Assembly: GCA_028284285.1 (NCBI GenBank)
Contig: JANQSA010000032.1
Coordinates: 124,001-188,000, forward strand
DNA: 64,000 nt
Source: Croceivirga sp.
Lineage (GTDB): Bacteria; Bacteroidota; Bacteroidia; Flavobacteriales; Flavobacteriaceae
Direction of reading: 5' to 3'
Below the pieces are notes generated by a model. That model was not told the DNA's origin. It did not search any database and saw only the letters and a program-made list of their open reading frames with translations. How positions within the stretch are numbered: the first letter of the stretch is position 1; every line of letters begins with the position of its first letter. Position numbers and translations under genes: made by a program. This document shows, piece after piece, positions 1 to 64,000 of this stretch.

Positions 1-481
1 TGATTTCGGTAATACCGCGATAGGGTACTTGCCCATACGCATCTAAGGCCACCCACATGAAATGAGACAATAGCGCTACCGCCTCAGCATGCTCTTGCGA
101 ACCTTCATCCAAAAAATCAACGGCTTGTGTTGCACTAGCCAGGCCTGCTGTAATATGACCGAATGTCTCTCTTGTATATCGATGATTCGGCAACCAGTCG
201 TGTCTGTGCAATTCCTGAAAAGTGCCTCCATCAAACCAATCGCTTTGTCTTGTAGGCACCATACCCTCATCCGCTGAAAAGGTCTGTAGTGCAAAAAACC
301 ATCGGTGTCCATAAACCCTTCTCATATTATTATATGCCGGGGCCAAAAGGTTCAATGGATCGGCATTGGTCAACAGATCCTCACCTCGGGCCTCGTCGAT
401 AATTTCTTCTTCGATATCGCATGATTGAAAGCCGAGGAGGACAACCAATATGATGCTAAAAATTATAGATTGATTTTTCAT
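1..481 (-). CDS. SusD-like outer-membrane glycan-binding lipoprotein, N-terminal part (cut by window edge)
   Basis: The reading frame opens with ATG at 481 and stays open to base 1, giving about 160 residues; the rest lies outside the window. It starts with a lipoprotein signal (MKNQSIIFSIILVVLLGFQSC, Cys at 21), followed by an acidic stretch (DIEEEIIDEA) and an N-terminal SusD pattern: NADPLNLLAPAYNNM, the helix around ALLSHFMWVALDAYGQVPY, and a VPYRGITE segment. SusD/RagB proteins sit on the cell surface as lids on SusC channels and bind oligosaccharides. It lies directly downstream of the susC gene on the same strand (gap about 40 bp), the standard susC-susD order. The family is usually 450-600 residues, so roughly a third is visible. 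Specificity cannot be read from this part. Confidence 0.9.
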   Translation of the reverse strand, partial: MKNQSIIFSIILVVLLGFQSCDIEEEIIDEARGEDLLTNADPLNLLAPAYNNMRRVYGHRWFFALQTFSADEGMVPTRQSDWFDGGTFQELHRHDWLPNHRYTRETFGHITAGLASATQAVDFLDEGSQEHAEAVALLSHFMWVALDAYGQVPYRGITEI

Positions 482-522
482 AACGTTTTGTATATTGAAT
501 TACTCTACTATTTTATTTTAAA

Positions 523-3456
523 TTAGAAAGAAAGGTCAATGCCGAATATAAAGGTTTGAGGACGTGGATACCCTCCAAAGTCAACACCGTATACGTTTCC
601 TCCTTGTGTGTTGATTTCAGGATCATAACCCGAGTAGTCGGTAATGACAAATATATTTTGCCCCGTAACATATACCCTTAGCGTGTCTAGAAAACCATTA
701 TCTTCTATATTCCAACCTAAGGTGGCATTGTTCAATCTAAAGAATGAACCGTCTTCGATAAATCTTGAAGAAGAAACAGGAGCTACCAAGGGACTCTCAT
801 CAACATCTAGATATTCCCGGAAAATATTGTTCCCGTTTTGCCCCAAAGAAGCTGCACTGGAGTAAGCCCTCGCCGTGTTATTAAAAATATCAATTCCGCC
901 AACTCCGTTAAAACCTAATGTTAAATCAAAGTTTTTGTATGTCGTGCCAATATTTAATCCGTAAATGGAATTTGGCAATGCATCGCCCACTATTTCCGGA
1001 TCTGATACAATTTCTACACCATCTGCATCAAACCCTTGAAACCGAGGCAAAAAGAACGATCCCGCAGATTCTCCGTTCGTGAAGATGCTGCTAAATTCTC
1101 CTGAAGCCCCAGGACCTGAGATATTTCCAACAAAAATGTCGGTTGTGAGTCCTTCAATGCTGTTATCCAAAAATGAGATGTTTCCCGTTAGGTCAAGCGA
1201 GAAGTCTTCCGTTCTTACAACGTTTACGTCCAACGCAAATTCAAAACCTTTATTAATGACTTCCGCATCAGAGTTTACAAAAATTGTGCTGGCCAATGCC
1301 GGGACCGGTGCAGAGACTTCTAAGAAAAGGTCCGTAGTAGTTTTGTAAAAATAGTCTACCGTACCGCTGACCTTACCATTGAGTATAGCCCAATCCAAAC
1401 CAATGTTATATTGTTCGGTTACCTCCCATTTTAAATCAGGATTCGGAGTTCGCGTAGTGGTTACACCATTGACAACGGTGGTTCCAGCAAAGGTAAAGCT
1501 ATTGTCAAAGCTAGTTGCAAAAGAGGCCTGTGTCACTCTTACCGGGACAGCTTGGTTACCTGTTTGTCCCCAACCTAGTCTTAATTTTAGGTTCGAAAAC
1601 ACCTCAGAATCCGTTAGAAAGTCTTCTTGACTTATTCTCCAACCTAAGGCAACAGCAGGAAAATATCCATACTTATTGTTTTCACCAAACACCGATGACC
1701 CATCTGCCCTTAACGATGCGGTTACCAAATATTTATCCAAAAAGCTAGCATTGAACCTACCAAAGAACGATTGCAGTTTTCTCTCGGTATTTGATGATGC
1801 TACAGTGGTATTCTCTGGAGAGGCGACCCCCAAATTGAAAATTGGGTCAATCTCTGTGGTACTAAAGTCGAACCGTTCTATCCGCAAAGCGGTGTTATTG
1901 AACGTTTGATAGGAATGCCCTAAAAGAACATCAAAATTCCATTTGTCATAGCTTTTTGTATACGTCAAGAAATTCTCTATCAATACATTGGTATCTTCCC
2001 TTGAGTCCTGAGTAACCTGGTCTTGACCTTGGTCCCCCCCATCAACAGAATTGTTGAAGAGCCTGAAAAAACGATCTGTATCCGAATTTTCATAACCAAA
2101 ATTAAGCTTATAGTCCAGGCCATCTACAATAGTATAGGTGGTGGTGAAGTTCGCCAAGATCCTTTTGCTTTCGGCCCTATCCCGATACAGGTCAAAAAAT
2201 GAAACCGGATTGTCCGTTGCACCTGCTCTTGTGGTTGGTTGGCCATCGGCCCCGAAGACAGGAGAAGTAGGGTTGGCCCTTAGTGCCCCGGTGATCACGC
2301 TTCCCAATGCCTGGCTTTCGTCCGTAAGATTGGCTATGGCAAGGTTAGCCCGGAACTTTAAGCGGTCATCCAATAACGATGTACCTAAATTGACCCTTCC
2401 GGTAATACTTTCGTGCTCTGTAGTTTCCACTACCCCTTCTTGATCCAAATACCCCAACGATACACTGTACGTGGTTGAACCGGCTCCACCCGAAAAACCA
2501 AGATTATGGTTGCTTACTTGTGCTGTTCTATAAACTTCATCTTGCCAATCAGTATTGGTATTTTCACTATCAATATAAGATGCTGGTTCTCTTCCGACTA
2601 TGGGGGCTAAACGTGCTGTTTGTTCCCGATATTCACTCGCACTAAGCAGGTCGACATCTCTTGCTACTGTTGCAAAACCTGCCGAAGAGCTGAGGGTAAA
2701 TTTTGTTTTGCCCGTTTTTCCTTCTTTGGTCTTGATCAGAATAACCCCGTTGGCACCCCTAGTACCATATATAGCCGTTGCCGAAGCATCTTTTAAAACG
2801 GTTATGCTCTCAATATCTTGGGGATTCAAAAAGTTCAAGGGATTTTTTGGTCTTGAAGTTCCGCCAACACCTGAAAGACCATCCGAGGTAGAAGAACCGC
2901 CATCCAAAGGAACTCCATCGACAACAAATAGTGGATTACTGGAGCTACCGATTGAATTTACACCACGAATATTGATATCAATGGCACTTCCTGGTTCACC
3001 AGATCCAGTTGTCACGTTCACACCGGCAATCTTACCTTGTAATAACTGCCCTGGAGCATTATTGACACCTTTGTTAAAGTCATCGGCGCCGATTACCTTG
3101 ACAGCACCTGTTACGTCTTTCGATTTCACTCCGCCGTAACCTACCAGTACGACTTCATCAAGACCCGTTGAAGCAGTTATTAATTGCACCGTATAGCTTG
3201 ATGAACCATCGAGTGCAATTTCTTGGGATTCAAACCCGATGTAAGAAAATAGCAGTATGGCATTGCTGTCGCTTACCATAATGGTAAAATTACCGTCAAA
3301 ATCAGTCACAACCCCATTGGAAGTTCCTTTTTCTAACACACTGGCTGATGGTAAAGGGATATTTTGATCATCTAGCACCGTCCCTGTAATTTGAATTTGT
3401 GCCGTGGATGCAAATGGAATAATGAACATCAACAGTATTAAAAGTTTTAGTTTCAT
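523..3456 (-). CDS. SusC/RagA-family TonB-dependent outer-membrane receptor
   Basis: 977 residues with a cleavable signal peptide (ending near FASTAQ, residue 20). A carboxypeptidase-regulatory-like beta-sandwich covers about 21-95 (ITGTVLDDQNIPLPSASV, then TDFDGNFTI). A TonB-box-like stretch LDEVVLVGYG is at 99-108. The plug domain follows (about 110-235, with DVTGAVKV and a GVNSIGSSSNPLFVVDGVPL segment). The remainder is a 22-strand beta barrel ending in a C-terminal aromatic (IDLSF). Length and order match SusC proteins that import oligosaccharides across the outer membrane with energy from TonB/ExbBD. It is the only susC in the window, paired with the susD-like gene immediately downstream, and is transcribed away from the DUF1080 gene. 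It is the likely uptake channel for this PUL, but which glycan it carries is inference from its neighbours. Confidence 0.95.
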   Translation of the reverse strand: MKLKLLILLMFIIPFASTAQIQITGTVLDDQNIPLPSASVLEKGTSNGVVTDFDGNFTIMVSDSNAILLFSYIGFESQEIALDGSSSYTVQLITASTGLDEVVLVGYGGVKSKDVTGAVKVIGADDFNKGVNNAPGQLLQGKIAGVNVTTGSGEPGSAIDINIRGVNSIGSSSNPLFVVDGVPLDGGSSTSDGLSGVGGTSRPKNPLNFLNPQDIESITVLKDASATAIYGTRGANGVILIKTKEGKTGKTKFTLSSSAGFATVARDVDLLSASEYREQTARLAPIVGREPASYIDSENTNTDWQDEVYRTAQVSNHNLGFSGGAGSTTYSVSLGYLDQEGVVETTEHESITGRVNLGTSLLDDRLKFRANLAIANLTDESQALGSVITGALRANPTSPVFGADGQPTTRAGATDNPVSFFDLYRDRAESKRILANFTTTYTIVDGLDYKLNFGYENSDTDRFFRLFNNSVDGGDQGQDQVTQDSREDTNVLIENFLTYTKSYDKWNFDVLLGHSYQTFNNTALRIERFDFSTTEIDPIFNLGVASPENTTVASSNTERKLQSFFGRFNASFLDKYLVTASLRADGSSVFGENNKYGYFPAVALGWRISQEDFLTDSEVFSNLKLRLGWGQTGNQAVPVRVTQASFATSFDNSFTFAGTTVVNGVTTTRTPNPDLKWEVTEQYNIGLDWAILNGKVSGTVDYFYKTTTDLFLEVSAPVPALASTIFVNSDAEVINKGFEFALDVNVVRTEDFSLDLTGNISFLDNSIEGLTTDIFVGNISGPGASGEFSSIFTNGESAGSFFLPRFQGFDADGVEIVSDPEIVGDALPNSIYGLNIGTTYKNFDLTLGFNGVGGIDIFNNTARAYSSAASLGQNGNNIFREYLDVDESPLVAPVSSSRFIEDGSFFRLNNATLGWNIEDNGFLDTLRVYVTGQNIFVITDYSGYDPEINTQGGNVYGVDFGGYPRPQTFIFGIDLSF

Positions 3457-3702
3457 GATTTTCGGTTATTTATTTTGATAAAATTATGTTAATTGATTTC
3501 TGAAACGATGGACACATTCTTCCAAAACATGTACAAATCAGTATTTTTTTAAGAGCAAGAGATTTGGAATTTTAAGAATCCATCCTTTGTTGTTCCGCTT
3601 CAACGAAGTACTACAACATCCATGCTTTTGAAGAAATTATCCATTGTTGTTTATCGCATTCAGACTATTTTCAATCAATACACGAAGACTAACTATTTAC
3701 AC

Positions 3703-5097
3703 ATGCGAAGAATAGGTTTTTTTTTCATTGGGAAATACATGTTACTGTTTTTGGGCGTATTTCTGACGGGTTGTACGGAAACAAAAAAAGATAATGCTCC
3801 CTGGGAGTCTTTATTTGATGGCGAAACCCTAAAAGGTTGGGAACGGATGGGAGGTGAGGCCCCTTACAGTATTAGGAATGGGGCGATAGTTGGTACCACG
3901 ACACACAATACCGCGAATACTTTTTTGACTACCACTAAGATGTATGACGATTTTATTTTTGAAGTAACTTTTAAAGTGGACACAACAATGAACTCCGGCG
4001 TACAAATAAGAAGCAATAGCTTTGAATATTACAGGGATGGCAGGGTTCATGGATACCAAGTTGAGATAGACCCATCTGACCGTGCATGGAGTGGAGGTAT
4101 TTATGATGAATCAAGAAGGGGATGGTTAAATCCCATATCGGAAAATACACAGGCCCAAAAGGCATTTAAGAAAAACGAATGGAACCATTATCGTATAGAA
4201 GCCATTGGCGATACTATCAAAACATGGGTCAATGATGTCCCCGCGTCACACCTGATAGATGACAAGACGGCAAGCGGATTTATTGCTTTGCAGGTGCATA
4301 GCATAAAAGAGGATATGCAAGAGGGAACCGAAATTATTTGGAAGGATATAAAAATACTAACGGACAGCCTATCGAAATACTCCCGAAAAACACCACTTGA
4401 GCCTATAATCACAAGAAACCGGTTAACTATTGACGAAAAGAAAAATGGTTGGCAACTTTTGTGGGACGGAGAAACTACCAATGGTTGGCGAGGAGCACGT
4501 TTGGACGAATTTCCTGATAAAGGCTGGAAAATTGAAGAGGGCGTCCTTATGGTTTTGTCTTCCGGAGGTGAGGAGTCCGCTGCGGGAGGAGATATTGTGA
4601 CCAGGGATGTATATGGCGATTTTGAACTTAAGGTTGATTTCAAGTTAACGGAAGGAGCCAACAGCGGTATCAAGTACTATGTGGACACGGATATCAACAA
4701 GGGTCCCGGTTCTTCCATAGGTTTGGAATACCAAATATTGGACGATCAGCGACATCCAGACGCCAAAAAAGGCAACCACGAGGGTAGTAGAACGGTGGCA
4801 TCCCTTTATGATTTGATCAAAGCGGACATCAACAAGCCCATAAAGTCCATTGGAGACTGGAATACCGCCCATATTATTTCCAAGGATAACCACGTAGAGC
4901 ACTGGTTGAACGGCACCAAAGTTTTGGAATATGAGCGTAAAAGTGATACGTATAGAAAACTGGTCTCCGAAAGTAAATATGTAAAATGGCCCAATTTTGG
5001 AGAAGCTGAAAAAGGTCATATCCTATTGCAGGACCATGGAGATCATGTCAGTTTTAGAAATATTAAGATTAAACCTATAGCCACCAATTCATTATGA
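3703..5097 (+). CDS. Lipoprotein with two DUF1080 (3-keto-disaccharide hydrolase-type) domains
   Basis: I place the start at ATG 3703, which gives a proper lipoprotein signal (lipobox LTGC, Cys 24); an upstream in-frame ATG at 3622 would add 27 residues without signal character. The 464-residue product contains two DUF1080 concanavalin-like domains in tandem. The first (about 35-220) begins with LFDGETLKGW and the second (about 245-460) with LWDGETTNGW; both carry the typical SGVQIRS / SGIKYYV strand and a late LQVHS / LLQDHG motif. Single-domain DUF1080 proteins include 3-keto-glycoside hydrolases. The stop overlaps the start of the following oxidoreductase by 4 bp (ATGA). Gfo/Idh/MocA enzymes can make 3-keto sugars, so the pair fits an oxidise-then-cleave route. 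The true substrate is unknown. Confidence 0.85.
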   Translation: MRRIGFFFIGKYMLLFLGVFLTGCTETKKDNAPWESLFDGETLKGWERMGGEAPYSIRNGAIVGTTTHNTANTFLTTTKMYDDFIFEVTFKVDTTMNSGVQIRSNSFEYYRDGRVHGYQVEIDPSDRAWSGGIYDESRRGWLNPISENTQAQKAFKKNEWNHYRIEAIGDTIKTWVNDVPASHLIDDKTASGFIALQVHSIKEDMQEGTEIIWKDIKILTDSLSKYSRKTPLEPIITRNRLTIDEKKNGWQLLWDGETTNGWRGARLDEFPDKGWKIEEGVLMVLSSGGEESAAGGDIVTRDVYGDFELKVDFKLTEGANSGIKYYVDTDINKGPGSSIGLEYQILDDQRHPDAKKGNHEGSRTVASLYDLIKADINKPIKSIGDWNTAHIISKDNHVEHWLNGTKVLEYERKSDTYRKLVSESKYVKWPNFGEAEKGHILLQDHGDHVSFRNIKIKPIATNSL

Positions 5098-6422
5098 CCA
5101 CAAGACGAAATTTTATTAAAAAAACTGCTGCGGCCAGTGCAGGGGCAACTTTGGGTGGAATAGTTTTACCACAAAGTAGTTATGCGCGTATTTTAGGTGC
5201 CAATGACCATATCAATTGTGCGGTGATTGGAGTCCGTAGTAGAGCAAAAGCCCATGTAAAAGCAATCAATGCGGATGCAAACGCCAAGATACTCTATAAC
5301 TGTGATGTAGATGATGTCATCATTGAAGAGCATAATCTATGGTGTCAAGAAACCATAGGATACCTCCCTAAAGTTGAAAAGGATTTTAGAAAAATTTTGG
5401 AGGATAAGGATGTGGATGCTGTTTTTATTGCAACCCCGGAACATTGGCATGCACCGATGGCCATAATGGCCATGCAGGCCGGTAAACACGTCTATGTAGA
5501 AAAGCCCTGTAGTCATAATGCCTATGAGAATGACCTTTTGGTGGCAGCTCAAAATAAATATGGAAAAAAAGTGCAGATGGGCAATCAGCAACGTTCCGCT
5601 GATACTACCATCTTAGCGATCAACGAAATTAGGGCAGGTGTTATCGGTGAGGTATATAAAGGCGAAGCCTATTATACCAATAACAGAGGTTCTATCGGTA
5701 TTGGAAATAAAGTTCCCGTACCAAAAACCTTGGATTGGGAACTATGGCAAGGTCCCGCGCCAGAACAGGACTACAGGGATAATATACATCCGTATAATTG
5801 GCACTGGTTCAGAAACTGGGGAACAGGGGAAATCCATAACAATGGCACCCATGAAATTGATATATGTAGATGGGCCCTTGGGGTAGATTTACCAAATTCG
5901 GTCACCTCGTTTGGTGGAAAGTACACCCACGAAGATGACTGGGAATTTGTAGATAACCAACAGGTGACATTTTCCTATGACAACGATAAGTTTATTACAT
6001 GGACGGGCCATAGCAGGGGAATGATGAAACCAGATCGCCCAGGAAGGGGAATCACCATTTATGGTAGCAAAGGATCGATACAATCCGATAGAAATTTCTA
6101 TAAACGGTATGATTTACAAGGAAATCCAATCAAATTTGAATTTGAAAAAGCTTCAAGCGCCACTACCAATACAAGGGGTGAGGGTATGTTGGATGTCAAT
6201 CACGTAGGCAATTTCTTTGATGCCATCCGAAAGGATACCAGTCTTCGTTCCGATATCAACGATGCCAGTATATCAACCATGCTCTGTCATTTGGGCAATA
6301 TGGCGCAAGACGTTGGCGAAACGTTAAAAATAGACACCACAACCGGTAAAGTCTTGAATAGTGATAAGGCCATGCAGGCATGGAAAAGGGAATATGCCAA
6401 AGGATGGGAGCCCAAACTCTAA
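5094..6422 (+). CDS. Tat-exported Gfo/Idh/MocA-family oxidoreductase
   Basis: 442 residues. The N-terminus is a twin-arginine signal (TTRRNFIKKTAAASAGA), so the enzyme is exported folded, presumably with its NAD(P) cofactor. The Rossmann region about 38-160 includes the family signature EKPCSHN (Glu136-Lys137-Pro138). The usual GxGxxG is relaxed here to GVRSRA (46-51). The second half contains the substrate-domain signatures NWHWFRNWGTGEIHNNGTHEID and a closing segment rich in conserved His/Asp. Relatives include sugar dehydrogenases and the NAD-dependent GH109 glycosidases. It overlaps the upstream DUF1080 gene by ATGA and so is translationally coupled to it. Function as a sugar oxidoreductase feeding or using the DUF1080 hydrolase is inference; a GH109-type glycosidase role is the main alternative. 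Confidence 0.88.
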   Translation: MTTRRNFIKKTAAASAGATLGGIVLPQSSYARILGANDHINCAVIGVRSRAKAHVKAINADANAKILYNCDVDDVIIEEHNLWCQETIGYLPKVEKDFRKILEDKDVDAVFIATPEHWHAPMAIMAMQAGKHVYVEKPCSHNAYENDLLVAAQNKYGKKVQMGNQQRSADTTILAINEIRAGVIGEVYKGEAYYTNNRGSIGIGNKVPVPKTLDWELWQGPAPEQDYRDNIHPYNWHWFRNWGTGEIHNNGTHEIDICRWALGVDLPNSVTSFGGKYTHEDDWEFVDNQQVTFSYDNDKFITWTGHSRGMMKPDRPGRGITIYGSKGSIQSDRNFYKRYDLQGNPIKFEFEKASSATTNTRGEGMLDVNHVGNFFDAIRKDTSLRSDINDASISTMLCHLGNMAQDVGETLKIDTTTGKVLNSDKAMQAWKREYAKGWEPKL

Positions 6423-6431
6423 TTGTAATGT

Positions 6432-6737
6432 ATGAAAAGAAAAGACTTTATAATCAAAAGTGGGCTGGCATCCGCAGCGATTATAACACCTTATGGATTT
6501 AAGGCCAATCCATTATCGTACTTTACTAAAAATAACACACTACATATCGGTATTATAGGCCTGTGTACCCCGCCAGTTGGCACAATTCTCTTTGTGGGAA
6601 GTGGTGTTGCCAATATCTCCGTTTCTCAAGTTGTTAAACCCTTGCTACCGTTTTTGGCCATAATGATTTTTGTGTTGCTTTCAATCCTTTACATACCAGA
6701 GATCACTATGATTTTACCAAGACTATTTGGTTTGTAA
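6432..6737 (+). pseudogene. Chimeric ORF: oxidoreductase N-terminus fused to TRAP transporter DctM C-terminus
   Basis: 101 residues made of two unrelated gene ends. Residues 1-43 are a Tat signal (MKRKDFIIKSGLASAAI) running into the first beta strand and Rossmann glycine of a Gfo/Idh/MocA-type oxidoreductase (LHIGIIG). From residue 44 the sequence switches to the last transmembrane part of a TRAP-type dicarboxylate transporter large permease: LCTPPVGTILFVGSG, then a long hydrophobic helix and the terminal YIPEITMILPRLFGL. The join is near 6558-6563, where both families share a short Ile/Gly-rich stretch. No other TRAP gene is in the window. This looks like an in-frame deletion scar that removed the rest of an oxidoreductase and most of a TRAP operon. 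Whether the chimera is expressed is unknown; neither half would keep its activity. Confidence 0.85.
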
Positions 6738-6748
6738 TCGTATGGATT

Positions 6749-8584
6749 ATGAAAAATATCGCCTGCTTATTAATACTGCTTTTCTTTGCAAAGAGTCAAG
6801 GGCAAGACTATTTTGATATTCCGGAAACAGCATTTCAAACGGTTTTGAACACACCTGTTCGTATTGTTGAAAAAGGAGAAGGGCATTATTTTGTTGATTT
6901 TGGAAAATCTTTTTTTGGGACGATTCAAATACTTAGCAAAGTCGCCCAGAATGATTCATTAATCCTTCATTTAGGGGAAAAGCTTGCAGCTCCCCGTACC
7001 GTAGATAGAAACCCGGGAGGAAGTATACGATATCAAAAAACCAAATTAACGGTCAGCCAGCCCAACACACCTATGGTCCCTTCATTGCCGGCAAATAAGA
7101 AAAATACAAGTCCACCTGCGATACAACTACCAAGATCTTTTGGGGTTATTATGCCTTTCAGGTATCTTGAAATTGAGAATTTAAAAATTCCTGTAACAGA
7201 TATTGAAATCTTTCAAAAAGCATTTCATTATAAGTTTAACGATGAGGCTAGTTATTTTTCTTCTTCTAACACAGTACTGGATGCTGTTTGGGATTTATGC
7301 AAGCATACTATTAAAGCAACAAGTTTCACTGGATTTTATATAGATGGCGATAGGGAACGTTTGCCTTATGAAGCAGATGCATATATCAATCAATTGAGTC
7401 ATTATTGCTTAGACAACGAATATTCCATTGGCAAGCGAACAAACCAATATTTTTTAGATAATCCTACCTGGCCCACCGAATGGCTTCTGCATACCGTACT
7501 ATTGTTTTATCATGATTTTATGTACAGCGGGGATATTCAAATGCTAGCTAGCAATTATGAAGCATTGAAACAAAGAACCCTCTTGGATTTGGAACGTGAA
7601 GATGGATTGATTAGCTCCAAATCCAAAAAAATGAATCAAACCTTTGTTTCAAAATTGGGCTTTAAAAATCCAGAAACAAAAATAAGGGATATAGTAGATT
7701 GGCCACCTGGGCAACAAGACACGGGTTGGAAATTGAAAAATGAAGCTGGAGAACGTGATGGATATGAAATGGTTGCTATTAATACTGTGGTGAATGCATT
7801 TTACTACCGGAACTTGGTCTTGATGTCTAAAATTGCTGGGCATTTAGATAAAAATGAGGAAGTTGTTTTTTGGAGCACCAGAGCTGAAAAATTAAAGAGA
7901 ACTATTAATACCAAATTGTTTGACATAAACAGAGGTATATATATTGATGGTGAAGGTACAAATCATGCCTCGTTGCATGCAAATATGTTTCCATTAGCCT
8001 TTGGTCTGGTTTCAGAGGAGCACAAAAAAACCGTAGTAGCTTTTATTAAAAGTAGGGGTATGGCCTGCAGTGTTTATGGTGCACAATATCTTTTGGACGC
8101 CTTATTTAATGCAGAAGAAGCTTCATATGGTTTAGCTTTGCTTACCGCAAAACATGACCGTGGTTGGTACAATATGATTAAAATAGGGTCTACAATGACT
8201 CTGGAAGCATGGGACCCAGCATATAAGCCCAATTTGGATTGGAACCACGCTTGGGGAACGGCACCAACAAATATTATTGGGAGAAGACTATGGGGAATTA
8301 CACCCACCGAACCAGGTTTTAAATCAGTTCAAATTAAACCCCAACTAGGTGATTTGCAGTATGCCGAGATCAAATTACCAACAAGTAGGGGCAGTATTGT
8401 TTGCAATTATAGAAAAAGTTATTCGGAACAGGTATTTGAAGTTACACTACCCGCAAATATGAAAGGAACCTTTATACTTCCAAAAGGGATTTTTGCTGTT
8501 GAATTCAATGAAAAGATGGGCAAATCAACAGGTGAATTATATCTTAAAAGCGGCTTAAATAGTATCCTTATATATACCCGGTAA
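6749..8584 (+). CDS. GH78-type alpha-L-rhamnosidase (secreted)
   Basis: 611 residues with a signal peptide ending near AKSQGQD. It lacks the large N-terminal carbohydrate-binding part of many GH78 enzymes and starts with one beta-sandwich (about 30-155). The (alpha/alpha)6 catalytic barrel spans about 175-510 and carries the acidic cluster DGDRERLPYEADAY, the clade signature holding the general acid, and the later TLEAWDPAYKPNLDWNHAWG segment. A C-terminal beta-sandwich follows (PTEPGFKSVQIKPQLGDL). It starts 11 bp after the chimeric ORF, so it is probably read from the same transcript as the DUF1080/oxidoreductase pair. Family members remove terminal alpha-L-rhamnose; one GH78-like clade differs in specificity, so the exact sugar is uncertain. 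Placement in a deoxyhexose PUL supports a 6-deoxy-sugar target. Confidence 0.85.
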   Translation: MKNIACLLILLFFAKSQGQDYFDIPETAFQTVLNTPVRIVEKGEGHYFVDFGKSFFGTIQILSKVAQNDSLILHLGEKLAAPRTVDRNPGGSIRYQKTKLTVSQPNTPMVPSLPANKKNTSPPAIQLPRSFGVIMPFRYLEIENLKIPVTDIEIFQKAFHYKFNDEASYFSSSNTVLDAVWDLCKHTIKATSFTGFYIDGDRERLPYEADAYINQLSHYCLDNEYSIGKRTNQYFLDNPTWPTEWLLHTVLLFYHDFMYSGDIQMLASNYEALKQRTLLDLEREDGLISSKSKKMNQTFVSKLGFKNPETKIRDIVDWPPGQQDTGWKLKNEAGERDGYEMVAINTVVNAFYYRNLVLMSKIAGHLDKNEEVVFWSTRAEKLKRTINTKLFDINRGIYIDGEGTNHASLHANMFPLAFGLVSEEHKKTVVAFIKSRGMACSVYGAQYLLDALFNAEEASYGLALLTAKHDRGWYNMIKIGSTMTLEAWDPAYKPNLDWNHAWGTAPTNIIGRRLWGITPTEPGFKSVQIKPQLGDLQYAEIKLPTSRGSIVCNYRKSYSEQVFEVTLPANMKGTFILPKGIFAVEFNEKMGKSTGELYLKSGLNSILIYTR

Positions 8585-8623
8585 AGCTCTACCATAGTCT
8601 TTTTTAGAGTTTTACTAAAACGA

Positions 8624-8968
8624 TTACAATCGCACCAGTCCATTTCCAAAGGGGTGGATAACTTTTGGAACCTGATTGCCCTCTGGATATAAAAGAACCA
8701 AACTTTTTTTTGCCTTATAGCCATACTCTGGTAAATGGATGGTAAGTATCCCTTTTTCAACTTTATAATCAAGACTTTCTAAGGGTATGCCATCGGTGAC
8801 AATCGCATAGCGTTGGTCTTCCAGCATGTAAAAAATGGTCTTTGGACCACGAATGGAAACATACTTAAAACCCTCTGCTAAATTTGATGTGATGCGTTGG
8901 GCGTTAGCTGTGGTCAAGTGCAACAAAAAGGTGATACTGCATAGAAGTAGAATCTTGGACTGGAACAT
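8624..8968 (-). CDS. Small secreted protein of unknown function
   Basis: 114 residues: a good signal peptide (FQSKILLLCSITFLLHLTTANAQ) and a short beta-rich body with alternating hydrophobics (YVSIRG, RYAIVTDG, LDYKVEKGILTIHLP). I do not recognise a family. The segment KGILTIHLP followed by a charged/aromatic strand resembles, in pattern only, the C-terminal beta-sandwich of the GH29 proteins in this window (for example KGLIVELP), so it could be a stand-alone or leftover accessory domain. It converges on the GH78 gene with 39 bp between stops and has no same-strand partner nearby. It could be a decayed gene; the intact signal peptide and clean frame argue for a real small ORF. Confidence 0.5.
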   Translation of the reverse strand: MFQSKILLLCSITFLLHLTTANAQRITSNLAEGFKYVSIRGPKTIFYMLEDQRYAIVTDGIPLESLDYKVEKGILTIHLPEYGYKAKKSLVLLYPEGNQVPKVIHPFGNGLVRL

Positions 8969-9438
8969 TTAAAAAGATTTGGAATATTCAAGTACGTGAA
9001 ATTAATGGTCTTAATCCAGGAGTTTTCGATGAACAGTAACTATTCAGGAATTTTTCGATAAAGAACATAATGTCCGGACTTCTTTTATGGCTGAATGGCA
9101 CACAAACCTGGGTTATAGGTGTATTTACAATATAATTCTTACATAGCTAATAGAGTACATTGCTAAGTTCAACTAAGACGGGGTTTGTTTTAAAAGCCTT
9201 AGTGAATCGGAATTCGTAAATAGTGAATTTTTGTTAATTGGTTGTCCAGCAGAAGATTTGATTTACGTTGAACTAAAAATTGACTGTTTTTTGAAACCAT
9301 TCAATCACTAAAATGTTTTTTTATTAGAGCCTCTTTTCTGGTCTTTTTTAATGGTATTAATAAGTACAAGCAGTATATGAAGATGATCCAAAGGGTGGCC
9401 TTTTTACCGGATTTCCACTTTATACTGAAGTTAGATAG
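8969..9438. other. Gene-free stretch, AT-rich
   Basis: About 470 bp with stops in all frames and no coding pattern I can support on either strand. It lies between the small secreted protein and the phosphoenolpyruvate synthase remnant, so it is probably decayed or deleted gene space. No clear hairpin terminator, RNA gene or repeat was seen. Confidence 0.5.
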
Positions 9439-10050
9439 ATAGTTCTGAGGGGACTGGTATTCGAACCAAACGAAGAAAATCCAATGATAGGTTGGAGAAG
9501 CGCTTCAAGATATTATTCAGACGCATTTAGGGAAGCTTTTGTTTTAGAATGCAAAGCATTGAACAAAGTGAGAGATGAATTTGGCCTTGAGAACATTACA
9601 GTTATGATTCCTTTTTGCAGAACACCTCAGGAATTGGAGAAAGTCTTGAAAATAATGAGCCAAAACGGATTGAAGAGGGGAGATCGGGGTCTTGAAATAT
9701 ACCTGATGGCTGAATTGCCCTCAAATATTCTTTTGGCGGAACATTTTGCCCCGATGATTGATGGTTTCTCAATAGGTTCAAATGATTTGACACAGTTAAC
9801 GTTGGGGTTGGATAGAGACTCAAGTCTTGTGGCCCATTTGTACGATGAACGAAATGAAGCTGTGAAGATCATGATTAAAGATTTGCTGGGAACAGCAAAG
9901 AAATTTGGCACCAAGGTCGGTATTTGTGGTCAGGGACCTTCCGACTTTCCCGACTTTTCAGAATTCTTGGTTAATGAGGGGATTGATACCATTTCCGTAA
10001 CCCCTGATTCCATGCTAAAGACATTGAAGGTAATTAGTGAGGTCGAATAG
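9439..10050 (+). pseudogene. ppsA: 3' remnant of phosphoenolpyruvate synthase / PEP-utilising enzyme
   Basis: The frame is open from 9439 (just after an in-frame TAG) to the stop at 10050. Codons before the ATG at 9484 already match the family (LVFEPNEENPMIGWR), so the true gene extended further 5' and the ATG is internal. The fragment covers the PEP-binding TIM barrel: the NPMIGWRSASRYY motif, VMIPFCRT, DGFSIGSNDLTQLTLGLDRDS, and the ICGQGPSDFPDF active-site segment. Full PpsA is about 800 residues and its N-terminal ATP-binding and swivelling His domains are missing, so this piece (about 200 residues) cannot be a working synthase. No frameshift is visible within the remnant, suggesting the truncation is fairly recent. 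It flanks the gene-poor zone before the sulfatase operon. Confidence 0.85.
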
Positions 10051-10124
10051 TTGAGAAACTGAAAAATACGTTTCCGGCATTTAAGATAGTTCTACTTTAA
10101 CAAGATTTGTTAATAGCGGGAATC

Positions 10125-10274
10125 CTAAATTCCAACAGGGCACACGTCCCCTTTCTTGATCGTGAAATCCAGGACGGTTCTAAAACCCAAATGCTCGGCT
10201 CCGGAATACATTTGTAGACATTCTTGAACAATCCCCTGCACAATGGTTTTCACTGTACAAAAAGGAACCTCTTG
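10125..10274 (-). pseudogene. Short protein-coding remnant, family not recognised
   Basis: A 49-codon minus-strand frame between two stops (TAA at 10275-10277 and TAG at 10125-10127), without a start codon. It reads like true protein: QEVPFCTVKTIVQGIVQ, then YSGAEHLGFRTVLDF and a charged KKGDVCPVGI end. The AEHLGFRTVLDF piece recalls the last strand of GNAT acetyltransferases (xxLGFRxVxxF), but this is weak. It converges with the ppsA remnant, so it may be the end of another gene lost in the same rearrangement. The rest of 10051-10535 shows nothing I can assign. Confidence 0.35.
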
Positions 10275-10535
10275 TTATTACTTTTTCCTTAGCAAAAGAG
10301 TTATTTGGGTTAAAGGTTTTTTGTGCACCTCTGGGGTTTAGGATCAACTCAATTTTGGCCAATTGGGTTTACAAGAAGTCCTAATGATTTTTGCGGGCAA
10401 AAAAAAGCGCACTTTCAGAAAAGAAAGTACAAGTACAGGAGCATCCTAGTCGCTAAATTTGAGGGGTATTGTGTTTTGAATTTTTGCGGCCTTTGCTATT
10501 TGCTGGCAGCATATTAGACCAACTTTAATTCCGCT

Positions 10536-12074
10536 ATGATCCACGACAGTCTATCCACTATTTTATTTTTTGCTCTTTTGGTGGGCTGTGCCCCAAAAGA
10601 AAAGAAAGGGAACGATTTGCCAAAAAAACCGAACATTGTCCTTTTTCTGGTCGATGACATGGGTTGGCAGGACACCTCGGTTCCTTTTTGGAATAAAAAA
10701 ACACCTTTTAACCAAAGGTACCAAACTCCCAATATGGAACGATTGGCCCGGGAGGGCATGAAGTTCACCCAGGCCTACGCCACCCCGGTTTGTTCCCCCA
10801 CCAGGGTGAGCCTAATGACGGGGATGAACGCCGCTCGCCATCGGGTTACCAACTGGACATTGCACAAGGATGCGTTGCAACCTATGGAAGTAAAGCATAA
10901 AGATCTTTCTTTTCCCAGATGGAATGTCAACGGTCTATGTCCCAATTTGGGATTGCCATATTCGGTACACGCCGATGCATTACCTAAACTGCTCAAGCAA
11001 GCGGGTTACGCCACTGTTCATGTAGGCAAGGGACATTTTGGTGCCATCGGAACGCCTGCGGAGGATCCTTTGGCCATTGGTTTTGATGTCAATATTGCCG
11101 GACACGCGGCAGGAGCACCTGAAAGCTATTTGGGCAAGGAAAATTTTGGCAATTCTGAAACTTCCAAAGATTCTCCATGGCCTGTTCCCGGTTTGGAAAA
11201 ATACCACGGAATGGATATATTTTTGACCGAAGCACTTACCCGTGAAGCCAAGTCGAGCCTAGAGCCAATTGTAGATGGAGAGACCCCTTTTTTCCTTTAT
11301 ATGTCGCATTACGCTGTGCACACTCCTATCATGGGTGATGATCGATACCTAAAAAAATATCTGGAGGCCGGGTTGGATTCCACAGAAGCCAAATATGCCA
11401 CCTTGGTTGAGGGTATGGATAAAAGTCTTGGCGATATCATGGACTATTTGGAAGAGAAACAACTAAGCGAAAATACCATTATACTGTTCATGTCTGACAA
11501 TGGCGGACTAAGCGTTCATGGTCGGGGAGGCGAACCCAACACCCATAACCTGCCATTGGCCAGTGGTAAGGGATCCATTTATGAGGGCGGAATCCGGGAA
11601 CCCATGATCGTAAAATGGCCCGGGGTGGTACAACCGGGATCGACCAACGACAATCCTTTGATCATCGAGGATTTTTATCCCAGTATTTTGGAAATGGCAG
11701 GAATCAAAGACTTCAATGTTGTGCAAACCATTGATGGAAAAAGCTTTGTACCCCTTCTCATCAACGACGGCCCGGATCAAAGGAAAACAAGACCCCTCTT
11801 TTGGCATTATCCCAACGAATGGGGCCCCAATGGCCCTGGCATAGGGGCATTCAGTGCGGTGAGGCTGGGCGATTGGAAACTCATCTATTACCACCTTGAC
11901 GAAAGTTATGAACTGTTCAATATTGTACAAGATATTGGCGAAGCCCATAATTTGGCCGAAACGGAAACAGAAAAGGTAAACGAGTTGGCCAAGGTACTGC
12001 GTACTTTTTTAATAGCGGCCGATGCGCAGTTCCCATCCCACAAATCCACCGGGGAACCGGTGGCATACCCATGA
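10536..12074 (+). CDS. S1-type sulfatase, lipoprotein
   Basis: 512 residues. The N-terminus is a lipoprotein signal (FFALLVGC, Cys 18). The alkaline-phosphatase-fold sulfatase domain starts at KPNIVLFLVDDMGW, whose Asp40-Asp41 bind the metal. The active-site signature is CSPTR (86-90), where Cys86 is converted to formylglycine. Later metal and substrate motifs include VGKGHFG, SHYAVHTP and FMSDNGG, then a C-terminal subdomain ending in the YELFN..D..E.HNLA pattern. It should remove sulfate from an extracellular or periplasmic sugar. It begins the plus-strand run of sulfatases, lyase and glycosidases up to 23128. No sulfatase-maturing enzyme is in the window, so activation depends on one elsewhere. 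Sub-family and position specificity cannot be fixed from sequence reading alone. Confidence 0.92.
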   Translation: MIHDSLSTILFFALLVGCAPKEKKGNDLPKKPNIVLFLVDDMGWQDTSVPFWNKKTPFNQRYQTPNMERLAREGMKFTQAYATPVCSPTRVSLMTGMNAARHRVTNWTLHKDALQPMEVKHKDLSFPRWNVNGLCPNLGLPYSVHADALPKLLKQAGYATVHVGKGHFGAIGTPAEDPLAIGFDVNIAGHAAGAPESYLGKENFGNSETSKDSPWPVPGLEKYHGMDIFLTEALTREAKSSLEPIVDGETPFFLYMSHYAVHTPIMGDDRYLKKYLEAGLDSTEAKYATLVEGMDKSLGDIMDYLEEKQLSENTIILFMSDNGGLSVHGRGGEPNTHNLPLASGKGSIYEGGIREPMIVKWPGVVQPGSTNDNPLIIEDFYPSILEMAGIKDFNVVQTIDGKSFVPLLINDGPDQRKTRPLFWHYPNEWGPNGPGIGAFSAVRLGDWKLIYYHLDESYELFNIVQDIGEAHNLAETETEKVNELAKVLRTFLIAADAQFPSHKSTGEPVAYP

Positions 12075-12129
12075 TAATCTGCAGGGAAAACGATATGTTT
12101 TATTTCAACTGACCAAACAACTTCATAGT

Positions 12130-13827
12130 ATGAAACAAATGGAAAAAGTGTACCACACTGATAGTGGCAATGTAAAAGTGAAAAGGCCTTGCCTGAAAAA
12201 AGAGTTAGCTGTATGGTCCCTTTTGCATTCGCTTTTGGCCCTACTTTTCCTTTCTTGCTCGGAAACGACTTATGAAACCAATTGGACGATGATTCCGTGG
12301 CCCAATGAAGCTGTCTGGGAAAATGACCGTTTCTTTTCCGAAAACATAGTTAAGTTACAAATGAACGATGAAGGTCTACAGGAAATAGCCGATTTTTTTG
12401 TTCAGGAAGTGGCTCCGTACATAAAAGTTGATCAAGCTTCCCCGAAATCGGATAAAGGAACATTGGTACTTGATTTGGATTCCAGTTCCGATCTTTCAGA
12501 TGAAGGGTATATATTGGATATTACAACTGATGGTATTTCAGTAAGGGCGCCAACAACTAACGGGATTTTTTATGGCTTGAAAACACTGAAGCAACTTATA
12601 TGGGCCAATCACAAAGACAATAGCCCATGGGCACTTCCCGTGGGTACCATAACTGATGTACCCCGATTTGCCTGGCGGGGAGTAATGCTGGACGAATCTC
12701 GGCACTTTTTCGGCCTGGAAAAGGTGAAGCAATTGCTGGATCTTATGGCCGAGCATAAACTGAACAAATTCCATTGGCATTTGACCGATGAGCCCGCCTG
12801 GCGCATTGAGATCAAGGCCTATCCCAAACTTACCCAAATTGGATCCATTGGGGATTGGAGCAACAGCAGCGACGAAGCCAGGTTTTATACGCAGGATCAG
12901 ATTCGTGAGGTGGTCAGTTATGCCGCCGAACGTCAGATTGAAGTGATTCCTGAAATTGACATGCCCGGGCATGCCTCAGCAGCAAATCGTGCTTATCCCG
13001 AGTTTTCAGGTGGGGGAAATACGAAACATCCCGAGTTTACCTTTAATCCGGGCAAGGAAGGCACCTATACTTATTTGACCAACATCTTAAAAGAAATCGC
13101 TGTACTGTTCCCTTCGGAATACATTCACATTGGTGGCGATGAAGTGCATTTTGCCAATGAGCAATGGCTCAAGGACCCTTCGGTATTATCCCTTATGAAA
13201 CGTGAAGGATTAAAGGGCTTAAAGGAAGTGGAATACTATTTTTTAAATCGAATAGCAGATTCCCTTACGGCCATGGGGAAAAAAGTGGGCGGTTGGGACG
13301 AAATTACCGGTTCAGGTTTGAACAAGGATACCTCCTTGGTTTTTTGGTGGCGGCATGACAAACCCGACATATTGACCCAGGTATTGCAAAACGGTTTTCA
13401 AACCGTATTGTGCCCAAGAATTCCGCTGTACCTCGATTTTGTACAGGATAGCACCCACCAATATGGTCGAAAATGGACGGGCAACTTCGGGGATGTTTCC
13501 CAGGGCTATCACTTTCCGGATGCTTCTGGGCTCGCCCTTGGTGAAAATGACCCAATTAAAGGGATACAGGCATGCGTATGGACGGAAAGGATTGCCAATG
13601 AAGCCCGATTGGACTTTATGATGTGGCCAAGGTTAACAGCCATATCAGAAGCGGCCTGGACCAAACCAGCGTCAAAATCCTATGAGGGGTTTTTACAGCG
13701 ATTAGAACATTTTTTACCCTTTTATGAAGACAGGAACATTGGTTATTTTAACCTGTTCGACCCCGCTAGCACCCCCGAACCCAAAGGGAACGACGGGCCC
13801 AATTGGCAAGAAAACCACAGGCAATAG
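12130..13827 (+). CDS. GH20 beta-N-acetylhexosaminidase, lipoprotein
   Basis: I chose ATG 12130 (565 residues) because an upstream in-frame ATG at 12022 lies inside the preceding sulfatase gene. A hydrophobic stretch ending LLALLFLSC gives a lipobox after an unusually long charged N-region. The N-terminal GH20b domain covers about 55-170. The catalytic TIM barrel starts at FAWRGVMLDESRHFF and includes KFHWHLTDEPAWR, IPEIDMPGHA and the catalytic pair Asp337-Glu338 in HIGGDEVHF, followed by conserved tryptophans (GGWDE, FWWRH, VWTE). Family members remove terminal beta-GlcNAc/GalNAc by substrate-assisted catalysis. Presence next to sulfatases, a lyase and GH88 suggests a hexosamine-containing sulfated polymer. 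Some GH20 members accept sulfated residues; this one cannot be judged. Confidence 0.92.
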   Translation: MKQMEKVYHTDSGNVKVKRPCLKKELAVWSLLHSLLALLFLSCSETTYETNWTMIPWPNEAVWENDRFFSENIVKLQMNDEGLQEIADFFVQEVAPYIKVDQASPKSDKGTLVLDLDSSSDLSDEGYILDITTDGISVRAPTTNGIFYGLKTLKQLIWANHKDNSPWALPVGTITDVPRFAWRGVMLDESRHFFGLEKVKQLLDLMAEHKLNKFHWHLTDEPAWRIEIKAYPKLTQIGSIGDWSNSSDEARFYTQDQIREVVSYAAERQIEVIPEIDMPGHASAANRAYPEFSGGGNTKHPEFTFNPGKEGTYTYLTNILKEIAVLFPSEYIHIGGDEVHFANEQWLKDPSVLSLMKREGLKGLKEVEYYFLNRIADSLTAMGKKVGGWDEITGSGLNKDTSLVFWWRHDKPDILTQVLQNGFQTVLCPRIPLYLDFVQDSTHQYGRKWTGNFGDVSQGYHFPDASGLALGENDPIKGIQACVWTERIANEARLDFMMWPRLTAISEAAWTKPASKSYEGFLQRLEHFLPFYEDRNIGYFNLFDPASTPEPKGNDGPNWQENHRQ

Positions 13828-13878
13828 ATTAAGAAAGACCAACACTGCATTGTACAACTTTAAACAGACCAAAATACC

Positions 13879-14931
13879 ATGATGAAACATATACGACTGA
13901 TAGTTGCCCTTGGAACCATACTTTTTTTCGCGTGCACCCAAAAAAAAGGTGATGATTTGAATTTAAGCGAAAGGATTCCCATACTGACGGAGGATAATTT
14001 TATCAGAACCGAAGGCTATTACAACTGGGGGGGCTCCATATACAAGGATCCCGAAGGAGTGTACCACTTGTTTTACTCCCGTTGGAAAAAAGAACATCGC
14101 TTTTATGGTTGGCTTACCCATTCCGAAATCGCCCACGCCACTTCCAACAGTCCGAATGGCCCTTGGAAATACCTGCGCACCGAGCTTAAAAGCCACGGAA
14201 AGGGGCATTGGGACGCCATAACGGCCCACAACCCAAAAATCAAATACTTTGATGGAAAATTCTACCTCTACTATATTGCCACCAATTTTGGCGATAAGGA
14301 GTATACCGAAGAAGAGCTGTACGAAACCTCACAAGTAGGTTATAGCCATCCCAACTGGAATATTTTGCGACCCAACCAACGTACGGGTGTGGCAGTGTCC
14401 AATTCCATCAATGGGCCCTGGGAACGGGTGGGACAGCCATTGATAGAGCCCTCGGGACCCATCACCACCCTTACCGTAAACCCGGCCATAACCAGGGACA
14501 AGCAAGGGAAGTACCATTTGGTGGTAAAGGGAGACAAACCCAATGAAACCCGGTTCATACGCAATCAAGCGATAGCGGTTTCGGATTCCCCAATTGGACC
14601 TTTTCAAATGCTGGAAAAACCAGTGATAGATTATATGGATACCGAGGACATGTCCATTTGGTATGACAACATCAGGGAACGGTTGTATGGGGTGTTCCAT
14701 GCGCATTCCTATATTGGGCTGGTCACTTCACCGGATGGTGTTCATTGGGAAAAAGCCCAGAATGATACCATTACCACCAAAAATCTTAAAATGGAAGACG
14801 GTAGTATATTCAAGCCTGATCGCATGGAACGGCCCTTTGTACACATAGAAAATGACATACCCGAGGTGCTTGTAGTGTCCACCAAGGTAAAGGATGATTC
14901 TTATACGCTCTGTATTCCTTTGAAAAACTGA
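13879..14931 (+). CDS. Five-bladed beta-propeller glycosidase-like lipoprotein (GH43/GH117-like)
   Basis: 350 residues with a lipoprotein signal (GTILFFAC). The rest is a run of propeller blades with repeated strand patterns: GGSIYKDPEGVYHLFYSRW, WDAITAHNPKIKYFDGKFYLYYI, NPAITRDKQGKYHLVVKG, TEDMSIWYDNIRERLYGVFH. This spacing and the acidic residue at the start of blades is typical of GH43/GH62/GH32/GH117-like clans, where the catalytic acids sit at the propeller centre. I cannot place it in one family. It is 51 bp downstream of GH20, probably in the same operon. In algal-glycan PULs such proteins often act on terminal anhydro-sugars or deoxy-sugars; here that is only inference. Confidence 0.7.
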   Translation: MMKHIRLIVALGTILFFACTQKKGDDLNLSERIPILTEDNFIRTEGYYNWGGSIYKDPEGVYHLFYSRWKKEHRFYGWLTHSEIAHATSNSPNGPWKYLRTELKSHGKGHWDAITAHNPKIKYFDGKFYLYYIATNFGDKEYTEEELYETSQVGYSHPNWNILRPNQRTGVAVSNSINGPWERVGQPLIEPSGPITTLTVNPAITRDKQGKYHLVVKGDKPNETRFIRNQAIAVSDSPIGPFQMLEKPVIDYMDTEDMSIWYDNIRERLYGVFHAHSYIGLVTSPDGVHWEKAQNDTITTKNLKMEDGSIFKPDRMERPFVHIENDIPEVLVVSTKVKDDSYTLCIPLKN

Positions 14932-15188
14932 TTATAAGCTAAAACTAAAAAACAATTGTTGGCCGATATCCATAAAATTATGCGCTCCAATTGCGCTTAA
15001 TTCAGCAACAAGGCTTTTTGTGCCTTTCTTTTGCACACGTCAATTTCAATCTAGGATTACAAGAGCAAAATGAGTTATTGGTAAGAGGGCAGAGTTATTA
15101 GGACACAAAAAGAAGGTAACGTTTTTATGGGTTAGGACATTAAAGTTTACATCGGTTATATAACATAGATGACTTTTATCATTTAGAT

Positions 15189-16685
15189 ATGAATAAAAAA
15201 TCCATGCCGAGAAGGACTTTCATCAAAAGTTCCGCCATGTTGGGAGCGGCATCTTTTTTGGGTACCGGTTGCATAGATAGTTCAAGTTCTAAAGCAAAGG
15301 ACACAGGCAATGGGAAACAGAAAGGACCGAATATGGTTTTTGTGTTCCCGGATCAGATGCGTAGGCATGCCATGGGCTTTATGAAACAAGACCCCGTAAT
15401 TACCCCTGTACTGGATAATTTTGCAAAGGAGAGCATTGTATTTACGCACGCCACCAGCACGCATCCCTTGTGCAGTCCGTATAGAGGTTCTTTGTTCACC
15501 GGACTTTATCCCAATCAATCCGGGTTGGCCACCAACTGTCATTCCACACGTAAAAATGTTTATCTAAGGCGGGAGACCACCACCTTGACCGATATATTGG
15601 CTAAAAACGGCTATGATATTGGTTATATCGGTAAATGGCACCTCAAAACACCTGAAGAAGGGAAAGGATACGCCGGCCCCTGGATTCCTAAAGAGGATAG
15701 GCACGGAATCAACTTTTGGTATAGTTGGTCAGATAAACATCAAAACAACTTTGCCCCCAGTTATTGGAAAAATGATGCTCCGGAACATGAACTGATAGTC
15801 CCCGGTAGAATCTGGTCTGCCATACATGAAACCGATGTGGCCGTTGATTACATTCATAACTCGAACGATGAATTTAGGGATGAAAACAATCCCTTTGTAT
15901 TGTTTGTTTCCTGGAATCCGCCACATGATCCCTACTCCAAGGATGATGTTCCAGAAAAATACTATGATCAATATGGTGCGGCAACCAGTAAGGAGCTTTT
16001 GAACCGGGACAATGTCATCTTTTCAAAAAAAACCGAAACGGCCGCCAAACATGCTCGAGGATATTTTGCTTCAGTGACCGGAATTGACGATCAGTTCGGA
16101 CGTATCTTACAGGCCTTGAAAGCCACAGGGCTTGAAGAAGATACTTTGGTTGTTTTTACCTCAGATCATGGAGAGATGCTTGGAAGCCATGGATTAATGA
16201 CCAAAAATCAGTTTTATGAGGAATCTTTTGGCATACCCATGTTAATGCGTTGGAAAGGAAAACTTGAAGCCCGCATGGACGATCTGTTGATAGGAACACC
16301 CGATTTGATGCCTACATTGCTTAGTTTGCTAGGGCAAGAAAATGGAATTCCAGATGCCATCCATGGTAAAGACCTGAGCAAGGCCGTATGGAAACAAAAA
16401 GATGCTTATCGCCCTGAAATTGCCCGCTATTACAATGCCTCCAATAATGCCCGGGGATTGAGGACACACGATATGGCCTGCTTTTTTGAACGTAGCAATG
16501 ACAATTCAAACGATTTTTTGTTCAACCTGAAAGAAGATCCCTATCAGATGAACAATCTTGCCAAACAAGTGCCCCGCGTTTTAAAAGAATTTGGTATGGA
16601 GACGCATGATTGGCTGAACACCATAGAGGACGATTTTTCGAATTATAAAGACGAAAGATCGTATCTAAATACAATTCCTGTTTAG
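15189..16685 (+). CDS. S1-type sulfatase with Tat/lipoprotein signal
   Basis: 498 residues. The N-terminus combines a twin-arginine motif (PRRTFIKSSAMLGA) with a lipobox (LGTGC, Cys 28), so it is probably exported folded and lipidated. The sulfatase domain starts at PNMVFVFPDQMRRHAMG, with the usual DD replaced by PDQ (Asp55 kept). The formylglycine motif is CSPYR (95-99). Further signatures are YIGKWHLK, SWNPPHDPY and FTSDHGEMLGSHG. It is more diverged from the other two sulfatases than they are from each other and probably belongs to another S1 subfamily. A 257-bp AT-rich gap before the gene could hold its own promoter. Substrate is unknown; context points to sulfated fucose, hexosamine or uronic acid. 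Confidence 0.92.
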   Translation: MNKKSMPRRTFIKSSAMLGAASFLGTGCIDSSSSKAKDTGNGKQKGPNMVFVFPDQMRRHAMGFMKQDPVITPVLDNFAKESIVFTHATSTHPLCSPYRGSLFTGLYPNQSGLATNCHSTRKNVYLRRETTTLTDILAKNGYDIGYIGKWHLKTPEEGKGYAGPWIPKEDRHGINFWYSWSDKHQNNFAPSYWKNDAPEHELIVPGRIWSAIHETDVAVDYIHNSNDEFRDENNPFVLFVSWNPPHDPYSKDDVPEKYYDQYGAATSKELLNRDNVIFSKKTETAAKHARGYFASVTGIDDQFGRILQALKATGLEEDTLVVFTSDHGEMLGSHGLMTKNQFYEESFGIPMLMRWKGKLEARMDDLLIGTPDLMPTLLSLLGQENGIPDAIHGKDLSKAVWKQKDAYRPEIARYYNASNNARGLRTHDMACFFERSNDNSNDFLFNLKEDPYQMNNLAKQVPRVLKEFGMETHDWLNTIEDDFSNYKDERSYLNTIPV

Positions 16686-16744
16686 GGTATGGAAAGCATT
16701 GTAGGTGCACTTATGGGGATGCTTATCTAAAAAACAATGGGACT

Positions 16745-18688
16745 ATGAATCTCGGTTATGTAAAAGTATTGTTGTTAAGTACACTTTTTGCCTTGGCACA
16801 ATCGGTGCATGCCGGCGCAAACAGGGGACTGTTAAAACAATTCTATAAAAACCCCAAACTAGCTGATTGGATCTTGCCCCAAAACAAATGGGTGACCTAT
16901 CCCGATTATGCCGATCGGGAAGCCTGGAATAAATTGCCGAGCGATTTAAGACAGTCGTTTGTTCGGCAAGCTGAAACCTATGCGGATTTTAACTGGCCTT
17001 CAATCCCAGCCACCAGTTATCTCGATTTTGTCAGAACAGGAAATAGAGAAGTGATGCAAGTGCCCCATAGAGCACGTCGGAAAGCTCTTGATGCATTGGT
17101 GTTGGGCGAATTGGCCGAAGGGGAAGGCCGCTTTATCGACCAGATCGTGAACGGAGTGTGGGCGTATTGTGAACAGACCTATTGGGGATTGTCTGCCCAT
17201 TTGACCATGCAAAGAAAAGGCGCAGGCCTGCCCGACCCCGACGAACCTACCATAGACTTGGGGGTCGGGAGTACAGGGGCGTCCCTGGCCTGGACCCATT
17301 ATTTTTTCAAAGAGGAATTCGACAAAATAAATCCGTTGATCAACGAACGGATAAAAAAGGAGATTACCGACAAAATATTGGTGCCTTTTTACACCCGTAG
17401 CGACTTCCAGTGGATGGGCTTTGATACCGAATTTGTGAACAACTGGAACCCTTGGTGCAATTATAACGTACTGAACTGTATTTTGTTGATCGAAGAAGAT
17501 AAGAAAAAACGGATTTCGGGTATTGGAAAAGTGATGCGCTCAGTGGATGAGTTCATCAACTATTACCACGATGACGGCGGCTGTGAAGAAGGGCCTGCTT
17601 ATTGGGGGCACGCCGGAGGAAAGCTGTTCGAACTGTTGGATATACTGTACAAGGCATCCGGTGGAGAAATCAGCTTGTTCCATCATGAACTCATCAAAAA
17701 TATCGGACGCTACATTTACAGAGCGTACATCGCCCATCCGTATTTTATCAATTTCGCGGATGCCAACGCACGCATCCACACTCGTTCGGGCGTGATCTAC
17801 AACTATGGGAAAAGGATCAAGGATATGGACATGATGGCTTTCGGGGCATTTCTCGCCCGTGAATATGGCTGGGATGACTATAAAATACCAGTTGGAAAAA
17901 TAGAGACCACTTTGAACAACGTATTTCTTCTTGATGAAGTACTTGAGTGTGCCCCCAAAGAACCTTTGCTCTCCCATTTTTGGCTGGCCGATACCGAAAT
18001 CATGGGTGCCAGGGACCGGACAGGTTCTACGGACGGTTTCTATTTTGCTGCAAAAGGAGGCTATAATAAAGAAAGTCATAACCACAACGATGCAGGCTCC
18101 TTCATTTTGTATTACAATGGCAAGCCCTGCATTGTGGATGTGGGAGTGGGTACATATACCAAAAAAACCTTTGGCCCCGAACGGTACGATATCTGGACCA
18201 TGCAATCGCAGTACCACAACTTACCCAGAATAAACGGCTGCGACCAGAAAGATGGCAAAGACTTCAAAGCGACTGATTGCCAGTTTTCCGCCAGTTCGAA
18301 AACGGTAAATTTTAGTGCGGAAATCGCCACGGCCTATCCCCCGGAAGCCGGTATCAAGACGTGGAGGCGGTCGTATCGATTAAAAAAGGGCAAATCGTTC
18401 AAAATATCGGATACGTTCCAACTCACAAAAAGCAAGGGGGAAACGTCTATCAATTTTCTTACCGTTTGCCGTGCCGACATCGATACTTCCGGTAAGATAA
18501 AGCTTAGCGGAGCGGATTTTACCCTATGGCTGGAATACGATTCCTCTGCCATGCTGGTATCTAAGGAATCTATTGATATTCAGGATAGTAGATTAAAAAG
18601 GTCTTGGCCCAACGGACTTACCCGACTTGTTTTTTCTTTTAATAAACCAAAATTGTCTGGCGAAAACAACTTTGTCATTTCCCTATAG
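16745..18688 (+). CDS. Heparinase II/III-family polysaccharide lyase (secreted)
   Basis: 647 residues with a signal peptide ending near VHAGA. The first part (about 60-370) is an alpha/alpha toroid with conserved WNPWCNYNVLNCILL and YHDDGGCEEGPAYWGH segments. The second (about 400-640) is a beta-sandwich with the family's HNHNDAGSF motif (about 445-453) and PRINGCDQKDGKDF. This two-domain layout is that of heparinase II/III-type lyases (PL12, PL21 and relatives), which cleave next to uronic acids by beta-elimination and leave an unsaturated end. The next gene, 36 bp on, is GH88, the enzyme that removes such unsaturated uronic acids, giving strong functional support. The exact PL family and polymer cannot be named from reading alone. 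Confidence 0.85.
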   Translation: MNLGYVKVLLLSTLFALAQSVHAGANRGLLKQFYKNPKLADWILPQNKWVTYPDYADREAWNKLPSDLRQSFVRQAETYADFNWPSIPATSYLDFVRTGNREVMQVPHRARRKALDALVLGELAEGEGRFIDQIVNGVWAYCEQTYWGLSAHLTMQRKGAGLPDPDEPTIDLGVGSTGASLAWTHYFFKEEFDKINPLINERIKKEITDKILVPFYTRSDFQWMGFDTEFVNNWNPWCNYNVLNCILLIEEDKKKRISGIGKVMRSVDEFINYYHDDGGCEEGPAYWGHAGGKLFELLDILYKASGGEISLFHHELIKNIGRYIYRAYIAHPYFINFADANARIHTRSGVIYNYGKRIKDMDMMAFGAFLAREYGWDDYKIPVGKIETTLNNVFLLDEVLECAPKEPLLSHFWLADTEIMGARDRTGSTDGFYFAAKGGYNKESHNHNDAGSFILYYNGKPCIVDVGVGTYTKKTFGPERYDIWTMQSQYHNLPRINGCDQKDGKDFKATDCQFSASSKTVNFSAEIATAYPPEAGIKTWRRSYRLKKGKSFKISDTFQLTKSKGETSINFLTVCRADIDTSGKIKLSGADFTLWLEYDSSAMLVSKESIDIQDSRLKRSWPNGLTRLVFSFNKPKLSGENNFVISL

Positions 18689-18723
18689 TCAAATATGAAC
18701 CAAAAAATAAAACACAGAAAATC

Positions 18724-19962
18724 ATGAAGTACATACAAAGTTTCATCGTAGTTCTGATTCTTATGTCGTGTCATATAAATAAGAAAGAGTCCGAAAATAA
18801 GAGTTTGATCGAAGATAATTTTCAACTGGCACAGGTACAATATACCAACATGCTAAAGGAAGCGACAGATCCCACCCGTGTGCCCAGAACAACAGCTGAA
18901 GATGGGAAATTGCTAACCACGGACATCAAATCATGGACCAGTGGTTTTTTCGCCGGCAGTCTTTGGTATTTGTACGAATACACCAAAGACGAAAAGTGGC
19001 GGGATGCCGCGGAAAAATGGACCGCAGCATTGGAACCTGTGAAATTCGTGACCAACAACCACGATGTGGGGTTTATGATGTATTGCAGCTATGGCAATGG
19101 TTTAAGGCTCGTTGAAAATGAGGCCTATGAACCGATACTCATCCAGACCGCCGAATCGTTGATGACCAGGTTCAATCCGACGATCGGTTGTACCAAATCA
19201 TGGGACTACCGCAAGGCCTGGGATGGCAAGACGGAATGGTTTTTTCCTGTGATTGTTGACAATATGATGAATCTTGAACTGCTTTTTTACGCTTCCAAAG
19301 CGACCGGTGATCCCAAATATAAAGAGGTTGCCGTACGGCATGCCGAAACGACCATGAAAAACCATTATCGAAAAGACTTTAGCTCTTACCATGTGGTCGA
19401 TTACGATAGCATCAGTGGCCATGTGCTTGACAAAGCCACTTGCCAGGGCTATACCGACGAATCGGCCTGGGCCAGGGGGCAGGCATGGGGGTTGTACGGC
19501 TTTACCATGATGTACCGTGAGACCAAGAATCCAAAATTCCTGTCATTTGCCTCAAATATTGCGGATTATATCATTGAACATCCGAGCATGCCCGTCGATA
19601 GGATACCGCTTTGGGATTTCAATGCGCTTGACCCCGATTTTCAACCGGAATGGACCGTGGATAAATCGAAATATACCTTGAAGGAGCGGGACGCATCAGC
19701 TGCGTCCATCATAGCGGCTGCCCTCTATGAACTCAGTACATTTAAGGGCGAGGATGGTAAAAAATATCGGACGTTTGCCGATCAGATAGTGGAAAGCCTT
19801 TCATCCCCTGCCTATCGTGCAAAGGCAGGGGAAAACAACAATTTCATTTTGACCCGAAGTGTCGGCAGTATTCCGCATGGAGGGGAAATCTCGGTGCCCT
19901 TGAACTATGCGGATTATTATTTTTTGGAGGCACTGTTGCGAAAAAAGGAATTGGAAAAATAG
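18724..19962 (+). CDS. GH88 unsaturated glucuronyl hydrolase, lipoprotein
   Basis: 412 residues with a lipoprotein signal (VLILMSC, Cys 16). The body is a single (alpha/alpha)6 barrel with family motifs: WTSGFFAGSLWYLYEYT, NNHDVGFMMYCSYGNG with Asp114, FFPVIVDNMMNLELLF with Asp179 (the two catalytic aspartates by motif position), GYTDESAWARGQAWGLYGF, and WDFNALD..PEWTVDKS..ASAASIIAAAL. GH88 enzymes hydrate the double bond of unsaturated uronic acid at the end of lyase products, causing release of the sugar. It follows the heparinase-like lyase with a 35-bp gap, so the two form a cleave-then-trim pair. Length is normal for the family. Confidence 0.93.
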   Translation: MKYIQSFIVVLILMSCHINKKESENKSLIEDNFQLAQVQYTNMLKEATDPTRVPRTTAEDGKLLTTDIKSWTSGFFAGSLWYLYEYTKDEKWRDAAEKWTAALEPVKFVTNNHDVGFMMYCSYGNGLRLVENEAYEPILIQTAESLMTRFNPTIGCTKSWDYRKAWDGKTEWFFPVIVDNMMNLELLFYASKATGDPKYKEVAVRHAETTMKNHYRKDFSSYHVVDYDSISGHVLDKATCQGYTDESAWARGQAWGLYGFTMMYRETKNPKFLSFASNIADYIIEHPSMPVDRIPLWDFNALDPDFQPEWTVDKSKYTLKERDASAASIIAAALYELSTFKGEDGKKYRTFADQIVESLSSPAYRAKAGENNNFILTRSVGSIPHGGEISVPLNYADYYFLEALLRKKELEK

Positions 19963-20163
19963 GATATCCTTTTTTCTATGAAGCTGTTTAAACTCTTAAA
20001 ATGGGGAGAACCTATCAGGCCTTCCAATAATTTCGGGCCATATCCGCTACCGGAAAAGGCATTGGCCGTTTTGCAAAGGAGAATGCAGCTATTTTTCAAC
20101 TTATATGACCAGAGAACGTAACCCATGTACCATCTGCCCAATACAACATCAATATTCAACAAT

Positions 20164-21597
20164 ATGAAAAATATTAGATTTTTGACAATAGCATTATGGA
20201 TTTTTCTGCTCATACCATTATGCAGCGTCAATGCACAGGAATCCAACGTCGATAAGTTAGAATCGAATCAAGGTAAGATGCAATGGTGGAAGGACGCCAA
20301 ATTCGGCATGTTCATGCACTGGGGGCTGTATTCCAAAACGGCCGGTATGTGGCAGGGGCGAAAATATAAAGGGGCAGAGCATTTTATGCTTTATGAGCGC
20401 ATTCCGTGGAAAGTGTATGCCACAATTGCCGATGATTTTAATCCGGTGGAATTCGATGCGGATAAATGGATCAAAACCGCCCGCGATGCCGGTATGCAAT
20501 ATTTTGTAATTACGACCAAGCACCACGATGGCTTTGCCATGTACGATTCCCCATCGAGTGATTATGATATTGTGGACCGAACGCCATTTGGAAAAGACCC
20601 CATGAAAGCTTTGGCACGTGCTTGTCGTAAATATGGGATCAAACTAGGGTTCTATTATTCGTTGGGGCGCGATTGGCAGGATCCCGATGCACCCACAAAC
20701 TGGCCCACCAAGGCAGGACGAAGCAACACTTGGGATTACCCCGATGAAGATGCGAAAGTGTTCAATCGGTATTTTGAACGCAAGGTCAAACCCCAGATTA
20801 AGGAGATTATGACCCAATATGCACCTGTCGATATTTTGTGGTTCGATACACCAGGTATGATCAGCAAATCAGAGAGCCAAGAGTTACGGGATTACGTACT
20901 GGGTTTTAATCCCGATTGCATCATCAACAGCCGCATAGGGCATAACCTGGGCGACTATCTGGTGCTTGAGCAGAATATTTCGAAAGAGAACATTTCAAAG
21001 CCTTGGGAGTCATGCATAACCATGGGCAGAAACTGGGGGTATATTAAGTACGATACGGTATACAAATCACCCGAAGTTCTTGTAAGACAGCTATTGGACA
21101 TCACCAGCAAAGGAGGTAACTACTTGTTGAACAATGGCCCCAGGCCAGATGGCAAGATGACCGAAAAGGCCGTTGAAAATTTAAGGATTGTCGGCAAATG
21201 GATGGATAAAAATGCCGAAGGCATATATGGCACTTCTCCATGGGTACAGACAAGTGAAATCCCAAAACCGGAAGAAGCACCAAAGGACAGCAACATGGAA
21301 GTCGAGAAGAATACTATGAAAGATGCCGAAAATGACGCCACTTCCAAAGCTGTTTTCCCACAGGTATTTTTTACACAAAAAGAAGGGGTTTTATATGCGT
21401 TTGTAAGTAGTTGGGACGATCAAACGGCTTTAATAAAATCTTTGGGAACCGATCGGTCAAAACAGATTTTGAAAGTTGAACTTTTAGGTGCTTCCAGGGC
21501 GGTTGAATGGAAACAAACGTCAAAGGGACTAATTGTTGAACTCCCCAAATACAAAAAAAATGAAGTTCCAGTATCGGGATTTAAAATCCAGTTCTAA
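20164..21597 (+). CDS. GH29 alpha-L-fucosidase (secreted)
   Basis: Start taken at ATG 20164 (477 residues), giving the signal peptide ending CSVNAQ; the earlier in-frame ATG at 20125 adds 13 residues of poor quality. GH29 landmarks: WWKDAKFGMFMHWGLYS, TTKHHDGFAMYDS with the His pair at 120-121, GFYYSLGRDWQ, and the nucleophile segment DILWFDTPG (Asp228). The usual WFDG..W is varied to WFDTPG. Then CITMGRNWGY and GGNYLLNNGPRPDG. A C-terminal beta-sandwich follows a charged linker with many Glu/Lys (about 365-395). It is the only fucosidase in the plus-strand lyase/sulfatase operon, so it likely removes fucose branches from the same polymer. Confidence 0.93.
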   Translation: MKNIRFLTIALWIFLLIPLCSVNAQESNVDKLESNQGKMQWWKDAKFGMFMHWGLYSKTAGMWQGRKYKGAEHFMLYERIPWKVYATIADDFNPVEFDADKWIKTARDAGMQYFVITTKHHDGFAMYDSPSSDYDIVDRTPFGKDPMKALARACRKYGIKLGFYYSLGRDWQDPDAPTNWPTKAGRSNTWDYPDEDAKVFNRYFERKVKPQIKEIMTQYAPVDILWFDTPGMISKSESQELRDYVLGFNPDCIINSRIGHNLGDYLVLEQNISKENISKPWESCITMGRNWGYIKYDTVYKSPEVLVRQLLDITSKGGNYLLNNGPRPDGKMTEKAVENLRIVGKWMDKNAEGIYGTSPWVQTSEIPKPEEAPKDSNMEVEKNTMKDAENDATSKAVFPQVFFTQKEGVLYAFVSSWDDQTALIKSLGTDRSKQILKVELLGASRAVEWKQTSKGLIVELPKYKKNEVPVSGFKIQF

Positions 21598-21736
21598 GCT
21601 TCAAAAAATACCGTTTTTAAATCCAAAAAAACTGTTCCGTTATACAGCGGTAATAGATTTTGCGATGTAGTAGGGTCAATGGCCAAATGGAATCATTTCA
21701 AGTAAATTTAAACTACTTATCAATATAGACTGAACC

Positions 21737-23128
21737 ATGCGTACCTTTTTTCTTTTTTTAGCACTTTGTCTTTGTTTTGGGATACCATCCGTTTTTGCCC
21801 AGAGCCGATGGGACAACCCCAATTTTGTGATTATATTGGCCGATGACCTTGGGTTTGCCGATTTGGGAACTACGGGCAGCAAACAGATTAAAACACCCCA
21901 TATTGATCAATTGGCCCAAACCGGTGTACTATTTACTGAAGGTTATGTCACTTCAGCCGTTTGTGCTCCCTCTAGAGCCGGGTTATTGACTGGTCGCAAC
22001 CAAGTGGAATTTGGATTCGACAATAACCTGGGGGACAACCTGCCCGGCTTTGATCCACACTACATGGGTCTGCCGTTATCGGAAACCACTATTGCGACCC
22101 GATTAAAAAAATTGGGTTATGCTACTGGCCTTATCGGCAAATGGCATTTAGGGGGTGAGGAACATTTTCATCCCACTCGAAGGGGATTTGACGATTTTTG
22201 GGGCTATGCCGGTGGAGGGCATGACTATTTTAAAGAGGAGGCCAATACCCAAAATAGTTACTTGTTACCCATTCAGTGCAACTATAAGACCCCGGCTCCC
22301 ATCAGCTATATCACCGACGATAAAGGAGATGAGTGCACCGATTTTATTGCCCGTCGCAAAGACGAACCGTTTTTTCTCTTTGCCTCCTTTAACGCTCCCC
22401 ATGCCCCTATGCAGGCACTGGAAAAAGATATAAAGCGTTACTCCCACATCAAGGAAAAAAAGCGAAGAATCTATGCAGCCATGGTCCATCGGTTGGATGT
22501 GAACGTGGGAAAAATCATGAAAGCCTTACAAACCCATGGTGTCGCAGATAATACCTTGGTCGTCTTTTTAAGTGACAACGGTGGCCCTGCCGATCATAAT
22601 GCCTCCTGTAACGCCCCTTATAATGGGCAAAAGGGAATATTGTTGGAAGGTGGTATCCATGTGCCGTTTATCATGAACTGGCCGCAAGGACTTAAGGCAG
22701 GAACCCAATATGACCAACCCGTAACGTCCTTGGATATAGCTGCCACGTTTTATGGACTGGCCGGGGGCAAGGTCACTTCCAGGGAATTTTCAGGAGTCAA
22801 TTTACTGCCCTATATCACAGGTGATAAAACAGATGCCCCACACGACCGATTAAAGTGGAAGTTCACCATTAGCCGTGCCATTAGGGAGGGTGATTGGAAA
22901 TTGGTAAGTGTTCCCGATCGTTTGCCCATGTTGTACAATTTACGGGATGATGTTTCGGAGCAACATAACATGCTCTTGGAAAATCAGGAAAAAGCCAAAG
23001 AACTTTTGGAAAAATTGGGAAAATGGGATGTACTATTGCCACATCCCCTATTCTTGGAAGGCTCCAAGTGGAAGGCCAGGCAACTGGAACTCTACGATAG
23101 AAATTATGTATTGGAACAACCCGAGTGA
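21737..23128 (+). CDS. S1-type sulfatase (secreted)
   Basis: 463 residues with a signal peptide ending SVFAQ. The domain opens at NFVIILADDLGFADLG (metal-binding Asp pair), the formylglycine signature is CAPSR (76-80) in the longer CAPSRAGLLTGR, then LIGKWHLGG, FNAPHAPM and FLSDNGGPADHNA. This set is that of S1 subfamilies related to N-acetylgalactosamine-6-sulfatase/arylsulfatase A, though position specificity is not readable. Last gene of the plus-strand run; two hairpins lie just downstream. With the sulfatases at 10536 and 15189 it gives three diverged sulfatases for one substrate, which suggests more than one sulfation site. Confidence 0.93.
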   Translation: MRTFFLFLALCLCFGIPSVFAQSRWDNPNFVIILADDLGFADLGTTGSKQIKTPHIDQLAQTGVLFTEGYVTSAVCAPSRAGLLTGRNQVEFGFDNNLGDNLPGFDPHYMGLPLSETTIATRLKKLGYATGLIGKWHLGGEEHFHPTRRGFDDFWGYAGGGHDYFKEEANTQNSYLLPIQCNYKTPAPISYITDDKGDECTDFIARRKDEPFFLFASFNAPHAPMQALEKDIKRYSHIKEKKRRIYAAMVHRLDVNVGKIMKALQTHGVADNTLVVFLSDNGGPADHNASCNAPYNGQKGILLEGGIHVPFIMNWPQGLKAGTQYDQPVTSLDIAATFYGLAGGKVTSREFSGVNLLPYITGDKTDAPHDRLKWKFTISRAIREGDWKLVSVPDRLPMLYNLRDDVSEQHNMLLENQEKAKELLEKLGKWDVLLPHPLFLEGSKWKARQLELYDRNYVLEQPE

Positions 23129-23139
23129 GTTCCGAATTT

Positions 23140-23155
23140 AGGGTGATGACACCCT
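23140..23155. other. Small hairpin after the sulfatase stop
   Basis: Perfect 6-bp stem AGGGTG/CACCCT with a 4-nt loop, 11 bp after the stop at 23128. There is no T-run, so it is not a classic terminator; it may stabilise the transcript end. Confidence 0.3.
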
Positions 23156-23268
23156 GAACTTGAAACAATAGCCCCTGAAAATGGTCAACACCATGAAGAG
23201 AAGCACGGTTGAAACGTAGCTAGAGGGTGTTGAATCCTCGACTTTAGGGGTATAAAACCAGAAATGAA

Positions 23269-23294
23269 AAGGGCCGATTGGAAAATCGGCCCTT
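23269..23294. terminator. Strong hairpin between convergent operons
   Basis: Perfect 11-bp stem AAGGGCCGATT/AATCGGCCCTT with a GGAA loop. It sits between the convergent sulfatase and fucI genes. On the minus strand the stem is followed by a T-rich stretch (TTTTCATTTC), on the plus strand by TTGATACATG, so it fits the fuc operon better but may work both ways. The rest of 23129-23579 is AT-rich and shows no coding pattern. Confidence 0.6.
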
Positions 23295-23579
23295 GATACA
23301 TGATTTAAACTAACTCAAAAAAAATTTAACTAAACTTATTTAACGCTTTTGAGGGCATACTAAGCTTTTTGCTAAAATATTATAGATTAGGTTGTTAACC
23401 TTCCTATTAATTTACCATATCTAATACTTTTTTTACTTTATTAATGAATACTATTCCATTTGTAAATCTAATTCCCCAAATATCCCCATTAAGGAACTAT
23501 TAACTTTATCCACAAATGATTGAATATTCTACTATTGTACCAAGTTCATTTATTGAATTGAATACTATCTTAGGGTCAA

Positions 23580-25379
23580 TTAAGATGTGTATAACGGCCC
23601 ATAGTTTTCGCATGCTCTATAATCCGCACCTTCTAGATCTTGACCATAGGCGTTCCATGCACTGGGTCTGAAAATATCAGATTCATCCACGTTGTGCATA
23701 CATACCGGAATACGTAGCATGGAGCATAATGTGATAAGTTCGCTACCAATATGCCCATAGCTAATGGCACCATGATTGGCACCCCATTTAGCCATAACGG
23801 TATAAACATCCGTAAAAGCTCCTTTTCCAGTAAGATAGGGGACAAACCAAGTGGTGGGCCATGTGGGGTTGGTCCTTTCATCTAGAATTCTATGGATGTC
23901 CTTGGGTAGTTCCACGGTCCATCCCTCAGCAATTTGAATAGTGGGTCCCAGTCCTTTTAAAAGATTGATACGACACATGGTCACCGGCATTTCACCCTCA
24001 GTTTTCAGTTGGGACGAAAAGCCGCCACCGTTAAAGTACTCTCTAATGGCTTGGGGCCAGCGGGTATTGGAAAGACAGTTTTCCATATCAGCCTCTGTAA
24101 CTTCCCAAAAGGGTTTAAGAACCGATTCGCCATTTTCATCCTTCATTTGTCCAGTTGCATCGAGCGTAGTGGAACCGGAATTGATCAAATGGATGATACC
24201 ATTCTTGGCCAGTCCGGTCAGGGTTTTCCCCGTGACCCTTTTCACGGCATCCGGACTCCAATACGTGCGCACATCAGAAAATATTTGGGCGGTATTTGTC
24301 AACAGATGCCCAAAGAGCATAGAAACTCCATTTAAACTATCATTTTCTGTAGCCACGATAAAAGGCTGTCGTATTCCGTTCCAATCGAAGGAGGAATTAA
24401 GAATTGCCTCCATAAAGTCGCCATTTGGCATAAAATCCGTCCACTGGCGCTGGCCCTGGAAACCTGAAGCTATGGCATTCCTCCCCATAGATTCCTCATT
24501 AAAGCCAATTTCGGCTAATTTGGGGTTTCCTATCATGATATCGCGAACAATTTGTGTCATTTTAACCACTATTTCCCATTCCTCTTGCTTCCGCTTGTTG
24601 TTCACCCTATTGTGTTTGCTGTTCCAATCCTTGCCTTCTTTGCACTTTTCCCTGGTCCAAGTCATGGCACGTTCAAATTCTTCATGGTCATAAATACCAT
24701 TATTAAGTCTGCGTATGAGTTCGGTCATATCAACAAATTCCGTACGCATTCCCAAATAGCTATAAAAGAAATTAGTGTCCACCATGGAACCTGCGATCCC
24801 CATGGAAGAATAGCCCAAAGAAAGATATGATTTGCCCTTCAGCTGCGCTACTGCCAGACCTGCTTTAACAAAGCGAAGGATTTTTTCTGCTACATCCTTT
24901 GGGACCGAAGTATCATCAGCATCACAAACTTCACTACCATAGATACCAAAGGTAGGAAGGCCTTTCTGGGAATATCCCGCTAGGGCTGCTGCCAAATAAA
25001 CAGCACCTGGCCGTTCAGTACCGTTAAATCCCCATATTGCTCGGGGATATAAAGGGTCTGCACCCATTACTTCAGTACCGTAGCACCAACAGGGGGTTAC
25101 AGTCAATGAAAGTGCCACACCTTCTCTTCTAAATTTATCGGCACATGCGGCCGATTCGGAAACTCCTCCTATAGTGGTATCAGCAATCACACATTCCACT
25201 TTTTCTCCAGAGGAAAACCTTACATTCTCTTCTATGAGTTTTGCGGCGCCCTGCGCCATGGCCATACATTGTTCTTCAAGTGATTCCCGGACCCCACCTT
25301 CACGACCATCAATTGTGGGGCGGATACCTACTTTTGGCAAGGAGCCTACCAATCGGGTCCCGTGTATTGTTGCGTTCAT
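23580..25379 (-). CDS. fucI: L-fucose isomerase
   Basis: Start at ATG 25379 (599 residues); an upstream TTG at 25403 would run into the kinase gene. The protein follows the FucI pattern throughout: [64 protein letters not shown] and [10 protein letters not shown]. The two catalytic acids correspond to Glu345 in VATEND and Asp369 in SDVRTYW, with the same 24-residue spacing as Glu337 and Asp361 of the E. coli enzyme. It converts L-fucose to L-fuculose in the cytoplasm (Mn-dependent) and also acts on D-arabinose in known members. It lies 4 bp after the kinase gene and is last in the fuc operon. Confidence 0.96.
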
Positions 25380-25383
25380 AATC

Positions 25384-26832
25384 CTAAGTTTTTTTGTTAT
25401 CAAAAATTTCCTGATATCTGTTTTGGTGTGAAGATGGGTACACCAAATAGGGTTGGTATCGTATTGCCGATCGTGCCTCCTCTAAGTCTTTGTAATAACC
25501 TACTCCTGTAAAAGTAAAAAGGGCGCTTCCCAATACCGTGGTCTCTTTTTGAGCAATCAATTGGATGGGGATACTACAGACATCTGCCTTTATCTGGTTC
25601 CATAGCATATTCTTGGAACCTCCCCCAACACAAATGATCTTTTCAGCTTTAAAATTGGCTGCCTTCTCCAGGGATTGCAGCGCATTTTTCAATTTTAGTG
25701 CTAATGCTTCCAGGCAGGCTCTGTATATTTCGCTTCGTGTAGTGCTCAGTCTTATACCCGAAATGGCCCCACCGGCATCTTTAATGGGGTCATAGAATTT
25801 AGGGTCAACAGTAATGCCTTTGGCTCCCGGGGGAACTTGTTCGGCCTCTGTTATCATGAATTGATAGCGATTGCCCTTGGGCACATCCCGGTAAAAGTGA
25901 TTCCCGACCCATTCTAACAACCCGGAGGCCACAAAGTTTATTCCAAGGTTATATATGCCCTTTACGGCATCAAACTCTGTTGTAATTCCCAAATTGAGTT
26001 GTTTCTTTGTGGCACTGTACTTTTTGCTTCGGCACATTAGTATTTCCCAAGTGCCTGAACTCAGTACGGGTTCGTACAAACCCACACCAGAGCCAATAAC
26101 TGCAAATTGGGTGTCATGACCAGAAAGGCAAACAGGAACGCCTTCTGGAATACCCGTGGCTTTCGAAGCGCTTTTTGTTATCTCGCCCACTACCTCACCG
26201 GCTTGTGCATGGGATCCGAACAGATTTTTGGGAATCCCCAGCTTTGCCAATAAGGGAGTGGAAACTTGTTGGGACCCAAGTTCTGCTACCATTGCCGTGC
26301 CCAACATGGTAGTGTCGTTCACTTGAACTCCGGAAAGCAGTTGAACCAATAAGGAGGGCATAAAAAGAAAACGACTGCCTTCTAAGGTTTCAGGATGGTT
26401 TTCTTTGAGCCATAACAACTTAAAGATGGTATTGAAATCGTATGGATAAACCCCTGTCTTTTCATACAGTTTAAGCAAATCAACATACTTGTCCAATGAT
26501 CTTAAGATGGAATGGGTACGATTACATTGCCATGAAATCACCGGATATTTTAAATTGCCTTTAGGATCTACCACTGCGCCATCAACACCGAAGGTGGTTA
26601 CTGAAACCCCGATGATCTCAATATCCTTAATTTGGTCGACCACAGTTTTTGAGGCAGCACATAGTTTATCCCAAATAATTTCCAATGGCCAAATTTTTCC
26701 GTCTTTAAAATTCGGATCTTCGATCGAGGCATTGGGTAAGGAATGGGAAGCTTTTATACTTCCATCAGGGGCCATGGCCACTACCCTTAAATTAGTGGCT
26801 CCACAATCAAATATTAAAACACAAGCTTCCAT
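25384..26832 (-). CDS. fucK: FGGY-family L-fuculokinase
   Basis: 482 residues with the FGGY kinase layout: first actin-like domain opening [15 protein letters not shown] (phosphate loop), [15 protein letters not shown], then the second domain with [26 protein letters not shown] and the ATP-binding [23 protein letters not shown] enzymes of this kind phosphorylate L-fuculose or L-rhamnulose at C1. Being sandwiched between a RhaD-type aldolase (18 bp upstream) and fucI (4 bp downstream) makes fuculose the likely substrate. Length is normal (470-490 residues). A rhamnulokinase activity cannot be excluded, because the window also carries a GH78 rhamnosidase. Confidence 0.9.
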
Positions 26833-26850
26833 ACCATCCAGTTTAGAACG

Positions 26851-27657
26851 TTATAGGAATATTTCCAAGCCCTTAAGTTCTTCATCCGTTAAACCAACGG
26901 GTTCAAAGTTTGCGGCCCAGGCCATTAATAATAACTTAGCTCCTTTATTGGAAACATCCAGATAATCAAAAGCCTTTTCCACATTTTCTCCAGAGGCAAG
27001 GGCCCCGTGCTTTTCCCATATCACCACATCTCGATGTTTGAGCCCATTTATGGTAAGATCCGCCAACTCTTCCGATCCCGAAAGGGCATAAGGCGTACAG
27101 GAAACTCCCTTGGGAACAAAAACCCGTACTTCAGGGCACATTTTCCAAAGTGATCTATTGGTCTTTTCTTCGTCCTTGAAAATGGGATGATGACTTAACA
27201 CAATCAACTCTGGCGGATGGGTGTGCACCACTGCCTTATATCCGGATTTGTTTTGGGCGTTTTCGTAATGGATTTTCACATGAGAGATCAGCTCGCTGGT
27301 CGGTTTAAATCCTTTTTGTTTACCACCCCATATAATGGAGTAGGCAGTGGCTTTCTCATTTATCTTAAGGATACAAGCCGCCTCCTCAATCCTATCGATC
27401 AAGTTTCTTAAGTAGCATCCGGTACCCGTAACGAATAGTACCATACCGCCCACTTCCTTGGGCAGGGTACAGGCGACCTTTTCCATGTTCGGAATTTTGT
27501 ATCCAATAAAATACTCAGTGAAATTTACAGAAATGTTCCCGGCATTCCTTTCGGCCCATTCCCTGGTCCATAAGTATCCGGCAATACGTGAAATGTTTTC
27601 TATTTCTTCTATCACAACCTTTGGTAGTTCAAGGATTTTGAGCTTATTTTCATTCAT
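26851..27657 (-). CDS. Class II aldolase, rhamnulose/fuculose-1-phosphate aldolase (RhaD type)
   Basis: 268 residues with zinc ligands of the class II aldolase family: His145 and His147 in VVHTHPPE and His217 in WEKHGAL; Glu122 (PTSE) is at the position of the catalytic Glu. The glycine/asparagine loop RNAGNISV and VTGTGCYLRN bind the phosphate. Length and the N-terminal extension match RhaD (about 270) rather than the shorter FucA (about 215). It splits the ketose-1-phosphate into DHAP and L-lactaldehyde. First gene of the minus-strand operon aldolase-kinase-fucI, divergent from an AraC gene. Whether it prefers fuculose- or rhamnulose-1-phosphate, which differ in stereochemistry at C4, is not decided by sequence reading. 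Confidence 0.88.
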   Translation of the reverse strand: MNENKLKILELPKVVIEEIENISRIAGYLWTREWAERNAGNISVNFTEYFIGYKIPNMEKVACTLPKEVGGMVLFVTGTGCYLRNLIDRIEEAACILKINEKATAYSIIWGGKQKGFKPTSELISHVKIHYENAQNKSGYKAVVHTHPPELIVLSHHPIFKDEEKTNRSLWKMCPEVRVFVPKGVSCTPYALSGSEELADLTINGLKHRDVVIWEKHGALASGENVEKAFDYLDVSNKGAKLLLMAWAANFEPVGLTDEELKGLEIFL

Positions 27658-27756
27658 AACACAAAGTGCTTTTGTATTTAATTAAAGTAATCCAAAAAAC
27701 CTTTGGCAAGCAATGCCCAAAAGTGTTTTATTTGTATCTATTTCAATCTTACGAAA
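27658..27756. promoter_or_regulatory. Divergent regulatory region, fuc operon / AraC gene
   Basis: 99 bp between divergent starts. It holds two inverted repeats, CCAAA-N5-TTTGG (27692-27706) and GGCA-N5-TGCC (27705-27717), back to back, and a direct repeat AAAGTGYTTT (27663 and 27720) near each end. These are candidate binding sites for the adjacent AraC protein. No perfect -7 box was found. Confidence 0.4.
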
Positions 27757-28701
27757 ATGAAACACTTGCGCAAGAACACTTTGGGAGATCCTTCCACCGT
27801 AGAACAGATATTTACTAAAGTGTCCCTTGAGATATGGTGTTGTCGATATTGGTGCCTAAGGGAATGGGAATGTAATGAAACGGCATTTCCCTATTGGCGT
27901 ATCTACTGGAACAAAAATGAAGGCGGTGTGATAAGCTATCAAGAAAAAACCATCGAAATACAAAAGGGAAAGGCTTATATTTTACCTCCCCATACTTCTT
28001 TTAGAACCCATATTACCGGAGGTATAAAAAAGACCAAGGGTATGAATGTGGTGGGAAGGGAAATACGACATGAGGATAGGGAGTATCTACTGTTGGACAA
28101 GCATATCCTACATTTATTTATACATTTTAATTTGGGAGTACCCTATGATTACATTAATCCTGATGTGTTTGAAATCCCATTGGGAAAAAACCAACTGATG
28201 CAGTTGGAGAACCTGGCACACCTTCTCAAAAGCACATCAGTGGCGCCAAAAAAGAACCAGGAATTTGAGACCGGACATAATTTTCTGATTCAGTCCATTA
28301 TTCTTGGAATCCTATCGGATTTGCCCGAAAAAATTTGGAAAACCACCGCCTTGGACAATCGTATTTCAAATGTTATCCATTTAATTGAGAACAACATAGA
28401 CTATAATTTCACGAATTCGGAACTCGCTCAACAATGCCATATGGCCACCAATTCCTTGATTCGGCTTTTTAAGGAAGAAAAGGGGATTGCAGTACAAAAA
28501 TATATCCGTGAACGGAAGATGGCCCGGGCGCATACCCTGTTGGAACACACGGAGCATAGTATCGAAACCATAGCTGAAATGATGGGCTATGCCAATCGGT
28601 ACCATTTTTCCAGGGTATTCAGGCAAGTGACTACAAATACCCCTGCCCAGGTGAGAAAAGATTCCGTTTTAAAAATGGAAAGAAGCGAGGTGTTTGTATA
28701 G
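27757..28701 (+). CDS. AraC-family transcriptional regulator of the fucose operon
   Basis: Start at ATG 27757 (314 residues); an earlier in-frame start at 27703 would extend into the regulatory region. The N-terminal half is a cupin-like sensor domain with EIWCCRYWCLREWE, YWRIYWNKNEGG and ILPPHTSF. The C-terminal 100 residues are two helix-turn-helix motifs: FTNSELAQQCHMATNSLIRLFKEEKG and the second with SIETIAEMMGYANRYHFSRVFRQ, the usual AraC end. It is transcribed away from aldolase-fucK-fucI and likely controls that operon in response to fucose or fuculose. It is a paralogue of the regulator at 53405 (shared WNKNEG and PPHT motifs) and of the pseudogene at 58392. Confidence 0.92.
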   Translation: MKHLRKNTLGDPSTVEQIFTKVSLEIWCCRYWCLREWECNETAFPYWRIYWNKNEGGVISYQEKTIEIQKGKAYILPPHTSFRTHITGGIKKTKGMNVVGREIRHEDREYLLLDKHILHLFIHFNLGVPYDYINPDVFEIPLGKNQLMQLENLAHLLKSTSVAPKKNQEFETGHNFLIQSIILGILSDLPEKIWKTTALDNRISNVIHLIENNIDYNFTNSELAQQCHMATNSLIRLFKEEKGIAVQKYIRERKMARAHTLLEHTEHSIETIAEMMGYANRYHFSRVFRQVTTNTPAQVRKDSVLKMERSEVFV

Positions 28702-29131
28702 GTCATCAAAGAGCGCTGTAATGTTGGGAAATCGATTTAGACACCAAATGGATGAGTTATTGACTGTTGACAAGGTCAAACCCGCAATCAACCAGATTGA
28801 ATCACATGCGTTTTTCCAACAACCTTTGGCCCAGGAAACTCTAACGGAATATGGTGTGCAAATGCAGGCCTGGGCCCCTTTTGCAGAAGGGCGTAATGGG
28901 CTTTTCCAAAACACGGTTCTTAACGAAATTGGGAAAAAATACAATAAAACCTCAGCACAGGTTAGCCTCCGGTGGCATTTTCAAAGAGGTGTCGTAACCA
29001 TTCCAAGGACCTCACAAAAATCACATATGATAGAAAATTTAGACATTTTCGACTTTGAACTTAGCCAATCGGATATGTTGTCAATTGCGAAATTGGATTT
29101 GGAAAAAACCCAATTTCCAGAATGGACCTAA
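28694..29131 (+). pseudogene. C-terminal remnant of an aldo/keto reductase
   Basis: 145 residues covering only the second half of an aldo/keto reductase: VKPAINQIESHAFFQQ (substrate/NADPH region), YGVQMQAWAPFAEGR, then NKTSAQVSLRWHFQRGVVTIPRTSQKSHMIENL, the NADPH-binding end. The first half, with the catalytic Asp-Tyr-Lys-His residues, is missing. Just before the good part, the segment KSAVMLGNRFRHQMDELL can be matched to the family's xRAIGVSNFxxxxLxxL, so the break lies further 5'. The frame overlaps the AraC stop by 8 bp, so the truncation point abuts the AraC gene. Aldo/keto reductases could have reduced lactaldehyde or a sugar; this copy is almost certainly inactive. Confidence 0.8.
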
Positions 29132-29175
29132 CGACATAGTTTCTTGTAAAGGAATGAAAATAAGCAACCATTGTT

Positions 29176-30057
29176 TTATTCCCAATTCAATTGGGGGTGT
29201 TTTTCCCGAAGATATTTATTGACCTTCACAATGTCCTCCTTTGCGGTAAGGTCAGGCACATGCTCTGAAAATGGAATCCCAATTGTTGTTTGGGGATAAT
29301 CCTTCAACATATTTAATAAGGCAGTGGGCAGTTCTTTTTCGTTTCGCTCCGGATGTACCGGACAGTTTTCGAGATATGGATATATTTTAGCGCCATCGAA
29401 CTTAAACGCGTTCATGCTTATCCTGGTCTTACCTTTAGTATCCTTGTAGCATTCAATTTTATCTTCGGACGGTTTTTCGATAATATCCAAAAGGTAGCCA
29501 TCCTTATCCAGTTTTGTCACGGCAAACCTTGAAATGCGTTCCAACGAAAATTGCATGGAACCCCGGTCATAGGCGATAAACGCATTGGGACTTGTGCTTT
29601 TCCGAAGTGCTTCAAGAGCGTTTTTCGAATATAAATTATCACTGTTACAGACGGAATAATATGTTTTGTTCAATTCAGGGAACTGTTCCATTGCTTGGTA
29701 AAGTGCATCCGCAGTTCCAAATGGTTTCACCCGGTCTTTGGGCACGTATTGGGTGGCGAATGAAATCCTCATTCCGTGAAAAGTGTTGTCGCGGTCTTTT
29801 TCTCCGTAAAATTCTTTAAAAAGTGTCCCTTGTTCACCAATCACCATGTATATGTTTTGGTAGCCCGCTTTTTTGGAATTGTAAAGCAGATAGTCCATCA
29901 TGGGGCGCCCCTCATGCCCCATGGCAATCAATCCCTTATTGCGCTCATTGGCCTGCTTGATCTCTTCATTACTTAGCCCGGATCGATCGGAAGCTGCTTT
30001 TTTCATCCGCGAAGAGGACCCTCCCGCAAGAATTACCAAGTTTGCATGTGTATTCAT
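29176..30057 (-). CDS. Sugar nucleotidyltransferase (NTP_transferase family)
   Basis: 293 residues. The N-terminus has the nucleotide-binding signature LAGGSSSRM (residues 10-18, a variant of LAGGxGTRL), later the metal-binding region SVCNSDNLYS and the substrate side IIEKPSED (EKP motif) and ISMNAFKF. This is the fold of enzymes that join a sugar-1-phosphate to NTP. Its start overlaps the stop of the upstream GHMP kinase by 4 bp (ATGA), so the two are coupled. Together they would take a free sugar to its 1-phosphate and then to a nucleotide sugar. With fucose as sugar this would equal the two halves of the fused bacterial enzyme Fkp, but the substrate is not proven. Confidence 0.85.
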   Translation of the reverse strand: MNTHANLVILAGGSSSRMKKAASDRSGLSNEEIKQANERNKGLIAMGHEGRPMMDYLLYNSKKAGYQNIYMVIGEQGTLFKEFYGEKDRDNTFHGMRISFATQYVPKDRVKPFGTADALYQAMEQFPELNKTYYSVCNSDNLYSKNALEALRKSTSPNAFIAYDRGSMQFSLERISRFAVTKLDKDGYLLDIIEKPSEDKIECYKDTKGKTRISMNAFKFDGAKIYPYLENCPVHPERNEKELPTALLNMLKDYPQTTIGIPFSEHVPDLTAKEDIVKVNKYLREKHPQLNWE

Positions 30058-31184
30058 TGTTTTAAATATCTTGATTCAATAATTCTTACCCCTTGATCCA
30101 CTACCACAGTATAGGCATCCTTTGCCCCGGCTTTTAACAGTGCTTCTATAACCTTAGCCTGCGTGCCATCCCTACTCAGCACCACGATGCTGCCCCCGCG
30201 GCCCGAGCCCACGATCTTTGCCCCCAGGGCTCCAGCACTGATGGCACCATCGATCATATCATCTATTCGTGGTACAGTAATTTTCAAAAAGGTTTTCAGG
30301 ATTTGGTGGTGCTCACTCATAAGTGCACCAATATGTTGCATGTCCCACTGGTCCTTTTCAAACTCCCTCAGGGCCCTTTGCGTAATGTCGTGGTTGAGAA
30401 TTGCTGCCTCCAAATAAATCCCGAGTTCATCACTTACATACTTCAGCAACTTTGGCAGGTCGGCTTTTTTGGCCATGTCAATTTCGAAAGCGGGAAGTTT
30501 CTGCTTGATCTGGTGTATGGCCAGGAGGGCTTTTTCCTTGAGTTCGCCCAAGACTCCTGTGGTATCTTTTGGAATGCCTGATTCCGCCACGATCAATCCG
30601 GGCAACTGTTTATCGAAGAGTTTGTAATGAGCATCTGCTCCGGTTTCCATGTACATGACATGCCCCAGGCCAATACTGTAATGATCCATCTTTCCACCAG
30701 GAGCCCCATGAAATGCTACCTCTGCCTGGTGGGATATCTTGGAGAGAAACGCTTTTGTCAAGGGCACATTGCACCCATAAGCCTTGATAAGGAAATGTAC
30801 CCACGCCAGCATTAACGCGCTAGAACTGGAGGTCCCGGCATTGATGGCGATATTGCCGGAAATGGTGATGTCATAGCCATGGGTGGGAACACAATCGTAA
30901 TCTTGCAAAATTTTGATAGCAGCCAGCAAATGGTCGCCTTTTTCAACCTTGCCTATGGGTATGTTGAGATCAATGATGCGTTTTTCCCCTATATCGGGTT
31001 TGTTAATCAAAAGTAGTCCAGTATTGTTCTTAAAGGCCGTCAATTGAATGTGCCTATTTATAGCGCAGGCGATGACGGGTAGTTCCAAATAATCTTGGTG
31101 GTCGCCAAAAAGGCAGGTTCTTCCTGGGGCTACCGTTATAATTTTTTCCAATAGCGTTTGCATATCTGTTTCCGTTACCGACAT
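30054..31184 (-). CDS. GHMP-family sugar kinase (galacto-/fucokinase-like)
   Basis: Start at ATG 31184 (376 residues); an in-frame TTG at 31190 overlaps the stop of the preceding remnant. GHMP landmarks: the sugar-binding APGRTCLFGDHQDY near the N-terminus, the ATP loop INAGTSSSSALM, HGAPGGKMDHY, and the C-terminal GAKIVGSGRGGSIVVL. The opening motif, with Gly-Asp-His, is that of galactokinase-type enzymes that phosphorylate the anomeric OH. Gene partners are a nucleotidyltransferase (4-bp overlap) and, upstream, fucosidases, which suggests L-fucose or another released sugar as substrate. Galactokinase is the main alternative; no galactose-pathway genes are in the window. Confidence 0.85.
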   Translation of the reverse strand: MSVTETDMQTLLEKIITVAPGRTCLFGDHQDYLELPVIACAINRHIQLTAFKNNTGLLLINKPDIGEKRIIDLNIPIGKVEKGDHLLAAIKILQDYDCVPTHGYDITISGNIAINAGTSSSSALMLAWVHFLIKAYGCNVPLTKAFLSKISHQAEVAFHGAPGGKMDHYSIGLGHVMYMETGADAHYKLFDKQLPGLIVAESGIPKDTTGVLGELKEKALLAIHQIKQKLPAFEIDMAKKADLPKLLKYVSDELGIYLEAAILNHDITQRALREFEKDQWDMQHIGALMSEHHQILKTFLKITVPRIDDMIDGAISAGALGAKIVGSGRGGSIVVLSRDGTQAKVIEALLKAGAKDAYTVVVDQGVRIIESRYLKQ

Positions 31185-31186
31185 GA

Positions 31187-31330
31187 TCAAATTTCATTCA
31201 TGAAAGGGGAAAAGGATGGGTCATTTTCAGAGCCGGTCCATCCGGCTATGCCCGATATATCATAGTCTATTTCACTTACCGGCCAACCCCTGCGACCATA
31301 TGTCCTGTATAGCATATTGTTTGATTTCCG
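31187..31330 (-). pseudogene. 3' remnant of an unidentified gene, coupled to the sugar kinase
   Basis: A 47-codon frame between an in-frame TAA (31331-31333) and a TGA (31187-31189) that lies only 2 bp before the kinase ATG. It reads as good protein (LYRTYGRRGWPVSEIDYD, then SGIAGWTGSENDPSFSPF). The tight TGA-TC-ATG join is operon-like, so this is probably the last part of a gene that once preceded the kinase, its 5' part deleted. I do not recognise the family. Confidence 0.4.
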
Positions 31331-31357
31331 TTATTTCAGATTTCTTTGATCAGTATT

Positions 31358-33451
31358 TTATTTCGTGATGATCCCCAACTCGGCAATTAAGGCTTTTCCT
31401 GCATCGTTTTTGGTCTTTTTGGGGAGGAATTTGAGATACCTTCCCTGCACCGTTTTGTTAAACCAGATGCGTTGTTCTATAGGGTTGTTCAGCACATTGG
31501 AGAATTCCCCTTGTTGCACCAACGACCAGTTGCGCCCATTGCTACTGCTATAAAGCGCATAATGGGTAACAATGCCCGAAAGATGCCTGTGCTGTGTGGG
31601 AGTATAGGTAAAGCCCTTGAACTGTTCGGTCTTTCCCAAATCAATCACTAATCCCTTCCGTAATTCACTTTCGGTCAGCGTATAATCCGACCAAGGGTCA
31701 TCGTCAATAGCTCGAATGGCCTCTTCGGTGATTGATCTGCCAACAATGCTCCAATCTTTTTTGCCAATATCAAAACGGATCACTTTGGGTTCACTGCTTC
31801 TTTTGGAATCGGGGTCATAGCTTATGACCGATAGTTGAATGGGAGCAAGGGCCTCAAAAGGAACCGTGTATCTTGTAGATTTTGCACTGGCTTCTGAGCC
31901 ATCCGTAGTATAGTAATAGTCCACTCCTGCTTCCAAACTTTCAATACGAAGCATTCCGGATTTATCCCGGGTAACCTTTGGTACTTCAACCATGGCTGGG
32001 GCCAGGTACACCTCAATATTGGAAAGTACAGGAGCGGCTTTGGCATCGTCAATGGTCACCTTTAGTCGACTTGCCGTGGTTTCTTCCAAACGAAGCAGTC
32101 TTTTATAACCAATGGTCCCAAAGCCGCCCAAAGATGTCCATTCACCATCGGTAAAGGCTTCCAAAGAAAAAGACCTTACCCTTTGCCCCAAGGGAATATG
32201 CTCTTGGATAAGCATGCGGTTAAAGGTGGTGGGTGTTCCAAAATCTAGGGTGATGGAGGCCGTACTTATCGAATCATCCGTGGCCCAATAGGTGGTGCCC
32301 TGACCGTCAACTAGATTGTCGGCTCCGTAAGTGCTATGGTCGCCCCGAACGTTTGATGCCTCAATATCTTTGCCCAGGGCCAGATTGTTGGCAAAATCCA
32401 AATCGAGCTGGGCGCGGAGCTTTTTGAGCTGAGCTATGTCTTTTTCGTGAACCAAGCCCCTATTGTCCACGGGCAGGTTAAGCAGGAGCGTGGCGTTTTG
32501 CCCTACGGAACGGTAATAAATGTCCATCAAATGTCCCAAAGATTTTACCTTGTCATCCTCCGATTTATGGTAAAACCAGCCTGGCCGTATCGAAACATCG
32601 GCCTCGGCAGGTACCCAGTGTGTACCGTTCTCCTGCCCCATGGAATATTGCTTGGCATATTCAGGCATACCGCCATAAACCTCGTCCTTCAACAGAGGCG
32701 ACCATGTTACATCATAGGCAAAACCATGCTCGTTACCGACCCAACGGACATCGGGGCCGGCATCGCTCCAGATGATGGCATTGGGTTGCCATTCCCGTAT
32801 CATTTCAATGGTGGTGGGCCAGTTGTAATAGGTCTTTTTGTCCACCCGTCTCGTCTCATCGGCTCCACCATAATATCCGTCGCCACCGTTGGCTCCATCG
32901 AACCACACTTCAAAAACATCACCGTATTGGGTAAGCAGTTCCCCAAGCTGTTTTCTAAAGTAATCCACGTATTCAGGTTTACCGTAGTCGGCATGGTTGC
33001 GGTCCCAGGGTGAGGTGTAGATACCCAACCTTAAATCATATTCTTTGCAAGCGTCCGCCAATTCTTTTATCACATCACCTTTACCATCCTTCCAAGGGGA
33101 GTTTTTAACCGAGTACTCGGTATATTCGGAGGGCCAGAGACAAAAACCATCGTGGTGCTTTGCTGTTATGATGATGCCCTTCATCCCGGCCTCCTTAGCC
33201 ACACTAGCCCATTGTCTAGCATCCAACTCTTTAGGGTTAAACATCTCTGCAGGGGTGTCACCATAGCCCCATTCCATATTGGCAAAGGTATTCAGGCCGA
33301 AATGGATAAAGCCGTAAAATTCCATCTGCTGCCAGGCCAGTTGCTTTTTGTTGGGGATAGGATCAACAGGTTCGGGGGGTGGCGGTGCGGGACTACAGCC
33401 GATAATAACCAATGTCAGTAACATCAGGTAAGCTTTTGGGTTGGTATTCAT
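31358..33451 (-). CDS. GH29 alpha-L-fucosidase with C-terminal discoidin (F5/8) domains, lipoprotein
   Basis: Start at ATG 33451 or 33466; both give a lipoprotein signal (LTLVIIGC) followed by a Pro-rich linker. Numbering from 33466 (702 residues): GH29 barrel about 40-350 with FYGFIHFGLNTF, TAKHHDGFCLWPS (His104-His105) and nucleophile segment VWFDGANGG (Asp190). The short barrel and GGDGYYGG loop are like GH29 subfamily B, which prefers branched alpha-1,3/1,4-fucose. Then a discoidin/CBM32-like domain (about 365-500: NLVDGQGTTYWATDDS), a small FN3/CHB-type domain (YYTTDGSEAS), and a second discoidin-like domain (about 580-702). It is the only fucosidase here with binding modules of this kind and one of the most diverged GH29s in the window. 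Confidence 0.92.
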   Translation of the reverse strand: MNTNPKAYLMLLTLVIIGCSPAPPPPEPVDPIPNKKQLAWQQMEFYGFIHFGLNTFANMEWGYGDTPAEMFNPKELDARQWASVAKEAGMKGIIITAKHHDGFCLWPSEYTEYSVKNSPWKDGKGDVIKELADACKEYDLRLGIYTSPWDRNHADYGKPEYVDYFRKQLGELLTQYGDVFEVWFDGANGGDGYYGGADETRRVDKKTYYNWPTTIEMIREWQPNAIIWSDAGPDVRWVGNEHGFAYDVTWSPLLKDEVYGGMPEYAKQYSMGQENGTHWVPAEADVSIRPGWFYHKSEDDKVKSLGHLMDIYYRSVGQNATLLLNLPVDNRGLVHEKDIAQLKKLRAQLDLDFANNLALGKDIEASNVRGDHSTYGADNLVDGQGTTYWATDDSISTASITLDFGTPTTFNRMLIQEHIPLGQRVRSFSLEAFTDGEWTSLGGFGTIGYKRLLRLEETTASRLKVTIDDAKAAPVLSNIEVYLAPAMVEVPKVTRDKSGMLRIESLEAGVDYYYTTDGSEASAKSTRYTVPFEALAPIQLSVISYDPDSKRSSEPKVIRFDIGKKDWSIVGRSITEEAIRAIDDDPWSDYTLTESELRKGLVIDLGKTEQFKGFTYTPTQHRHLSGIVTHYALYSSSNGRNWSLVQQGEFSNVLNNPIEQRIWFNKTVQGRYLKFLPKKTKNDAGKALIAELGIITK

Positions 33452-33604
33452 TGTTATACGTTTCATTTTTTAAGTTTCTGTTGTTTTGGATTTATTGTTC
33501 GTTCTTCAATGTTGATTGCTTGGTGCTTGATGCACGGTGCTCTATGTTTTTTGATCCCTTTGCCTTTCCAAGCTCTGAACTCATAACAAGTTCAAGGGTA
33601 GGTA

Positions 33605-33626
33605 TCGCTTCGGCTCCGCTCAGCGA
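33605..33626. repeat. REP-like GC-rich palindromic element
   Basis: TCGCTTCGGCTCCGCTCAGCGA: arms TCGCT and AGCGA around a GC-rich centre, in an otherwise AT-rich spacer. The sequence is of the CGCTTCG..CTCCGCTCAGCGACC type that is common between genes in flavobacteria, so probably an interspersed non-coding repeat. Confidence 0.45.
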
Positions 33627-33674
33627 CCACATTTTTCAAGTTGAATTCTGTCCACTATTACTACTCACTGCTTA

Positions 33675-33713
33675 TATTTTCTCTTCTCTATTTTCTCTTC
33701 TCTATTTTCTTTT
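33675..33713. repeat. Pyrimidine tandem repeat, 14-bp unit
   Basis: Two exact copies of TATTTTCTCTTCTC (33675-33688 and 33689-33702) and a partial third copy (33703-33712). One strand is nearly all C/T. Function not known; it lies in the 490-bp gene-free spacer between GH29 and GH95. Confidence 0.75.
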
Positions 33714-33777
33714 GTCTAGGTTGTTGTTTCTGTAGTTTGGGGTTTTTTGTTCGGTCTTGATGGTATCTGTTCCTTTT

Positions 33778-33847
33778 CTAAACCCTAAACCCTAAACCCT
33801 GAACCCTAAACCCTGAACCCTGAACCCTGAACCTGAACCTGAACCTG
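33778..33847. repeat. Telomere-like AAACCCT/GAACCCT tandem repeat
   Basis: About seven units of the 7-mer RAACCCT (mix of AAACCCT and GAACCCT), then three 6-mers GAACCT. The AAACCCT unit is the same as the plant telomere repeat, which is surely coincidence in a bacterium. It sits upstream of the minus-strand GH29 start at 33451/33466. Unit-length drift from 7 to 6 bp is typical of slippage-prone arrays. I see no gene in 33467-33953. Confidence 0.9.
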
Positions 33848-33953
33848 CTTACTGCTACAGCCTACTGTTTCAAGTTTCAATTTCAAAGTTTTACCTCTTC
33901 CATTGTCATAATCCTGTCCGATGTCTCACATTTAATATCTCATATCTACAATA

Positions 33954-36320
33954 TCAAAACCCCTCCAATACCACGTTTTCATCCTTTTTCAAATCCACAT
34001 CTTTCTGATTATCTCCATAGACCAACTTTATTTTTTTGTCTTCCGAAGAAACCAAACTAAGTGATCGCAGACTATTGTCTTCCCAAACCATGTCTACGGT
34101 AATATTGCCCCTGGCCTTTAGCCCTTTGACCTGTCCGGTCTTCCAGCTTGGCGGCAATGCGGGAAGCAATCGCAGTATTCCCGGTTCGTGCGATTGTAAC
34201 AGCATTTCAGCTACCCCTGCGGTATAACCGAAATTGCCATCGATCTGAAATGGGGGATGGGCATCAAATAGATTGGGGTACATGGATCTTTGGAACAACA
34301 GTTTTATATGTTCATGGGCCATGGCCCCATCCAATAAGCGTGCACTGCAGTTGATGAGCCAGGCCCGACTCCATCCCGTTCCCGCACCCCCATTTTCCAG
34401 GCGATAATCCAAGGTTTTCCGAACCGCGTTGAAGAGTTCGGGTGTTTTGCTTTGTGTTATGGCGATACCCGGATGAAAGCCGTAAAGATGCGACATATGC
34501 CGATGGCCAGGTTCCGGTTCACCATATTCACGATCCCATTCCAAAATACGGCCATCGCCGCCCAGAACAAAGCCCGGGCGCAATCGCCGTTTCTGTTGGG
34601 TGGTTATTTCCAAAAGTTTATTTTCAATATTTAGTATTTGACAGGTCTTGGTATAGTTGTCAAATACCTCGGCAATCACTTGCTGGTCCATGGCACTGCC
34701 CATACAGGTAGCCACCGAGTCCATTTCTTTATTAAAAAACCGGTTTTCGGGTGAGGTGGAGGGAGCCGAAACCAAATAGCCGTCACGGGGATCTTCGATT
34801 AACCAATCACTATAAAATTGGGCCACTTGGTGTAGGGCTGGAAATACCCGCTCCTTAAGGAAGTCTTTGTCTTGGGTAAATTCATAATGCTCCCAATAGT
34901 GTTGCATCAACCAACCGCCGGCCCCTACAGAGCAGCCCCAATAAGCCGTTGGAGCACGCAACCAAGTGGGTGCCCATAGGTCAGTGGCGTGCGGTACAAA
35001 ACTGCCTCGACAGCCATAATTTTTTTTGGCGGTGACCTTTCCATTTTCAATGAGTTTGTCGACGTAGTCAAACAGCGGTTGGTTGAGTTCGTCCAACTGG
35101 GTGAGGTTAGCGGGCCAATAGTTCATCTGTAGGTTGATGTTGAGGTGGTAATCCCCGTTCCAGGGTGCCTCAATATGGGGATTCCAAAGGCCTTGCAGAT
35201 TAGCCGGGTTGGAGCCGGGACGCGAGGAACTGATGAGCAGATAGCGTCCGTAATGAAAAAGTAAGGCGTCCAAACCAGGATCAGATGCCCCGTTTTCAAT
35301 GACGGCCAATCGCATATCCGTAGGGATGCTGTCTTTTTCCCCATTATCCAAACGGAGATGGGTGCGGGCATACAACGCGTCAAAATCCGCTTTATGGTCT
35401 CGCCAAATTTTGGCATAACCCGCATCTTTGGCCGCTTGCAGTTGTTCGATACTCTTGTTGGTATACTTCTCGCTATAGTAGGATGAATTGGAGGTAAGAT
35501 AGCATACCACCCTTTTGCTCCCTTGAAGTTGTAAATGGCCCTTTCCCGCTTCAACCGTTCCGTCTTTATGGTCAATCTGGAGCCTGGTCTGGAATTTGAC
35601 CCCCGTGGTAATGGGTGTTGGTTTGGAATCAAAATAACCACCATACTGGGTCACTTCACCATCCATGACCAACACCTTGTCCTCATTTACCCAAGTTTTG
35701 GCAGTTGGGTGCCCATGATCTTCGGGGCGTTCCATACGAAATTTGGCCCATAGGCCTTTGGGGTCTTCTGTAGAGAGTTCCACCACCAAGGCTTCGTGGG
35801 GATGCGAAACGAATACCTTTTCTGTTACCTGATACCCATTGGCTTTGTAGGAAACCGAAACAAGAGCCTCATTGAGGTTGAGTTCCCTCCGGTAATCTGT
35901 AATGTTGTCGTGATCAAAATCAATGAACAAATCCCCCATGGTCTGGTGGGAACGCACCACTTTCTTTCTGGAAAATTTATCTACAAAAAGACTGTCGGCC
36001 AAAACGTTTTCGCCCTGAATCAGCAGTTCCCTTATTCTTTGGAGATCTTCGGGGGTGCCGTCAGGCTCATCCCAATCCGGACGGTCCGAAGGCCAAAGGG
36101 AATCGTCATTGAGTTGAATCCGTTCTCTTATGGGATCACCAAAGACCATGGCTCCCAATCGCCCGTTACCCAGTGGTAGAGCTTCTTCCCATTCTTTGGC
36201 GGGAGCGTAATACCAAAGTATGTCTTGGGCTATGAAGTTTTCTTGGCAAGACAGAAGACCGACTAAAATACCTATCAACCCAACTCGAAACAGCTTAATT
36301 TTGTACAAGTGCAAAGACAT
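33954..36320 (-). CDS. GH95 alpha-L-fucosidase, lipoprotein
   Basis: 788 residues with lipobox GLLSC (Cys 25). N-terminal beta-sandwich starts at the family signature ALPLGNGRLGAMVFGD. The (alpha/alpha)6 barrel has NLQGLWNP..APWNGDYHLNINLQMNYW, where Asn394 and Asn396 match the two catalytic-activating asparagines of the Bifidobacterium enzyme AfcA; SAPSTSPENRF carries the general acid Glu; and PPFQIDGNFGYTAG carries the essential Asp. GH95 enzymes are inverting and typically cut alpha-1,2-fucose, though L-galactosidases also occur. All active-site motifs are intact. The only GH95 in the window; it begins 12 bp after the stop... of no other gene on its 5' side except the GH29 at 36332, so both are co-transcribed. 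Confidence 0.94.
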   Translation of the reverse strand: MSLHLYKIKLFRVGLIGILVGLLSCQENFIAQDILWYYAPAKEWEEALPLGNGRLGAMVFGDPIRERIQLNDDSLWPSDRPDWDEPDGTPEDLQRIRELLIQGENVLADSLFVDKFSRKKVVRSHQTMGDLFIDFDHDNITDYRRELNLNEALVSVSYKANGYQVTEKVFVSHPHEALVVELSTEDPKGLWAKFRMERPEDHGHPTAKTWVNEDKVLVMDGEVTQYGGYFDSKPTPITTGVKFQTRLQIDHKDGTVEAGKGHLQLQGSKRVVCYLTSNSSYYSEKYTNKSIEQLQAAKDAGYAKIWRDHKADFDALYARTHLRLDNGEKDSIPTDMRLAVIENGASDPGLDALLFHYGRYLLISSSRPGSNPANLQGLWNPHIEAPWNGDYHLNINLQMNYWPANLTQLDELNQPLFDYVDKLIENGKVTAKKNYGCRGSFVPHATDLWAPTWLRAPTAYWGCSVGAGGWLMQHYWEHYEFTQDKDFLKERVFPALHQVAQFYSDWLIEDPRDGYLVSAPSTSPENRFFNKEMDSVATCMGSAMDQQVIAEVFDNYTKTCQILNIENKLLEITTQQKRRLRPGFVLGGDGRILEWDREYGEPEPGHRHMSHLYGFHPGIAITQSKTPELFNAVRKTLDYRLENGGAGTGWSRAWLINCSARLLDGAMAHEHIKLLFQRSMYPNLFDAHPPFQIDGNFGYTAGVAEMLLQSHEPGILRLLPALPPSWKTGQVKGLKARGNITVDMVWEDNSLRSLSLVSSEDKKIKLVYGDNQKDVDLKKDENVVLEGF

Positions 36321-36331
36321 AACGTATCGAT

Positions 36332-37390
36332 TTATTTTTCATCCAATAGTTTCCCCACTTCCAAAAGGATATCCACACTTTCGGGTGGAATGTTACCATT
36401 GCCATCAGGCCCTACGTTGAGCAAAAGGTTACCGCCTTTGCCGTTGATGTCCTGCAATTTATCATAGACCACTTGGGGTGATTTCCAATCGGTATCGCTC
36501 GTCTTAAAGCCCCAGGAATGGTTCATGGTATAACAGGCCTCCCAGTAATGTTGAAGCGCCTCGTCGGGATGCTTTTGTTCGGGGGTTCCAAAATCCTTTT
36601 TAAAATGTGCCCGTTTGGCCACCCGGTTATTAATGATGATATCGGGCTTCAAGTTGAGAATGTAGTTGTACAGTTCCTTGCCGGTTTGCAAATCCCACCA
36701 ATGTACCCAATCGCCATCAAACCACAAGATGTCGGTATCATACTTTTCAATGAGTTCCCTGACCTGGTTTTTAAGGTAGGTAACATATTCTTCCTTTTTT
36801 CCGGTTTTCATGCGCACCTCGCCCCACAGGGTCCACCAATCCGTTCCATCAATATTGCGTTCTTGTGAGGCATGGTGCCAATCGATAATACTGTAGTAGG
36901 TACCAAATTTTAGCCTGTGCTTGCGGCAGGCGGCACTCAACTCAGCGATAATATCCCGTTTAAATGGGGTGTTGGCCACATCAAAATTCGTGTATTCACT
37001 ATCCCAAAGGCAAAATCCCTCATGGTGCTTGGTGGTGACGACGATATATTTCATCCCTGCCTTTTTAGCGGTTTGGGCAACGAAATCGGCATCAAAATCC
37101 TTGGGGTTAAAGGTATGGGTGAGCATGGCGTATTCCTGGGGGGCTATATCGGCATGAGCCTGGATCCATTCTGCATATTTAGGCATGATCTTCCCTTTCC
37201 ATTCCCCGCCTAATTGGCTGTACAGCCCAAAGTGAATGAACATGCCGTATTTGGCTTTTTTGAACCAGCTCAAACGTTGGTCGAAATCGGATATGGATTC
37301 GTTCAGATAATCCCTTTTAGTTTGGCTTCGTCCCCAAATCACGGCAAGCAGGATGAATGCCGAGGCCAAAACAATTCTTTTTTTTGTCAT
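36332..37390 (-). CDS. GH29 alpha-L-fucosidase, short form
   Basis: Start at ATG 37390 (352 residues) with signal peptide ending IWGRSQ; a longer frame to 37525 reads into non-coding sequence. Motifs: WFKKAKYGMFIHFGLYS, TTKHHEGFCLWDS (His122-His123), YYSIIDWHH and nucleophile segment ILWFDGDWVHW (Asp225), CYTMNHSWGF, GGNLLLNVGPDGNG. It ends right after the barrel (LLEVGKLLDEK), lacking the C-terminal beta-sandwich most GH29 have, so it may pair with another protein or be a trimmed gene; the clean end favours a natural short form. The next gene (GH95) starts 12 bp downstream. Confidence 0.92.
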   Translation of the reverse strand: MTKKRIVLASAFILLAVIWGRSQTKRDYLNESISDFDQRLSWFKKAKYGMFIHFGLYSQLGGEWKGKIMPKYAEWIQAHADIAPQEYAMLTHTFNPKDFDADFVAQTAKKAGMKYIVVTTKHHEGFCLWDSEYTNFDVANTPFKRDIIAELSAACRKHRLKFGTYYSIIDWHHASQERNIDGTDWWTLWGEVRMKTGKKEEYVTYLKNQVRELIEKYDTDILWFDGDWVHWWDLQTGKELYNYILNLKPDIIINNRVAKRAHFKKDFGTPEQKHPDEALQHYWEACYTMNHSWGFKTSDTDWKSPQVVYDKLQDINGKGGNLLLNVGPDGNGNIPPESVDILLEVGKLLDEK

Positions 37391-37601
37391 AGTTGCTCTT
37401 TTATGTTTTATCTTGTTAAATCCTGTTTCCAATTTCAAATAAAACAGATATGAATTGATTTTCTTCGGTGCGATTATCCAAGCATACCAGTTCCAATTGG
37501 ATAAGCGCCCCTGTTTTGAACCCATTCATAGTTCTGGCGCGGCTACAATTGCTGTACACTTTTATGCTCAACACAAACCACGTTCGTTTTGGGTGTGTAC
37601 T

Positions 37602-38957
37602 TCATTCCAAATCGACAATAAACACCGTACAGTTTTGGTCGGGTTGAAATTCCGGAAGTTGTATCCCAAGTCCACCTTCTATTCTTTCATAATTCAGGTT
37701 CTCGCTTGTCTCCAGCACAGTTATTCCGGAAGGTGTTGTATTCAACTTTTTCACTACAATCCTATCGCTCAATATGGGCCAGTCGAAGACAAACAGGTAC
37801 AGTTTTTTACCTTTTTGGGTAATATATCCCCAATCTTGCTCGGCAACCGGATTGGGCTCAGCACCATAAATGCCCTCTCCATTGATGTCCATCCAAGCGC
37901 CGATTTCCTTTAAGCGTTTAATGCTGGGAAGAGGGAATGTCCCATCAGGTTTAGGTCCCACATTTAGCTGGTAATTACCGTTTCTGGAGGCATTGGCTAC
38001 CAAATTCCTCAAGAGTTCCTTTGTTGGTTTCCATCCAAAGTCTTTGAGATGATAGCCCCAAGAACGATTAAAGGTCCCTGATGTTTCCCACGGTTGTTCT
38101 ATATAGCCATCCGGGAAGGTGTTGTCCATCATGGAAAGGTAGTCAACACGCTCTTCTATACCGGGGTACTCAAAAGCGATTCGACTTCCTATCAATACTT
38201 TGTCGCTAAGGCCTCTTACATGTGCAATCAGTTCATCCACTTTTTCATAGGGTAACAATTCAGATCGCTCCCAGGTATCAAACCAAAAGAACCAGGGATC
38301 ATAGTTTTCTATAAGTTCTGCGACTTGTGGCAAACATATCGTTCTCCAATACTGGTCAAACTCTTCTGCTGTAGGTTGCGGCATCTTGGGTTCGGTGCCC
38401 AATTCCTTGGAAGGCCATGGTGGAAGGGCACCTCCTTTATGCCCCCAATCTTGCCAGTGCGAATAATAAAAGCCCAACTTTATGTCATATTTTTTGCAGG
38501 CTATTGCCAATTCGCCAAGTATGTCGCGATTGAATGGTGTGGCATCAACCACATTATATTTCGATACCTTTGTGGGCCATAGGGCAAAACCGTCGTGGTG
38601 TTTGGCCGTAATAAGAAAATACTTCATGCCCGCTTCACTGGCCATTCGAATCCATTCATCTGCATTGAATTTCTCTGGATTGAACTGTCGGGCAAACTTT
38701 CGATATTCCTCGTCCGGGATACCATTGGGCCAATTTCCCTGCATACGGATCCACTCGGCATACCAATTCCGCCCCATTACTTCTCCATTGTACACCCCGG
38801 ATGGTACGGAGTACAGTCCGAAATGGATGAACATCCCAAACCGTGCTTCTTCAAACCATTTTACCCGTGCTTTATCCTCGGCCGATTTTTGTGCATTGCC
38901 CTGCGATATGGCCATAAAGGCACAAGACAGTATAATATGAATAAATTTTTTTCCCAT
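37602..38957 (-). CDS. GH29 alpha-L-fucosidase (secreted)
   Basis: 451 residues, signal peptide ending ISQGNAQ. Motifs: WFEEARFGMFIHFGLYS, NWYAEWIRM, TAKHHDGFALWPTK (His120-His121), GFYYSHWQDWG and an insertion rich in Pro/Lys/Gly (about 173-195). The nucleophile segment is WFFWFDTWE (Asp227). The TFNRSWGYHLKDFGWK and NYQLNVGPKPDG segments follow, then a C-terminal beta-sandwich about 365-451. The loop before the nucleophile differs from the neighbouring GH29s, pointing to a different aglycone preference. A 101-bp gap separates it from the GH29 upstream. Confidence 0.93.
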   Translation of the reverse strand: MGKKFIHIILSCAFMAISQGNAQKSAEDKARVKWFEEARFGMFIHFGLYSVPSGVYNGEVMGRNWYAEWIRMQGNWPNGIPDEEYRKFARQFNPEKFNADEWIRMASEAGMKYFLITAKHHDGFALWPTKVSKYNVVDATPFNRDILGELAIACKKYDIKLGFYYSHWQDWGHKGGALPPWPSKELGTEPKMPQPTAEEFDQYWRTICLPQVAELIENYDPWFFWFDTWERSELLPYEKVDELIAHVRGLSDKVLIGSRIAFEYPGIEERVDYLSMMDNTFPDGYIEQPWETSGTFNRSWGYHLKDFGWKPTKELLRNLVANASRNGNYQLNVGPKPDGTFPLPSIKRLKEIGAWMDINGEGIYGAEPNPVAEQDWGYITQKGKKLYLFVFDWPILSDRIVVKKLNTTPSGITVLETSENLNYERIEGGLGIQLPEFQPDQNCTVFIVDLE

Positions 38958-39058
38958 AATCTATGATTTTATAAACTGATACTTTCTATACTCTAAATGA
39001 ATGTTACCATGATTTGTTTTTGGGCTAAGAAATTCTGTAAATTCGCCCTTATACCCAT

Positions 39059-40441
39059 CTAGTTTTTCAATACGATTTTGACGGTGGTAACAATATCGCC
39101 CTTCTTATGTGGGTTGACAAAGCGCAGTTGCTTCCCCCTTTTCCTGAAGGTGATGGCACTTTGGTCGTCAAAGCGTTCCATTTTTTTGATTTTTAAAGGA
39201 GTTTCCAAGGCGATGGATTCCAGATCAGCATCAAGAATATGCAGGTATACCACCCTGTCCTTTTGTGTGGTGACATAGGCATCTTCTTTTATCAATGGCC
39301 CTCCACGGGTACCGTAAATGGTTACCCCGTATATATCCATCCATTGGCCCAACTCTTGGAGTACCTTAATGTGTTCATCCTGTATTCTGCCATTGGGCAT
39401 AGGGCCCACATTGAGCAAAAAGTTGGAATTTCTACCGGCCGCGTTGACCACATATCTGACCAGGGTCTCAAGCGATTTGTGGTTGTCGTCAATAAGGTTA
39501 AAGCCCCAAGAACCGTTGATGGTCTCACAGGTTTCCAATGGCAGTTCTCCAATATCCTCGGCCGCGGTGCCGAAGCCCGTGGTGTTCTTTCCCGGTAGGT
39601 CCTTTTCGAACATTTGGAAATCCTCGCCAGCATAAGGGGCTTCGTGATGGTTGTTGCCAATCAATAGGTGTGATTTGATATCATGAATCAATTTGTAGGT
39701 CCGCTCCAATTTCCAATCGGTATTGTTGTTGTCGATGCGATAATCAACCCTTTTTAGCCACGTCTCTCTATCTGGGACCTGATCCCAAAAGCCATCGAAC
39801 CAGAATCCAGCAATGTCATAATTTGTAGCCAATTCCTTAACTTGGGCATCTTGATATTGTAGGTATTTTTCCCAATTTCCTGATTCAGGACGTTCCGTAT
39901 ACCGACCCGTCCATCCCCTCGGAAAATAATCGGGGTGGTGCCAGTCCAACTGAGAATAATAAGCAAACAATTTGATGCCCTGTTCCTTACATTCCTGTTC
40001 CAACTCACGGAAGATACCCCTTCCCAAAGGGGAACCGTCCACAATATTATAATCGGACACTTGGGAATCGTACATGGCAAACCCATCATGGTGTTTGGTG
40101 GTAATGGTGATGTACTTCATGCCCGCGGCCTTAGCCAAAGCAACCCAGGCCTTGGCATCGAACTCCGTAGGGTTAAAAAGTTTGGGCAGTTTTTCATAGG
40201 CATCCACGGAAATTTTCTTGTTCTGCATGATCCATTCAGCAATGCCCTCTTCTCCGCCACCCCCTATGATACTGTACAAGCCCCAATGGATGAACATACC
40301 TATTTTGGCATCTTGGAACCACTCCCGTGCCACTAGGTTTTCCGCTGTGGGGGTATACGAATCTTGTGCACGGCCTGAAAAAGGGCTTATCAGGGCGATT
40401 GCAATGCACCATACTACCGACGACAATTTTGTGGTATTCAT
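39059..40441 (-). CDS. GH29 alpha-L-fucosidase (secreted)
   Basis: 460 residues, signal peptide ending FSGRAQ. Motifs: WFQDAKIGMFIHWGLYS with a GGGGEEG loop, TTKHHDGFAMYDS (His117-His118), AYYSQLDWHHPDYFPRG, and nucleophile segment GFWFDGFWD (Asp216). The block NNNTDWKLERTYKLIHDIKS, then LIGNNHHEAPY and FQMFEKDLPG, closely parallels the GH29 at 51850-53277 (GNNRFSVPQFGEDYQVFERSLPG), so these two form a subgroup and probably share linkage type. C-terminal beta-sandwich follows. Twelve bp separate it from the GH29 upstream in the operon. Confidence 0.93.
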   Translation of the reverse strand: MNTTKLSSVVWCIAIALISPFSGRAQDSYTPTAENLVAREWFQDAKIGMFIHWGLYSIIGGGGEEGIAEWIMQNKKISVDAYEKLPKLFNPTEFDAKAWVALAKAAGMKYITITTKHHDGFAMYDSQVSDYNIVDGSPLGRGIFRELEQECKEQGIKLFAYYSQLDWHHPDYFPRGWTGRYTERPESGNWEKYLQYQDAQVKELATNYDIAGFWFDGFWDQVPDRETWLKRVDYRIDNNNTDWKLERTYKLIHDIKSHLLIGNNHHEAPYAGEDFQMFEKDLPGKNTTGFGTAAEDIGELPLETCETINGSWGFNLIDDNHKSLETLVRYVVNAAGRNSNFLLNVGPMPNGRIQDEHIKVLQELGQWMDIYGVTIYGTRGGPLIKEDAYVTTQKDRVVYLHILDADLESIALETPLKIKKMERFDDQSAITFRKRGKQLRFVNPHKKGDIVTTVKIVLKN

Positions 40442-40452
40442 CAGTGTTCGAT

Positions 40453-41838
40453 TTAGTTGAGTATCAATTCGATGACCGGTATTTTGACATCGGGTTTGAT
40501 CACGGGCAACGATAGGTTGATGTCATTGTGCCCCATTTTGAAATCAAAAGCATGGCCATAGGGTTTGCTTGTGCGTATTTCGGAACCGTCGTGCAGAAAT
40601 TGGGCGTACTTGAGTTTTCCTTTTAGTCCCCCAATGACAAAGTTCTGCAAGGGGTAGTCCAACAGGTGCACATATAGTCTATTGGTCTTTTCATTGTAGG
40701 TGAGCAACGTATTGGGTGGCGCCTCAAATTCTTCTGGTGCCTGGGTGCAGCCATAGATGGCACGACCGTTGAACTTCATCCACAGGCCCATATTGTCCAA
40801 GCTGTTCTGCGCCCTTTGGTCAAAGGCGCCCCTCGCGGTGGGTCCCACATTAAGTAATAGGTTGCCCCCTTTGCTCACGGTTTCAATGAGTAGTACCAAC
40901 AGTTGCTTGGTGTTCTTCCAGGTATTCTCATCCCGGTAGTAGCCCCAAGATCCACTAAAGGTCTGACAGGTTTCCCAGGGTACCTTTTTGCCATCAATGG
41001 TAGGCCATTCGGGAACTTTGAACTGTTCCGGGGTTACAAAATCGCCGCCGCCGTTAACACCCTTAAGATCTGCGCGGTTGTTGACGATGATCCCGGGTTG
41101 TAGCTGGCGTACCATTTTCAGCAGTTCTACCGAGCCCCATTCTTTCCAGCCTTTGCCGTGCTTTCCAGGATACGAAAAATCTAGCCAAAGCATGTCTACC
41201 TTACCATAGTTGGTTAATAGCTCACGCACCTGGTTGTGCATGTATTCGCGATACTTGGTCATGTCCCTATCCTTGTTGAGTTTGGCATAGTTTTTATCAT
41301 TATCCTGACGTAGGGGATGGATACGGTCAATGGTAAAATGCGGATGGTGCCAATCGATCAAGGAATAGTAAAACCCGATCTTCATACCTTCTGCCCTAAA
41401 GGCATCGACCCATTCCTTTAACAAATCCCTACCAATGGGTGTATTGGTGGCCTTATAGTCCGTGAATTTAGAATCGAACAGGGTAAAACCCTCATGGTGT
41501 TTTGTGGTGATCACGGCATATTTCATGCCGGCGGCCTTGGCCATTTTGGCCCATTCCCTTGGGTTATACAGATCGGGGTTGAATTGCTCAAAATACTTTT
41601 GATACTCCTCATTAGTAGTCTTTTCACGGTGTTTTACCCACTCATGACGGGCAGGTAACGCATACAGTCCCCAATGGATAAACAGGCCAAAGCGGTCGTG
41701 GGTCCACCATGCCATGCGTTCTTTTTTCTGGGCTTCAGTTTCGTCCCAAATTTTCTCTTGAGCTGTTCCCTGGCCCGTGGCCAGTAACATTACTAAAGCT
41801 ATAGCTACTTTTGTTCTCATGTTCTTTGTTGTCATCAT
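40453..41838 (-). CDS. GH29 alpha-L-fucosidase (secreted)
   Basis: 461 residues; two adjacent ATGs (41838 and 41835) and a third at codon 7 are possible starts, all giving a signal peptide ending QGTAQ. Motifs: WWTHDRFGLFIHWGLYA, TTKHHEGFTLFDS (His114-His115), GFYYSLIDWHHPHF. The nucleophile segment MLWLDFSYPGKHGKGW (Asp220) has WLDFSYP instead of WFDG, a variant it shares in part with the fused GH29 at 55909 (LLWSDYS). Then CQTFSGSWGYYRD and GGNLLLNVGPTARG, and a C-terminal beta-sandwich. The start lies directly against the stop of the upstream lipoprotein gene (41839). Confidence 0.93.
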   Translation of the reverse strand: MMTTKNMRTKVAIALVMLLATGQGTAQEKIWDETEAQKKERMAWWTHDRFGLFIHWGLYALPARHEWVKHREKTTNEEYQKYFEQFNPDLYNPREWAKMAKAAGMKYAVITTKHHEGFTLFDSKFTDYKATNTPIGRDLLKEWVDAFRAEGMKIGFYYSLIDWHHPHFTIDRIHPLRQDNDKNYAKLNKDRDMTKYREYMHNQVRELLTNYGKVDMLWLDFSYPGKHGKGWKEWGSVELLKMVRQLQPGIIVNNRADLKGVNGGGDFVTPEQFKVPEWPTIDGKKVPWETCQTFSGSWGYYRDENTWKNTKQLLVLLIETVSKGGNLLLNVGPTARGAFDQRAQNSLDNMGLWMKFNGRAIYGCTQAPEEFEAPPNTLLTYNEKTNRLYVHLLDYPLQNFVIGGLKGKLKYAQFLHDGSEIRTSKPYGHAFDFKMGHNDINLSLPVIKPDVKIPVIELILN

Positions 41839-43116
41839 TTAGTTGAATGATGGAATGGCTTTGGCATCAATACCGAAAACTTGTTCTATAATGCCTTCCA
41901 GTACTTTGGCCGATCCCTCCAAATGAAATGTCATCTGAACGTGGGTGCCGCTTTCGCCGGGGGCAAGCGCCAGGGCTGGCGAAGAAGTTTCCAGTTCATA
42001 AAAGGGACCCAAGGGCTTGGCACCTGGCTCCGGGGCACCATCATTGTAGGAGTTAACCGTATCGCCCCCATAGGGTTCGTCCTGAATTTCCCAGGTGGAA
42101 TTTACATAATCGGATACCCCATCGGGCTTATTGTATTTAACCAGGGTGAGCACTCCATTTTTGGCATCGTAGGCGCCCAATACATCCTTCGCCCGGCTGG
42201 GCAACAGGCCAATTTTGCTTCGGTATTGGCCATCACCGCTAAAGTAGACCATGTTTTGGGTGGTAATTAATCGACTCTCCGGGATTTGTCCAAAAGATTC
42301 ATAAATGTTCACCACTTTGCCTGAACCGCCATCCGCATCCGTATGATAAGGAATCATCACTGTTGTGGTTGGCGACGGGGTAAACATACCCAGTAACCAT
42401 ATGGACAGTAGGCCGGTTTCCTTTCTCCAGGCACTTCCACCCGTATTGGTCACTGTATTGTTGGTTTCATAGCCCACCGCCTGGGCTCCATCCAAATTGG
42501 AAAGCCCCAATTGCTGCATGATGTCCTTGTTTTCAAGGATTTTTATCTTGCGCTCTATATCCAAAGTAAAGGTGAATCCGGAGTAATTGGTCAACTCAGT
42601 ACTTTTGGTAAATGTGGCTTTGGTTGAAGAGGAATCTTTTACCGCATAGGGTTCCAGGTCAATTACCTTTGGGGTAAACCAATTGTCCAGCGTAAATTCC
42701 TTTCCGTTTTCGAAAAAGATGGAGTACTGTCCGCCTTCTGGCCCTAACCAAAAGCGTTCCTCACCTCCATATACGTTGATGTGTTCCGAGATTTCACCAG
42801 CTTCAAAAAAGGGCTTGTTTAACCAACCATAACTGGATCCGGTGCTACCGGCGGTACTGGTCATCACCCGGCCCTGTAGCGCTGGGGAAAGTGCTATTCT
42901 TCCCGTGTTATCATGGGTGGTCAATTCAATAATTTCAGTATGCCCGCGTAAAAAAATGACATCCTTTTCATAGTCTGTGATTTTTGAGGTTGGTTGGTCC
43001 ATCTCTTTTTCATTTTGATTCTTTGGTTTGGGTTGACAGGCCATCAGCGCCAATGCCATACCCAATAGGAAACTGCCCTTTTTTACGGTTTTAGAATGCA
43101 ACATCATCTTTGCCAT
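41839..43116 (-). CDS. Lipoprotein with galactose-mutarotase-like fold (DUF6786-type)
   Basis: I take ATG 43116 (about 425 residues); 43107, 43104 and 43152 are alternatives. All give lipobox LALMAC. The body is beta-rich: FLRGHTEIIELTTHDNTGRIALSP, GRVMTSTAGSTGSSYGWLN, and GGEERFWLGPEGGQYSIFFENG, then LLSIWLLGMFTPSP and a late LALAPGESGTHVQMTFHLEG. The pattern recalls supersandwich (mutarotase/GH-accessory) domains; I believe it corresponds to DUF6786, but no catalytic function is established to me. It sits between GH172 and a row of GH29 genes, so it may bind or epimerise a released sugar. Treat function as unknown. Confidence 0.7.
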   Translation of the reverse strand: MAKMMLHSKTVKKGSFLLGMALALMACQPKPKNQNEKEMDQPTSKITDYEKDVIFLRGHTEIIELTTHDNTGRIALSPALQGRVMTSTAGSTGSSYGWLNKPFFEAGEISEHINVYGGEERFWLGPEGGQYSIFFENGKEFTLDNWFTPKVIDLEPYAVKDSSSTKATFTKSTELTNYSGFTFTLDIERKIKILENKDIMQQLGLSNLDGAQAVGYETNNTVTNTGGSAWRKETGLLSIWLLGMFTPSPTTTVMIPYHTDADGGSGKVVNIYESFGQIPESRLITTQNMVYFSGDGQYRSKIGLLPSRAKDVLGAYDAKNGVLTLVKYNKPDGVSDYVNSTWEIQDEPYGGDTVNSYNDGAPEPGAKPLGPFYELETSSPALALAPGESGTHVQMTFHLEGSAKVLEGIIEQVFGIDAKAIPSFN

Positions 43117-43311
43117 GTAGTTTGCCCCAACAGAAAGATGAAAATACAGCATATCCCATGTTGAGCCTGTTCAAAATTTAGCCTATTCCTGTATCTTTTT
43201 TGCCTAAAATTGCTTTATCACTTGAAAATTGATTGAAAAATGAAACCATTGGGGCCTCGGCCTATATAGTATTCTTTTTTCCTTTTCCAAAACTCAGGAC
43301 ATCCCCACCAC

Positions 43312-44913
43312 TTATTTTTGGTACCAAAAGGTGGCCCATTTGATATCTACTGTACGGGTGGTCCAACCCCATTTTTCCATCTGGAAATCCAGTGATTTGC
43401 TGAATGGGATGCCGTCCAATAATCGTACCCTTGAATTTACAGTTACCCCCGGACCTTTGAGTGTATTCGCATCGCCGATGGGCTGCGAAATAAAAACGTG
43501 GTTGTACAGTTCAGGGTGTCCCCAGGCATAACCGTAATAATCTTCGGTTCCCGTACCAAAATGGTTGGGGAAATCGCTGCCATCAATATATATTTTTTCA
43601 TCACCTTCACCCCACCATACCCCAAACGGCTTGAATATCTGATAGGTGTCGCCTACATATACCCCCTGACCCTGGTCTATTTTCAGAAATTCCAGATCTA
43701 CACCCTTTTTGGCCTCCACTGGAAAATCGGGTCGTTCCTGATGAACGGTGTGGAAATACATGGAACTATTGGCCCATTGGTAGGGAACGTTTGAAATGCT
43801 ATAATTGACTTTTATGGGTTGTTGCGAGCGGTTTACCAGGCTAATCACTGCTTCCTCTTTAAAGGGCATTAGCCAATAGGAACCCATGTTGCCCATATTG
43901 TCCGTTTTTCGGTAATAGTCCTTGACGATCACTTTTTGATCGCCCGACCCAAAGAAAAGGCCCAACGGGCATACCACAGTTTCTTGACCGTCAAAACTGA
44001 TTTTAAGCAAAGTCTCTTCCAAGACGAGATCTACATCCTCTGCATCCAAATTCAAACTGATGTTGTTGATGGCCTTTGCCCCTTTTATGGTCAGGGTTTC
44101 GGTGGCTTTAGGATGGATGACCATACCCATCCAATCGCTTTGGGTGGTTTCTCCTTTTATGGGCATGTCGGCGATCGTACTGTTTTGGAATGCGTTGAAT
44201 TTCTCATTGACTTCCTTTAAGGTCTGGGCGTACTTTTTTGGAGTTTCCCTACTAAAGCTTTCCACCTTTACATTGTCTTGGTACAGGCGGTAGTTGATGT
44301 TCCAAAACACACCTTCAAAAGCCCCTTTCTTTTCCTTGGGCCCTTCATAGGTGATTTTTATGCTCTGCTTAAAGGGAATGGGCGCATAAAGGTTATGCCC
44401 CGGTTTGGCCCCTTTGTTGATGGGCAAATCGTCTTGATCTACCGATCGAAAGGAAAGGGGATAGCCAATTTCGGCATTCTGGCCAATCAAGACACCCACA
44501 TGGTCGGCCTCCCAAAAGGGCACCTCTTTTCCGTCAATAAAGAAGCGTAGGGCATGCTTGGCGTTGAGATCTCCCGTCATCCAAATCCGGGTAATGGCTC
44601 CGGGCCCCTTTACATCCATCATCACTTGCACATCTTTATTTTTATAGGTTTCATGCGCATAAAAATTGCTCCAATCCTTATTGGCGAACATATCCCCATC
44701 ATCAGCCCGTTTGTCATAGCTGCTTACTTGGTGCAGGGTCCACAGGCCTTCAGGGTGTTTGGTCAGGACTTCACGGTCCAACATTTCCTCCAAGAGCGAC
44801 TGGAACGTAACCTTTACCGTACTTTTCTGGGCTGTTAATAATGTAGTACCCAAAACCCAAAGGGTAGAAAAGATGAAAACTGATTTCAAAAGCATACTCC
44901 TTCTCATGGCCAT
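43312..44913 (-). CDS. DUF2961 / GH172-family glycosidase (secreted)
   Basis: 533 residues with signal peptide ending TTLLTAQ. Two jelly-roll beta-sandwiches. The family hallmark WWGEGDEKIYIDG...GTGTEDYYGYAWG is complete, with two glutamates (in GEGD and GTED) 21 residues apart, the same spacing as the catalytic Glu270 and Glu291 of the founding GH172 enzyme. GH172 members known so far cut furanose linkages (difructose dianhydride, and exo-D-arabinofuranose). Three copies are in this window, this one being the longest. It lies directly downstream (5 bp) of a ribulokinase, which is significant because D-arabinose would be processed by an isomerase/ribulokinase pair. Confidence 0.9.
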   Translation of the reverse strand: MAMRRSMLLKSVFIFSTLWVLGTTLLTAQKSTVKVTFQSLLEEMLDREVLTKHPEGLWTLHQVSSYDKRADDGDMFANKDWSNFYAHETYKNKDVQVMMDVKGPGAITRIWMTGDLNAKHALRFFIDGKEVPFWEADHVGVLIGQNAEIGYPLSFRSVDQDDLPINKGAKPGHNLYAPIPFKQSIKITYEGPKEKKGAFEGVFWNINYRLYQDNVKVESFSRETPKKYAQTLKEVNEKFNAFQNSTIADMPIKGETTQSDWMGMVIHPKATETLTIKGAKAINNISLNLDAEDVDLVLEETLLKISFDGQETVVCPLGLFFGSGDQKVIVKDYYRKTDNMGNMGSYWLMPFKEEAVISLVNRSQQPIKVNYSISNVPYQWANSSMYFHTVHQERPDFPVEAKKGVDLEFLKIDQGQGVYVGDTYQIFKPFGVWWGEGDEKIYIDGSDFPNHFGTGTEDYYGYAWGHPELYNHVFISQPIGDANTLKGPGVTVNSRVRLLDGIPFSKSLDFQMEKWGWTTRTVDIKWATFWYQK

Positions 44914-44918
44914 CTTTT

Positions 44919-46601
44919 TTAGTCTATTTTAATCTTTGTTGGATGCAGTTTTAATTGAATCAGCTTCTTCATCACTGCATATAGGTTGGCTTCCACATTT
45001 TGCCCAAAGGCATCGTGAAGTGCACTATACAAGGCAAACAATTGCTGATAGACTTCATGTGCTTCGGCATCGGGAACGTAGTTTTTGTTGGAGGACACGG
45101 CCAGCCGGTCTTGGACCATCCCTATGTTCTCAAAGCCTTCACTACTTTTTTTAGCGGCCATGGCCCCCATGATAGCAGCCCCCACAGCCACGGTTTCCGG
45201 ATTTTCGACCAATTTCACTGTACGGCCCAATACATCGGCATACAGTTGCATGAACAGTTCATTCTTATGCCCGATGCCCCCGGTGGCGATAACTTCCTTG
45301 ATGGCCACCCCCTGTTCTTCCACCCGTTTGATAATTTTCAAGGCACCAAAGGCGGTTGCTTCAATTAGCGCACGATAAATTTCATAATCTTTGGTGGCTA
45401 GGGTCTGCCCAAGAATGAGTCCGCTGAGCTGTTGGTCGCCAAGGATGTTGCGGTTGCCATTGTTCCAATCCAGAGCCAGGAGTCCGCTTTCGCCCGCTTT
45501 GAGGGCAGCGGCTTTTTTGGTGAGCACCACATGGTGGTCGGCTTCTTCACCCAGCACCTGTTGCACCCACCAGTCCAAAAGGTCGCCCACAGCGGCCTGT
45601 CCGGCCTCGATGCCAATATGTTGTGGTAGCACGGAACCTTCCACAATACCGGCCACACCAGGAAAATCCTCAGGAGCCTCTTCCATGGGAAAGGCCATGA
45701 TGTCGCAGGTAGAGGTGCCGATAATCTTTACAAATTTTCCTTGGCCCACTCCGGCCCCAATGGCACCCACGTGGGCGTCCAAGGCCCCTACGGCAATGGG
45801 AATGCCCTCTGGAATGCCCAAACGTTCGGCCCATTCGACAGACAATGTTCCAATGATTTCCTCAAAGGTATATGCCGTATCATATAACCTATCTCTAAGA
45901 TCGGCCAATTTGGAATCCAAGGAACCAAGAAATTCCTTATCCGGAAGTCCGCCCCAGGTTTTGGCATACATGGCCTTATGTCCGGCAGCGCAAACATTGC
46001 GTTTTACTTGTGCCACATCGGTAATACCCGCCAAGGTGGCCGGTATAAAATCGGATTGTTCCAACCAACTATCCGCAGCATGGAAGACCACTGGGTCTAC
46101 GTTTAGACAATGCCAAACTTTGGACCAAAACCACTCCGAAGAATAACTGCCTCCACATTTTCTTAAATATTCCGGTCGTATTTCAGCAGCCTTTTGGGTA
46201 ATAGCCAAGGCCTCGTTCACTGCGGTATGGTCTTTCCAGAGCCAGGCATAGGCGTTGAGGTTGTCCTTGAACTCCGGTAAGGCTTCTAGAGGCCTAAGGT
46301 CTTGTTTTACAGGGATGGGGGTGGAACCAGTTGAGTCTACCCCAATACCGATGATTTTGGCAACATCCAGCTTTTTTTCCACAAACTGGGCCACCGCCAT
46401 TTTGGTAGCCCTTTCCAGGGCATTCATATAGGCTGTTGGCGATTGGCGGGCCAACAGGGGTTGTTTGGCATCGGTAAAAATACCGTTATCCCCTCCTTCA
46501 TAGGCAGATGAGCCGCTGGCCATCATTTCACCCGTCAGTAGGTTCAGCAAAACCGCTCTTGCGGCACTGGTTCCAAAATCGAGCCCTAATGAAAACGCCA
46601 T
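44919..46601 (-). CDS. araB: FGGY-family ribulokinase (AraB-like)
   Basis: 560 residues with ribulokinase signatures: SLGLDFGTSAARAVLL, GIGVDSTGSTPIPV, AYAWLWKDHTAVNEA, GGSYSSEWFWSKVWH, GALDAHVGAIGAGV, KIIGTSTCDIM, DWNNGNRN and the ATP region VIATGGIGHKNELFMQ. It phosphorylates L- or D-ribulose at C5 in known members; AraB also accepts ribitol and other pentitols/ketoses. The gene follows an L-fucose/arabinose-type isomerase by 4 bp, so the pair converts an aldose through a ketose to a ketose-5-phosphate. No ribulose-5-phosphate epimerase is visible. Assignment of AraB family is firm; the substrate in this setting is inferred. Confidence 0.9.
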   Translation of the reverse strand: MAFSLGLDFGTSAARAVLLNLLTGEMMASGSSAYEGGDNGIFTDAKQPLLARQSPTAYMNALERATKMAVAQFVEKKLDVAKIIGIGVDSTGSTPIPVKQDLRPLEALPEFKDNLNAYAWLWKDHTAVNEALAITQKAAEIRPEYLRKCGGSYSSEWFWSKVWHCLNVDPVVFHAADSWLEQSDFIPATLAGITDVAQVKRNVCAAGHKAMYAKTWGGLPDKEFLGSLDSKLADLRDRLYDTAYTFEEIIGTLSVEWAERLGIPEGIPIAVGALDAHVGAIGAGVGQGKFVKIIGTSTCDIMAFPMEEAPEDFPGVAGIVEGSVLPQHIGIEAGQAAVGDLLDWWVQQVLGEEADHHVVLTKKAAALKAGESGLLALDWNNGNRNILGDQQLSGLILGQTLATKDYEIYRALIEATAFGALKIIKRVEEQGVAIKEVIATGGIGHKNELFMQLYADVLGRTVKLVENPETVAVGAAIMGAMAAKKSSEGFENIGMVQDRLAVSSNKNYVPDAEAHEVYQQLFALYSALHDAFGQNVEANLYAVMKKLIQLKLHPTKIKID

Positions 46602-46605
46602 AGGA

Positions 46606-48309
46606 TTACTTTTTTTGCATCAACTTAGCTTGATCTTCCCCTCCATTAATGATGTACAGTAGGGGTAGAGGTCTGTCCACACCCTCTTCAAACTGGGGCT
46701 TGGCGGTCCAAGGGGCAACGGACAGTACATTGCCCATATCCATCCAGAATTGCAAACGGGCCCTTTTTAAATTCCAGGTCATGTGAAAGTGGTTGGCCGG
46801 AGCGTAGTGTTTGTATTCGTTCATGCTCGCATGCTTGGGTACCACAAAGGTGTGTGGCCAGGTAGGGTTGGCCGTTTGGCAAACGGCATGTGCCAATTCA
46901 ACTGGCGGCAGTACTGTTTTTGCCTCGTCCCAAACCATGGAGAACATGCCCGACAGGGAACTGTAGGCTAAACGCGCTGCAATACCTTCGATGCCTTCAG
47001 GGGAAATAAAATGGGTGGAATTGCCCAAATATGAAAAATAGTCCACTGCTTTTGGAAAGGATATTTTGGAAAGGATGTCCTTGGGGTCTGCCCCCGGTAA
47101 AGCGGCCCAATTAAATGAAGCTGAACCGGAATTTACACCATCCACAAAGCCTCGTTGTTCCCATTCGGTATCGCCGGTGAGGGCGATGCCTTTGTCCTGG
47201 GCAAAGATGGCAATTTCACCAGGTTCCCAGACTTTTCTAAAGTCCATGAACAAAGGCGGATTACCCCCAGAAAGCCAGGTCATAAACAATTGGGTGAGCA
47301 GGGCTTGAACATCGGCCTCTGTGGCATAGGGAATGACTTCTTTCGGGCCATTATGGTCAAAGGTGGAATTAAAAAGTGACTCCATGATATCTGCCACAGG
47401 AAGTGGAATGCCCCGGGCATCGGAACCCCATTCCAACTGACTCATAAAGCCCCCGCCAACGGCATTCAGTTCTTTCATCAAATCCCTGACGATGAGGTAA
47501 AGGGCCAAACTTTTGTCCAGGTTGCCACTATCAGCATCTTCGGGCAATTCTATGCCTGCGGAACCTTCTTCTAACCAGGTGCGAAGGCGTTTGAGTTCTT
47601 CTTTGTCGTAGGACTCTTTTTGTAGCATGTCGGCCAAAAGCTTCATGTCGAGTCGTGTAATTTCTAACCCAAACTGGTTTCGGGTAGCAGCAACATGTGG
47701 CAGAGCGGTTTCCATACCCATAGAATCGTGTCCAAAAACCACCACACGTTTGCCCTTGAGACCTTGTATGGTTGTAGCAGCATAGCACCAATCAATAAGG
47801 TTGACCTTGGTCTCGGGAGACATCACAGGATTCAATCCAGTATCCGCCCAATTGCCTACGTTGATGTGGGCCAGTCTTCCCGATTGGGCCAAAGCCCCAT
47901 TAGTGGCATGGGTAAAGACCACGCCAGGGCGTGGGCCACTGTTTCCCGTCGTGAAGTTGAAAGGCGTATCGGATGGAAAATGTGCCAAGAGTGACATCAC
48001 GGTCAATTGGGGAAAAGCCCAGGTATCGGGTACGCAAATGATGATGTTTACCCCTGCCGATTTAAACTGTGCCGCCACGGCATCGGCCTGTTTTTCACCA
48101 TCCACCAATAGGTCGCTATACACCACGGGAACATTTTGTTTGGAGGGGGTATAGATTTCGCCGGATATTTCATCGGCAGCCATTTTTACAATATTGGCAG
48201 CCCGGGTTCGGGCATCGGGATCTATTCTGGGGTCACAAGTAGCAAAAACACCAATAACGGGCAGACTACTCTTTTCAGTTTCAACAGCGCTTAACTTTTT
48301 TGCAGACAT
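46606..48309 (-). CDS. L-fucose/L-arabinose-isomerase family protein
   Basis: 567 residues, cytoplasmic (no signal). N-terminal domain about 15-200 opens VIGVFATCDPRIDPDARTRA, the second domain contains VVVFGHDSMGME and HVAATRNQFGLEI, and the C-terminal region has NPTWPHTFVVPKH, and ARLQFWMDMGNVLSVAPW. Overall architecture follows the FucI/AraA fold but it is diverged from the fucI at 23580. It lies between FucP (15 bp) and a ribulokinase (4 bp). L-fucose isomerases also act on D-arabinose giving D-ribulose, a direct ribulokinase substrate. Candidate substrates are D-arabinose, L-fucose or L-arabinose; sequence alone does not decide. Confidence 0.82.
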   Translation of the reverse strand: MSAKKLSAVETEKSSLPVIGVFATCDPRIDPDARTRAANIVKMAADEISGEIYTPSKQNVPVVYSDLLVDGEKQADAVAAQFKSAGVNIIICVPDTWAFPQLTVMSLLAHFPSDTPFNFTTGNSGPRPGVVFTHATNGALAQSGRLAHINVGNWADTGLNPVMSPETKVNLIDWCYAATTIQGLKGKRVVVFGHDSMGMETALPHVAATRNQFGLEITRLDMKLLADMLQKESYDKEELKRLRTWLEEGSAGIELPEDADSGNLDKSLALYLIVRDLMKELNAVGGGFMSQLEWGSDARGIPLPVADIMESLFNSTFDHNGPKEVIPYATEADVQALLTQLFMTWLSGGNPPLFMDFRKVWEPGEIAIFAQDKGIALTGDTEWEQRGFVDGVNSGSASFNWAALPGADPKDILSKISFPKAVDYFSYLGNSTHFISPEGIEGIAARLAYSSLSGMFSMVWDEAKTVLPPVELAHAVCQTANPTWPHTFVVPKHASMNEYKHYAPANHFHMTWNLKRARLQFWMDMGNVLSVAPWTAKPQFEEGVDRPLPLLYIINGGEDQAKLMQKK

Positions 48310-48324
48310 ATCTTTATTATGTTT

Positions 48325-49671
48325 TTAAATGTATTGTAGTTGTTTTTTTTCCCGGTTCATGGATCTAAAGGAATAAATGGCCACCAGAACCAGACAGGTC
48401 AGTGGCAAGACAAACGAAAAATTGACCTCCGGAATAAAGCCCAGCACCTTAAGGTCACTCAGGCCGGTACCACCCATATCAATAATACGGCCTTGTATAG
48501 GGGGCATTAGGGCACCCCCAACAATGGCCAAGACCAATCCTGCAGATCCCAATTTGGCCTCGTTGCCCATACCTTTAAGGGCAATACCGTAAATGGTAGG
48601 GAACATAAGGCTCATGGCAAAGGATACGCCCACCAAGCAATAGAGGCCCAACATGCCGTGGATCATGATGGCCCCTACGGTAAAACCAATTCCCAAAAAA
48701 GCAAAAACTAGCATGAGCCTGGCCGGGTTGATGTAACGAATCAAAAAAGTGCAGATCCAACGTGCCGTCAAGAACAAAATAGTAGAAGCCGCTACATAGA
48801 CCACTGCATTGAGCTGGTTGTCTGCCGAACGTGATTCATTGAGGTTGGTCACATACTGATAGATAAAGGTCCACACCATAATTTGGCAGGCCACATAAAA
48901 GAACTGTGCCAATACACCCTCGTAGTAGTTTTTGTTGGAAAACAACTTTTTAACGGTCTCCTTGAGGTTCAAGGCCTTTTCCCTGGGTCGGCTTTTCTCG
49001 ATTTTCATAAAGATAAATACAATCAAAATGGCAACCACCACAAAGCCGAGTATGATATATGGAGTGCTGATCACACCCATGTCATGCTCAATGATCTGCT
49101 GTTTTTGTTCTGGGGAAAGATTTGCGGTTGCATTGGATGAATCTGCGCCAATTTTGGTTTCCAGGCGTTCCACCACAAACAAACGGGCTACCAGTTGCCC
49201 CGCCAAGGCTCCCATAGGATTAAAGGCCTGTGAAAGGTTGAGCCGTTGGGTGGCGGTACGCGGGTCGCCCAATTCGAGTACCATGGGGTTGGCCGTGGTC
49301 TCCAAAAAGGCCAAGCCAAAGGTGAGCACGTAAAGAGAAACCAAAAAGAGATCGTAATCCACCCCTTTCGCCGAGGGGTACATCAACAGGGTGCCGACCG
49401 CAAAAAGAAAGAGTCCCAAAACAATACCCGACTTATAACTGTATTTCCTAATGTACAAGGCTGCGGGTATGGCCATAGTACCATAGCCCCCATAGAAAGC
49501 CAATTGTACATAGGAGGCCTTTACATTAGAAATGTCCAATACGTTTTTGAAGACCTCCACCATAGGGTTGGTGAGATCGTTGGGAAAGCCCCAAAGAAAA
49601 AAGAGCGAGGTTACCGCAATATACGGCAGTAGCAATTTGGTTTCCACTACTTTGGGCCTTGTACTGTTCAT
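48325..49671 (-). CDS. fucP: FucP-type sugar:proton symporter (MFS)
   Basis: 448 residues, 12 membrane spans, no signal peptide. Matches FucP closely: SLFFLWGFPNDLTNPM, QLAFYGGYGTMAIPAALYIRKYSYKSGIVLGLFLFA, and LAFLETTANPMV with Glu124, equivalent to the essential Glu135 in E. coli FucP. The other essential acid, Asp46, is Asn35 here (NDLTN), with Asp32 three residues earlier. A large loop (about 175-205) carries a DSSNATANLSPEQ insertion. It imports fucose or a stereochemically related sugar (D-arabinose, L-galactose). It is upstream of the isomerase and ribulokinase, the standard importer-catabolism order. Confidence 0.9.
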   Translation of the reverse strand: MNSTRPKVVETKLLLPYIAVTSLFFLWGFPNDLTNPMVEVFKNVLDISNVKASYVQLAFYGGYGTMAIPAALYIRKYSYKSGIVLGLFLFAVGTLLMYPSAKGVDYDLFLVSLYVLTFGLAFLETTANPMVLELGDPRTATQRLNLSQAFNPMGALAGQLVARLFVVERLETKIGADSSNATANLSPEQKQQIIEHDMGVISTPYIILGFVVVAILIVFIFMKIEKSRPREKALNLKETVKKLFSNKNYYEGVLAQFFYVACQIMVWTFIYQYVTNLNESRSADNQLNAVVYVAASTILFLTARWICTFLIRYINPARLMLVFAFLGIGFTVGAIMIHGMLGLYCLVGVSFAMSLMFPTIYGIALKGMGNEAKLGSAGLVLAIVGGALMPPIQGRIIDMGGTGLSDLKVLGFIPEVNFSFVLPLTCLVLVAIYSFRSMNREKKQLQYI

Positions 49672-49757
49672 ATAAGATATGTTCTAATTGTTGGTTTTCA
49701 TTGTTTTCTTGGGTACAATTGGGTACCACCCCAGTATGTTTTTAATGCCATAAAACA

Positions 49758-51836
49758 TTAGTCATACTCCACGGCCAAGGCTATATGCCCCGTAAATTTT
49801 GGTACGGTCAAAACGACCTTGCCCGAGTCTAAGCTGTAGTCCAGTTCTTCCATGTTGGGCACGGTGTATATTTTTTTGATGTTCTTGTTTAGGTCGAGTT
49901 TTATGGGAGTATCGTGAAGAGGCACCAAATCCTCTATAACCCGAACGCTACCCCGTTGAATGGGGGCGGCATAGAGCAAATGCAGCACATACCGTTTGTG
50001 TTCCGGTTGGTGCAACAGGTTAATGCGTCCCAAACTGGGGAGTTTCACCTTTACCATGGGTTCAATATCCAAACTATTAAAAGCTTCCATGAACAATTCA
50101 CGATGCACCCGGGCCCCATGTCCAAAATACATTTTGTCCAATTCATGGGCAATGTAAACCACGTTCCCCGTTTTCACTACCCCTGGATGTGGGGCATTCT
50201 GTAATTGGTAAGGGGTGTTGGCATGTGAGGTAAAATGTTCCCAGGTTCGGCTAAAATAAGGTTCCCGAACGGTAGCAATTACCTTCGAACCCTCAAGAGG
50301 CTTTACACGTATACCAGGCGTGTAATTGAGAAAGGGTGAGTCCACCAAATCTGTTGATTTGGGGTTTTCCACATACAGATAATCCTTGTCGTAGCGGGCT
50401 TCCCCGATATACTCAATCCCGAGGTCGAGTTGAAAGGTATTGCCCTCTGTTTCGAAAGCCCCTTTGCTCATGACCAGCAACTTTCCTCCCCTGGCTTGAA
50501 ATCCTTTGATGCGTGTGATTTCTTGTGGGGAAAGTTCAACCTGGCTGGGAATCACGATTACTTGCAATGTTGCCCAGTCACCAAGGTTATTGGCGACTAC
50601 AAAATTGACCTGGTTTTCCATCAACATCCTTGCGGTTCCCTCATCACGCGCCCTATCATTGGTAAACCACAGCCCGACTACGGCTTTATGGTCCGCCCCA
50701 ATGCCATATGCCTCAATTTTTTCAACATAATCGAAAGCATGGCCAATATTTTCATAAGTGGCCATTTCCAGTTCTCCTGATGGATGCAATTGATCACCAA
50801 AATTCGCATTGGCCCCAAAGGCCACCATGGCGGCCGCTTCGTACCAAATGGCATCTTTGTGCTTAAATCCCCCAAATTCACCCCAGGCTTTATGGAACTT
50901 ACCGCTCATCGCTACCATTGGCATACCGGTATTGGCGAAGTACTTGGCCCTATAGGGAAAAATATCGTAGCCACCCCAAGCCGTGGGCAAATCTTCCAAA
51001 TCTATTTTGGTATTGTACTCGTAAAGCTTGTTTTTAAAGGAGTGACCATAACCCAAATGTGTTGTCCAATTGTAAAAGACCGAGGCCTTTGGCAGGTGTT
51101 TGAGGATGGTTTCGCGGGTTTCTTTCAGAAACTTTTCCGTCTTTGTTACGTGGTGGGCCATGGCGGCAGCATCGTCTTGCCAGTCAATACCCTTGGCTTC
51201 CATATCTTTTTTGCTCCATTCATTGTAATTGGGACTCCGCAAGGGGACAATATCATACCATATTCCGTCCAAATCATAGTTTTTGACCAGTTCTTCGGTT
51301 TGCCTTAAGATAAGGTCCAAGTAGGGCCCTTCGGGGAATAGCACGGGCCACCCCCAGCCCATGGCATCCGTAGGGTTGGCCGCAGCTTTCTCTGCCGTAT
51401 AGCGGTCTTTGCCTTCTTTGTCCAGAAAAACCCAGTTGGGATGGTTTACGGCATCCTGTACAGACCATCCGATGGTGTAGTAGGCCTGTACGCGAACACC
51501 TATTTCATGGCAGGCTTTTATCTGCGCCTTCAACAAGTCAAAATCGAGGTTAGGATGTTGCTGGCCAACCTTGGTTGGATAATACGACCAGCCATGGTGG
51601 CCTTTGGCAAAAATGTTGATGGCATTTACATTGCCCGCTTTTAGTGCATCCTGGAATTGTTTTTTGTTGAATTTGCTTCCGATGTTTTGTAGTGCCTCGG
51701 AAGTATGGAAATCCAAGTGTATTTGTCTGCTGCCCTCTTTTGTACGGAATTCGGGCAGCTGTTGCGCTGCCATCTGCACGAAAGAAAAAACGGTTAAAAC
51801 ATATATAAGGCTGCGGGTATTGGTTTTAAAGTTCAC
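49758..51836 (-). CDS. GHL6-type (hypothetical glycosyl hydrolase 6) secreted enzyme, candidate alpha-L-fucosidase
   Basis: 692 residues; the start is GTG at 51836. Signal peptide ends VQMAAQ. The N-terminal TIM barrel has the GHL6 signature DFHTSEALQNIGSKF, INIFAKGHHGWSYYPTKVG, YYTIGWSVQ and GIWYDIVPL. Then a trimerisation-like middle domain (KAVVGLWFTND...VIVIPSQVELSPQEITRIKGF..GGKLLVMSKG), and a beta-sandwich end. The phrase KGHHGWSYYPTK parallels KHHDGFxxxxS of GH29, so the barrel is distantly of the same clan. Similar barrel/trimerisation architecture occurs in GH151 alpha-L-fucosidases; placement here fits that, but the enzyme activity is unproven. It heads the fucP-isomerase-kinase run by an 86-bp gap. 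Confidence 0.72.
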   Translation of the reverse strand: MNFKTNTRSLIYVLTVFSFVQMAAQQLPEFRTKEGSRQIHLDFHTSEALQNIGSKFNKKQFQDALKAGNVNAINIFAKGHHGWSYYPTKVGQQHPNLDFDLLKAQIKACHEIGVRVQAYYTIGWSVQDAVNHPNWVFLDKEGKDRYTAEKAAANPTDAMGWGWPVLFPEGPYLDLILRQTEELVKNYDLDGIWYDIVPLRSPNYNEWSKKDMEAKGIDWQDDAAAMAHHVTKTEKFLKETRETILKHLPKASVFYNWTTHLGYGHSFKNKLYEYNTKIDLEDLPTAWGGYDIFPYRAKYFANTGMPMVAMSGKFHKAWGEFGGFKHKDAIWYEAAAMVAFGANANFGDQLHPSGELEMATYENIGHAFDYVEKIEAYGIGADHKAVVGLWFTNDRARDEGTARMLMENQVNFVVANNLGDWATLQVIVIPSQVELSPQEITRIKGFQARGGKLLVMSKGAFETEGNTFQLDLGIEYIGEARYDKDYLYVENPKSTDLVDSPFLNYTPGIRVKPLEGSKVIATVREPYFSRTWEHFTSHANTPYQLQNAPHPGVVKTGNVVYIAHELDKMYFGHGARVHRELFMEAFNSLDIEPMVKVKLPSLGRINLLHQPEHKRYVLHLLYAAPIQRGSVRVIEDLVPLHDTPIKLDLNKNIKKIYTVPNMEELDYSLDSGKVVLTVPKFTGHIALAVEYD

Positions 51837-51849
51837 GTGTTATGTTGTA

Positions 51850-53277
51850 TTAGGGTTGTACTGGGGAAAGGGCTCCCTCTTTCTCGATTACCAAGATGGT
51901 GTCTACATCGTCCATTACCACTCCGGAAAGGTCTAGTTGTAGATGTCCATTTAGGGTAAACGGCACCTCTTGCCCCCCTCCAAAAAGCGTTACTTTGGTG
52001 ACCTTGCCTGTTACGGGAACGTCCAGCAATTTCGTTTTTGGGTAGTCCAAAATGTGAAGATAGGTTTTGCCGCCTTCCTTGCCTTGCATCATTACCCCCC
52101 AGGGTTGCTCGGCCATGGGGCCACCACGGGTATTGAACACGCTTTCTCCATATTTGCGGTTCCATTGGCCTATTTCTTTGAGGCTATTGATGACCTCAGT
52201 CTGAAATTTTCCCGTGGGCGGTGGGCCTACATTCAAAAGCAGGTTCCCGTTAATGCCCGCAGCGCGCACCAAATAGTGCACCAGTTCTTTAGTGCTCTTA
52301 AATGCTTTATCCTCGGCATTGTAGCCCCAATGTTTGTTCATGGTGTCAGCAGATTCAAGGGGAAATTGTGATACTTCCTTGGTATTGGCCGCATAGGTGT
52401 CGTGCCCTGGGAGCGAGCGTTCAAAAACTTGGTAGTCCTCTCCGAATTGGGGCACACTAAAACGGTTGTTGCCAATCATGGAGTGGGGTAGGTTTTTATG
52501 GATGATGTCATAGGTTTCCTTAAAACGCCAATCCACGCCTTTCTCAATATCCCAAACCCCATCGAACCACCAACTGGAAATGGGCCCGTATTCACCGCTG
52601 CTCAACTCCTCCACCTGAGCGTTCATATAGTCGAGATATTTATTGATGTCGCCACTTTCCGGACGGCCATTTTTCCAGCCGGTTTTTCCTCTTGGAAAGT
52701 AGTCAGGATGGTGCCAGTCCAAATGGGAGTGGTACAGTCCAAAGGCGATGCCCTGTTTTTGGCATTCTTCGGCCAGTGCCTTGATAATGTCCTTTTTATA
52801 GGGTGTGCGATCCATAATGTTCCAATCCCCATGTTTGGTGGCCCACATGGCAAAACCGTCGTGGTGCTTAGAAGTGATCACCATATATTTCATCCCAGCC
52901 TCCTTGGCCAGGGCTACCCATTCTTTGGCATCGAAATCAACAGGGTTAAATTTGGGAGCCAATTCTTCGTAGTCGGCAATTTGCCACTGGCGCTGCTCCA
53001 TTTCCCACTCGTTCTTGCCCTCAACGCTATAAATACCCCAATGGATAAACATACCAAAAGTGGCGTCACGGTACCACTCATAGGCCGCCTTTGAGGCACG
53101 TATGTTGTCCCCGTTTATCTGGGGTTCCAAGCCATAAGATTCATAGCCCTTTAGATAATAGGGGATTTCTTCTGTATCTTCCGCGTCTTTTTCAGTTTTG
53201 TTCTCTTTTTGGACGCATGAAATTCCGATAAGCACAGCCATGCACAACAGCCAATTAAGACGTTTCATCATTTTCAT
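51850..53277 (-). CDS. GH29 alpha-L-fucosidase, lipoprotein
   Basis: Start set at ATG 53277 (53271 and 53268 are close alternatives); a longer frame to 53457 overlaps the divergent AraC gene. The lipobox is IGISC. Motifs: WYRDATFGMFIHWGIYS, TSKHHDGFAMWAT, LYHSHLDWHHPDYFPRG, nucleophile segment SSWWFDGVWD, MIGNNRFSVPQFGEDYQVF, DTMNKHWGYN, GNLLLNVGPPPTG, then a C-terminal beta-sandwich ending in LVIEKEG. Close to the GH29 at 39059 in the HPDYFPRG and GNNxxxxP blocks. It is divergent from the AraC regulator at 53405, so likely under its control. Confidence 0.93.
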   Translation of the reverse strand: MKMMKRLNWLLCMAVLIGISCVQKENKTEKDAEDTEEIPYYLKGYESYGLEPQINGDNIRASKAAYEWYRDATFGMFIHWGIYSVEGKNEWEMEQRQWQIADYEELAPKFNPVDFDAKEWVALAKEAGMKYMVITSKHHDGFAMWATKHGDWNIMDRTPYKKDIIKALAEECQKQGIAFGLYHSHLDWHHPDYFPRGKTGWKNGRPESGDINKYLDYMNAQVEELSSGEYGPISSWWFDGVWDIEKGVDWRFKETYDIIHKNLPHSMIGNNRFSVPQFGEDYQVFERSLPGHDTYAANTKEVSQFPLESADTMNKHWGYNAEDKAFKSTKELVHYLVRAAGINGNLLLNVGPPPTGKFQTEVINSLKEIGQWNRKYGESVFNTRGGPMAEQPWGVMMQGKEGGKTYLHILDYPKTKLLDVPVTGKVTKVTLFGGGQEVPFTLNGHLQLDLSGVVMDDVDTILVIEKEGALSPVQP

Positions 53278-53363
53278 CAATATTACCAGTAAAAAAAGTG
53301 TTATACCGAATCCATTCCATCCGGCAAATTCCACCAAATATAGGTTTCGACAGTGAAAAGACC

Positions 53364-53402
53364 AATGTAAAAAATGATTATTTTTGTGTATAATTTTACA
53401 TT
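53364..53402. promoter_or_regulatory. AraC promoter with perfect 9-bp inverted repeat and -7 box
   Basis: AATGTAAAA (53364-53372) and TTTTACATT (53394-53402) form an exact inverted repeat with a 21-bp spacer. Inside it lies TATTTTTG (53379-53386), matching the Bacteroidota -7 consensus TAnnTTTG. The right arm ends 2 bp before the AraC ATG at 53405. A bound protein would cover the promoter, so autoregulation is likely. Confidence 0.55.
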
Positions 53403-53404
53403 TT

Positions 53405-54319
53405 ATGTCTGCACTAATTATTGATAACCTATCGGCAAGTGGCGACCCTTCAGACACTCAACAGCAATTTGAACCCTTGGACTTTAAAATTTTGTGTTGC
53501 CGATATTGGTGGTTCGAAATATGGAATGGACAACGGTTGTCCTTTCCTTTTTGGCGATTGTATTGGAACAAAAACGAAGGGGCATACATCTACTACAAGG
53601 AAAAGATGTACCTGTCGCCAAATGTCGTGTGCATCATCCCCCCACATACACCTTATTCCACGGGAATTGAGAATCAAAGGCCTGTGACAAGTTCCCCCCA
53701 TTTTTTTAAGTGTGGCAGGATTGGCTCACATCAAGAGGAGCGGGAACATTTTGAGAAAGGCCATATCCTTCATTTTTTTATTCATTTTACCTTGGGAAGG
53801 AACTATGATAAAGTGGATCCTGGCATTTACGCCATTCGAATGACCGAGGAACTCTCTTCTGGTCTGTCAAAAATTGTAGATGCGCTGGTCAAGGGCACCC
53901 AGAAGTTCAGGCAAAATGAAAGTTTAGATGTGTATAATCTTGCACTGTCCGCAGTAAACGAAATCCTCCCCAAAGCCACTTTTTCGGGAAACACCAACCA
54001 AGTGGTGGGGCGGATCATCGATTTTATGGAAAAGCACATGCACACCAAATTGACCGATAGCAGTTTGGCCTCAATGCTCTCTATGTCAACAGGTTCATTT
54101 TCAAGAATGTTTAAAAGGAGTACTGGGAAAAGTCCTAGTGTTTATTTGCGTCAAATCCGGATAGAAAAGGCAAGTAACCTCCTTTTGTATACGGACACTA
54201 ATATTGACACCATAGCTGACATTTGCGGATTTTCGGATCGTTATCATTTAACTAAGGTGTTCTCCCAAATAAAGAAAACCTCACCGGCAGCTTTTCGGAA
54301 AAGTGCGGGTTATTTTTAA
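53405..54319 (+). CDS. AraC-family transcriptional regulator
   Basis: Start at ATG 53405 (304 residues), just after the inverted repeat; the upstream in-frame ATG at 53384 lies inside the -7 box and is unlikely. Sensor domain: DFKILCCRYWWFEIWNG, FWRLYWNKNEGAY, CIIPPHTPYS. The C-terminal double HTH: KLTDSSLASMLSMSTGSFSRMFKRSTGKSPSVYLRQIR and then NIDTIADICGFSDRYHLTKVFSQ. Paralogue of the regulator at 27757 and very close to the pseudogene at 58392. It is divergent from a GH29 and converges with GH172 (38 bp between stops). Likely ligand is a fucose-containing product. Confidence 0.92.
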   Translation: MSALIIDNLSASGDPSDTQQQFEPLDFKILCCRYWWFEIWNGQRLSFPFWRLYWNKNEGAYIYYKEKMYLSPNVVCIIPPHTPYSTGIENQRPVTSSPHFFKCGRIGSHQEEREHFEKGHILHFFIHFTLGRNYDKVDPGIYAIRMTEELSSGLSKIVDALVKGTQKFRQNESLDVYNLALSAVNEILPKATFSGNTNQVVGRIIDFMEKHMHTKLTDSSLASMLSMSTGSFSRMFKRSTGKSPSVYLRQIRIEKASNLLLYTDTNIDTIADICGFSDRYHLTKVFSQIKKTSPAAFRKSAGYF

Positions 54320-54357
54320 TCCATCCGCTGCGTTTCTAGCGTTGTGGAAACAGCCCA

Positions 54358-55650
54358 TTACTTCAGCTCGCCCAATTTTTGGTACACTTTTTCCTTGATG
54401 TGTTTTGTCCTTACCTCCACCGAAGGTAGTGGGGGCAAATCCGATGAAGGCTTATCCAGATAAAAATAGGCAGTGGCCGAAAAATCGTCGCTCCTGTAAA
54501 AGTTATTTGACATATTTCCAGGAAAATCGGCATCGGTGGCCTTGGGTGGGTTCTCCATATCCAAATATCTTTTGGCGGCCTCGTAACCATCATCATGTAC
54601 ATAGGACCAAACGGCGGAGATGTCCACGCCGTTTTCTATGAGCCCCACCATGTTATTCCGGTTGGTATTCCCTATTTGCTGGATGGTCACCTTGCAATCT
54701 TCGTGAAAGTAAACGGGGTCGTAAGTGTGGAAACGGTAAAAGGTATAGAGGTCGTGTTCCTTATTCGATACCGTGCTTCCTTGGATCTGGTTGTCAAATT
54801 CGCCCTGTCCCCAACCCGTGCCAATATAATCCTCTGTGCCCGTACCGACCAAGGTGGGAAACTCCCCGTCGCCATCCAGATAAATCTTTACTTCGCCCTC
54901 ACCAAACCAAGTGCCTTGGTACTTTTTGTTACCGATTACCCCGATGTTAGTGCCCAGATATCGACCTCGTCCATTTACTTTGGGTAAGATGGTGTAGTCC
55001 ACTCCCTTGGTGGTCGTGGTGTCACGGTTCCAATAGGCATGGAAATAGAGCGTGTCGTCTTCCAATTTGCCCACTTTAACCATATCAACTTGATAATAGA
55101 ACATGATGAAATCTTCCGACTCGTTCACGACCTCGATTTTGCCCGATGTATGGAAAGGCATGGGCACGGAACAATTAAATGAGCGGCCTTCCGGCATGGA
55201 AAAAAAGACGTTTTCAAAGGGACGCATCAGCCCAAGGCCCATACCAAAAAAGTCGACAAACGGAGCTGAAACGGCTGGTTTCGTTTCACCGTCCCAGTAC
55301 ATGTTAATGCTCATCTTTTGTCTGTTCTCCTGGTTCCAGGCAAAAGAATTGGCAGCCCATATCTTGGTGATGATGCCTGGTCCTTTTTGATCAAAGATGA
55401 CCAGGGTATCCCCAGGGCCTATCATACTAAAAGCATCGCCCTTGGCTCCTTTGTTGGTCATGCCTCCCTTGCCCTTTTCTCCCTTTTTGTTCTCGGAACT
55501 GATCCATCGGGTCTGTACACCTTTCGGGGCGGCCTTGTATACCTTCTTTATATCTTCTAGGGAAAATCCCTTTTCCTTATTTTCGGATTGTTGGCAACCT
55601 GTGAAGAATACCAAGACAGAAATGGTTAAAACTGTTGCTGTATGTCTCAT
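54358..55650 (-). CDS. DUF2961 / GH172-family glycosidase, lipoprotein
   Basis: Start at ATG 55650 (430 residues) with lipobox VFFTGC; a frame extending to 55716 is non-coding. An early segment KKGEKGKGGMTNKGAKGDAF is unusually Lys/Gly-rich, a flexible linker rather than a fold. The GH172 hallmark is WFGEGEVKIYLDGDGEFPTLVGTGTEDYIGTGWG, with the two catalytic-type glutamates. SAPFVDFFGMGLGLM and PMPFHTSGK are further family motifs. Shorter than the GH172 at 43312 and similar to the one at 59144. Converges with AraC. Confidence 0.9.
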   Translation of the reverse strand: MRHTATVLTISVLVFFTGCQQSENKEKGFSLEDIKKVYKAAPKGVQTRWISSENKKGEKGKGGMTNKGAKGDAFSMIGPGDTLVIFDQKGPGIITKIWAANSFAWNQENRQKMSINMYWDGETKPAVSAPFVDFFGMGLGLMRPFENVFFSMPEGRSFNCSVPMPFHTSGKIEVVNESEDFIMFYYQVDMVKVGKLEDDTLYFHAYWNRDTTTTKGVDYTILPKVNGRGRYLGTNIGVIGNKKYQGTWFGEGEVKIYLDGDGEFPTLVGTGTEDYIGTGWGQGEFDNQIQGSTVSNKEHDLYTFYRFHTYDPVYFHEDCKVTIQQIGNTNRNNMVGLIENGVDISAVWSYVHDDGYEAAKRYLDMENPPKATDADFPGNMSNNFYRSDDFSATAYFYLDKPSSDLPPLPSVEVRTKHIKEKVYQKLGELK

Positions 55651-55908
55651 GTGGATGCCGTTGTTTTTTAAACTATGCTGCTGTTGATTTATTACATCAT
55701 TTTGAAGGGTTCCCAAAGATATTGGGGTTCATGCATTGAAACTGCTACAAAATACTTCAAGGACAATACTTTTTTTGCCATCTTGTTGGGGTTTAAGCTT
55801 CAATGCTGTTTGATATTGACCCCTTGATTGTGATTGGTTCAAATACCTGGTGTTTCTAGTTTCTGTTGAGTCAAGCTTAGGGTTCAATCCAGAAAAATCT
55901 AAACAAAT

Positions 55909-58056
55909 TCAATTTACGGACCCATTTTTTATTCTTGGCTTGCCCTTAACATCAACGGACACCACCCAACCAAAACTATCCGTTTTTTTCTCGGGCAAAT
56001 CAATGCTTAATGTGCCATCCTCCTTATTAAAATTCAGTTCTTTTTTGGAAGCACTTAAATACGCCTTGGACACTTTATTGTCAATGCCTTCAATGATGAG
56101 CTTACCATTGGTGGGGTAACTGTAAACAAAGAAATTTAAGCGTGATTGATTTCCATTGGTCAACACGGTATTTGATTTCCCTTCAAACGGCAATTCACTA
56201 AATTGAGAGGCAGTGGTACCGAAAATTTCAGAATTATATTTTTTCACCAAATCGCCAAATTCATTAAGAATATCCATTGCTACCGTCGGGACATTACCTT
56301 TGGCATCCGGACCGATATTAAGCAATAAATTACCGCCTTTGCTATTGATATCCACGAGGATTTTAAACAACTCCTCGGATGATTTCCAGCGATCATCATG
56401 CGCACTGTACCCAAAACTTTCATTCATAGTATGGCAAACTTCCCATGCTTCACTATCAAAACCCGTTGCGGGCACGTATTTTTCAGGGGTTATATAATCA
56501 CCATAGGGGTTTTCTATACCATTCCAAAAGCGATTACTGACCACAATATCGGGTTGTTCTTGGGCAATCATTTCCAGTAATCCCTTGGTATCCCATGTTT
56601 TCCCCTGCTTGCTTGTACAACTGTAATCGGACCAAAGCAAATCAATTTTACCATAGTCGGTCATCAATTGTTCTACATGGCTTTTATAATAATCAAGATA
56701 GTCCGCGGTATTATTGGTGCGTTTTGCATTGTTGAGTTCATAATGGAATGGGGAATCTGGGTGTTGCCAATCGATCAGTGAATAATATAGGCCCACTTTA
56801 ATGTCTTCCTCCCTGAATGCTTCCACATATTCCCCAAAGAGATCCCTGCCTTCCGGCGAAATACTTACCTCTACGCCATATGGATTGTTTTCCTTCCTGG
56901 CATAGGGATGTTTTGTGTTGAACAAGGTAAAACCGTCGTGGTGTTTGGACGTCAATACCGCATAGCGAGCACCAATATGCTTGGCCAATTTTGCCCACTT
57001 TTTAGGATCATAATCTTCAACGGTGAAGCCCGGTCGCAATTGTTCCGCGTAATCCTTGGTGTCAGCTTGCGACCATACCTGGATCCATTCCGCATAATGT
57101 TGCTTATAACGCTTTCCCTTATAGTAGCCACCGCCCGCGCTGTACAAACCCCAGTGAATAAACATGCCCAATTTGGCTTCTTTGAACCATTGGGTACGCG
57201 TTTCTTTGGTTTTGATGAAATGCTCCACCCCTTCATAGGGTAATTGGCGCATCAAAGTGTTATCAGAGCTGGTTTTAATAGGGGGGCTTACTTTTGGCGG
57301 TCGACTGTTCTCTGGTTCGTAAACGACCCGAATACCCACGTCATGCATATTGTACCAGGGCATATAGCTACTGCGGTCGGCAACACGGGAATAAGGTGCT
57401 TCATCACTCAAATAACCGCCACCGCGTACCGCATAAAAAGAACCATCATTTGGCCCCAAAGGATTTATTTGGGCCTCTGAAGGATATTCACCGTACCAAC
57501 TACGGCACCATTCCCAAACATTTTCACTCATATCATAAAGACCCAATTCGTTGGGCCGTTTGGTGCCAACGTGATGCAATCTTCCGCCATCGCTATTCTT
57601 ATCAACCGTTGTTGCTCCCTTGGCATAGCGGTGCCCTTCGCTTTTGAGTCCGCCTCTTGCCGCAAATTCCCATTGTGCCTCTGTGGGCAGTTGTATCTTT
57701 TTGCCCAATTTTTTGCTGAGCCATTCACAATACTTTCTGGCCCTGTGAATATTCACATGTCTAATGGGCTCATTATCATGAGGGGGATCCACATATTCAT
57801 GTGGCAATTTATCACCGGTTTCCTCACAAAACGCGCGAAACTGGCCAACGCTTATTTCCTTTTGACTGATGTAAAAGGTGCCCACAGTTACCTGGTGCGG
57901 CTTTTCATCCAAATCACCATAGGCATCGCCCATGATAAAAGTGCCTCCTTCAACTTCCACAAAAGTAGGTGTTTGCTGAGCCAAAGCCAGGATAGGCGCA
58001 AATGCTCCCAGCACAACAAATGCGACCAACAACTGCAAGATTCTTGTATTTTTCAT
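55909..58056 (-). CDS. Fusion of FGE/sulfatase-modifying-factor-like domain and GH29 alpha-L-fucosidase
   Basis: 715 residues. Signal peptide ends LALAQQ. Residues about 30-248 form an FGE-sulfatase (SUMF1/C-type-lectin-like) domain: GGTFIMGDAYGDLDEKPHQVTVGTFYI, LPTEAQWEFAARGG, DMSENVWEWC, RGGGYLSDEAPYS, MHDVGIRVVYE. At the position of the copper-binding active-site cysteines (RGGSxxCxxxxC) it has Ser217 and Tyr222, so it cannot generate formylglycine. Residues about 280-715 are GH29 with WFKEAKLGMFIHWGLYS, TSKHHDGFTLFN (His372-His373) and nucleophile segment LLWSDYSCTS (Asp477), varied from WFD. The first domain may bind sugar or protein, as many FGE-fold proteins do. Divergent from the AraC pseudogene. 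Confidence 0.92.
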   Translation of the reverse strand: MKNTRILQLLVAFVVLGAFAPILALAQQTPTFVEVEGGTFIMGDAYGDLDEKPHQVTVGTFYISQKEISVGQFRAFCEETGDKLPHEYVDPPHDNEPIRHVNIHRARKYCEWLSKKLGKKIQLPTEAQWEFAARGGLKSEGHRYAKGATTVDKNSDGGRLHHVGTKRPNELGLYDMSENVWEWCRSWYGEYPSEAQINPLGPNDGSFYAVRGGGYLSDEAPYSRVADRSSYMPWYNMHDVGIRVVYEPENSRPPKVSPPIKTSSDNTLMRQLPYEGVEHFIKTKETRTQWFKEAKLGMFIHWGLYSAGGGYYKGKRYKQHYAEWIQVWSQADTKDYAEQLRPGFTVEDYDPKKWAKLAKHIGARYAVLTSKHHDGFTLFNTKHPYARKENNPYGVEVSISPEGRDLFGEYVEAFREEDIKVGLYYSLIDWQHPDSPFHYELNNAKRTNNTADYLDYYKSHVEQLMTDYGKIDLLWSDYSCTSKQGKTWDTKGLLEMIAQEQPDIVVSNRFWNGIENPYGDYITPEKYVPATGFDSEAWEVCHTMNESFGYSAHDDRWKSSEELFKILVDINSKGGNLLLNIGPDAKGNVPTVAMDILNEFGDLVKKYNSEIFGTTASQFSELPFEGKSNTVLTNGNQSRLNFFVYSYPTNGKLIIEGIDNKVSKAYLSASKKELNFNKEDGTLSIDLPEKKTDSFGWVVSVDVKGKPRIKNGSVN

Positions 58057-58391
58057 GTGATTGTTTTTATCGTTTTTTCAATGATTTGACCCGGAACTGT
58101 GCATTCCACCCATATTTGAAAACCATACTATTGTGTTTTCCATTCTTTTGCCGATAATACATAGCTCCATTTTATCAAAATCAATAAGCTGCATGGACGG
58201 AATGGTTCAATTCCATTTACACCCCCTTAAAAATCAATGCCAACAGGCACATTGTAGCGCTTATATGATTCTACTTTAAGGGTGGATAGAGATAGGCAAA
58301 CCTATTTTACCAAATATAGGAGTGACTACTTAAAATTCAAATGTCAAAACTGGCTATATTTGTGTATTTTTTTGTATTTATAGCCACACTT
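58057..58391. promoter_or_regulatory. Gene-free region between fused GH29 and AraC pseudogene, with -7 box
   Basis: 335 bp without genes. TATATTTG at 58355-58362 matches TAnnTTTG and is followed by TGTAT, as in the working AraC promoter (ATTTTTGTGTAT). A weakened copy of the inverted-repeat left arm (ATGTCAAAA near 58341) remains. This is a decayed version of the regulatory region at 53364. Confidence 0.45.
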
Positions 58392-59107
58392 GTGAAAACT
58401 CGTATCTCAAAAATCGGTTCCCTTTCGGGTGCAAATCAAGGTTGCATACCGTTGGATTTTAATATTCTTCGTTCTCCCCTTTGGTAGTTAGAAATCCGTA
58501 ATGACCAATGACTTCCCCTTCCTTTTTGGCGTTTCTAATGGAACAACACCTTAGGAGCCTATGTCCACTGTAAAAAAAGTAACCTTATCGACGGACAGTG
58601 CCTCTCCAATTTTTCATAAAAATCCTATTCAGCTGTTTTTGAGAATAAAAGGACAAACAATACCCTGCCAAGTTTATTTCAATGCGGAAGGATACGTTCC
58701 CATGAAGCTGAAAAGAACTAGCTTGAAAGGAGTTATATCCGCTACATTGTTTATGTATTTCAAGTTGGAAAAAAGCTGCGATACCCTGAAACTTGAAATC
58801 TACGAACTGTAGATTGCGAGGTCCCTTTGGGATGAACTTGGCAACATTTTGGAAACCCAGTTGGACAGCACCTTAAAATTCAGGTAGAAGGAAAGTCCGT
58901 ATGTGTATAATATTGCGATCTCGTTTTAAAATTCTATTGTCTTCCGACCTCTTTTTCAAAAACCGCAATCCACGAATTGGGCAAATCATCAAATTTACGG
59001 GGAAGCATATCAATGCCTTGGGCGAATCAAGGGTTGTTATGCAGAATTTCGCAGAGAAATTCAGGGAACCACTAAGATTTCAACCCTTGATGGATATGCC
59101 TAGTTAG
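58392..59107 (+). pseudogene. AraC-family regulator pseudogene
   Basis: Degenerate copy of the regulator at 53405, in the same orientation and with the same neighbours. From GTG 58392 it reads VKTRISKIGSLSGANQG then PLDFNILRS, matching PLDFKILCC. A run of in-frame stops follows within LW*LEIRNDQ*LPLPFWRF*WNN, against WWFEIWNGQRLSFPFWRLYWNK. Further on, LWDELGNILETQLDSTLKFR*KESPYVYNIAIS matches LSSGLSKIVDALVKGTQKFRQNESLDVYNLALS, and RIGQIIKFTGKHINA matches VVGRIIDFMEKHMHT. The second HTH is missing. At least four stops plus indels mean no regulator is made. Short frames within it (58561-58812, 58901-59107) are pieces of this pseudogene, not genes. Confidence 0.9.
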
Positions 59108-59143
59108 CACCTATTTAACCCAAACTAAGTCCTCTTCAACCTA

Positions 59144-60286
59144 TTATTTTCCTGTAGTGGGACCGCCTACATTCAAGATGGACGGGATACGCTCCTTAAC
59201 GGGTGGCAAGGATGGAAATTTTGCATGGGGCAAAGTTTGGTACCAATAGGCCACGGTATAGTAATTATCGGAACGGTGGTTGGCATGTCCATGTTCAATG
59301 GTCATCTTAAATGAGGTATTAAAAGGTATGGGCGATGTATCGTGAAAGCGGTATACCGTCCACTCGGCCCCCTTGTTGTCCCCTCCGTTCATCGGGTTGC
59401 CATAGGATTGGTACGCAAATGTAGGCTTTGTACCCCCAAAAGGATTGATGCCACAACCCCCGTAACACCATGCACCCAGGTAATAGTCTTCGGCACCAGT
59501 ACCTTTTATCTGCGGTTCTTTGGCCCCATCAATATAGATCATTTCATCGCCTTCACCCCACCAGTCCCCTTGGTTTTGGATAATGCTGTGGGTTGCGCCG
59601 ATGTAATTTCCGGTGCCCGTTGCCTCAAGCATCACGTAGTTGCCTTTGCCGTCCTTATTCTGATGGGTGTTGATTTCGGGCACATAATTGTTTGGCCAAT
59701 CGTTGGTCCAACCATCGGTAGGGGTTTGCTGCCTGTATTGGGCATGGAAATAAAGCGTCTCTTCGGGCAGCGAGCGGTGTTTTTCCCAGTCGATATTGTA
59801 ATAAAAGGCCTTTACCGCCTGCCCCCCTTCATTGGTCACCGTAATTTTTGCCTTTTTCTTAAAGGGCATGGGAAAGTTCGCATTGAGGGCCTTTTGTGAG
59901 CCTACCGAGGTATATTTTGATTCGTACATCACATACTTGCCCAGGCCCAGACCAAAGAAATCACCAATGGGCGTCTCCACACTGGGCGATTCCTCCCCAT
60001 CCCAATACATGCGCAATACTATTTTTTTAAGATGGTAGGGTTCGTCTGAGGCAATGGTCATCCAAATGTGCTTGATAATGCCCGGGCCCTCCACTTCCCC
60101 GACCAAACGGGTCTGGCCCGGTTTTAAGGGGTTGCCCCAACTGCCATCATCATTACCCCCACTGGGGTCATAACTGGCCATACGTTGGGGGGTATAATCG
60201 TTGGGTGTCCACAGTTGGGAGGTCTGGGAACTCAGCGTATACACCAAAAAAGAAGCCATTAAAAATAGAGTCGCTTTTGTTTTCAT
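59144..60286 (-). CDS. DUF2961 / GH172-family glycosidase (secreted)
   Basis: Start at ATG 60286 (380 residues), after which comes a signal peptide ending YTLSSQ; a frame to 60304 adds six residues. The hallmark is WWGEGDEMIYIDGAKEPQIKGTGAEDYYLGAWC, in which the usual GTGTED is GTGAED. DFFGLGLGKYVMYES and NFPMPFKKKAKITVTNEG match the GH172 at 54358, so the two are recent paralogues. Converges with the AraC pseudogene, as the GH172 at 54358 converges with the intact AraC. Its role is assumed to be furanosidase-like, by family. Confidence 0.9.
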   Translation of the reverse strand: MKTKATLFLMASFLVYTLSSQTSQLWTPNDYTPQRMASYDPSGGNDDGSWGNPLKPGQTRLVGEVEGPGIIKHIWMTIASDEPYHLKKIVLRMYWDGEESPSVETPIGDFFGLGLGKYVMYESKYTSVGSQKALNANFPMPFKKKAKITVTNEGGQAVKAFYYNIDWEKHRSLPEETLYFHAQYRQQTPTDGWTNDWPNNYVPEINTHQNKDGKGNYVMLEATGTGNYIGATHSIIQNQGDWWGEGDEMIYIDGAKEPQIKGTGAEDYYLGAWCYGGCGINPFGGTKPTFAYQSYGNPMNGGDNKGAEWTVYRFHDTSPIPFNTSFKMTIEHGHANHRSDNYYTVAYWYQTLPHAKFPSLPPVKERIPSILNVGGPTTGK

Positions 60287-60378
60287 TGTCTGTTTCTGTT
60301 TCATTTGATTTTATTTTATTAGGGATCTGTTTTTATAAACTCAAAAAGGGTTTTCCAAGCAACGGACGTACCATCCCC

Positions 60379-61866
60379 TTATCTAGCATTGGTAATCTTA
60401 AAGCTCCATGCATATAAACAGGGTACTTCATCATAGGCCAATGCGGGAACTTGTACCACCAGATTGCCTTGCTCGTAGGTATAGGACAAATCGCCTTCTA
60501 GGCCCAACAAAGTGATTTTGGTTTTTTTTGAAGGCTTTACTCCCTTTATAATCAACTGTCCTTTGGGTAGCTTTGGAGAAATCGCATAAATATCGTTTTC
60601 CTTACTGGTAAAGAACAATTCTTTCACCGCTTTTCCAGGCTGTTGGTCTACGGTCTGCTTCAATATATAATCCCCTTCAACGTAGGATTGTCCGGGCTGT
60701 AGCAGTTCAAAATTTCTATCCCCTTGCGACCATTGGCAGGGCTTTTTCCATTTTCGGGTACCGTAGATGGCCTCTCCGTTAACATTGAGCCATTCTCCAA
60801 TCTGCAACAGGCGTTCTTGCATGATCACAGGTATCTTGCCAGCTGCCGTAGGACCTACATTAATGCATAGGTTGCCCCCCTGACTCACAATATCGACCAA
60901 CATTAGGACCAACATTTGGGGGGAGTTGTAGTCTTCTATGTCTTCATTTCTATTGTATCCAAAGGAAAGACCCATCCCCCTAATTTCTTCCCATGGTTTG
61001 TTGAACTTCACTTCTTCACGCAGGTATTCGGTGGTAAAATAGCCGCCGTGCTTGTGGCGTTGGTCTTTTTCCCACCTATCGTTGATGACCACATCATCCT
61101 TGACAGGCGATTCGTTGAACAACCAGGCCAACAATTCGGTGCTTTTCCAGTAGCTATCATCCTTTTCCCATTCCCCATCTGCATAGATCAAATCAGGTTC
61201 ATAGTTGGTGACTAAATGCTTAAATTGGGGATGATAATACTCCGTGACAAATTTATCCAGTCCGGCCTTATACCAGGGATGGTACCATTCGTAAAGCGAA
61301 TAATATAGACCTGCCTTTAGTCCGGCATCCTTCATGGCCTTTACATAATCCCCTACCAAGTCCCTTTTTGGCCCGGTTGCCATACTGTTCCACAAATAGC
61401 CCCGTGATTTGGTGGAATGTTCATTGGGCCATAATGCAAACCCATCGTGGTGCTTTGAGGTCAGAATTACATATTTAGCCCCAGATCTCTTAAATAACGA
61501 CGCCCATTGCGCCGGATCGTAAAGCTCGGCTTTCCACAGTTTTGCAAAATCGATATAATTGAAATCTTCACCATAGGTCTTCTTATGAAAATCAGGGATT
61601 TCTTGACCAGTGAAGTTGCCGTTGCCAAAAATGGATTGACTCGTAAACCACTCCAAGTACCATTCCTCATAAGTGCCTTTTGGTGACCAAGAAGGCACGG
61701 AATACGGCCCCCAATGAATGAAAATGCCAAATTTGGCATCTTCAAACCAGTCCGCTACGGGACGTTGATCCAAAGACTTCCAATCGGCTTCGTATTGCTG
61801 TGCGCCAACACCAAAGTTTGCTGCCATAAACAACAGCACCATTGGTAAAATTCCATAGCGTTTCAT
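60379..61866 (-). CDS. GH29 alpha-L-fucosidase (secreted)
   Basis: 495 residues with signal peptide ending FGVGAQ. It has the classical full-length GH29-A pattern: WFEDAKFGIFIHWGPYSVPSW, EEWYLEWF, TSKHHDGFALWPNEHS (His139-His140), LYYSLYEWYHP and nucleophile segment DLIYADGEWE (Asp230), where the normal WFDG becomes YADG. Then GFNRNEDIEDY and GGNLCINVGPTAAG, and a long C-terminal beta-sandwich (about 385-495). It most resembles animal-type broad alpha-L-fucosidases. It follows the beta-helix gene at 62152 by 285 bp and precedes GH172 by 92 bp. Confidence 0.94.
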   Translation of the reverse strand: MKRYGILPMVLLFMAANFGVGAQQYEADWKSLDQRPVADWFEDAKFGIFIHWGPYSVPSWSPKGTYEEWYLEWFTSQSIFGNGNFTGQEIPDFHKKTYGEDFNYIDFAKLWKAELYDPAQWASLFKRSGAKYVILTSKHHDGFALWPNEHSTKSRGYLWNSMATGPKRDLVGDYVKAMKDAGLKAGLYYSLYEWYHPWYKAGLDKFVTEYYHPQFKHLVTNYEPDLIYADGEWEKDDSYWKSTELLAWLFNESPVKDDVVINDRWEKDQRHKHGGYFTTEYLREEVKFNKPWEEIRGMGLSFGYNRNEDIEDYNSPQMLVLMLVDIVSQGGNLCINVGPTAAGKIPVIMQERLLQIGEWLNVNGEAIYGTRKWKKPCQWSQGDRNFELLQPGQSYVEGDYILKQTVDQQPGKAVKELFFTSKENDIYAISPKLPKGQLIIKGVKPSKKTKITLLGLEGDLSYTYEQGNLVVQVPALAYDEVPCLYAWSFKITNAR

Positions 61867-62151
61867 TCACATCGAAATTTTTACTTTTTAAACCATAGAG
61901 ACCGCTGCAAAAAGATTTGACCAGTTGTACGGAAATGAATTGGGCTTCCAGTTTATCCATAGCCTGTCTATTGTATCCCATGGAAATTCATCGGTGCCAT
62001 GCTCGGTCTGTGGGCATCGCACTTTTTTCCCATTTCATTTTGCAAAGGTATCTGTTGAAATAAATTCGTGTTCAGTTTTTGGGAAAGCTCTTTCAACGGC
62101 TTCCCCCCAATTCATATCCTTATATTGATTGTTCACCAAGTGGAATTTACA

Positions 62152-64000
62152 TCAGTGGGTTTTAGTCAAATTTTTACTTTTTTCAGGCCCAAATATGCGT
62201 CTGCCATATACCGGTTCCAAGTCAACTACTTTCAATCGCAAAACCCCTAGTGGGTCATCACCGGATGAATGGATTTTCAATTTCACATAACGCGCTTCAA
62301 CAGGCTCTTGTTCTGGCATGTATTGTTGGTTAATGGCCAGTGTTGAAATCTTACGCCCCTCACCAAAGGTTCTCCAGTTTTTGCCATCTTTTGATATTAA
62401 ATACTCAAAATCGTAACCGTGCTTAAAATACACCTCGCGCTTGGTCTTGGCATCGATATAACCAAAAGCGGAACTCACATAATACACATCGGAAACTTTA
62501 CCCATGTCCACAATCAATTCCCCTTCTTTTCCCGCACCTTGCCAATAGGTCTCCGTTCTACCATCAGTAGCAAAAGATGCTTTGCTATTGCCCGCACTAC
62601 CTATGGCCGTTATTTCCTTACCGACCACCGTTCCTTTTTCAGCAATATAAAAATTGCTGTTTACCGGTAGTGCCGGAGGCAATAATTTTTCAATCTCCTC
62701 ACGACTTCTTATGGTCTTAATAATGGATTTTACTCCTGCCTTTTCTTTGATCCAGGTTGGATATTCCCCGGCTTCTTTCTCAAAATAATAGGCTGCACCC
62801 CTCACCACATAGTCGTGAGAACCATTGGCCAGATAAGGTCTGTGCGAAGAACCAATGACCACATTGTCCCTGATTTCAATGCCACGTGAACCGTTATCCG
62901 GGTAAATACCATGGCTATAGTGGGCACAATTGGGCGCCTCAGGATATAGCACGCCCTCAATATAATTGGCATACCACTTGGTCCCGGGGGAAGCCCCCAG
63001 ATTATAAATGGCAGCAGTATCCCCCAACTTCTTGGTCACATTATTAATGCTATTGTGGGCTACGATCACTCCACCTGCAGACGTTGGGTGGTTATAGGCT
63101 TTGTCCGAACCATCTTTCCAAAAGGCAAAATGATCCACATCGTATCGGCCCCAGCCCCATCCAAGGGAAATACCTCCAGCAGAAGAGCCATCGATGGTAT
63201 TATTGACGATGCTGGCATCTGTTACAAAGGAACATTTAATGGCACAAACATCGAAATATTCCAGCCCTACATCTTTAATTGTATTGTTATCGATGATGAT
63301 TTCACGACTTACGTTACTGCTTATGATATGATGATCCTGAAGGTTACCCATGGTAATGGCTCCACCGGAGATGCCATCAAAAGTGTTACCAAAAACATTC
63401 ACGTTCTGGTTATTGGTGTCAAAGTTCAATGCGGTACTGCCCAGATTTTGGAAGGTATTGCCCTTTATAACCACATTATGTGAATTTTTAAAGTGCACAT
63501 TCCCGGGAATATCGATCAAACCTTCAAATCCATCTTCAATGGTTTGGTAATCGGAATCCGTTAAATAGGCACCTGATTGGATACTCACATAACCCTCAGG
63601 TTTTGAAGCTTGTTTCCAGTTGCCATATTTGAAGGTAATGCCCTCAATGTTCAGGTTGCTTACGCCATCGGCATCGATCAGTTTTTCCAAATTGGATAAG
63701 ACCACTTTGGCGTTCTTCAGGTTTTCTCCCTTTACTGGTTTGTAATACACCCTGCTTTTACGCTTATCCAAATACCACTCGCCTTCTTCATCCAAGAATT
63801 CAATGGCATTTTCCAACCAAGCCACAGCTTTGTCATTGCTGTTTTCATTGATTGCAAAAGGGCCGATCCGGGCCAGTTCCCAATAGCGTTGGTTTACGTA
63901 CGCCACGCCATCCTCTATCTTATCCAACTTACCGCGATACATTTTCCAACGCATAATGTTCACCATTTCAACATCACGAACATTGGATAGCTTCGGAAAG
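62152..64000 (-). CDS. Parallel beta-helix protein, GH141-like, with C-terminal discoidin domain (5' end cut by window)
   Basis: The frame is open past base 64000, so the start is outside; 616 residues are seen. The visible part starts with the tail of a GH141/beta-helix entry region (LSNVRDVEMVNIMRWKMYRGKLDKIEDGVAYV). Right-handed beta-helix coils fill about 70-420: SNLNIEGITFKYG, HNVVIKGNTFQNLGS, NNQNVNVFGNTFDGISGGAITMG, IIIDNNTIKDVG, DNVVIGSSHRPY. An F5/8-type discoidin domain is at the end (ATDGRTETYWQGAGKEGELIVDMGKVSDV, EARYVKLKIHS). GH141 has alpha-L-fucosidase and xylanase members, so this could be another fucosidase; another beta-helix lyase or hydrolase is possible. Confidence 0.75.
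   Translation of the reverse strand, partial: FPKLSNVRDVEMVNIMRWKMYRGKLDKIEDGVAYVNQRYWELARIGPFAINENSNDKAVAWLENAIEFLDEEGEWYLDKRKSRVYYKPVKGENLKNAKVVLSNLEKLIDADGVSNLNIEGITFKYGNWKQASKPEGYVSIQSGAYLTDSDYQTIEDGFEGLIDIPGNVHFKNSHNVVIKGNTFQNLGSTALNFDTNNQNVNVFGNTFDGISGGAITMGNLQDHHIISSNVSREIIIDNNTIKDVGLEYFDVCAIKCSFVTDASIVNNTIDGSSAGGISLGWGWGRYDVDHFAFWKDGSDKAYNHPTSAGGVIVAHNSINNVTKKLGDTAAIYNLGASPGTKWYANYIEGVLYPEAPNCAHYSHGIYPDNGSRGIEIRDNVVIGSSHRPYLANGSHDYVVRGAAYYFEKEAGEYPTWIKEKAGVKSIIKTIRSREEIEKLLPPALPVNSNFYIAEKGTVVGKEITAIGSAGNSKASFATDGRTETYWQGAGKEGELIVDMGKVSDVYYVSSAFGYIDAKTKREVYFKHGYDFEYLISKDGKNWRTFGEGRKISTLAINQQYMPEQEPVEARYVKLKIHSSGDDPLGVLRLKVVDLEPVYGRRIFGPEKSKNLTKTH

Follow-up and report, generated by a model that had tools for sequence, protein, structure and literature searches.

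The C-type lectin fold, of which the formylglycine-generating enzyme (FGE) fold is a subtype, is treated as a general ligand-binding fold in the sections of PMC6328139 drawn on here, where cysteine-less FGE-type C-type-lectin folds are described as ligand-binding scaffolds and FGE activity is judged unlikely to be easily assembled in DGR variable proteins. The DGR variable proteins TvpA and TaqVP have the FGE-type C-type-lectin fold without FGE chemistry. SUMF2 and GldK lack the FGE cysteines as well, and we know of no case in which SUMF2, GldK/PorK, TvpA or TaqVP is joined to a fucosidase. Fucosidases of family GH29 can come with accessory modules of their own (CBM32/CBM35, F5/8 type C, PA14 or Fn3-like), which the relevant sections of PMC10154630 describe as C-terminal, carbohydrate binding by them being still to be demonstrated. 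The portions of the literature available to us on fucosidases and GH29, FGE, sulfatase-modifying factors and carbohydrate binding contain no description of an FGE–GH29 fusion.

Here we describe such a fusion in a stretch of 64,000 nucleotides from Croceivirga sp., referred to below as the window. Its N-terminal part belongs to the same domain family as FGE/SUMF1 (PF03781; 1y1e, 2q17, 6s07) and differs from it in lacking the active-site cysteines, in being joined to a glycoside hydrolase, and in having Glu at position 178, which is Gly in 49 of 50 other family members aligned. The fold without FGE chemistry is a property shared with TvpA and TaqVP, and the absence of cysteines a likeness to SUMF2 and GldK/PorK. 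The combination of a catalytic domain with an accessory module resembles the GH29 enzymes of PMC10154630 (in the sections cited above), but the module is N-terminal and of FGE type in the fusion, whereas it is C-terminal in those enzymes.

Results

The fusion gene occupies positions 55909..58056 on the minus strand, as do all of its parts given below, and encodes 715 amino acids in a single open reading frame (ORF) with zero internal stops. Residues 1–26 (57979..58056) form a hydrophobic stretch ahead of QQ that, judged by eye, resembles a signal peptide, and the protein is probably exported. Residues 29–245 (57322..57972) match the Pfam FGE-sulfatase (SUMF1-like) domain PF03781 with 147.8 bits against a cut-off of 23.3, which places them within that family. 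A linker (residues 249–282; 57211..57312), free of stops in all four orthologues, separates this domain from the GH29 alpha-L-fucosidase catalytic domain (residues 285–608; 56233..57204), which matches PF01120 (Alpha_L_fucos) with 259 bits. The C-terminal beta region of the GH29 part (residues 613–712; 55921..56220) is made of beta strands in the AF2 model. No Pfam domain besides FGE-sulfatase and Alpha_L_fucos was found in the fusion at E 0.001, and a Fucosidase_C match in one orthologue (L033) was weak, at 20.4 bits, and under the cut-off. The first-pass annotation had read the gene as an FGE/SUMF1 domain in frame with GH29, and the single ORF, the two Pfam matches and the recurrence of the same fusion in three orthologues bear this out.

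Among PDB sequences, the FGE-like part matches FGEs best (E 1.2e-21), with TvpA ranking third. An AF2 model of the FGE-like domain alone, made with nine sequences, had a pLDDT of 60.5, with residues 110–139, 158–180 and 186–212 under 50; the model of the whole fusion, made with 27 sequences, had a pLDDT of 66.7, with residues 122–275 under 50, and gave no confident relative placement of the FGE-like and GH29 domains. Foldseek ranked ToxD first (E 3.7e-8), followed by FGEs, among the 50 matches listed, in which TM-scores were under 0.5 and the rmsd was 5.5–13 Å. This suffices for assigning the family, not for describing the pocket.

Neither of the two cysteines on which known FGE chemistry depends is present in any of the four fusions, and the earlier reading of the domain as devoid of these residues is thus upheld. 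The first-pass annotation had placed Ser217 and Tyr222 at the cysteine positions of RGGSxxCxxxxC, and an ungapped count gives the same residues. In an alignment of 54 rows, however, the fusions have one additional residue, Asp218, and the column of the second cysteine (Cys in 27 of the 50 other rows) falls on Ser223 instead, so that the second site may have been misplaced by one residue. The segment Ser217–Ser223 (57388..57408) replaces the C....C pair. Position 217 is Ser in two fusions and Asn in two, and Tyr222 and Ser223 are found in all four; of the two residues whose conservation was of interest, Tyr222 is therefore conserved and Ser217 is not. The fusions also share, along with Glu178, Gln128 in place of a Glu present in 48 of the 50 other rows and Ile103 in place of a Trp present in 43 of 50, and these common substitutions at near-invariant sites mark their FGE-like domains as a distinct subfamily. 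Close to where the FGE active site used to be there are several aromatic residues (Tyr222, Tyr231, Trp234 and Tyr235, with Trp234 replaced by His in L033). Both the aromatics and the changes at near-invariant sites may be tied to ligand binding.

The orthologues came from a scan of genome contigs, which yielded 52 related loci, three of them full-length orthologues with 85% (L031), 83% (L032) and 80% (L033) identity to the window fusion. They belong to metagenome-assembled genomes (MAGs) named Fulvivirga, Prolixibacteraceae and Carboxylicivirga, respectively, and each is one unbroken ORF without either cysteine. A sequencing error is very unlikely, as three orthologues have the same unbroken fusion and the same absent cysteines, and separate translation of the FGE-like domain is rejected because the ORF is unbroken in the window fusion and in all three orthologues. 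A DGR target is likewise unsupported: the end of the domain that is variable in DGR proteins is conserved among the four orthologues, with no hypervariation.

No other match spanning both domains was found in 395 genomes of the phylum at a threshold of 1e-30, nor in 299 genomes of the family or 395 of the class at 1e-90, where these sets overlap, each includes the window's genome, two to three candidates were scored per genome, and the 1e-90 threshold reaches close relatives only, so that a distant fusion would escape it (non-fused relatives in the phylum reach just 1e-83). Of 740 plasmid records with a match, none covers 80% of the fusion query in a single place. The novelty lies in the partner, that is, in an FGE-like module joined to a fucosidase, an architecture found in four genomes only.

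In a GH29 tree of 47 of the 73 collected rows, the four fusions form one clade with 100/100 support, and their sister, again with 100/100, is a Planctomycete GH29 protein (L034), 49% identical and without an FGE-like domain. The end of this Planctomycete MAG protein (L034:6787-8700), which has no FGE-like head, contains a weak CBM35-like region below the cut-off. Within the fusion clade the branches are short even though its three named hosts come from different families, which suggests that the fusion gene moved between hosts by transfer; misbinning is possible, given that these hosts are all MAGs and that the bin of Fulvivirga, at 9.1 Mb, is large. Rows of the window's family group with Wocania in this tree, which makes Flavobacteriaceae the probable family.

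By the NG86 method, dN/dS was 0.03–0.09 in the FGE-like part and 0.03–0.06 in the GH29 catalytic part (five of six pairs valued in each, the pair of the window fusion and L033 giving no dS there), compared with 0.10–0.26 in the C-terminal part (six of six pairs); dS across the three parts ranged from 0.67 to 3.4 and was partly saturated, which makes these values rough. Such low ratios point to strong purifying selection on the FGE-like part, which is accordingly neither a relic nor a decaying domain.

The catalytic half was compared with solved structures and with its relatives. The best solved match is 6gn6 (E 1.1e-75), identified as alpha-L-fucosidase iso1 of Paenibacillus thiaminolyticus in the cited portion of PMC13103868, whose 447-residue chain matches the fusion at 276–677 only, i.e. 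in the GH29 part. Asp477 (WSDYS; codon checked at 56626..56628) aligns to the aspartate of the 6gn6 FDF motif and is, by alignment, the GH29 nucleophile; together with the profile score it assigns this half to GH29. Across 27 aligned GH29 rows, Trp475, Asp477, Glu525 and Glu539 show no variation. The first-pass annotation had found the block LLWSDYS unusual, which is true of the Ser beside the nucleophile (the nearest non-fused relative has ILWPDYS), not of the rest, since Trp475 and Asp477 do not vary. An abnormal active site is not supported, Asp477 being kept and Glu525 and Glu539 being equally constant; an inactive GH29 is unsupported on the same grounds, and this part looks active from its residues. 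The acid/base would be Glu525 or Glu539, and the Thermotoga enzyme would favour Glu525. In L032, position 538 is Ser rather than Trp and Glu539 is retained. Acid/base residues of GH29A enzymes align poorly, according to the sections of PMC10154630 used here. Of ten related GH29 proteins that were scanned, seven have carbohydrate-binding-like modules at the C-terminus (Fn3_assoc and PA14 in six, an F5/8 type C domain in one), and a further GH29 gene of the window (31358–33466) likewise has PA14/Fn3 or F5/8C modules, at the end opposite to the fusion's head.

Absence of the cysteines had been presented as remarkable in itself. It is not: among 50 non-fusion FGE-like domains, a non-random set that includes five top family-search scorers (all with the pair) and proteins picked for long frames, from which four duplicate rows had been removed and in which a few rows are up to 87% alike, C....C is present in seven and the pair is absent in 43. 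The pattern used in this count requires GG ahead of the cysteines and misses one domain (L091, with GIS) that has C....C, and in three rows (L130, L131 and L108:4558) it fell on a different glycine pair, leaving their actual end motif unseen. Absence of the pair is ordinary among the FGE-like domains collected.

The same holds within the window's own genome, where Pfam finds 11 FGE-sulfatase places in ten genes, with C....C in three, none in six (the fusion, L085–L088 and L089) and one open, the match of L090 stopping short of the motif. The carriers are two FGE genes at G000:C79 and G000:C16 (L083 and L084) and a C-terminal fragment at G000:C69 (L091). Because the two other FGE genes keep both cysteines, sulfatase activation need not depend on the fusion's domain. 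The fragment L091 (G000:C69:24902-25201), in a frame of 156 codons, may represent a third FGE gene that has been split or broken, or else an incomplete copy.

Partners of the FGE-like domain were surveyed in 27 non-fusion proteins. Kinases occur in four, HZS_alpha-type domains in four, caspase-like C14 domains in three, fn3 in two, and PEGA, PDZ and a NapC/NirT cytochrome in one each, with none above the cut-off in 11. A glycoside hydrolase partner was found in 0 of the 27, and so was C....C by the pattern. A sugar ligand is therefore not a rule of the family, since none of these proteins pairs the domain with a sugar enzyme and several pair it with kinases or caspase-like domains. Four 18-kb stretches from three genomes around the closest non-fused FGE-like domains, judged solely from ORF length and first residues, contain no obvious carbohydrate genes or polysaccharide utilization locus (PUL) and give no hint of a ligand. 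A large protein with an HZS_alpha middle domain and a cysteine-less C-terminal FGE-like domain is recurrent (L105, L148, L149 and L150).

The fusion lies in what Pfam matches and sulfatase motifs indicate to be a fucose/sulfated-glycan locus (10536..63966). The glycoside hydrolase genes of the window comprise nine of GH29 including the fusion, GH95, a GH141-like gene with F5/8C, GH20, and GH43-like and GH88-like genes. They are accompanied by a heparinase II/III-like gene, three S1 sulfatases with Cys-type motifs (CSPTR, CSPYR and CAPSR), three DUF2961 genes, an MFS gene and two AraC regulators, and by fucose-metabolism genes (two fucose isomerase-like, two FGGY kinase and one aldolase-like). 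The isomerase-like and FGGY kinase genes form two sets (46606–48309 and 44919–46601; 23580–25403 and 25384–26832). The second isomerase-like protein has a full N1 match, a partial N2 match and no C-terminal Pfam domain, and for this reason may use another sugar. Neighbouring nucleotidyltransferase and GHMP kinase genes at 29176–31190 could be a split fucokinase/GDP-fucose pyrophosphorylase pair, and a short ORF at 9484–10050 with a partial PEP-utilising enzyme C domain (positions 105–290 of 293) is perhaps a gene remnant.

The contigs of the other three fusions hold orthologues of window genes (fucosidase, GH141, DUF2961 or sulfatase) with up to 89% identity. The Prolixibacteraceae and Carboxylicivirga contigs share an orthologue of GH29f (74–76%) and GH141 (up to 89%), and the former has an orthologue of Sulfatase1 (61%). 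On the Fulvivirga contig, Sulfatase1 (74%), Sulfatase3 (68%) and GH29a (80%) are represented. The Carboxylicivirga contig is 58 kb long; the 40 kb of it that were read, with annotation solely through resemblance to window proteins, gave no sulfatase match. The link between the Fulvivirga fusion and the PUL is loose, because this fusion sits close to the end of its contig, some 18 kb away from the sulfatases and on the opposite strand. On the whole, the fusion accompanies one kind of PUL. The orthologue of GH29c in the Fulvivirga MAG (L157:9845-11214) extends across two overlapping ORFs with 66% and 74% identity, by a frameshift or an assembly error.

Discussion

Cysteine-less FGE-type folds are described as ligand-binding and related GH29 enzymes carry carbohydrate-binding-like modules, which leads us to read the protein as a GH29 alpha-L-fucosidase whose N-terminal cysteine-less domain of FGE-type C-type-lectin fold serves as a non-catalytic docking module, with a probability of roughly 0.55. 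In this scenario the fucosidase would be exported, and its FGE-like head would dock, via the surface around the old FGE active site, on a fucosylated, probably sulfated, glycan or on a partner protein. Docking would keep the fucosidase attached to its substrate, the role supposed for CBM-like modules in related GH29 enzymes, while the GH29 domain, going by its family, would remove fucose. The first-pass proposal of a re-used binding module thus remains the best reading and agrees with the conservation seen in the orthologues; its sugar ligand is the part that we infer, and binding of a sulfated glycan would fit a locus that contains sulfatases.

Strong conservation is equally expected of a packing domain, and the FGE-like domain could be a ligand-free structural or oligomerisation element that lies against the GH29 barrel and gives shape to the entrance of the active site or to the assembly. 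The changes to Glu178, Gln128 and Ile103 that the fusions share at near-invariant positions would suit such a role, but the sister Planctomycete GH29 and the other GH29 proteins found do without the domain, and we consider this explanation rather unlikely. It is less likely still that the domain binds a protein partner, for instance a PUL component of the outer membrane or a sulfatase, thereby uniting fucosidase and sulfatase. Recognition of a sulfatase peptide is part of FGE's original function, three Cys-type sulfatases are encoded in the window locus, and sulfatase orthologues are also present on the Fulvivirga and Prolixibacteraceae contigs; however, the stretch read of the Carboxylicivirga contig is without a sulfatase match and the FGE active-site residues are gone from the fusion.

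A cysteine-independent chemistry, kept or gained as in EgtB, OvoA or PvdO, is improbable. Similarity to the NCBIfam models of GldK, EgtB, PvdO and SenA amounts to 55–72 bits, but these scores are all far below the cut-offs of 350–500, and the fusion qualifies by cut-off as none of EgtB, OvoA, PvdO and GldK. EgtB and OvoA rely on an additional iron-binding DinB-like domain, which Pfam does not find in the fusion, and the locus offers no hint of a redox substrate. Least probable of all is a functionless passenger of a chance fusion, which would suit the rare and patchy distribution but is contradicted, as far as saturated dS permits, by a dN/dS that, at synonymous distances between 1.05 and 3.4, stays below that of the C-terminal region of the enzyme itself, and by maintenance in four hosts, of which the three with names come from different families.

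The docking-module reading can be taken one step further. We speculate, with the odds somewhat against it, that a new family of carbohydrate-binding modules begins with the cysteine-less FGE-like domain, an FGE scaffold made into a lectin for a sulfated or fucosylated glycan of algal type, which has travelled together with a fucose PUL among distant Bacteroidota.

Conclusions

Annotations of a "formylglycine-generating enzyme" in loci of this kind may be unrelated to sulfatase maturation. If the module binds sulfated fucan, an unexpected fold would be added to the carbohydrate-binding modules, and the domain could become a reagent to detect fucose-rich polysaccharide. It would also mean that a sulfatase-maturation enzyme can be converted into an accessory of a sugar enzyme.
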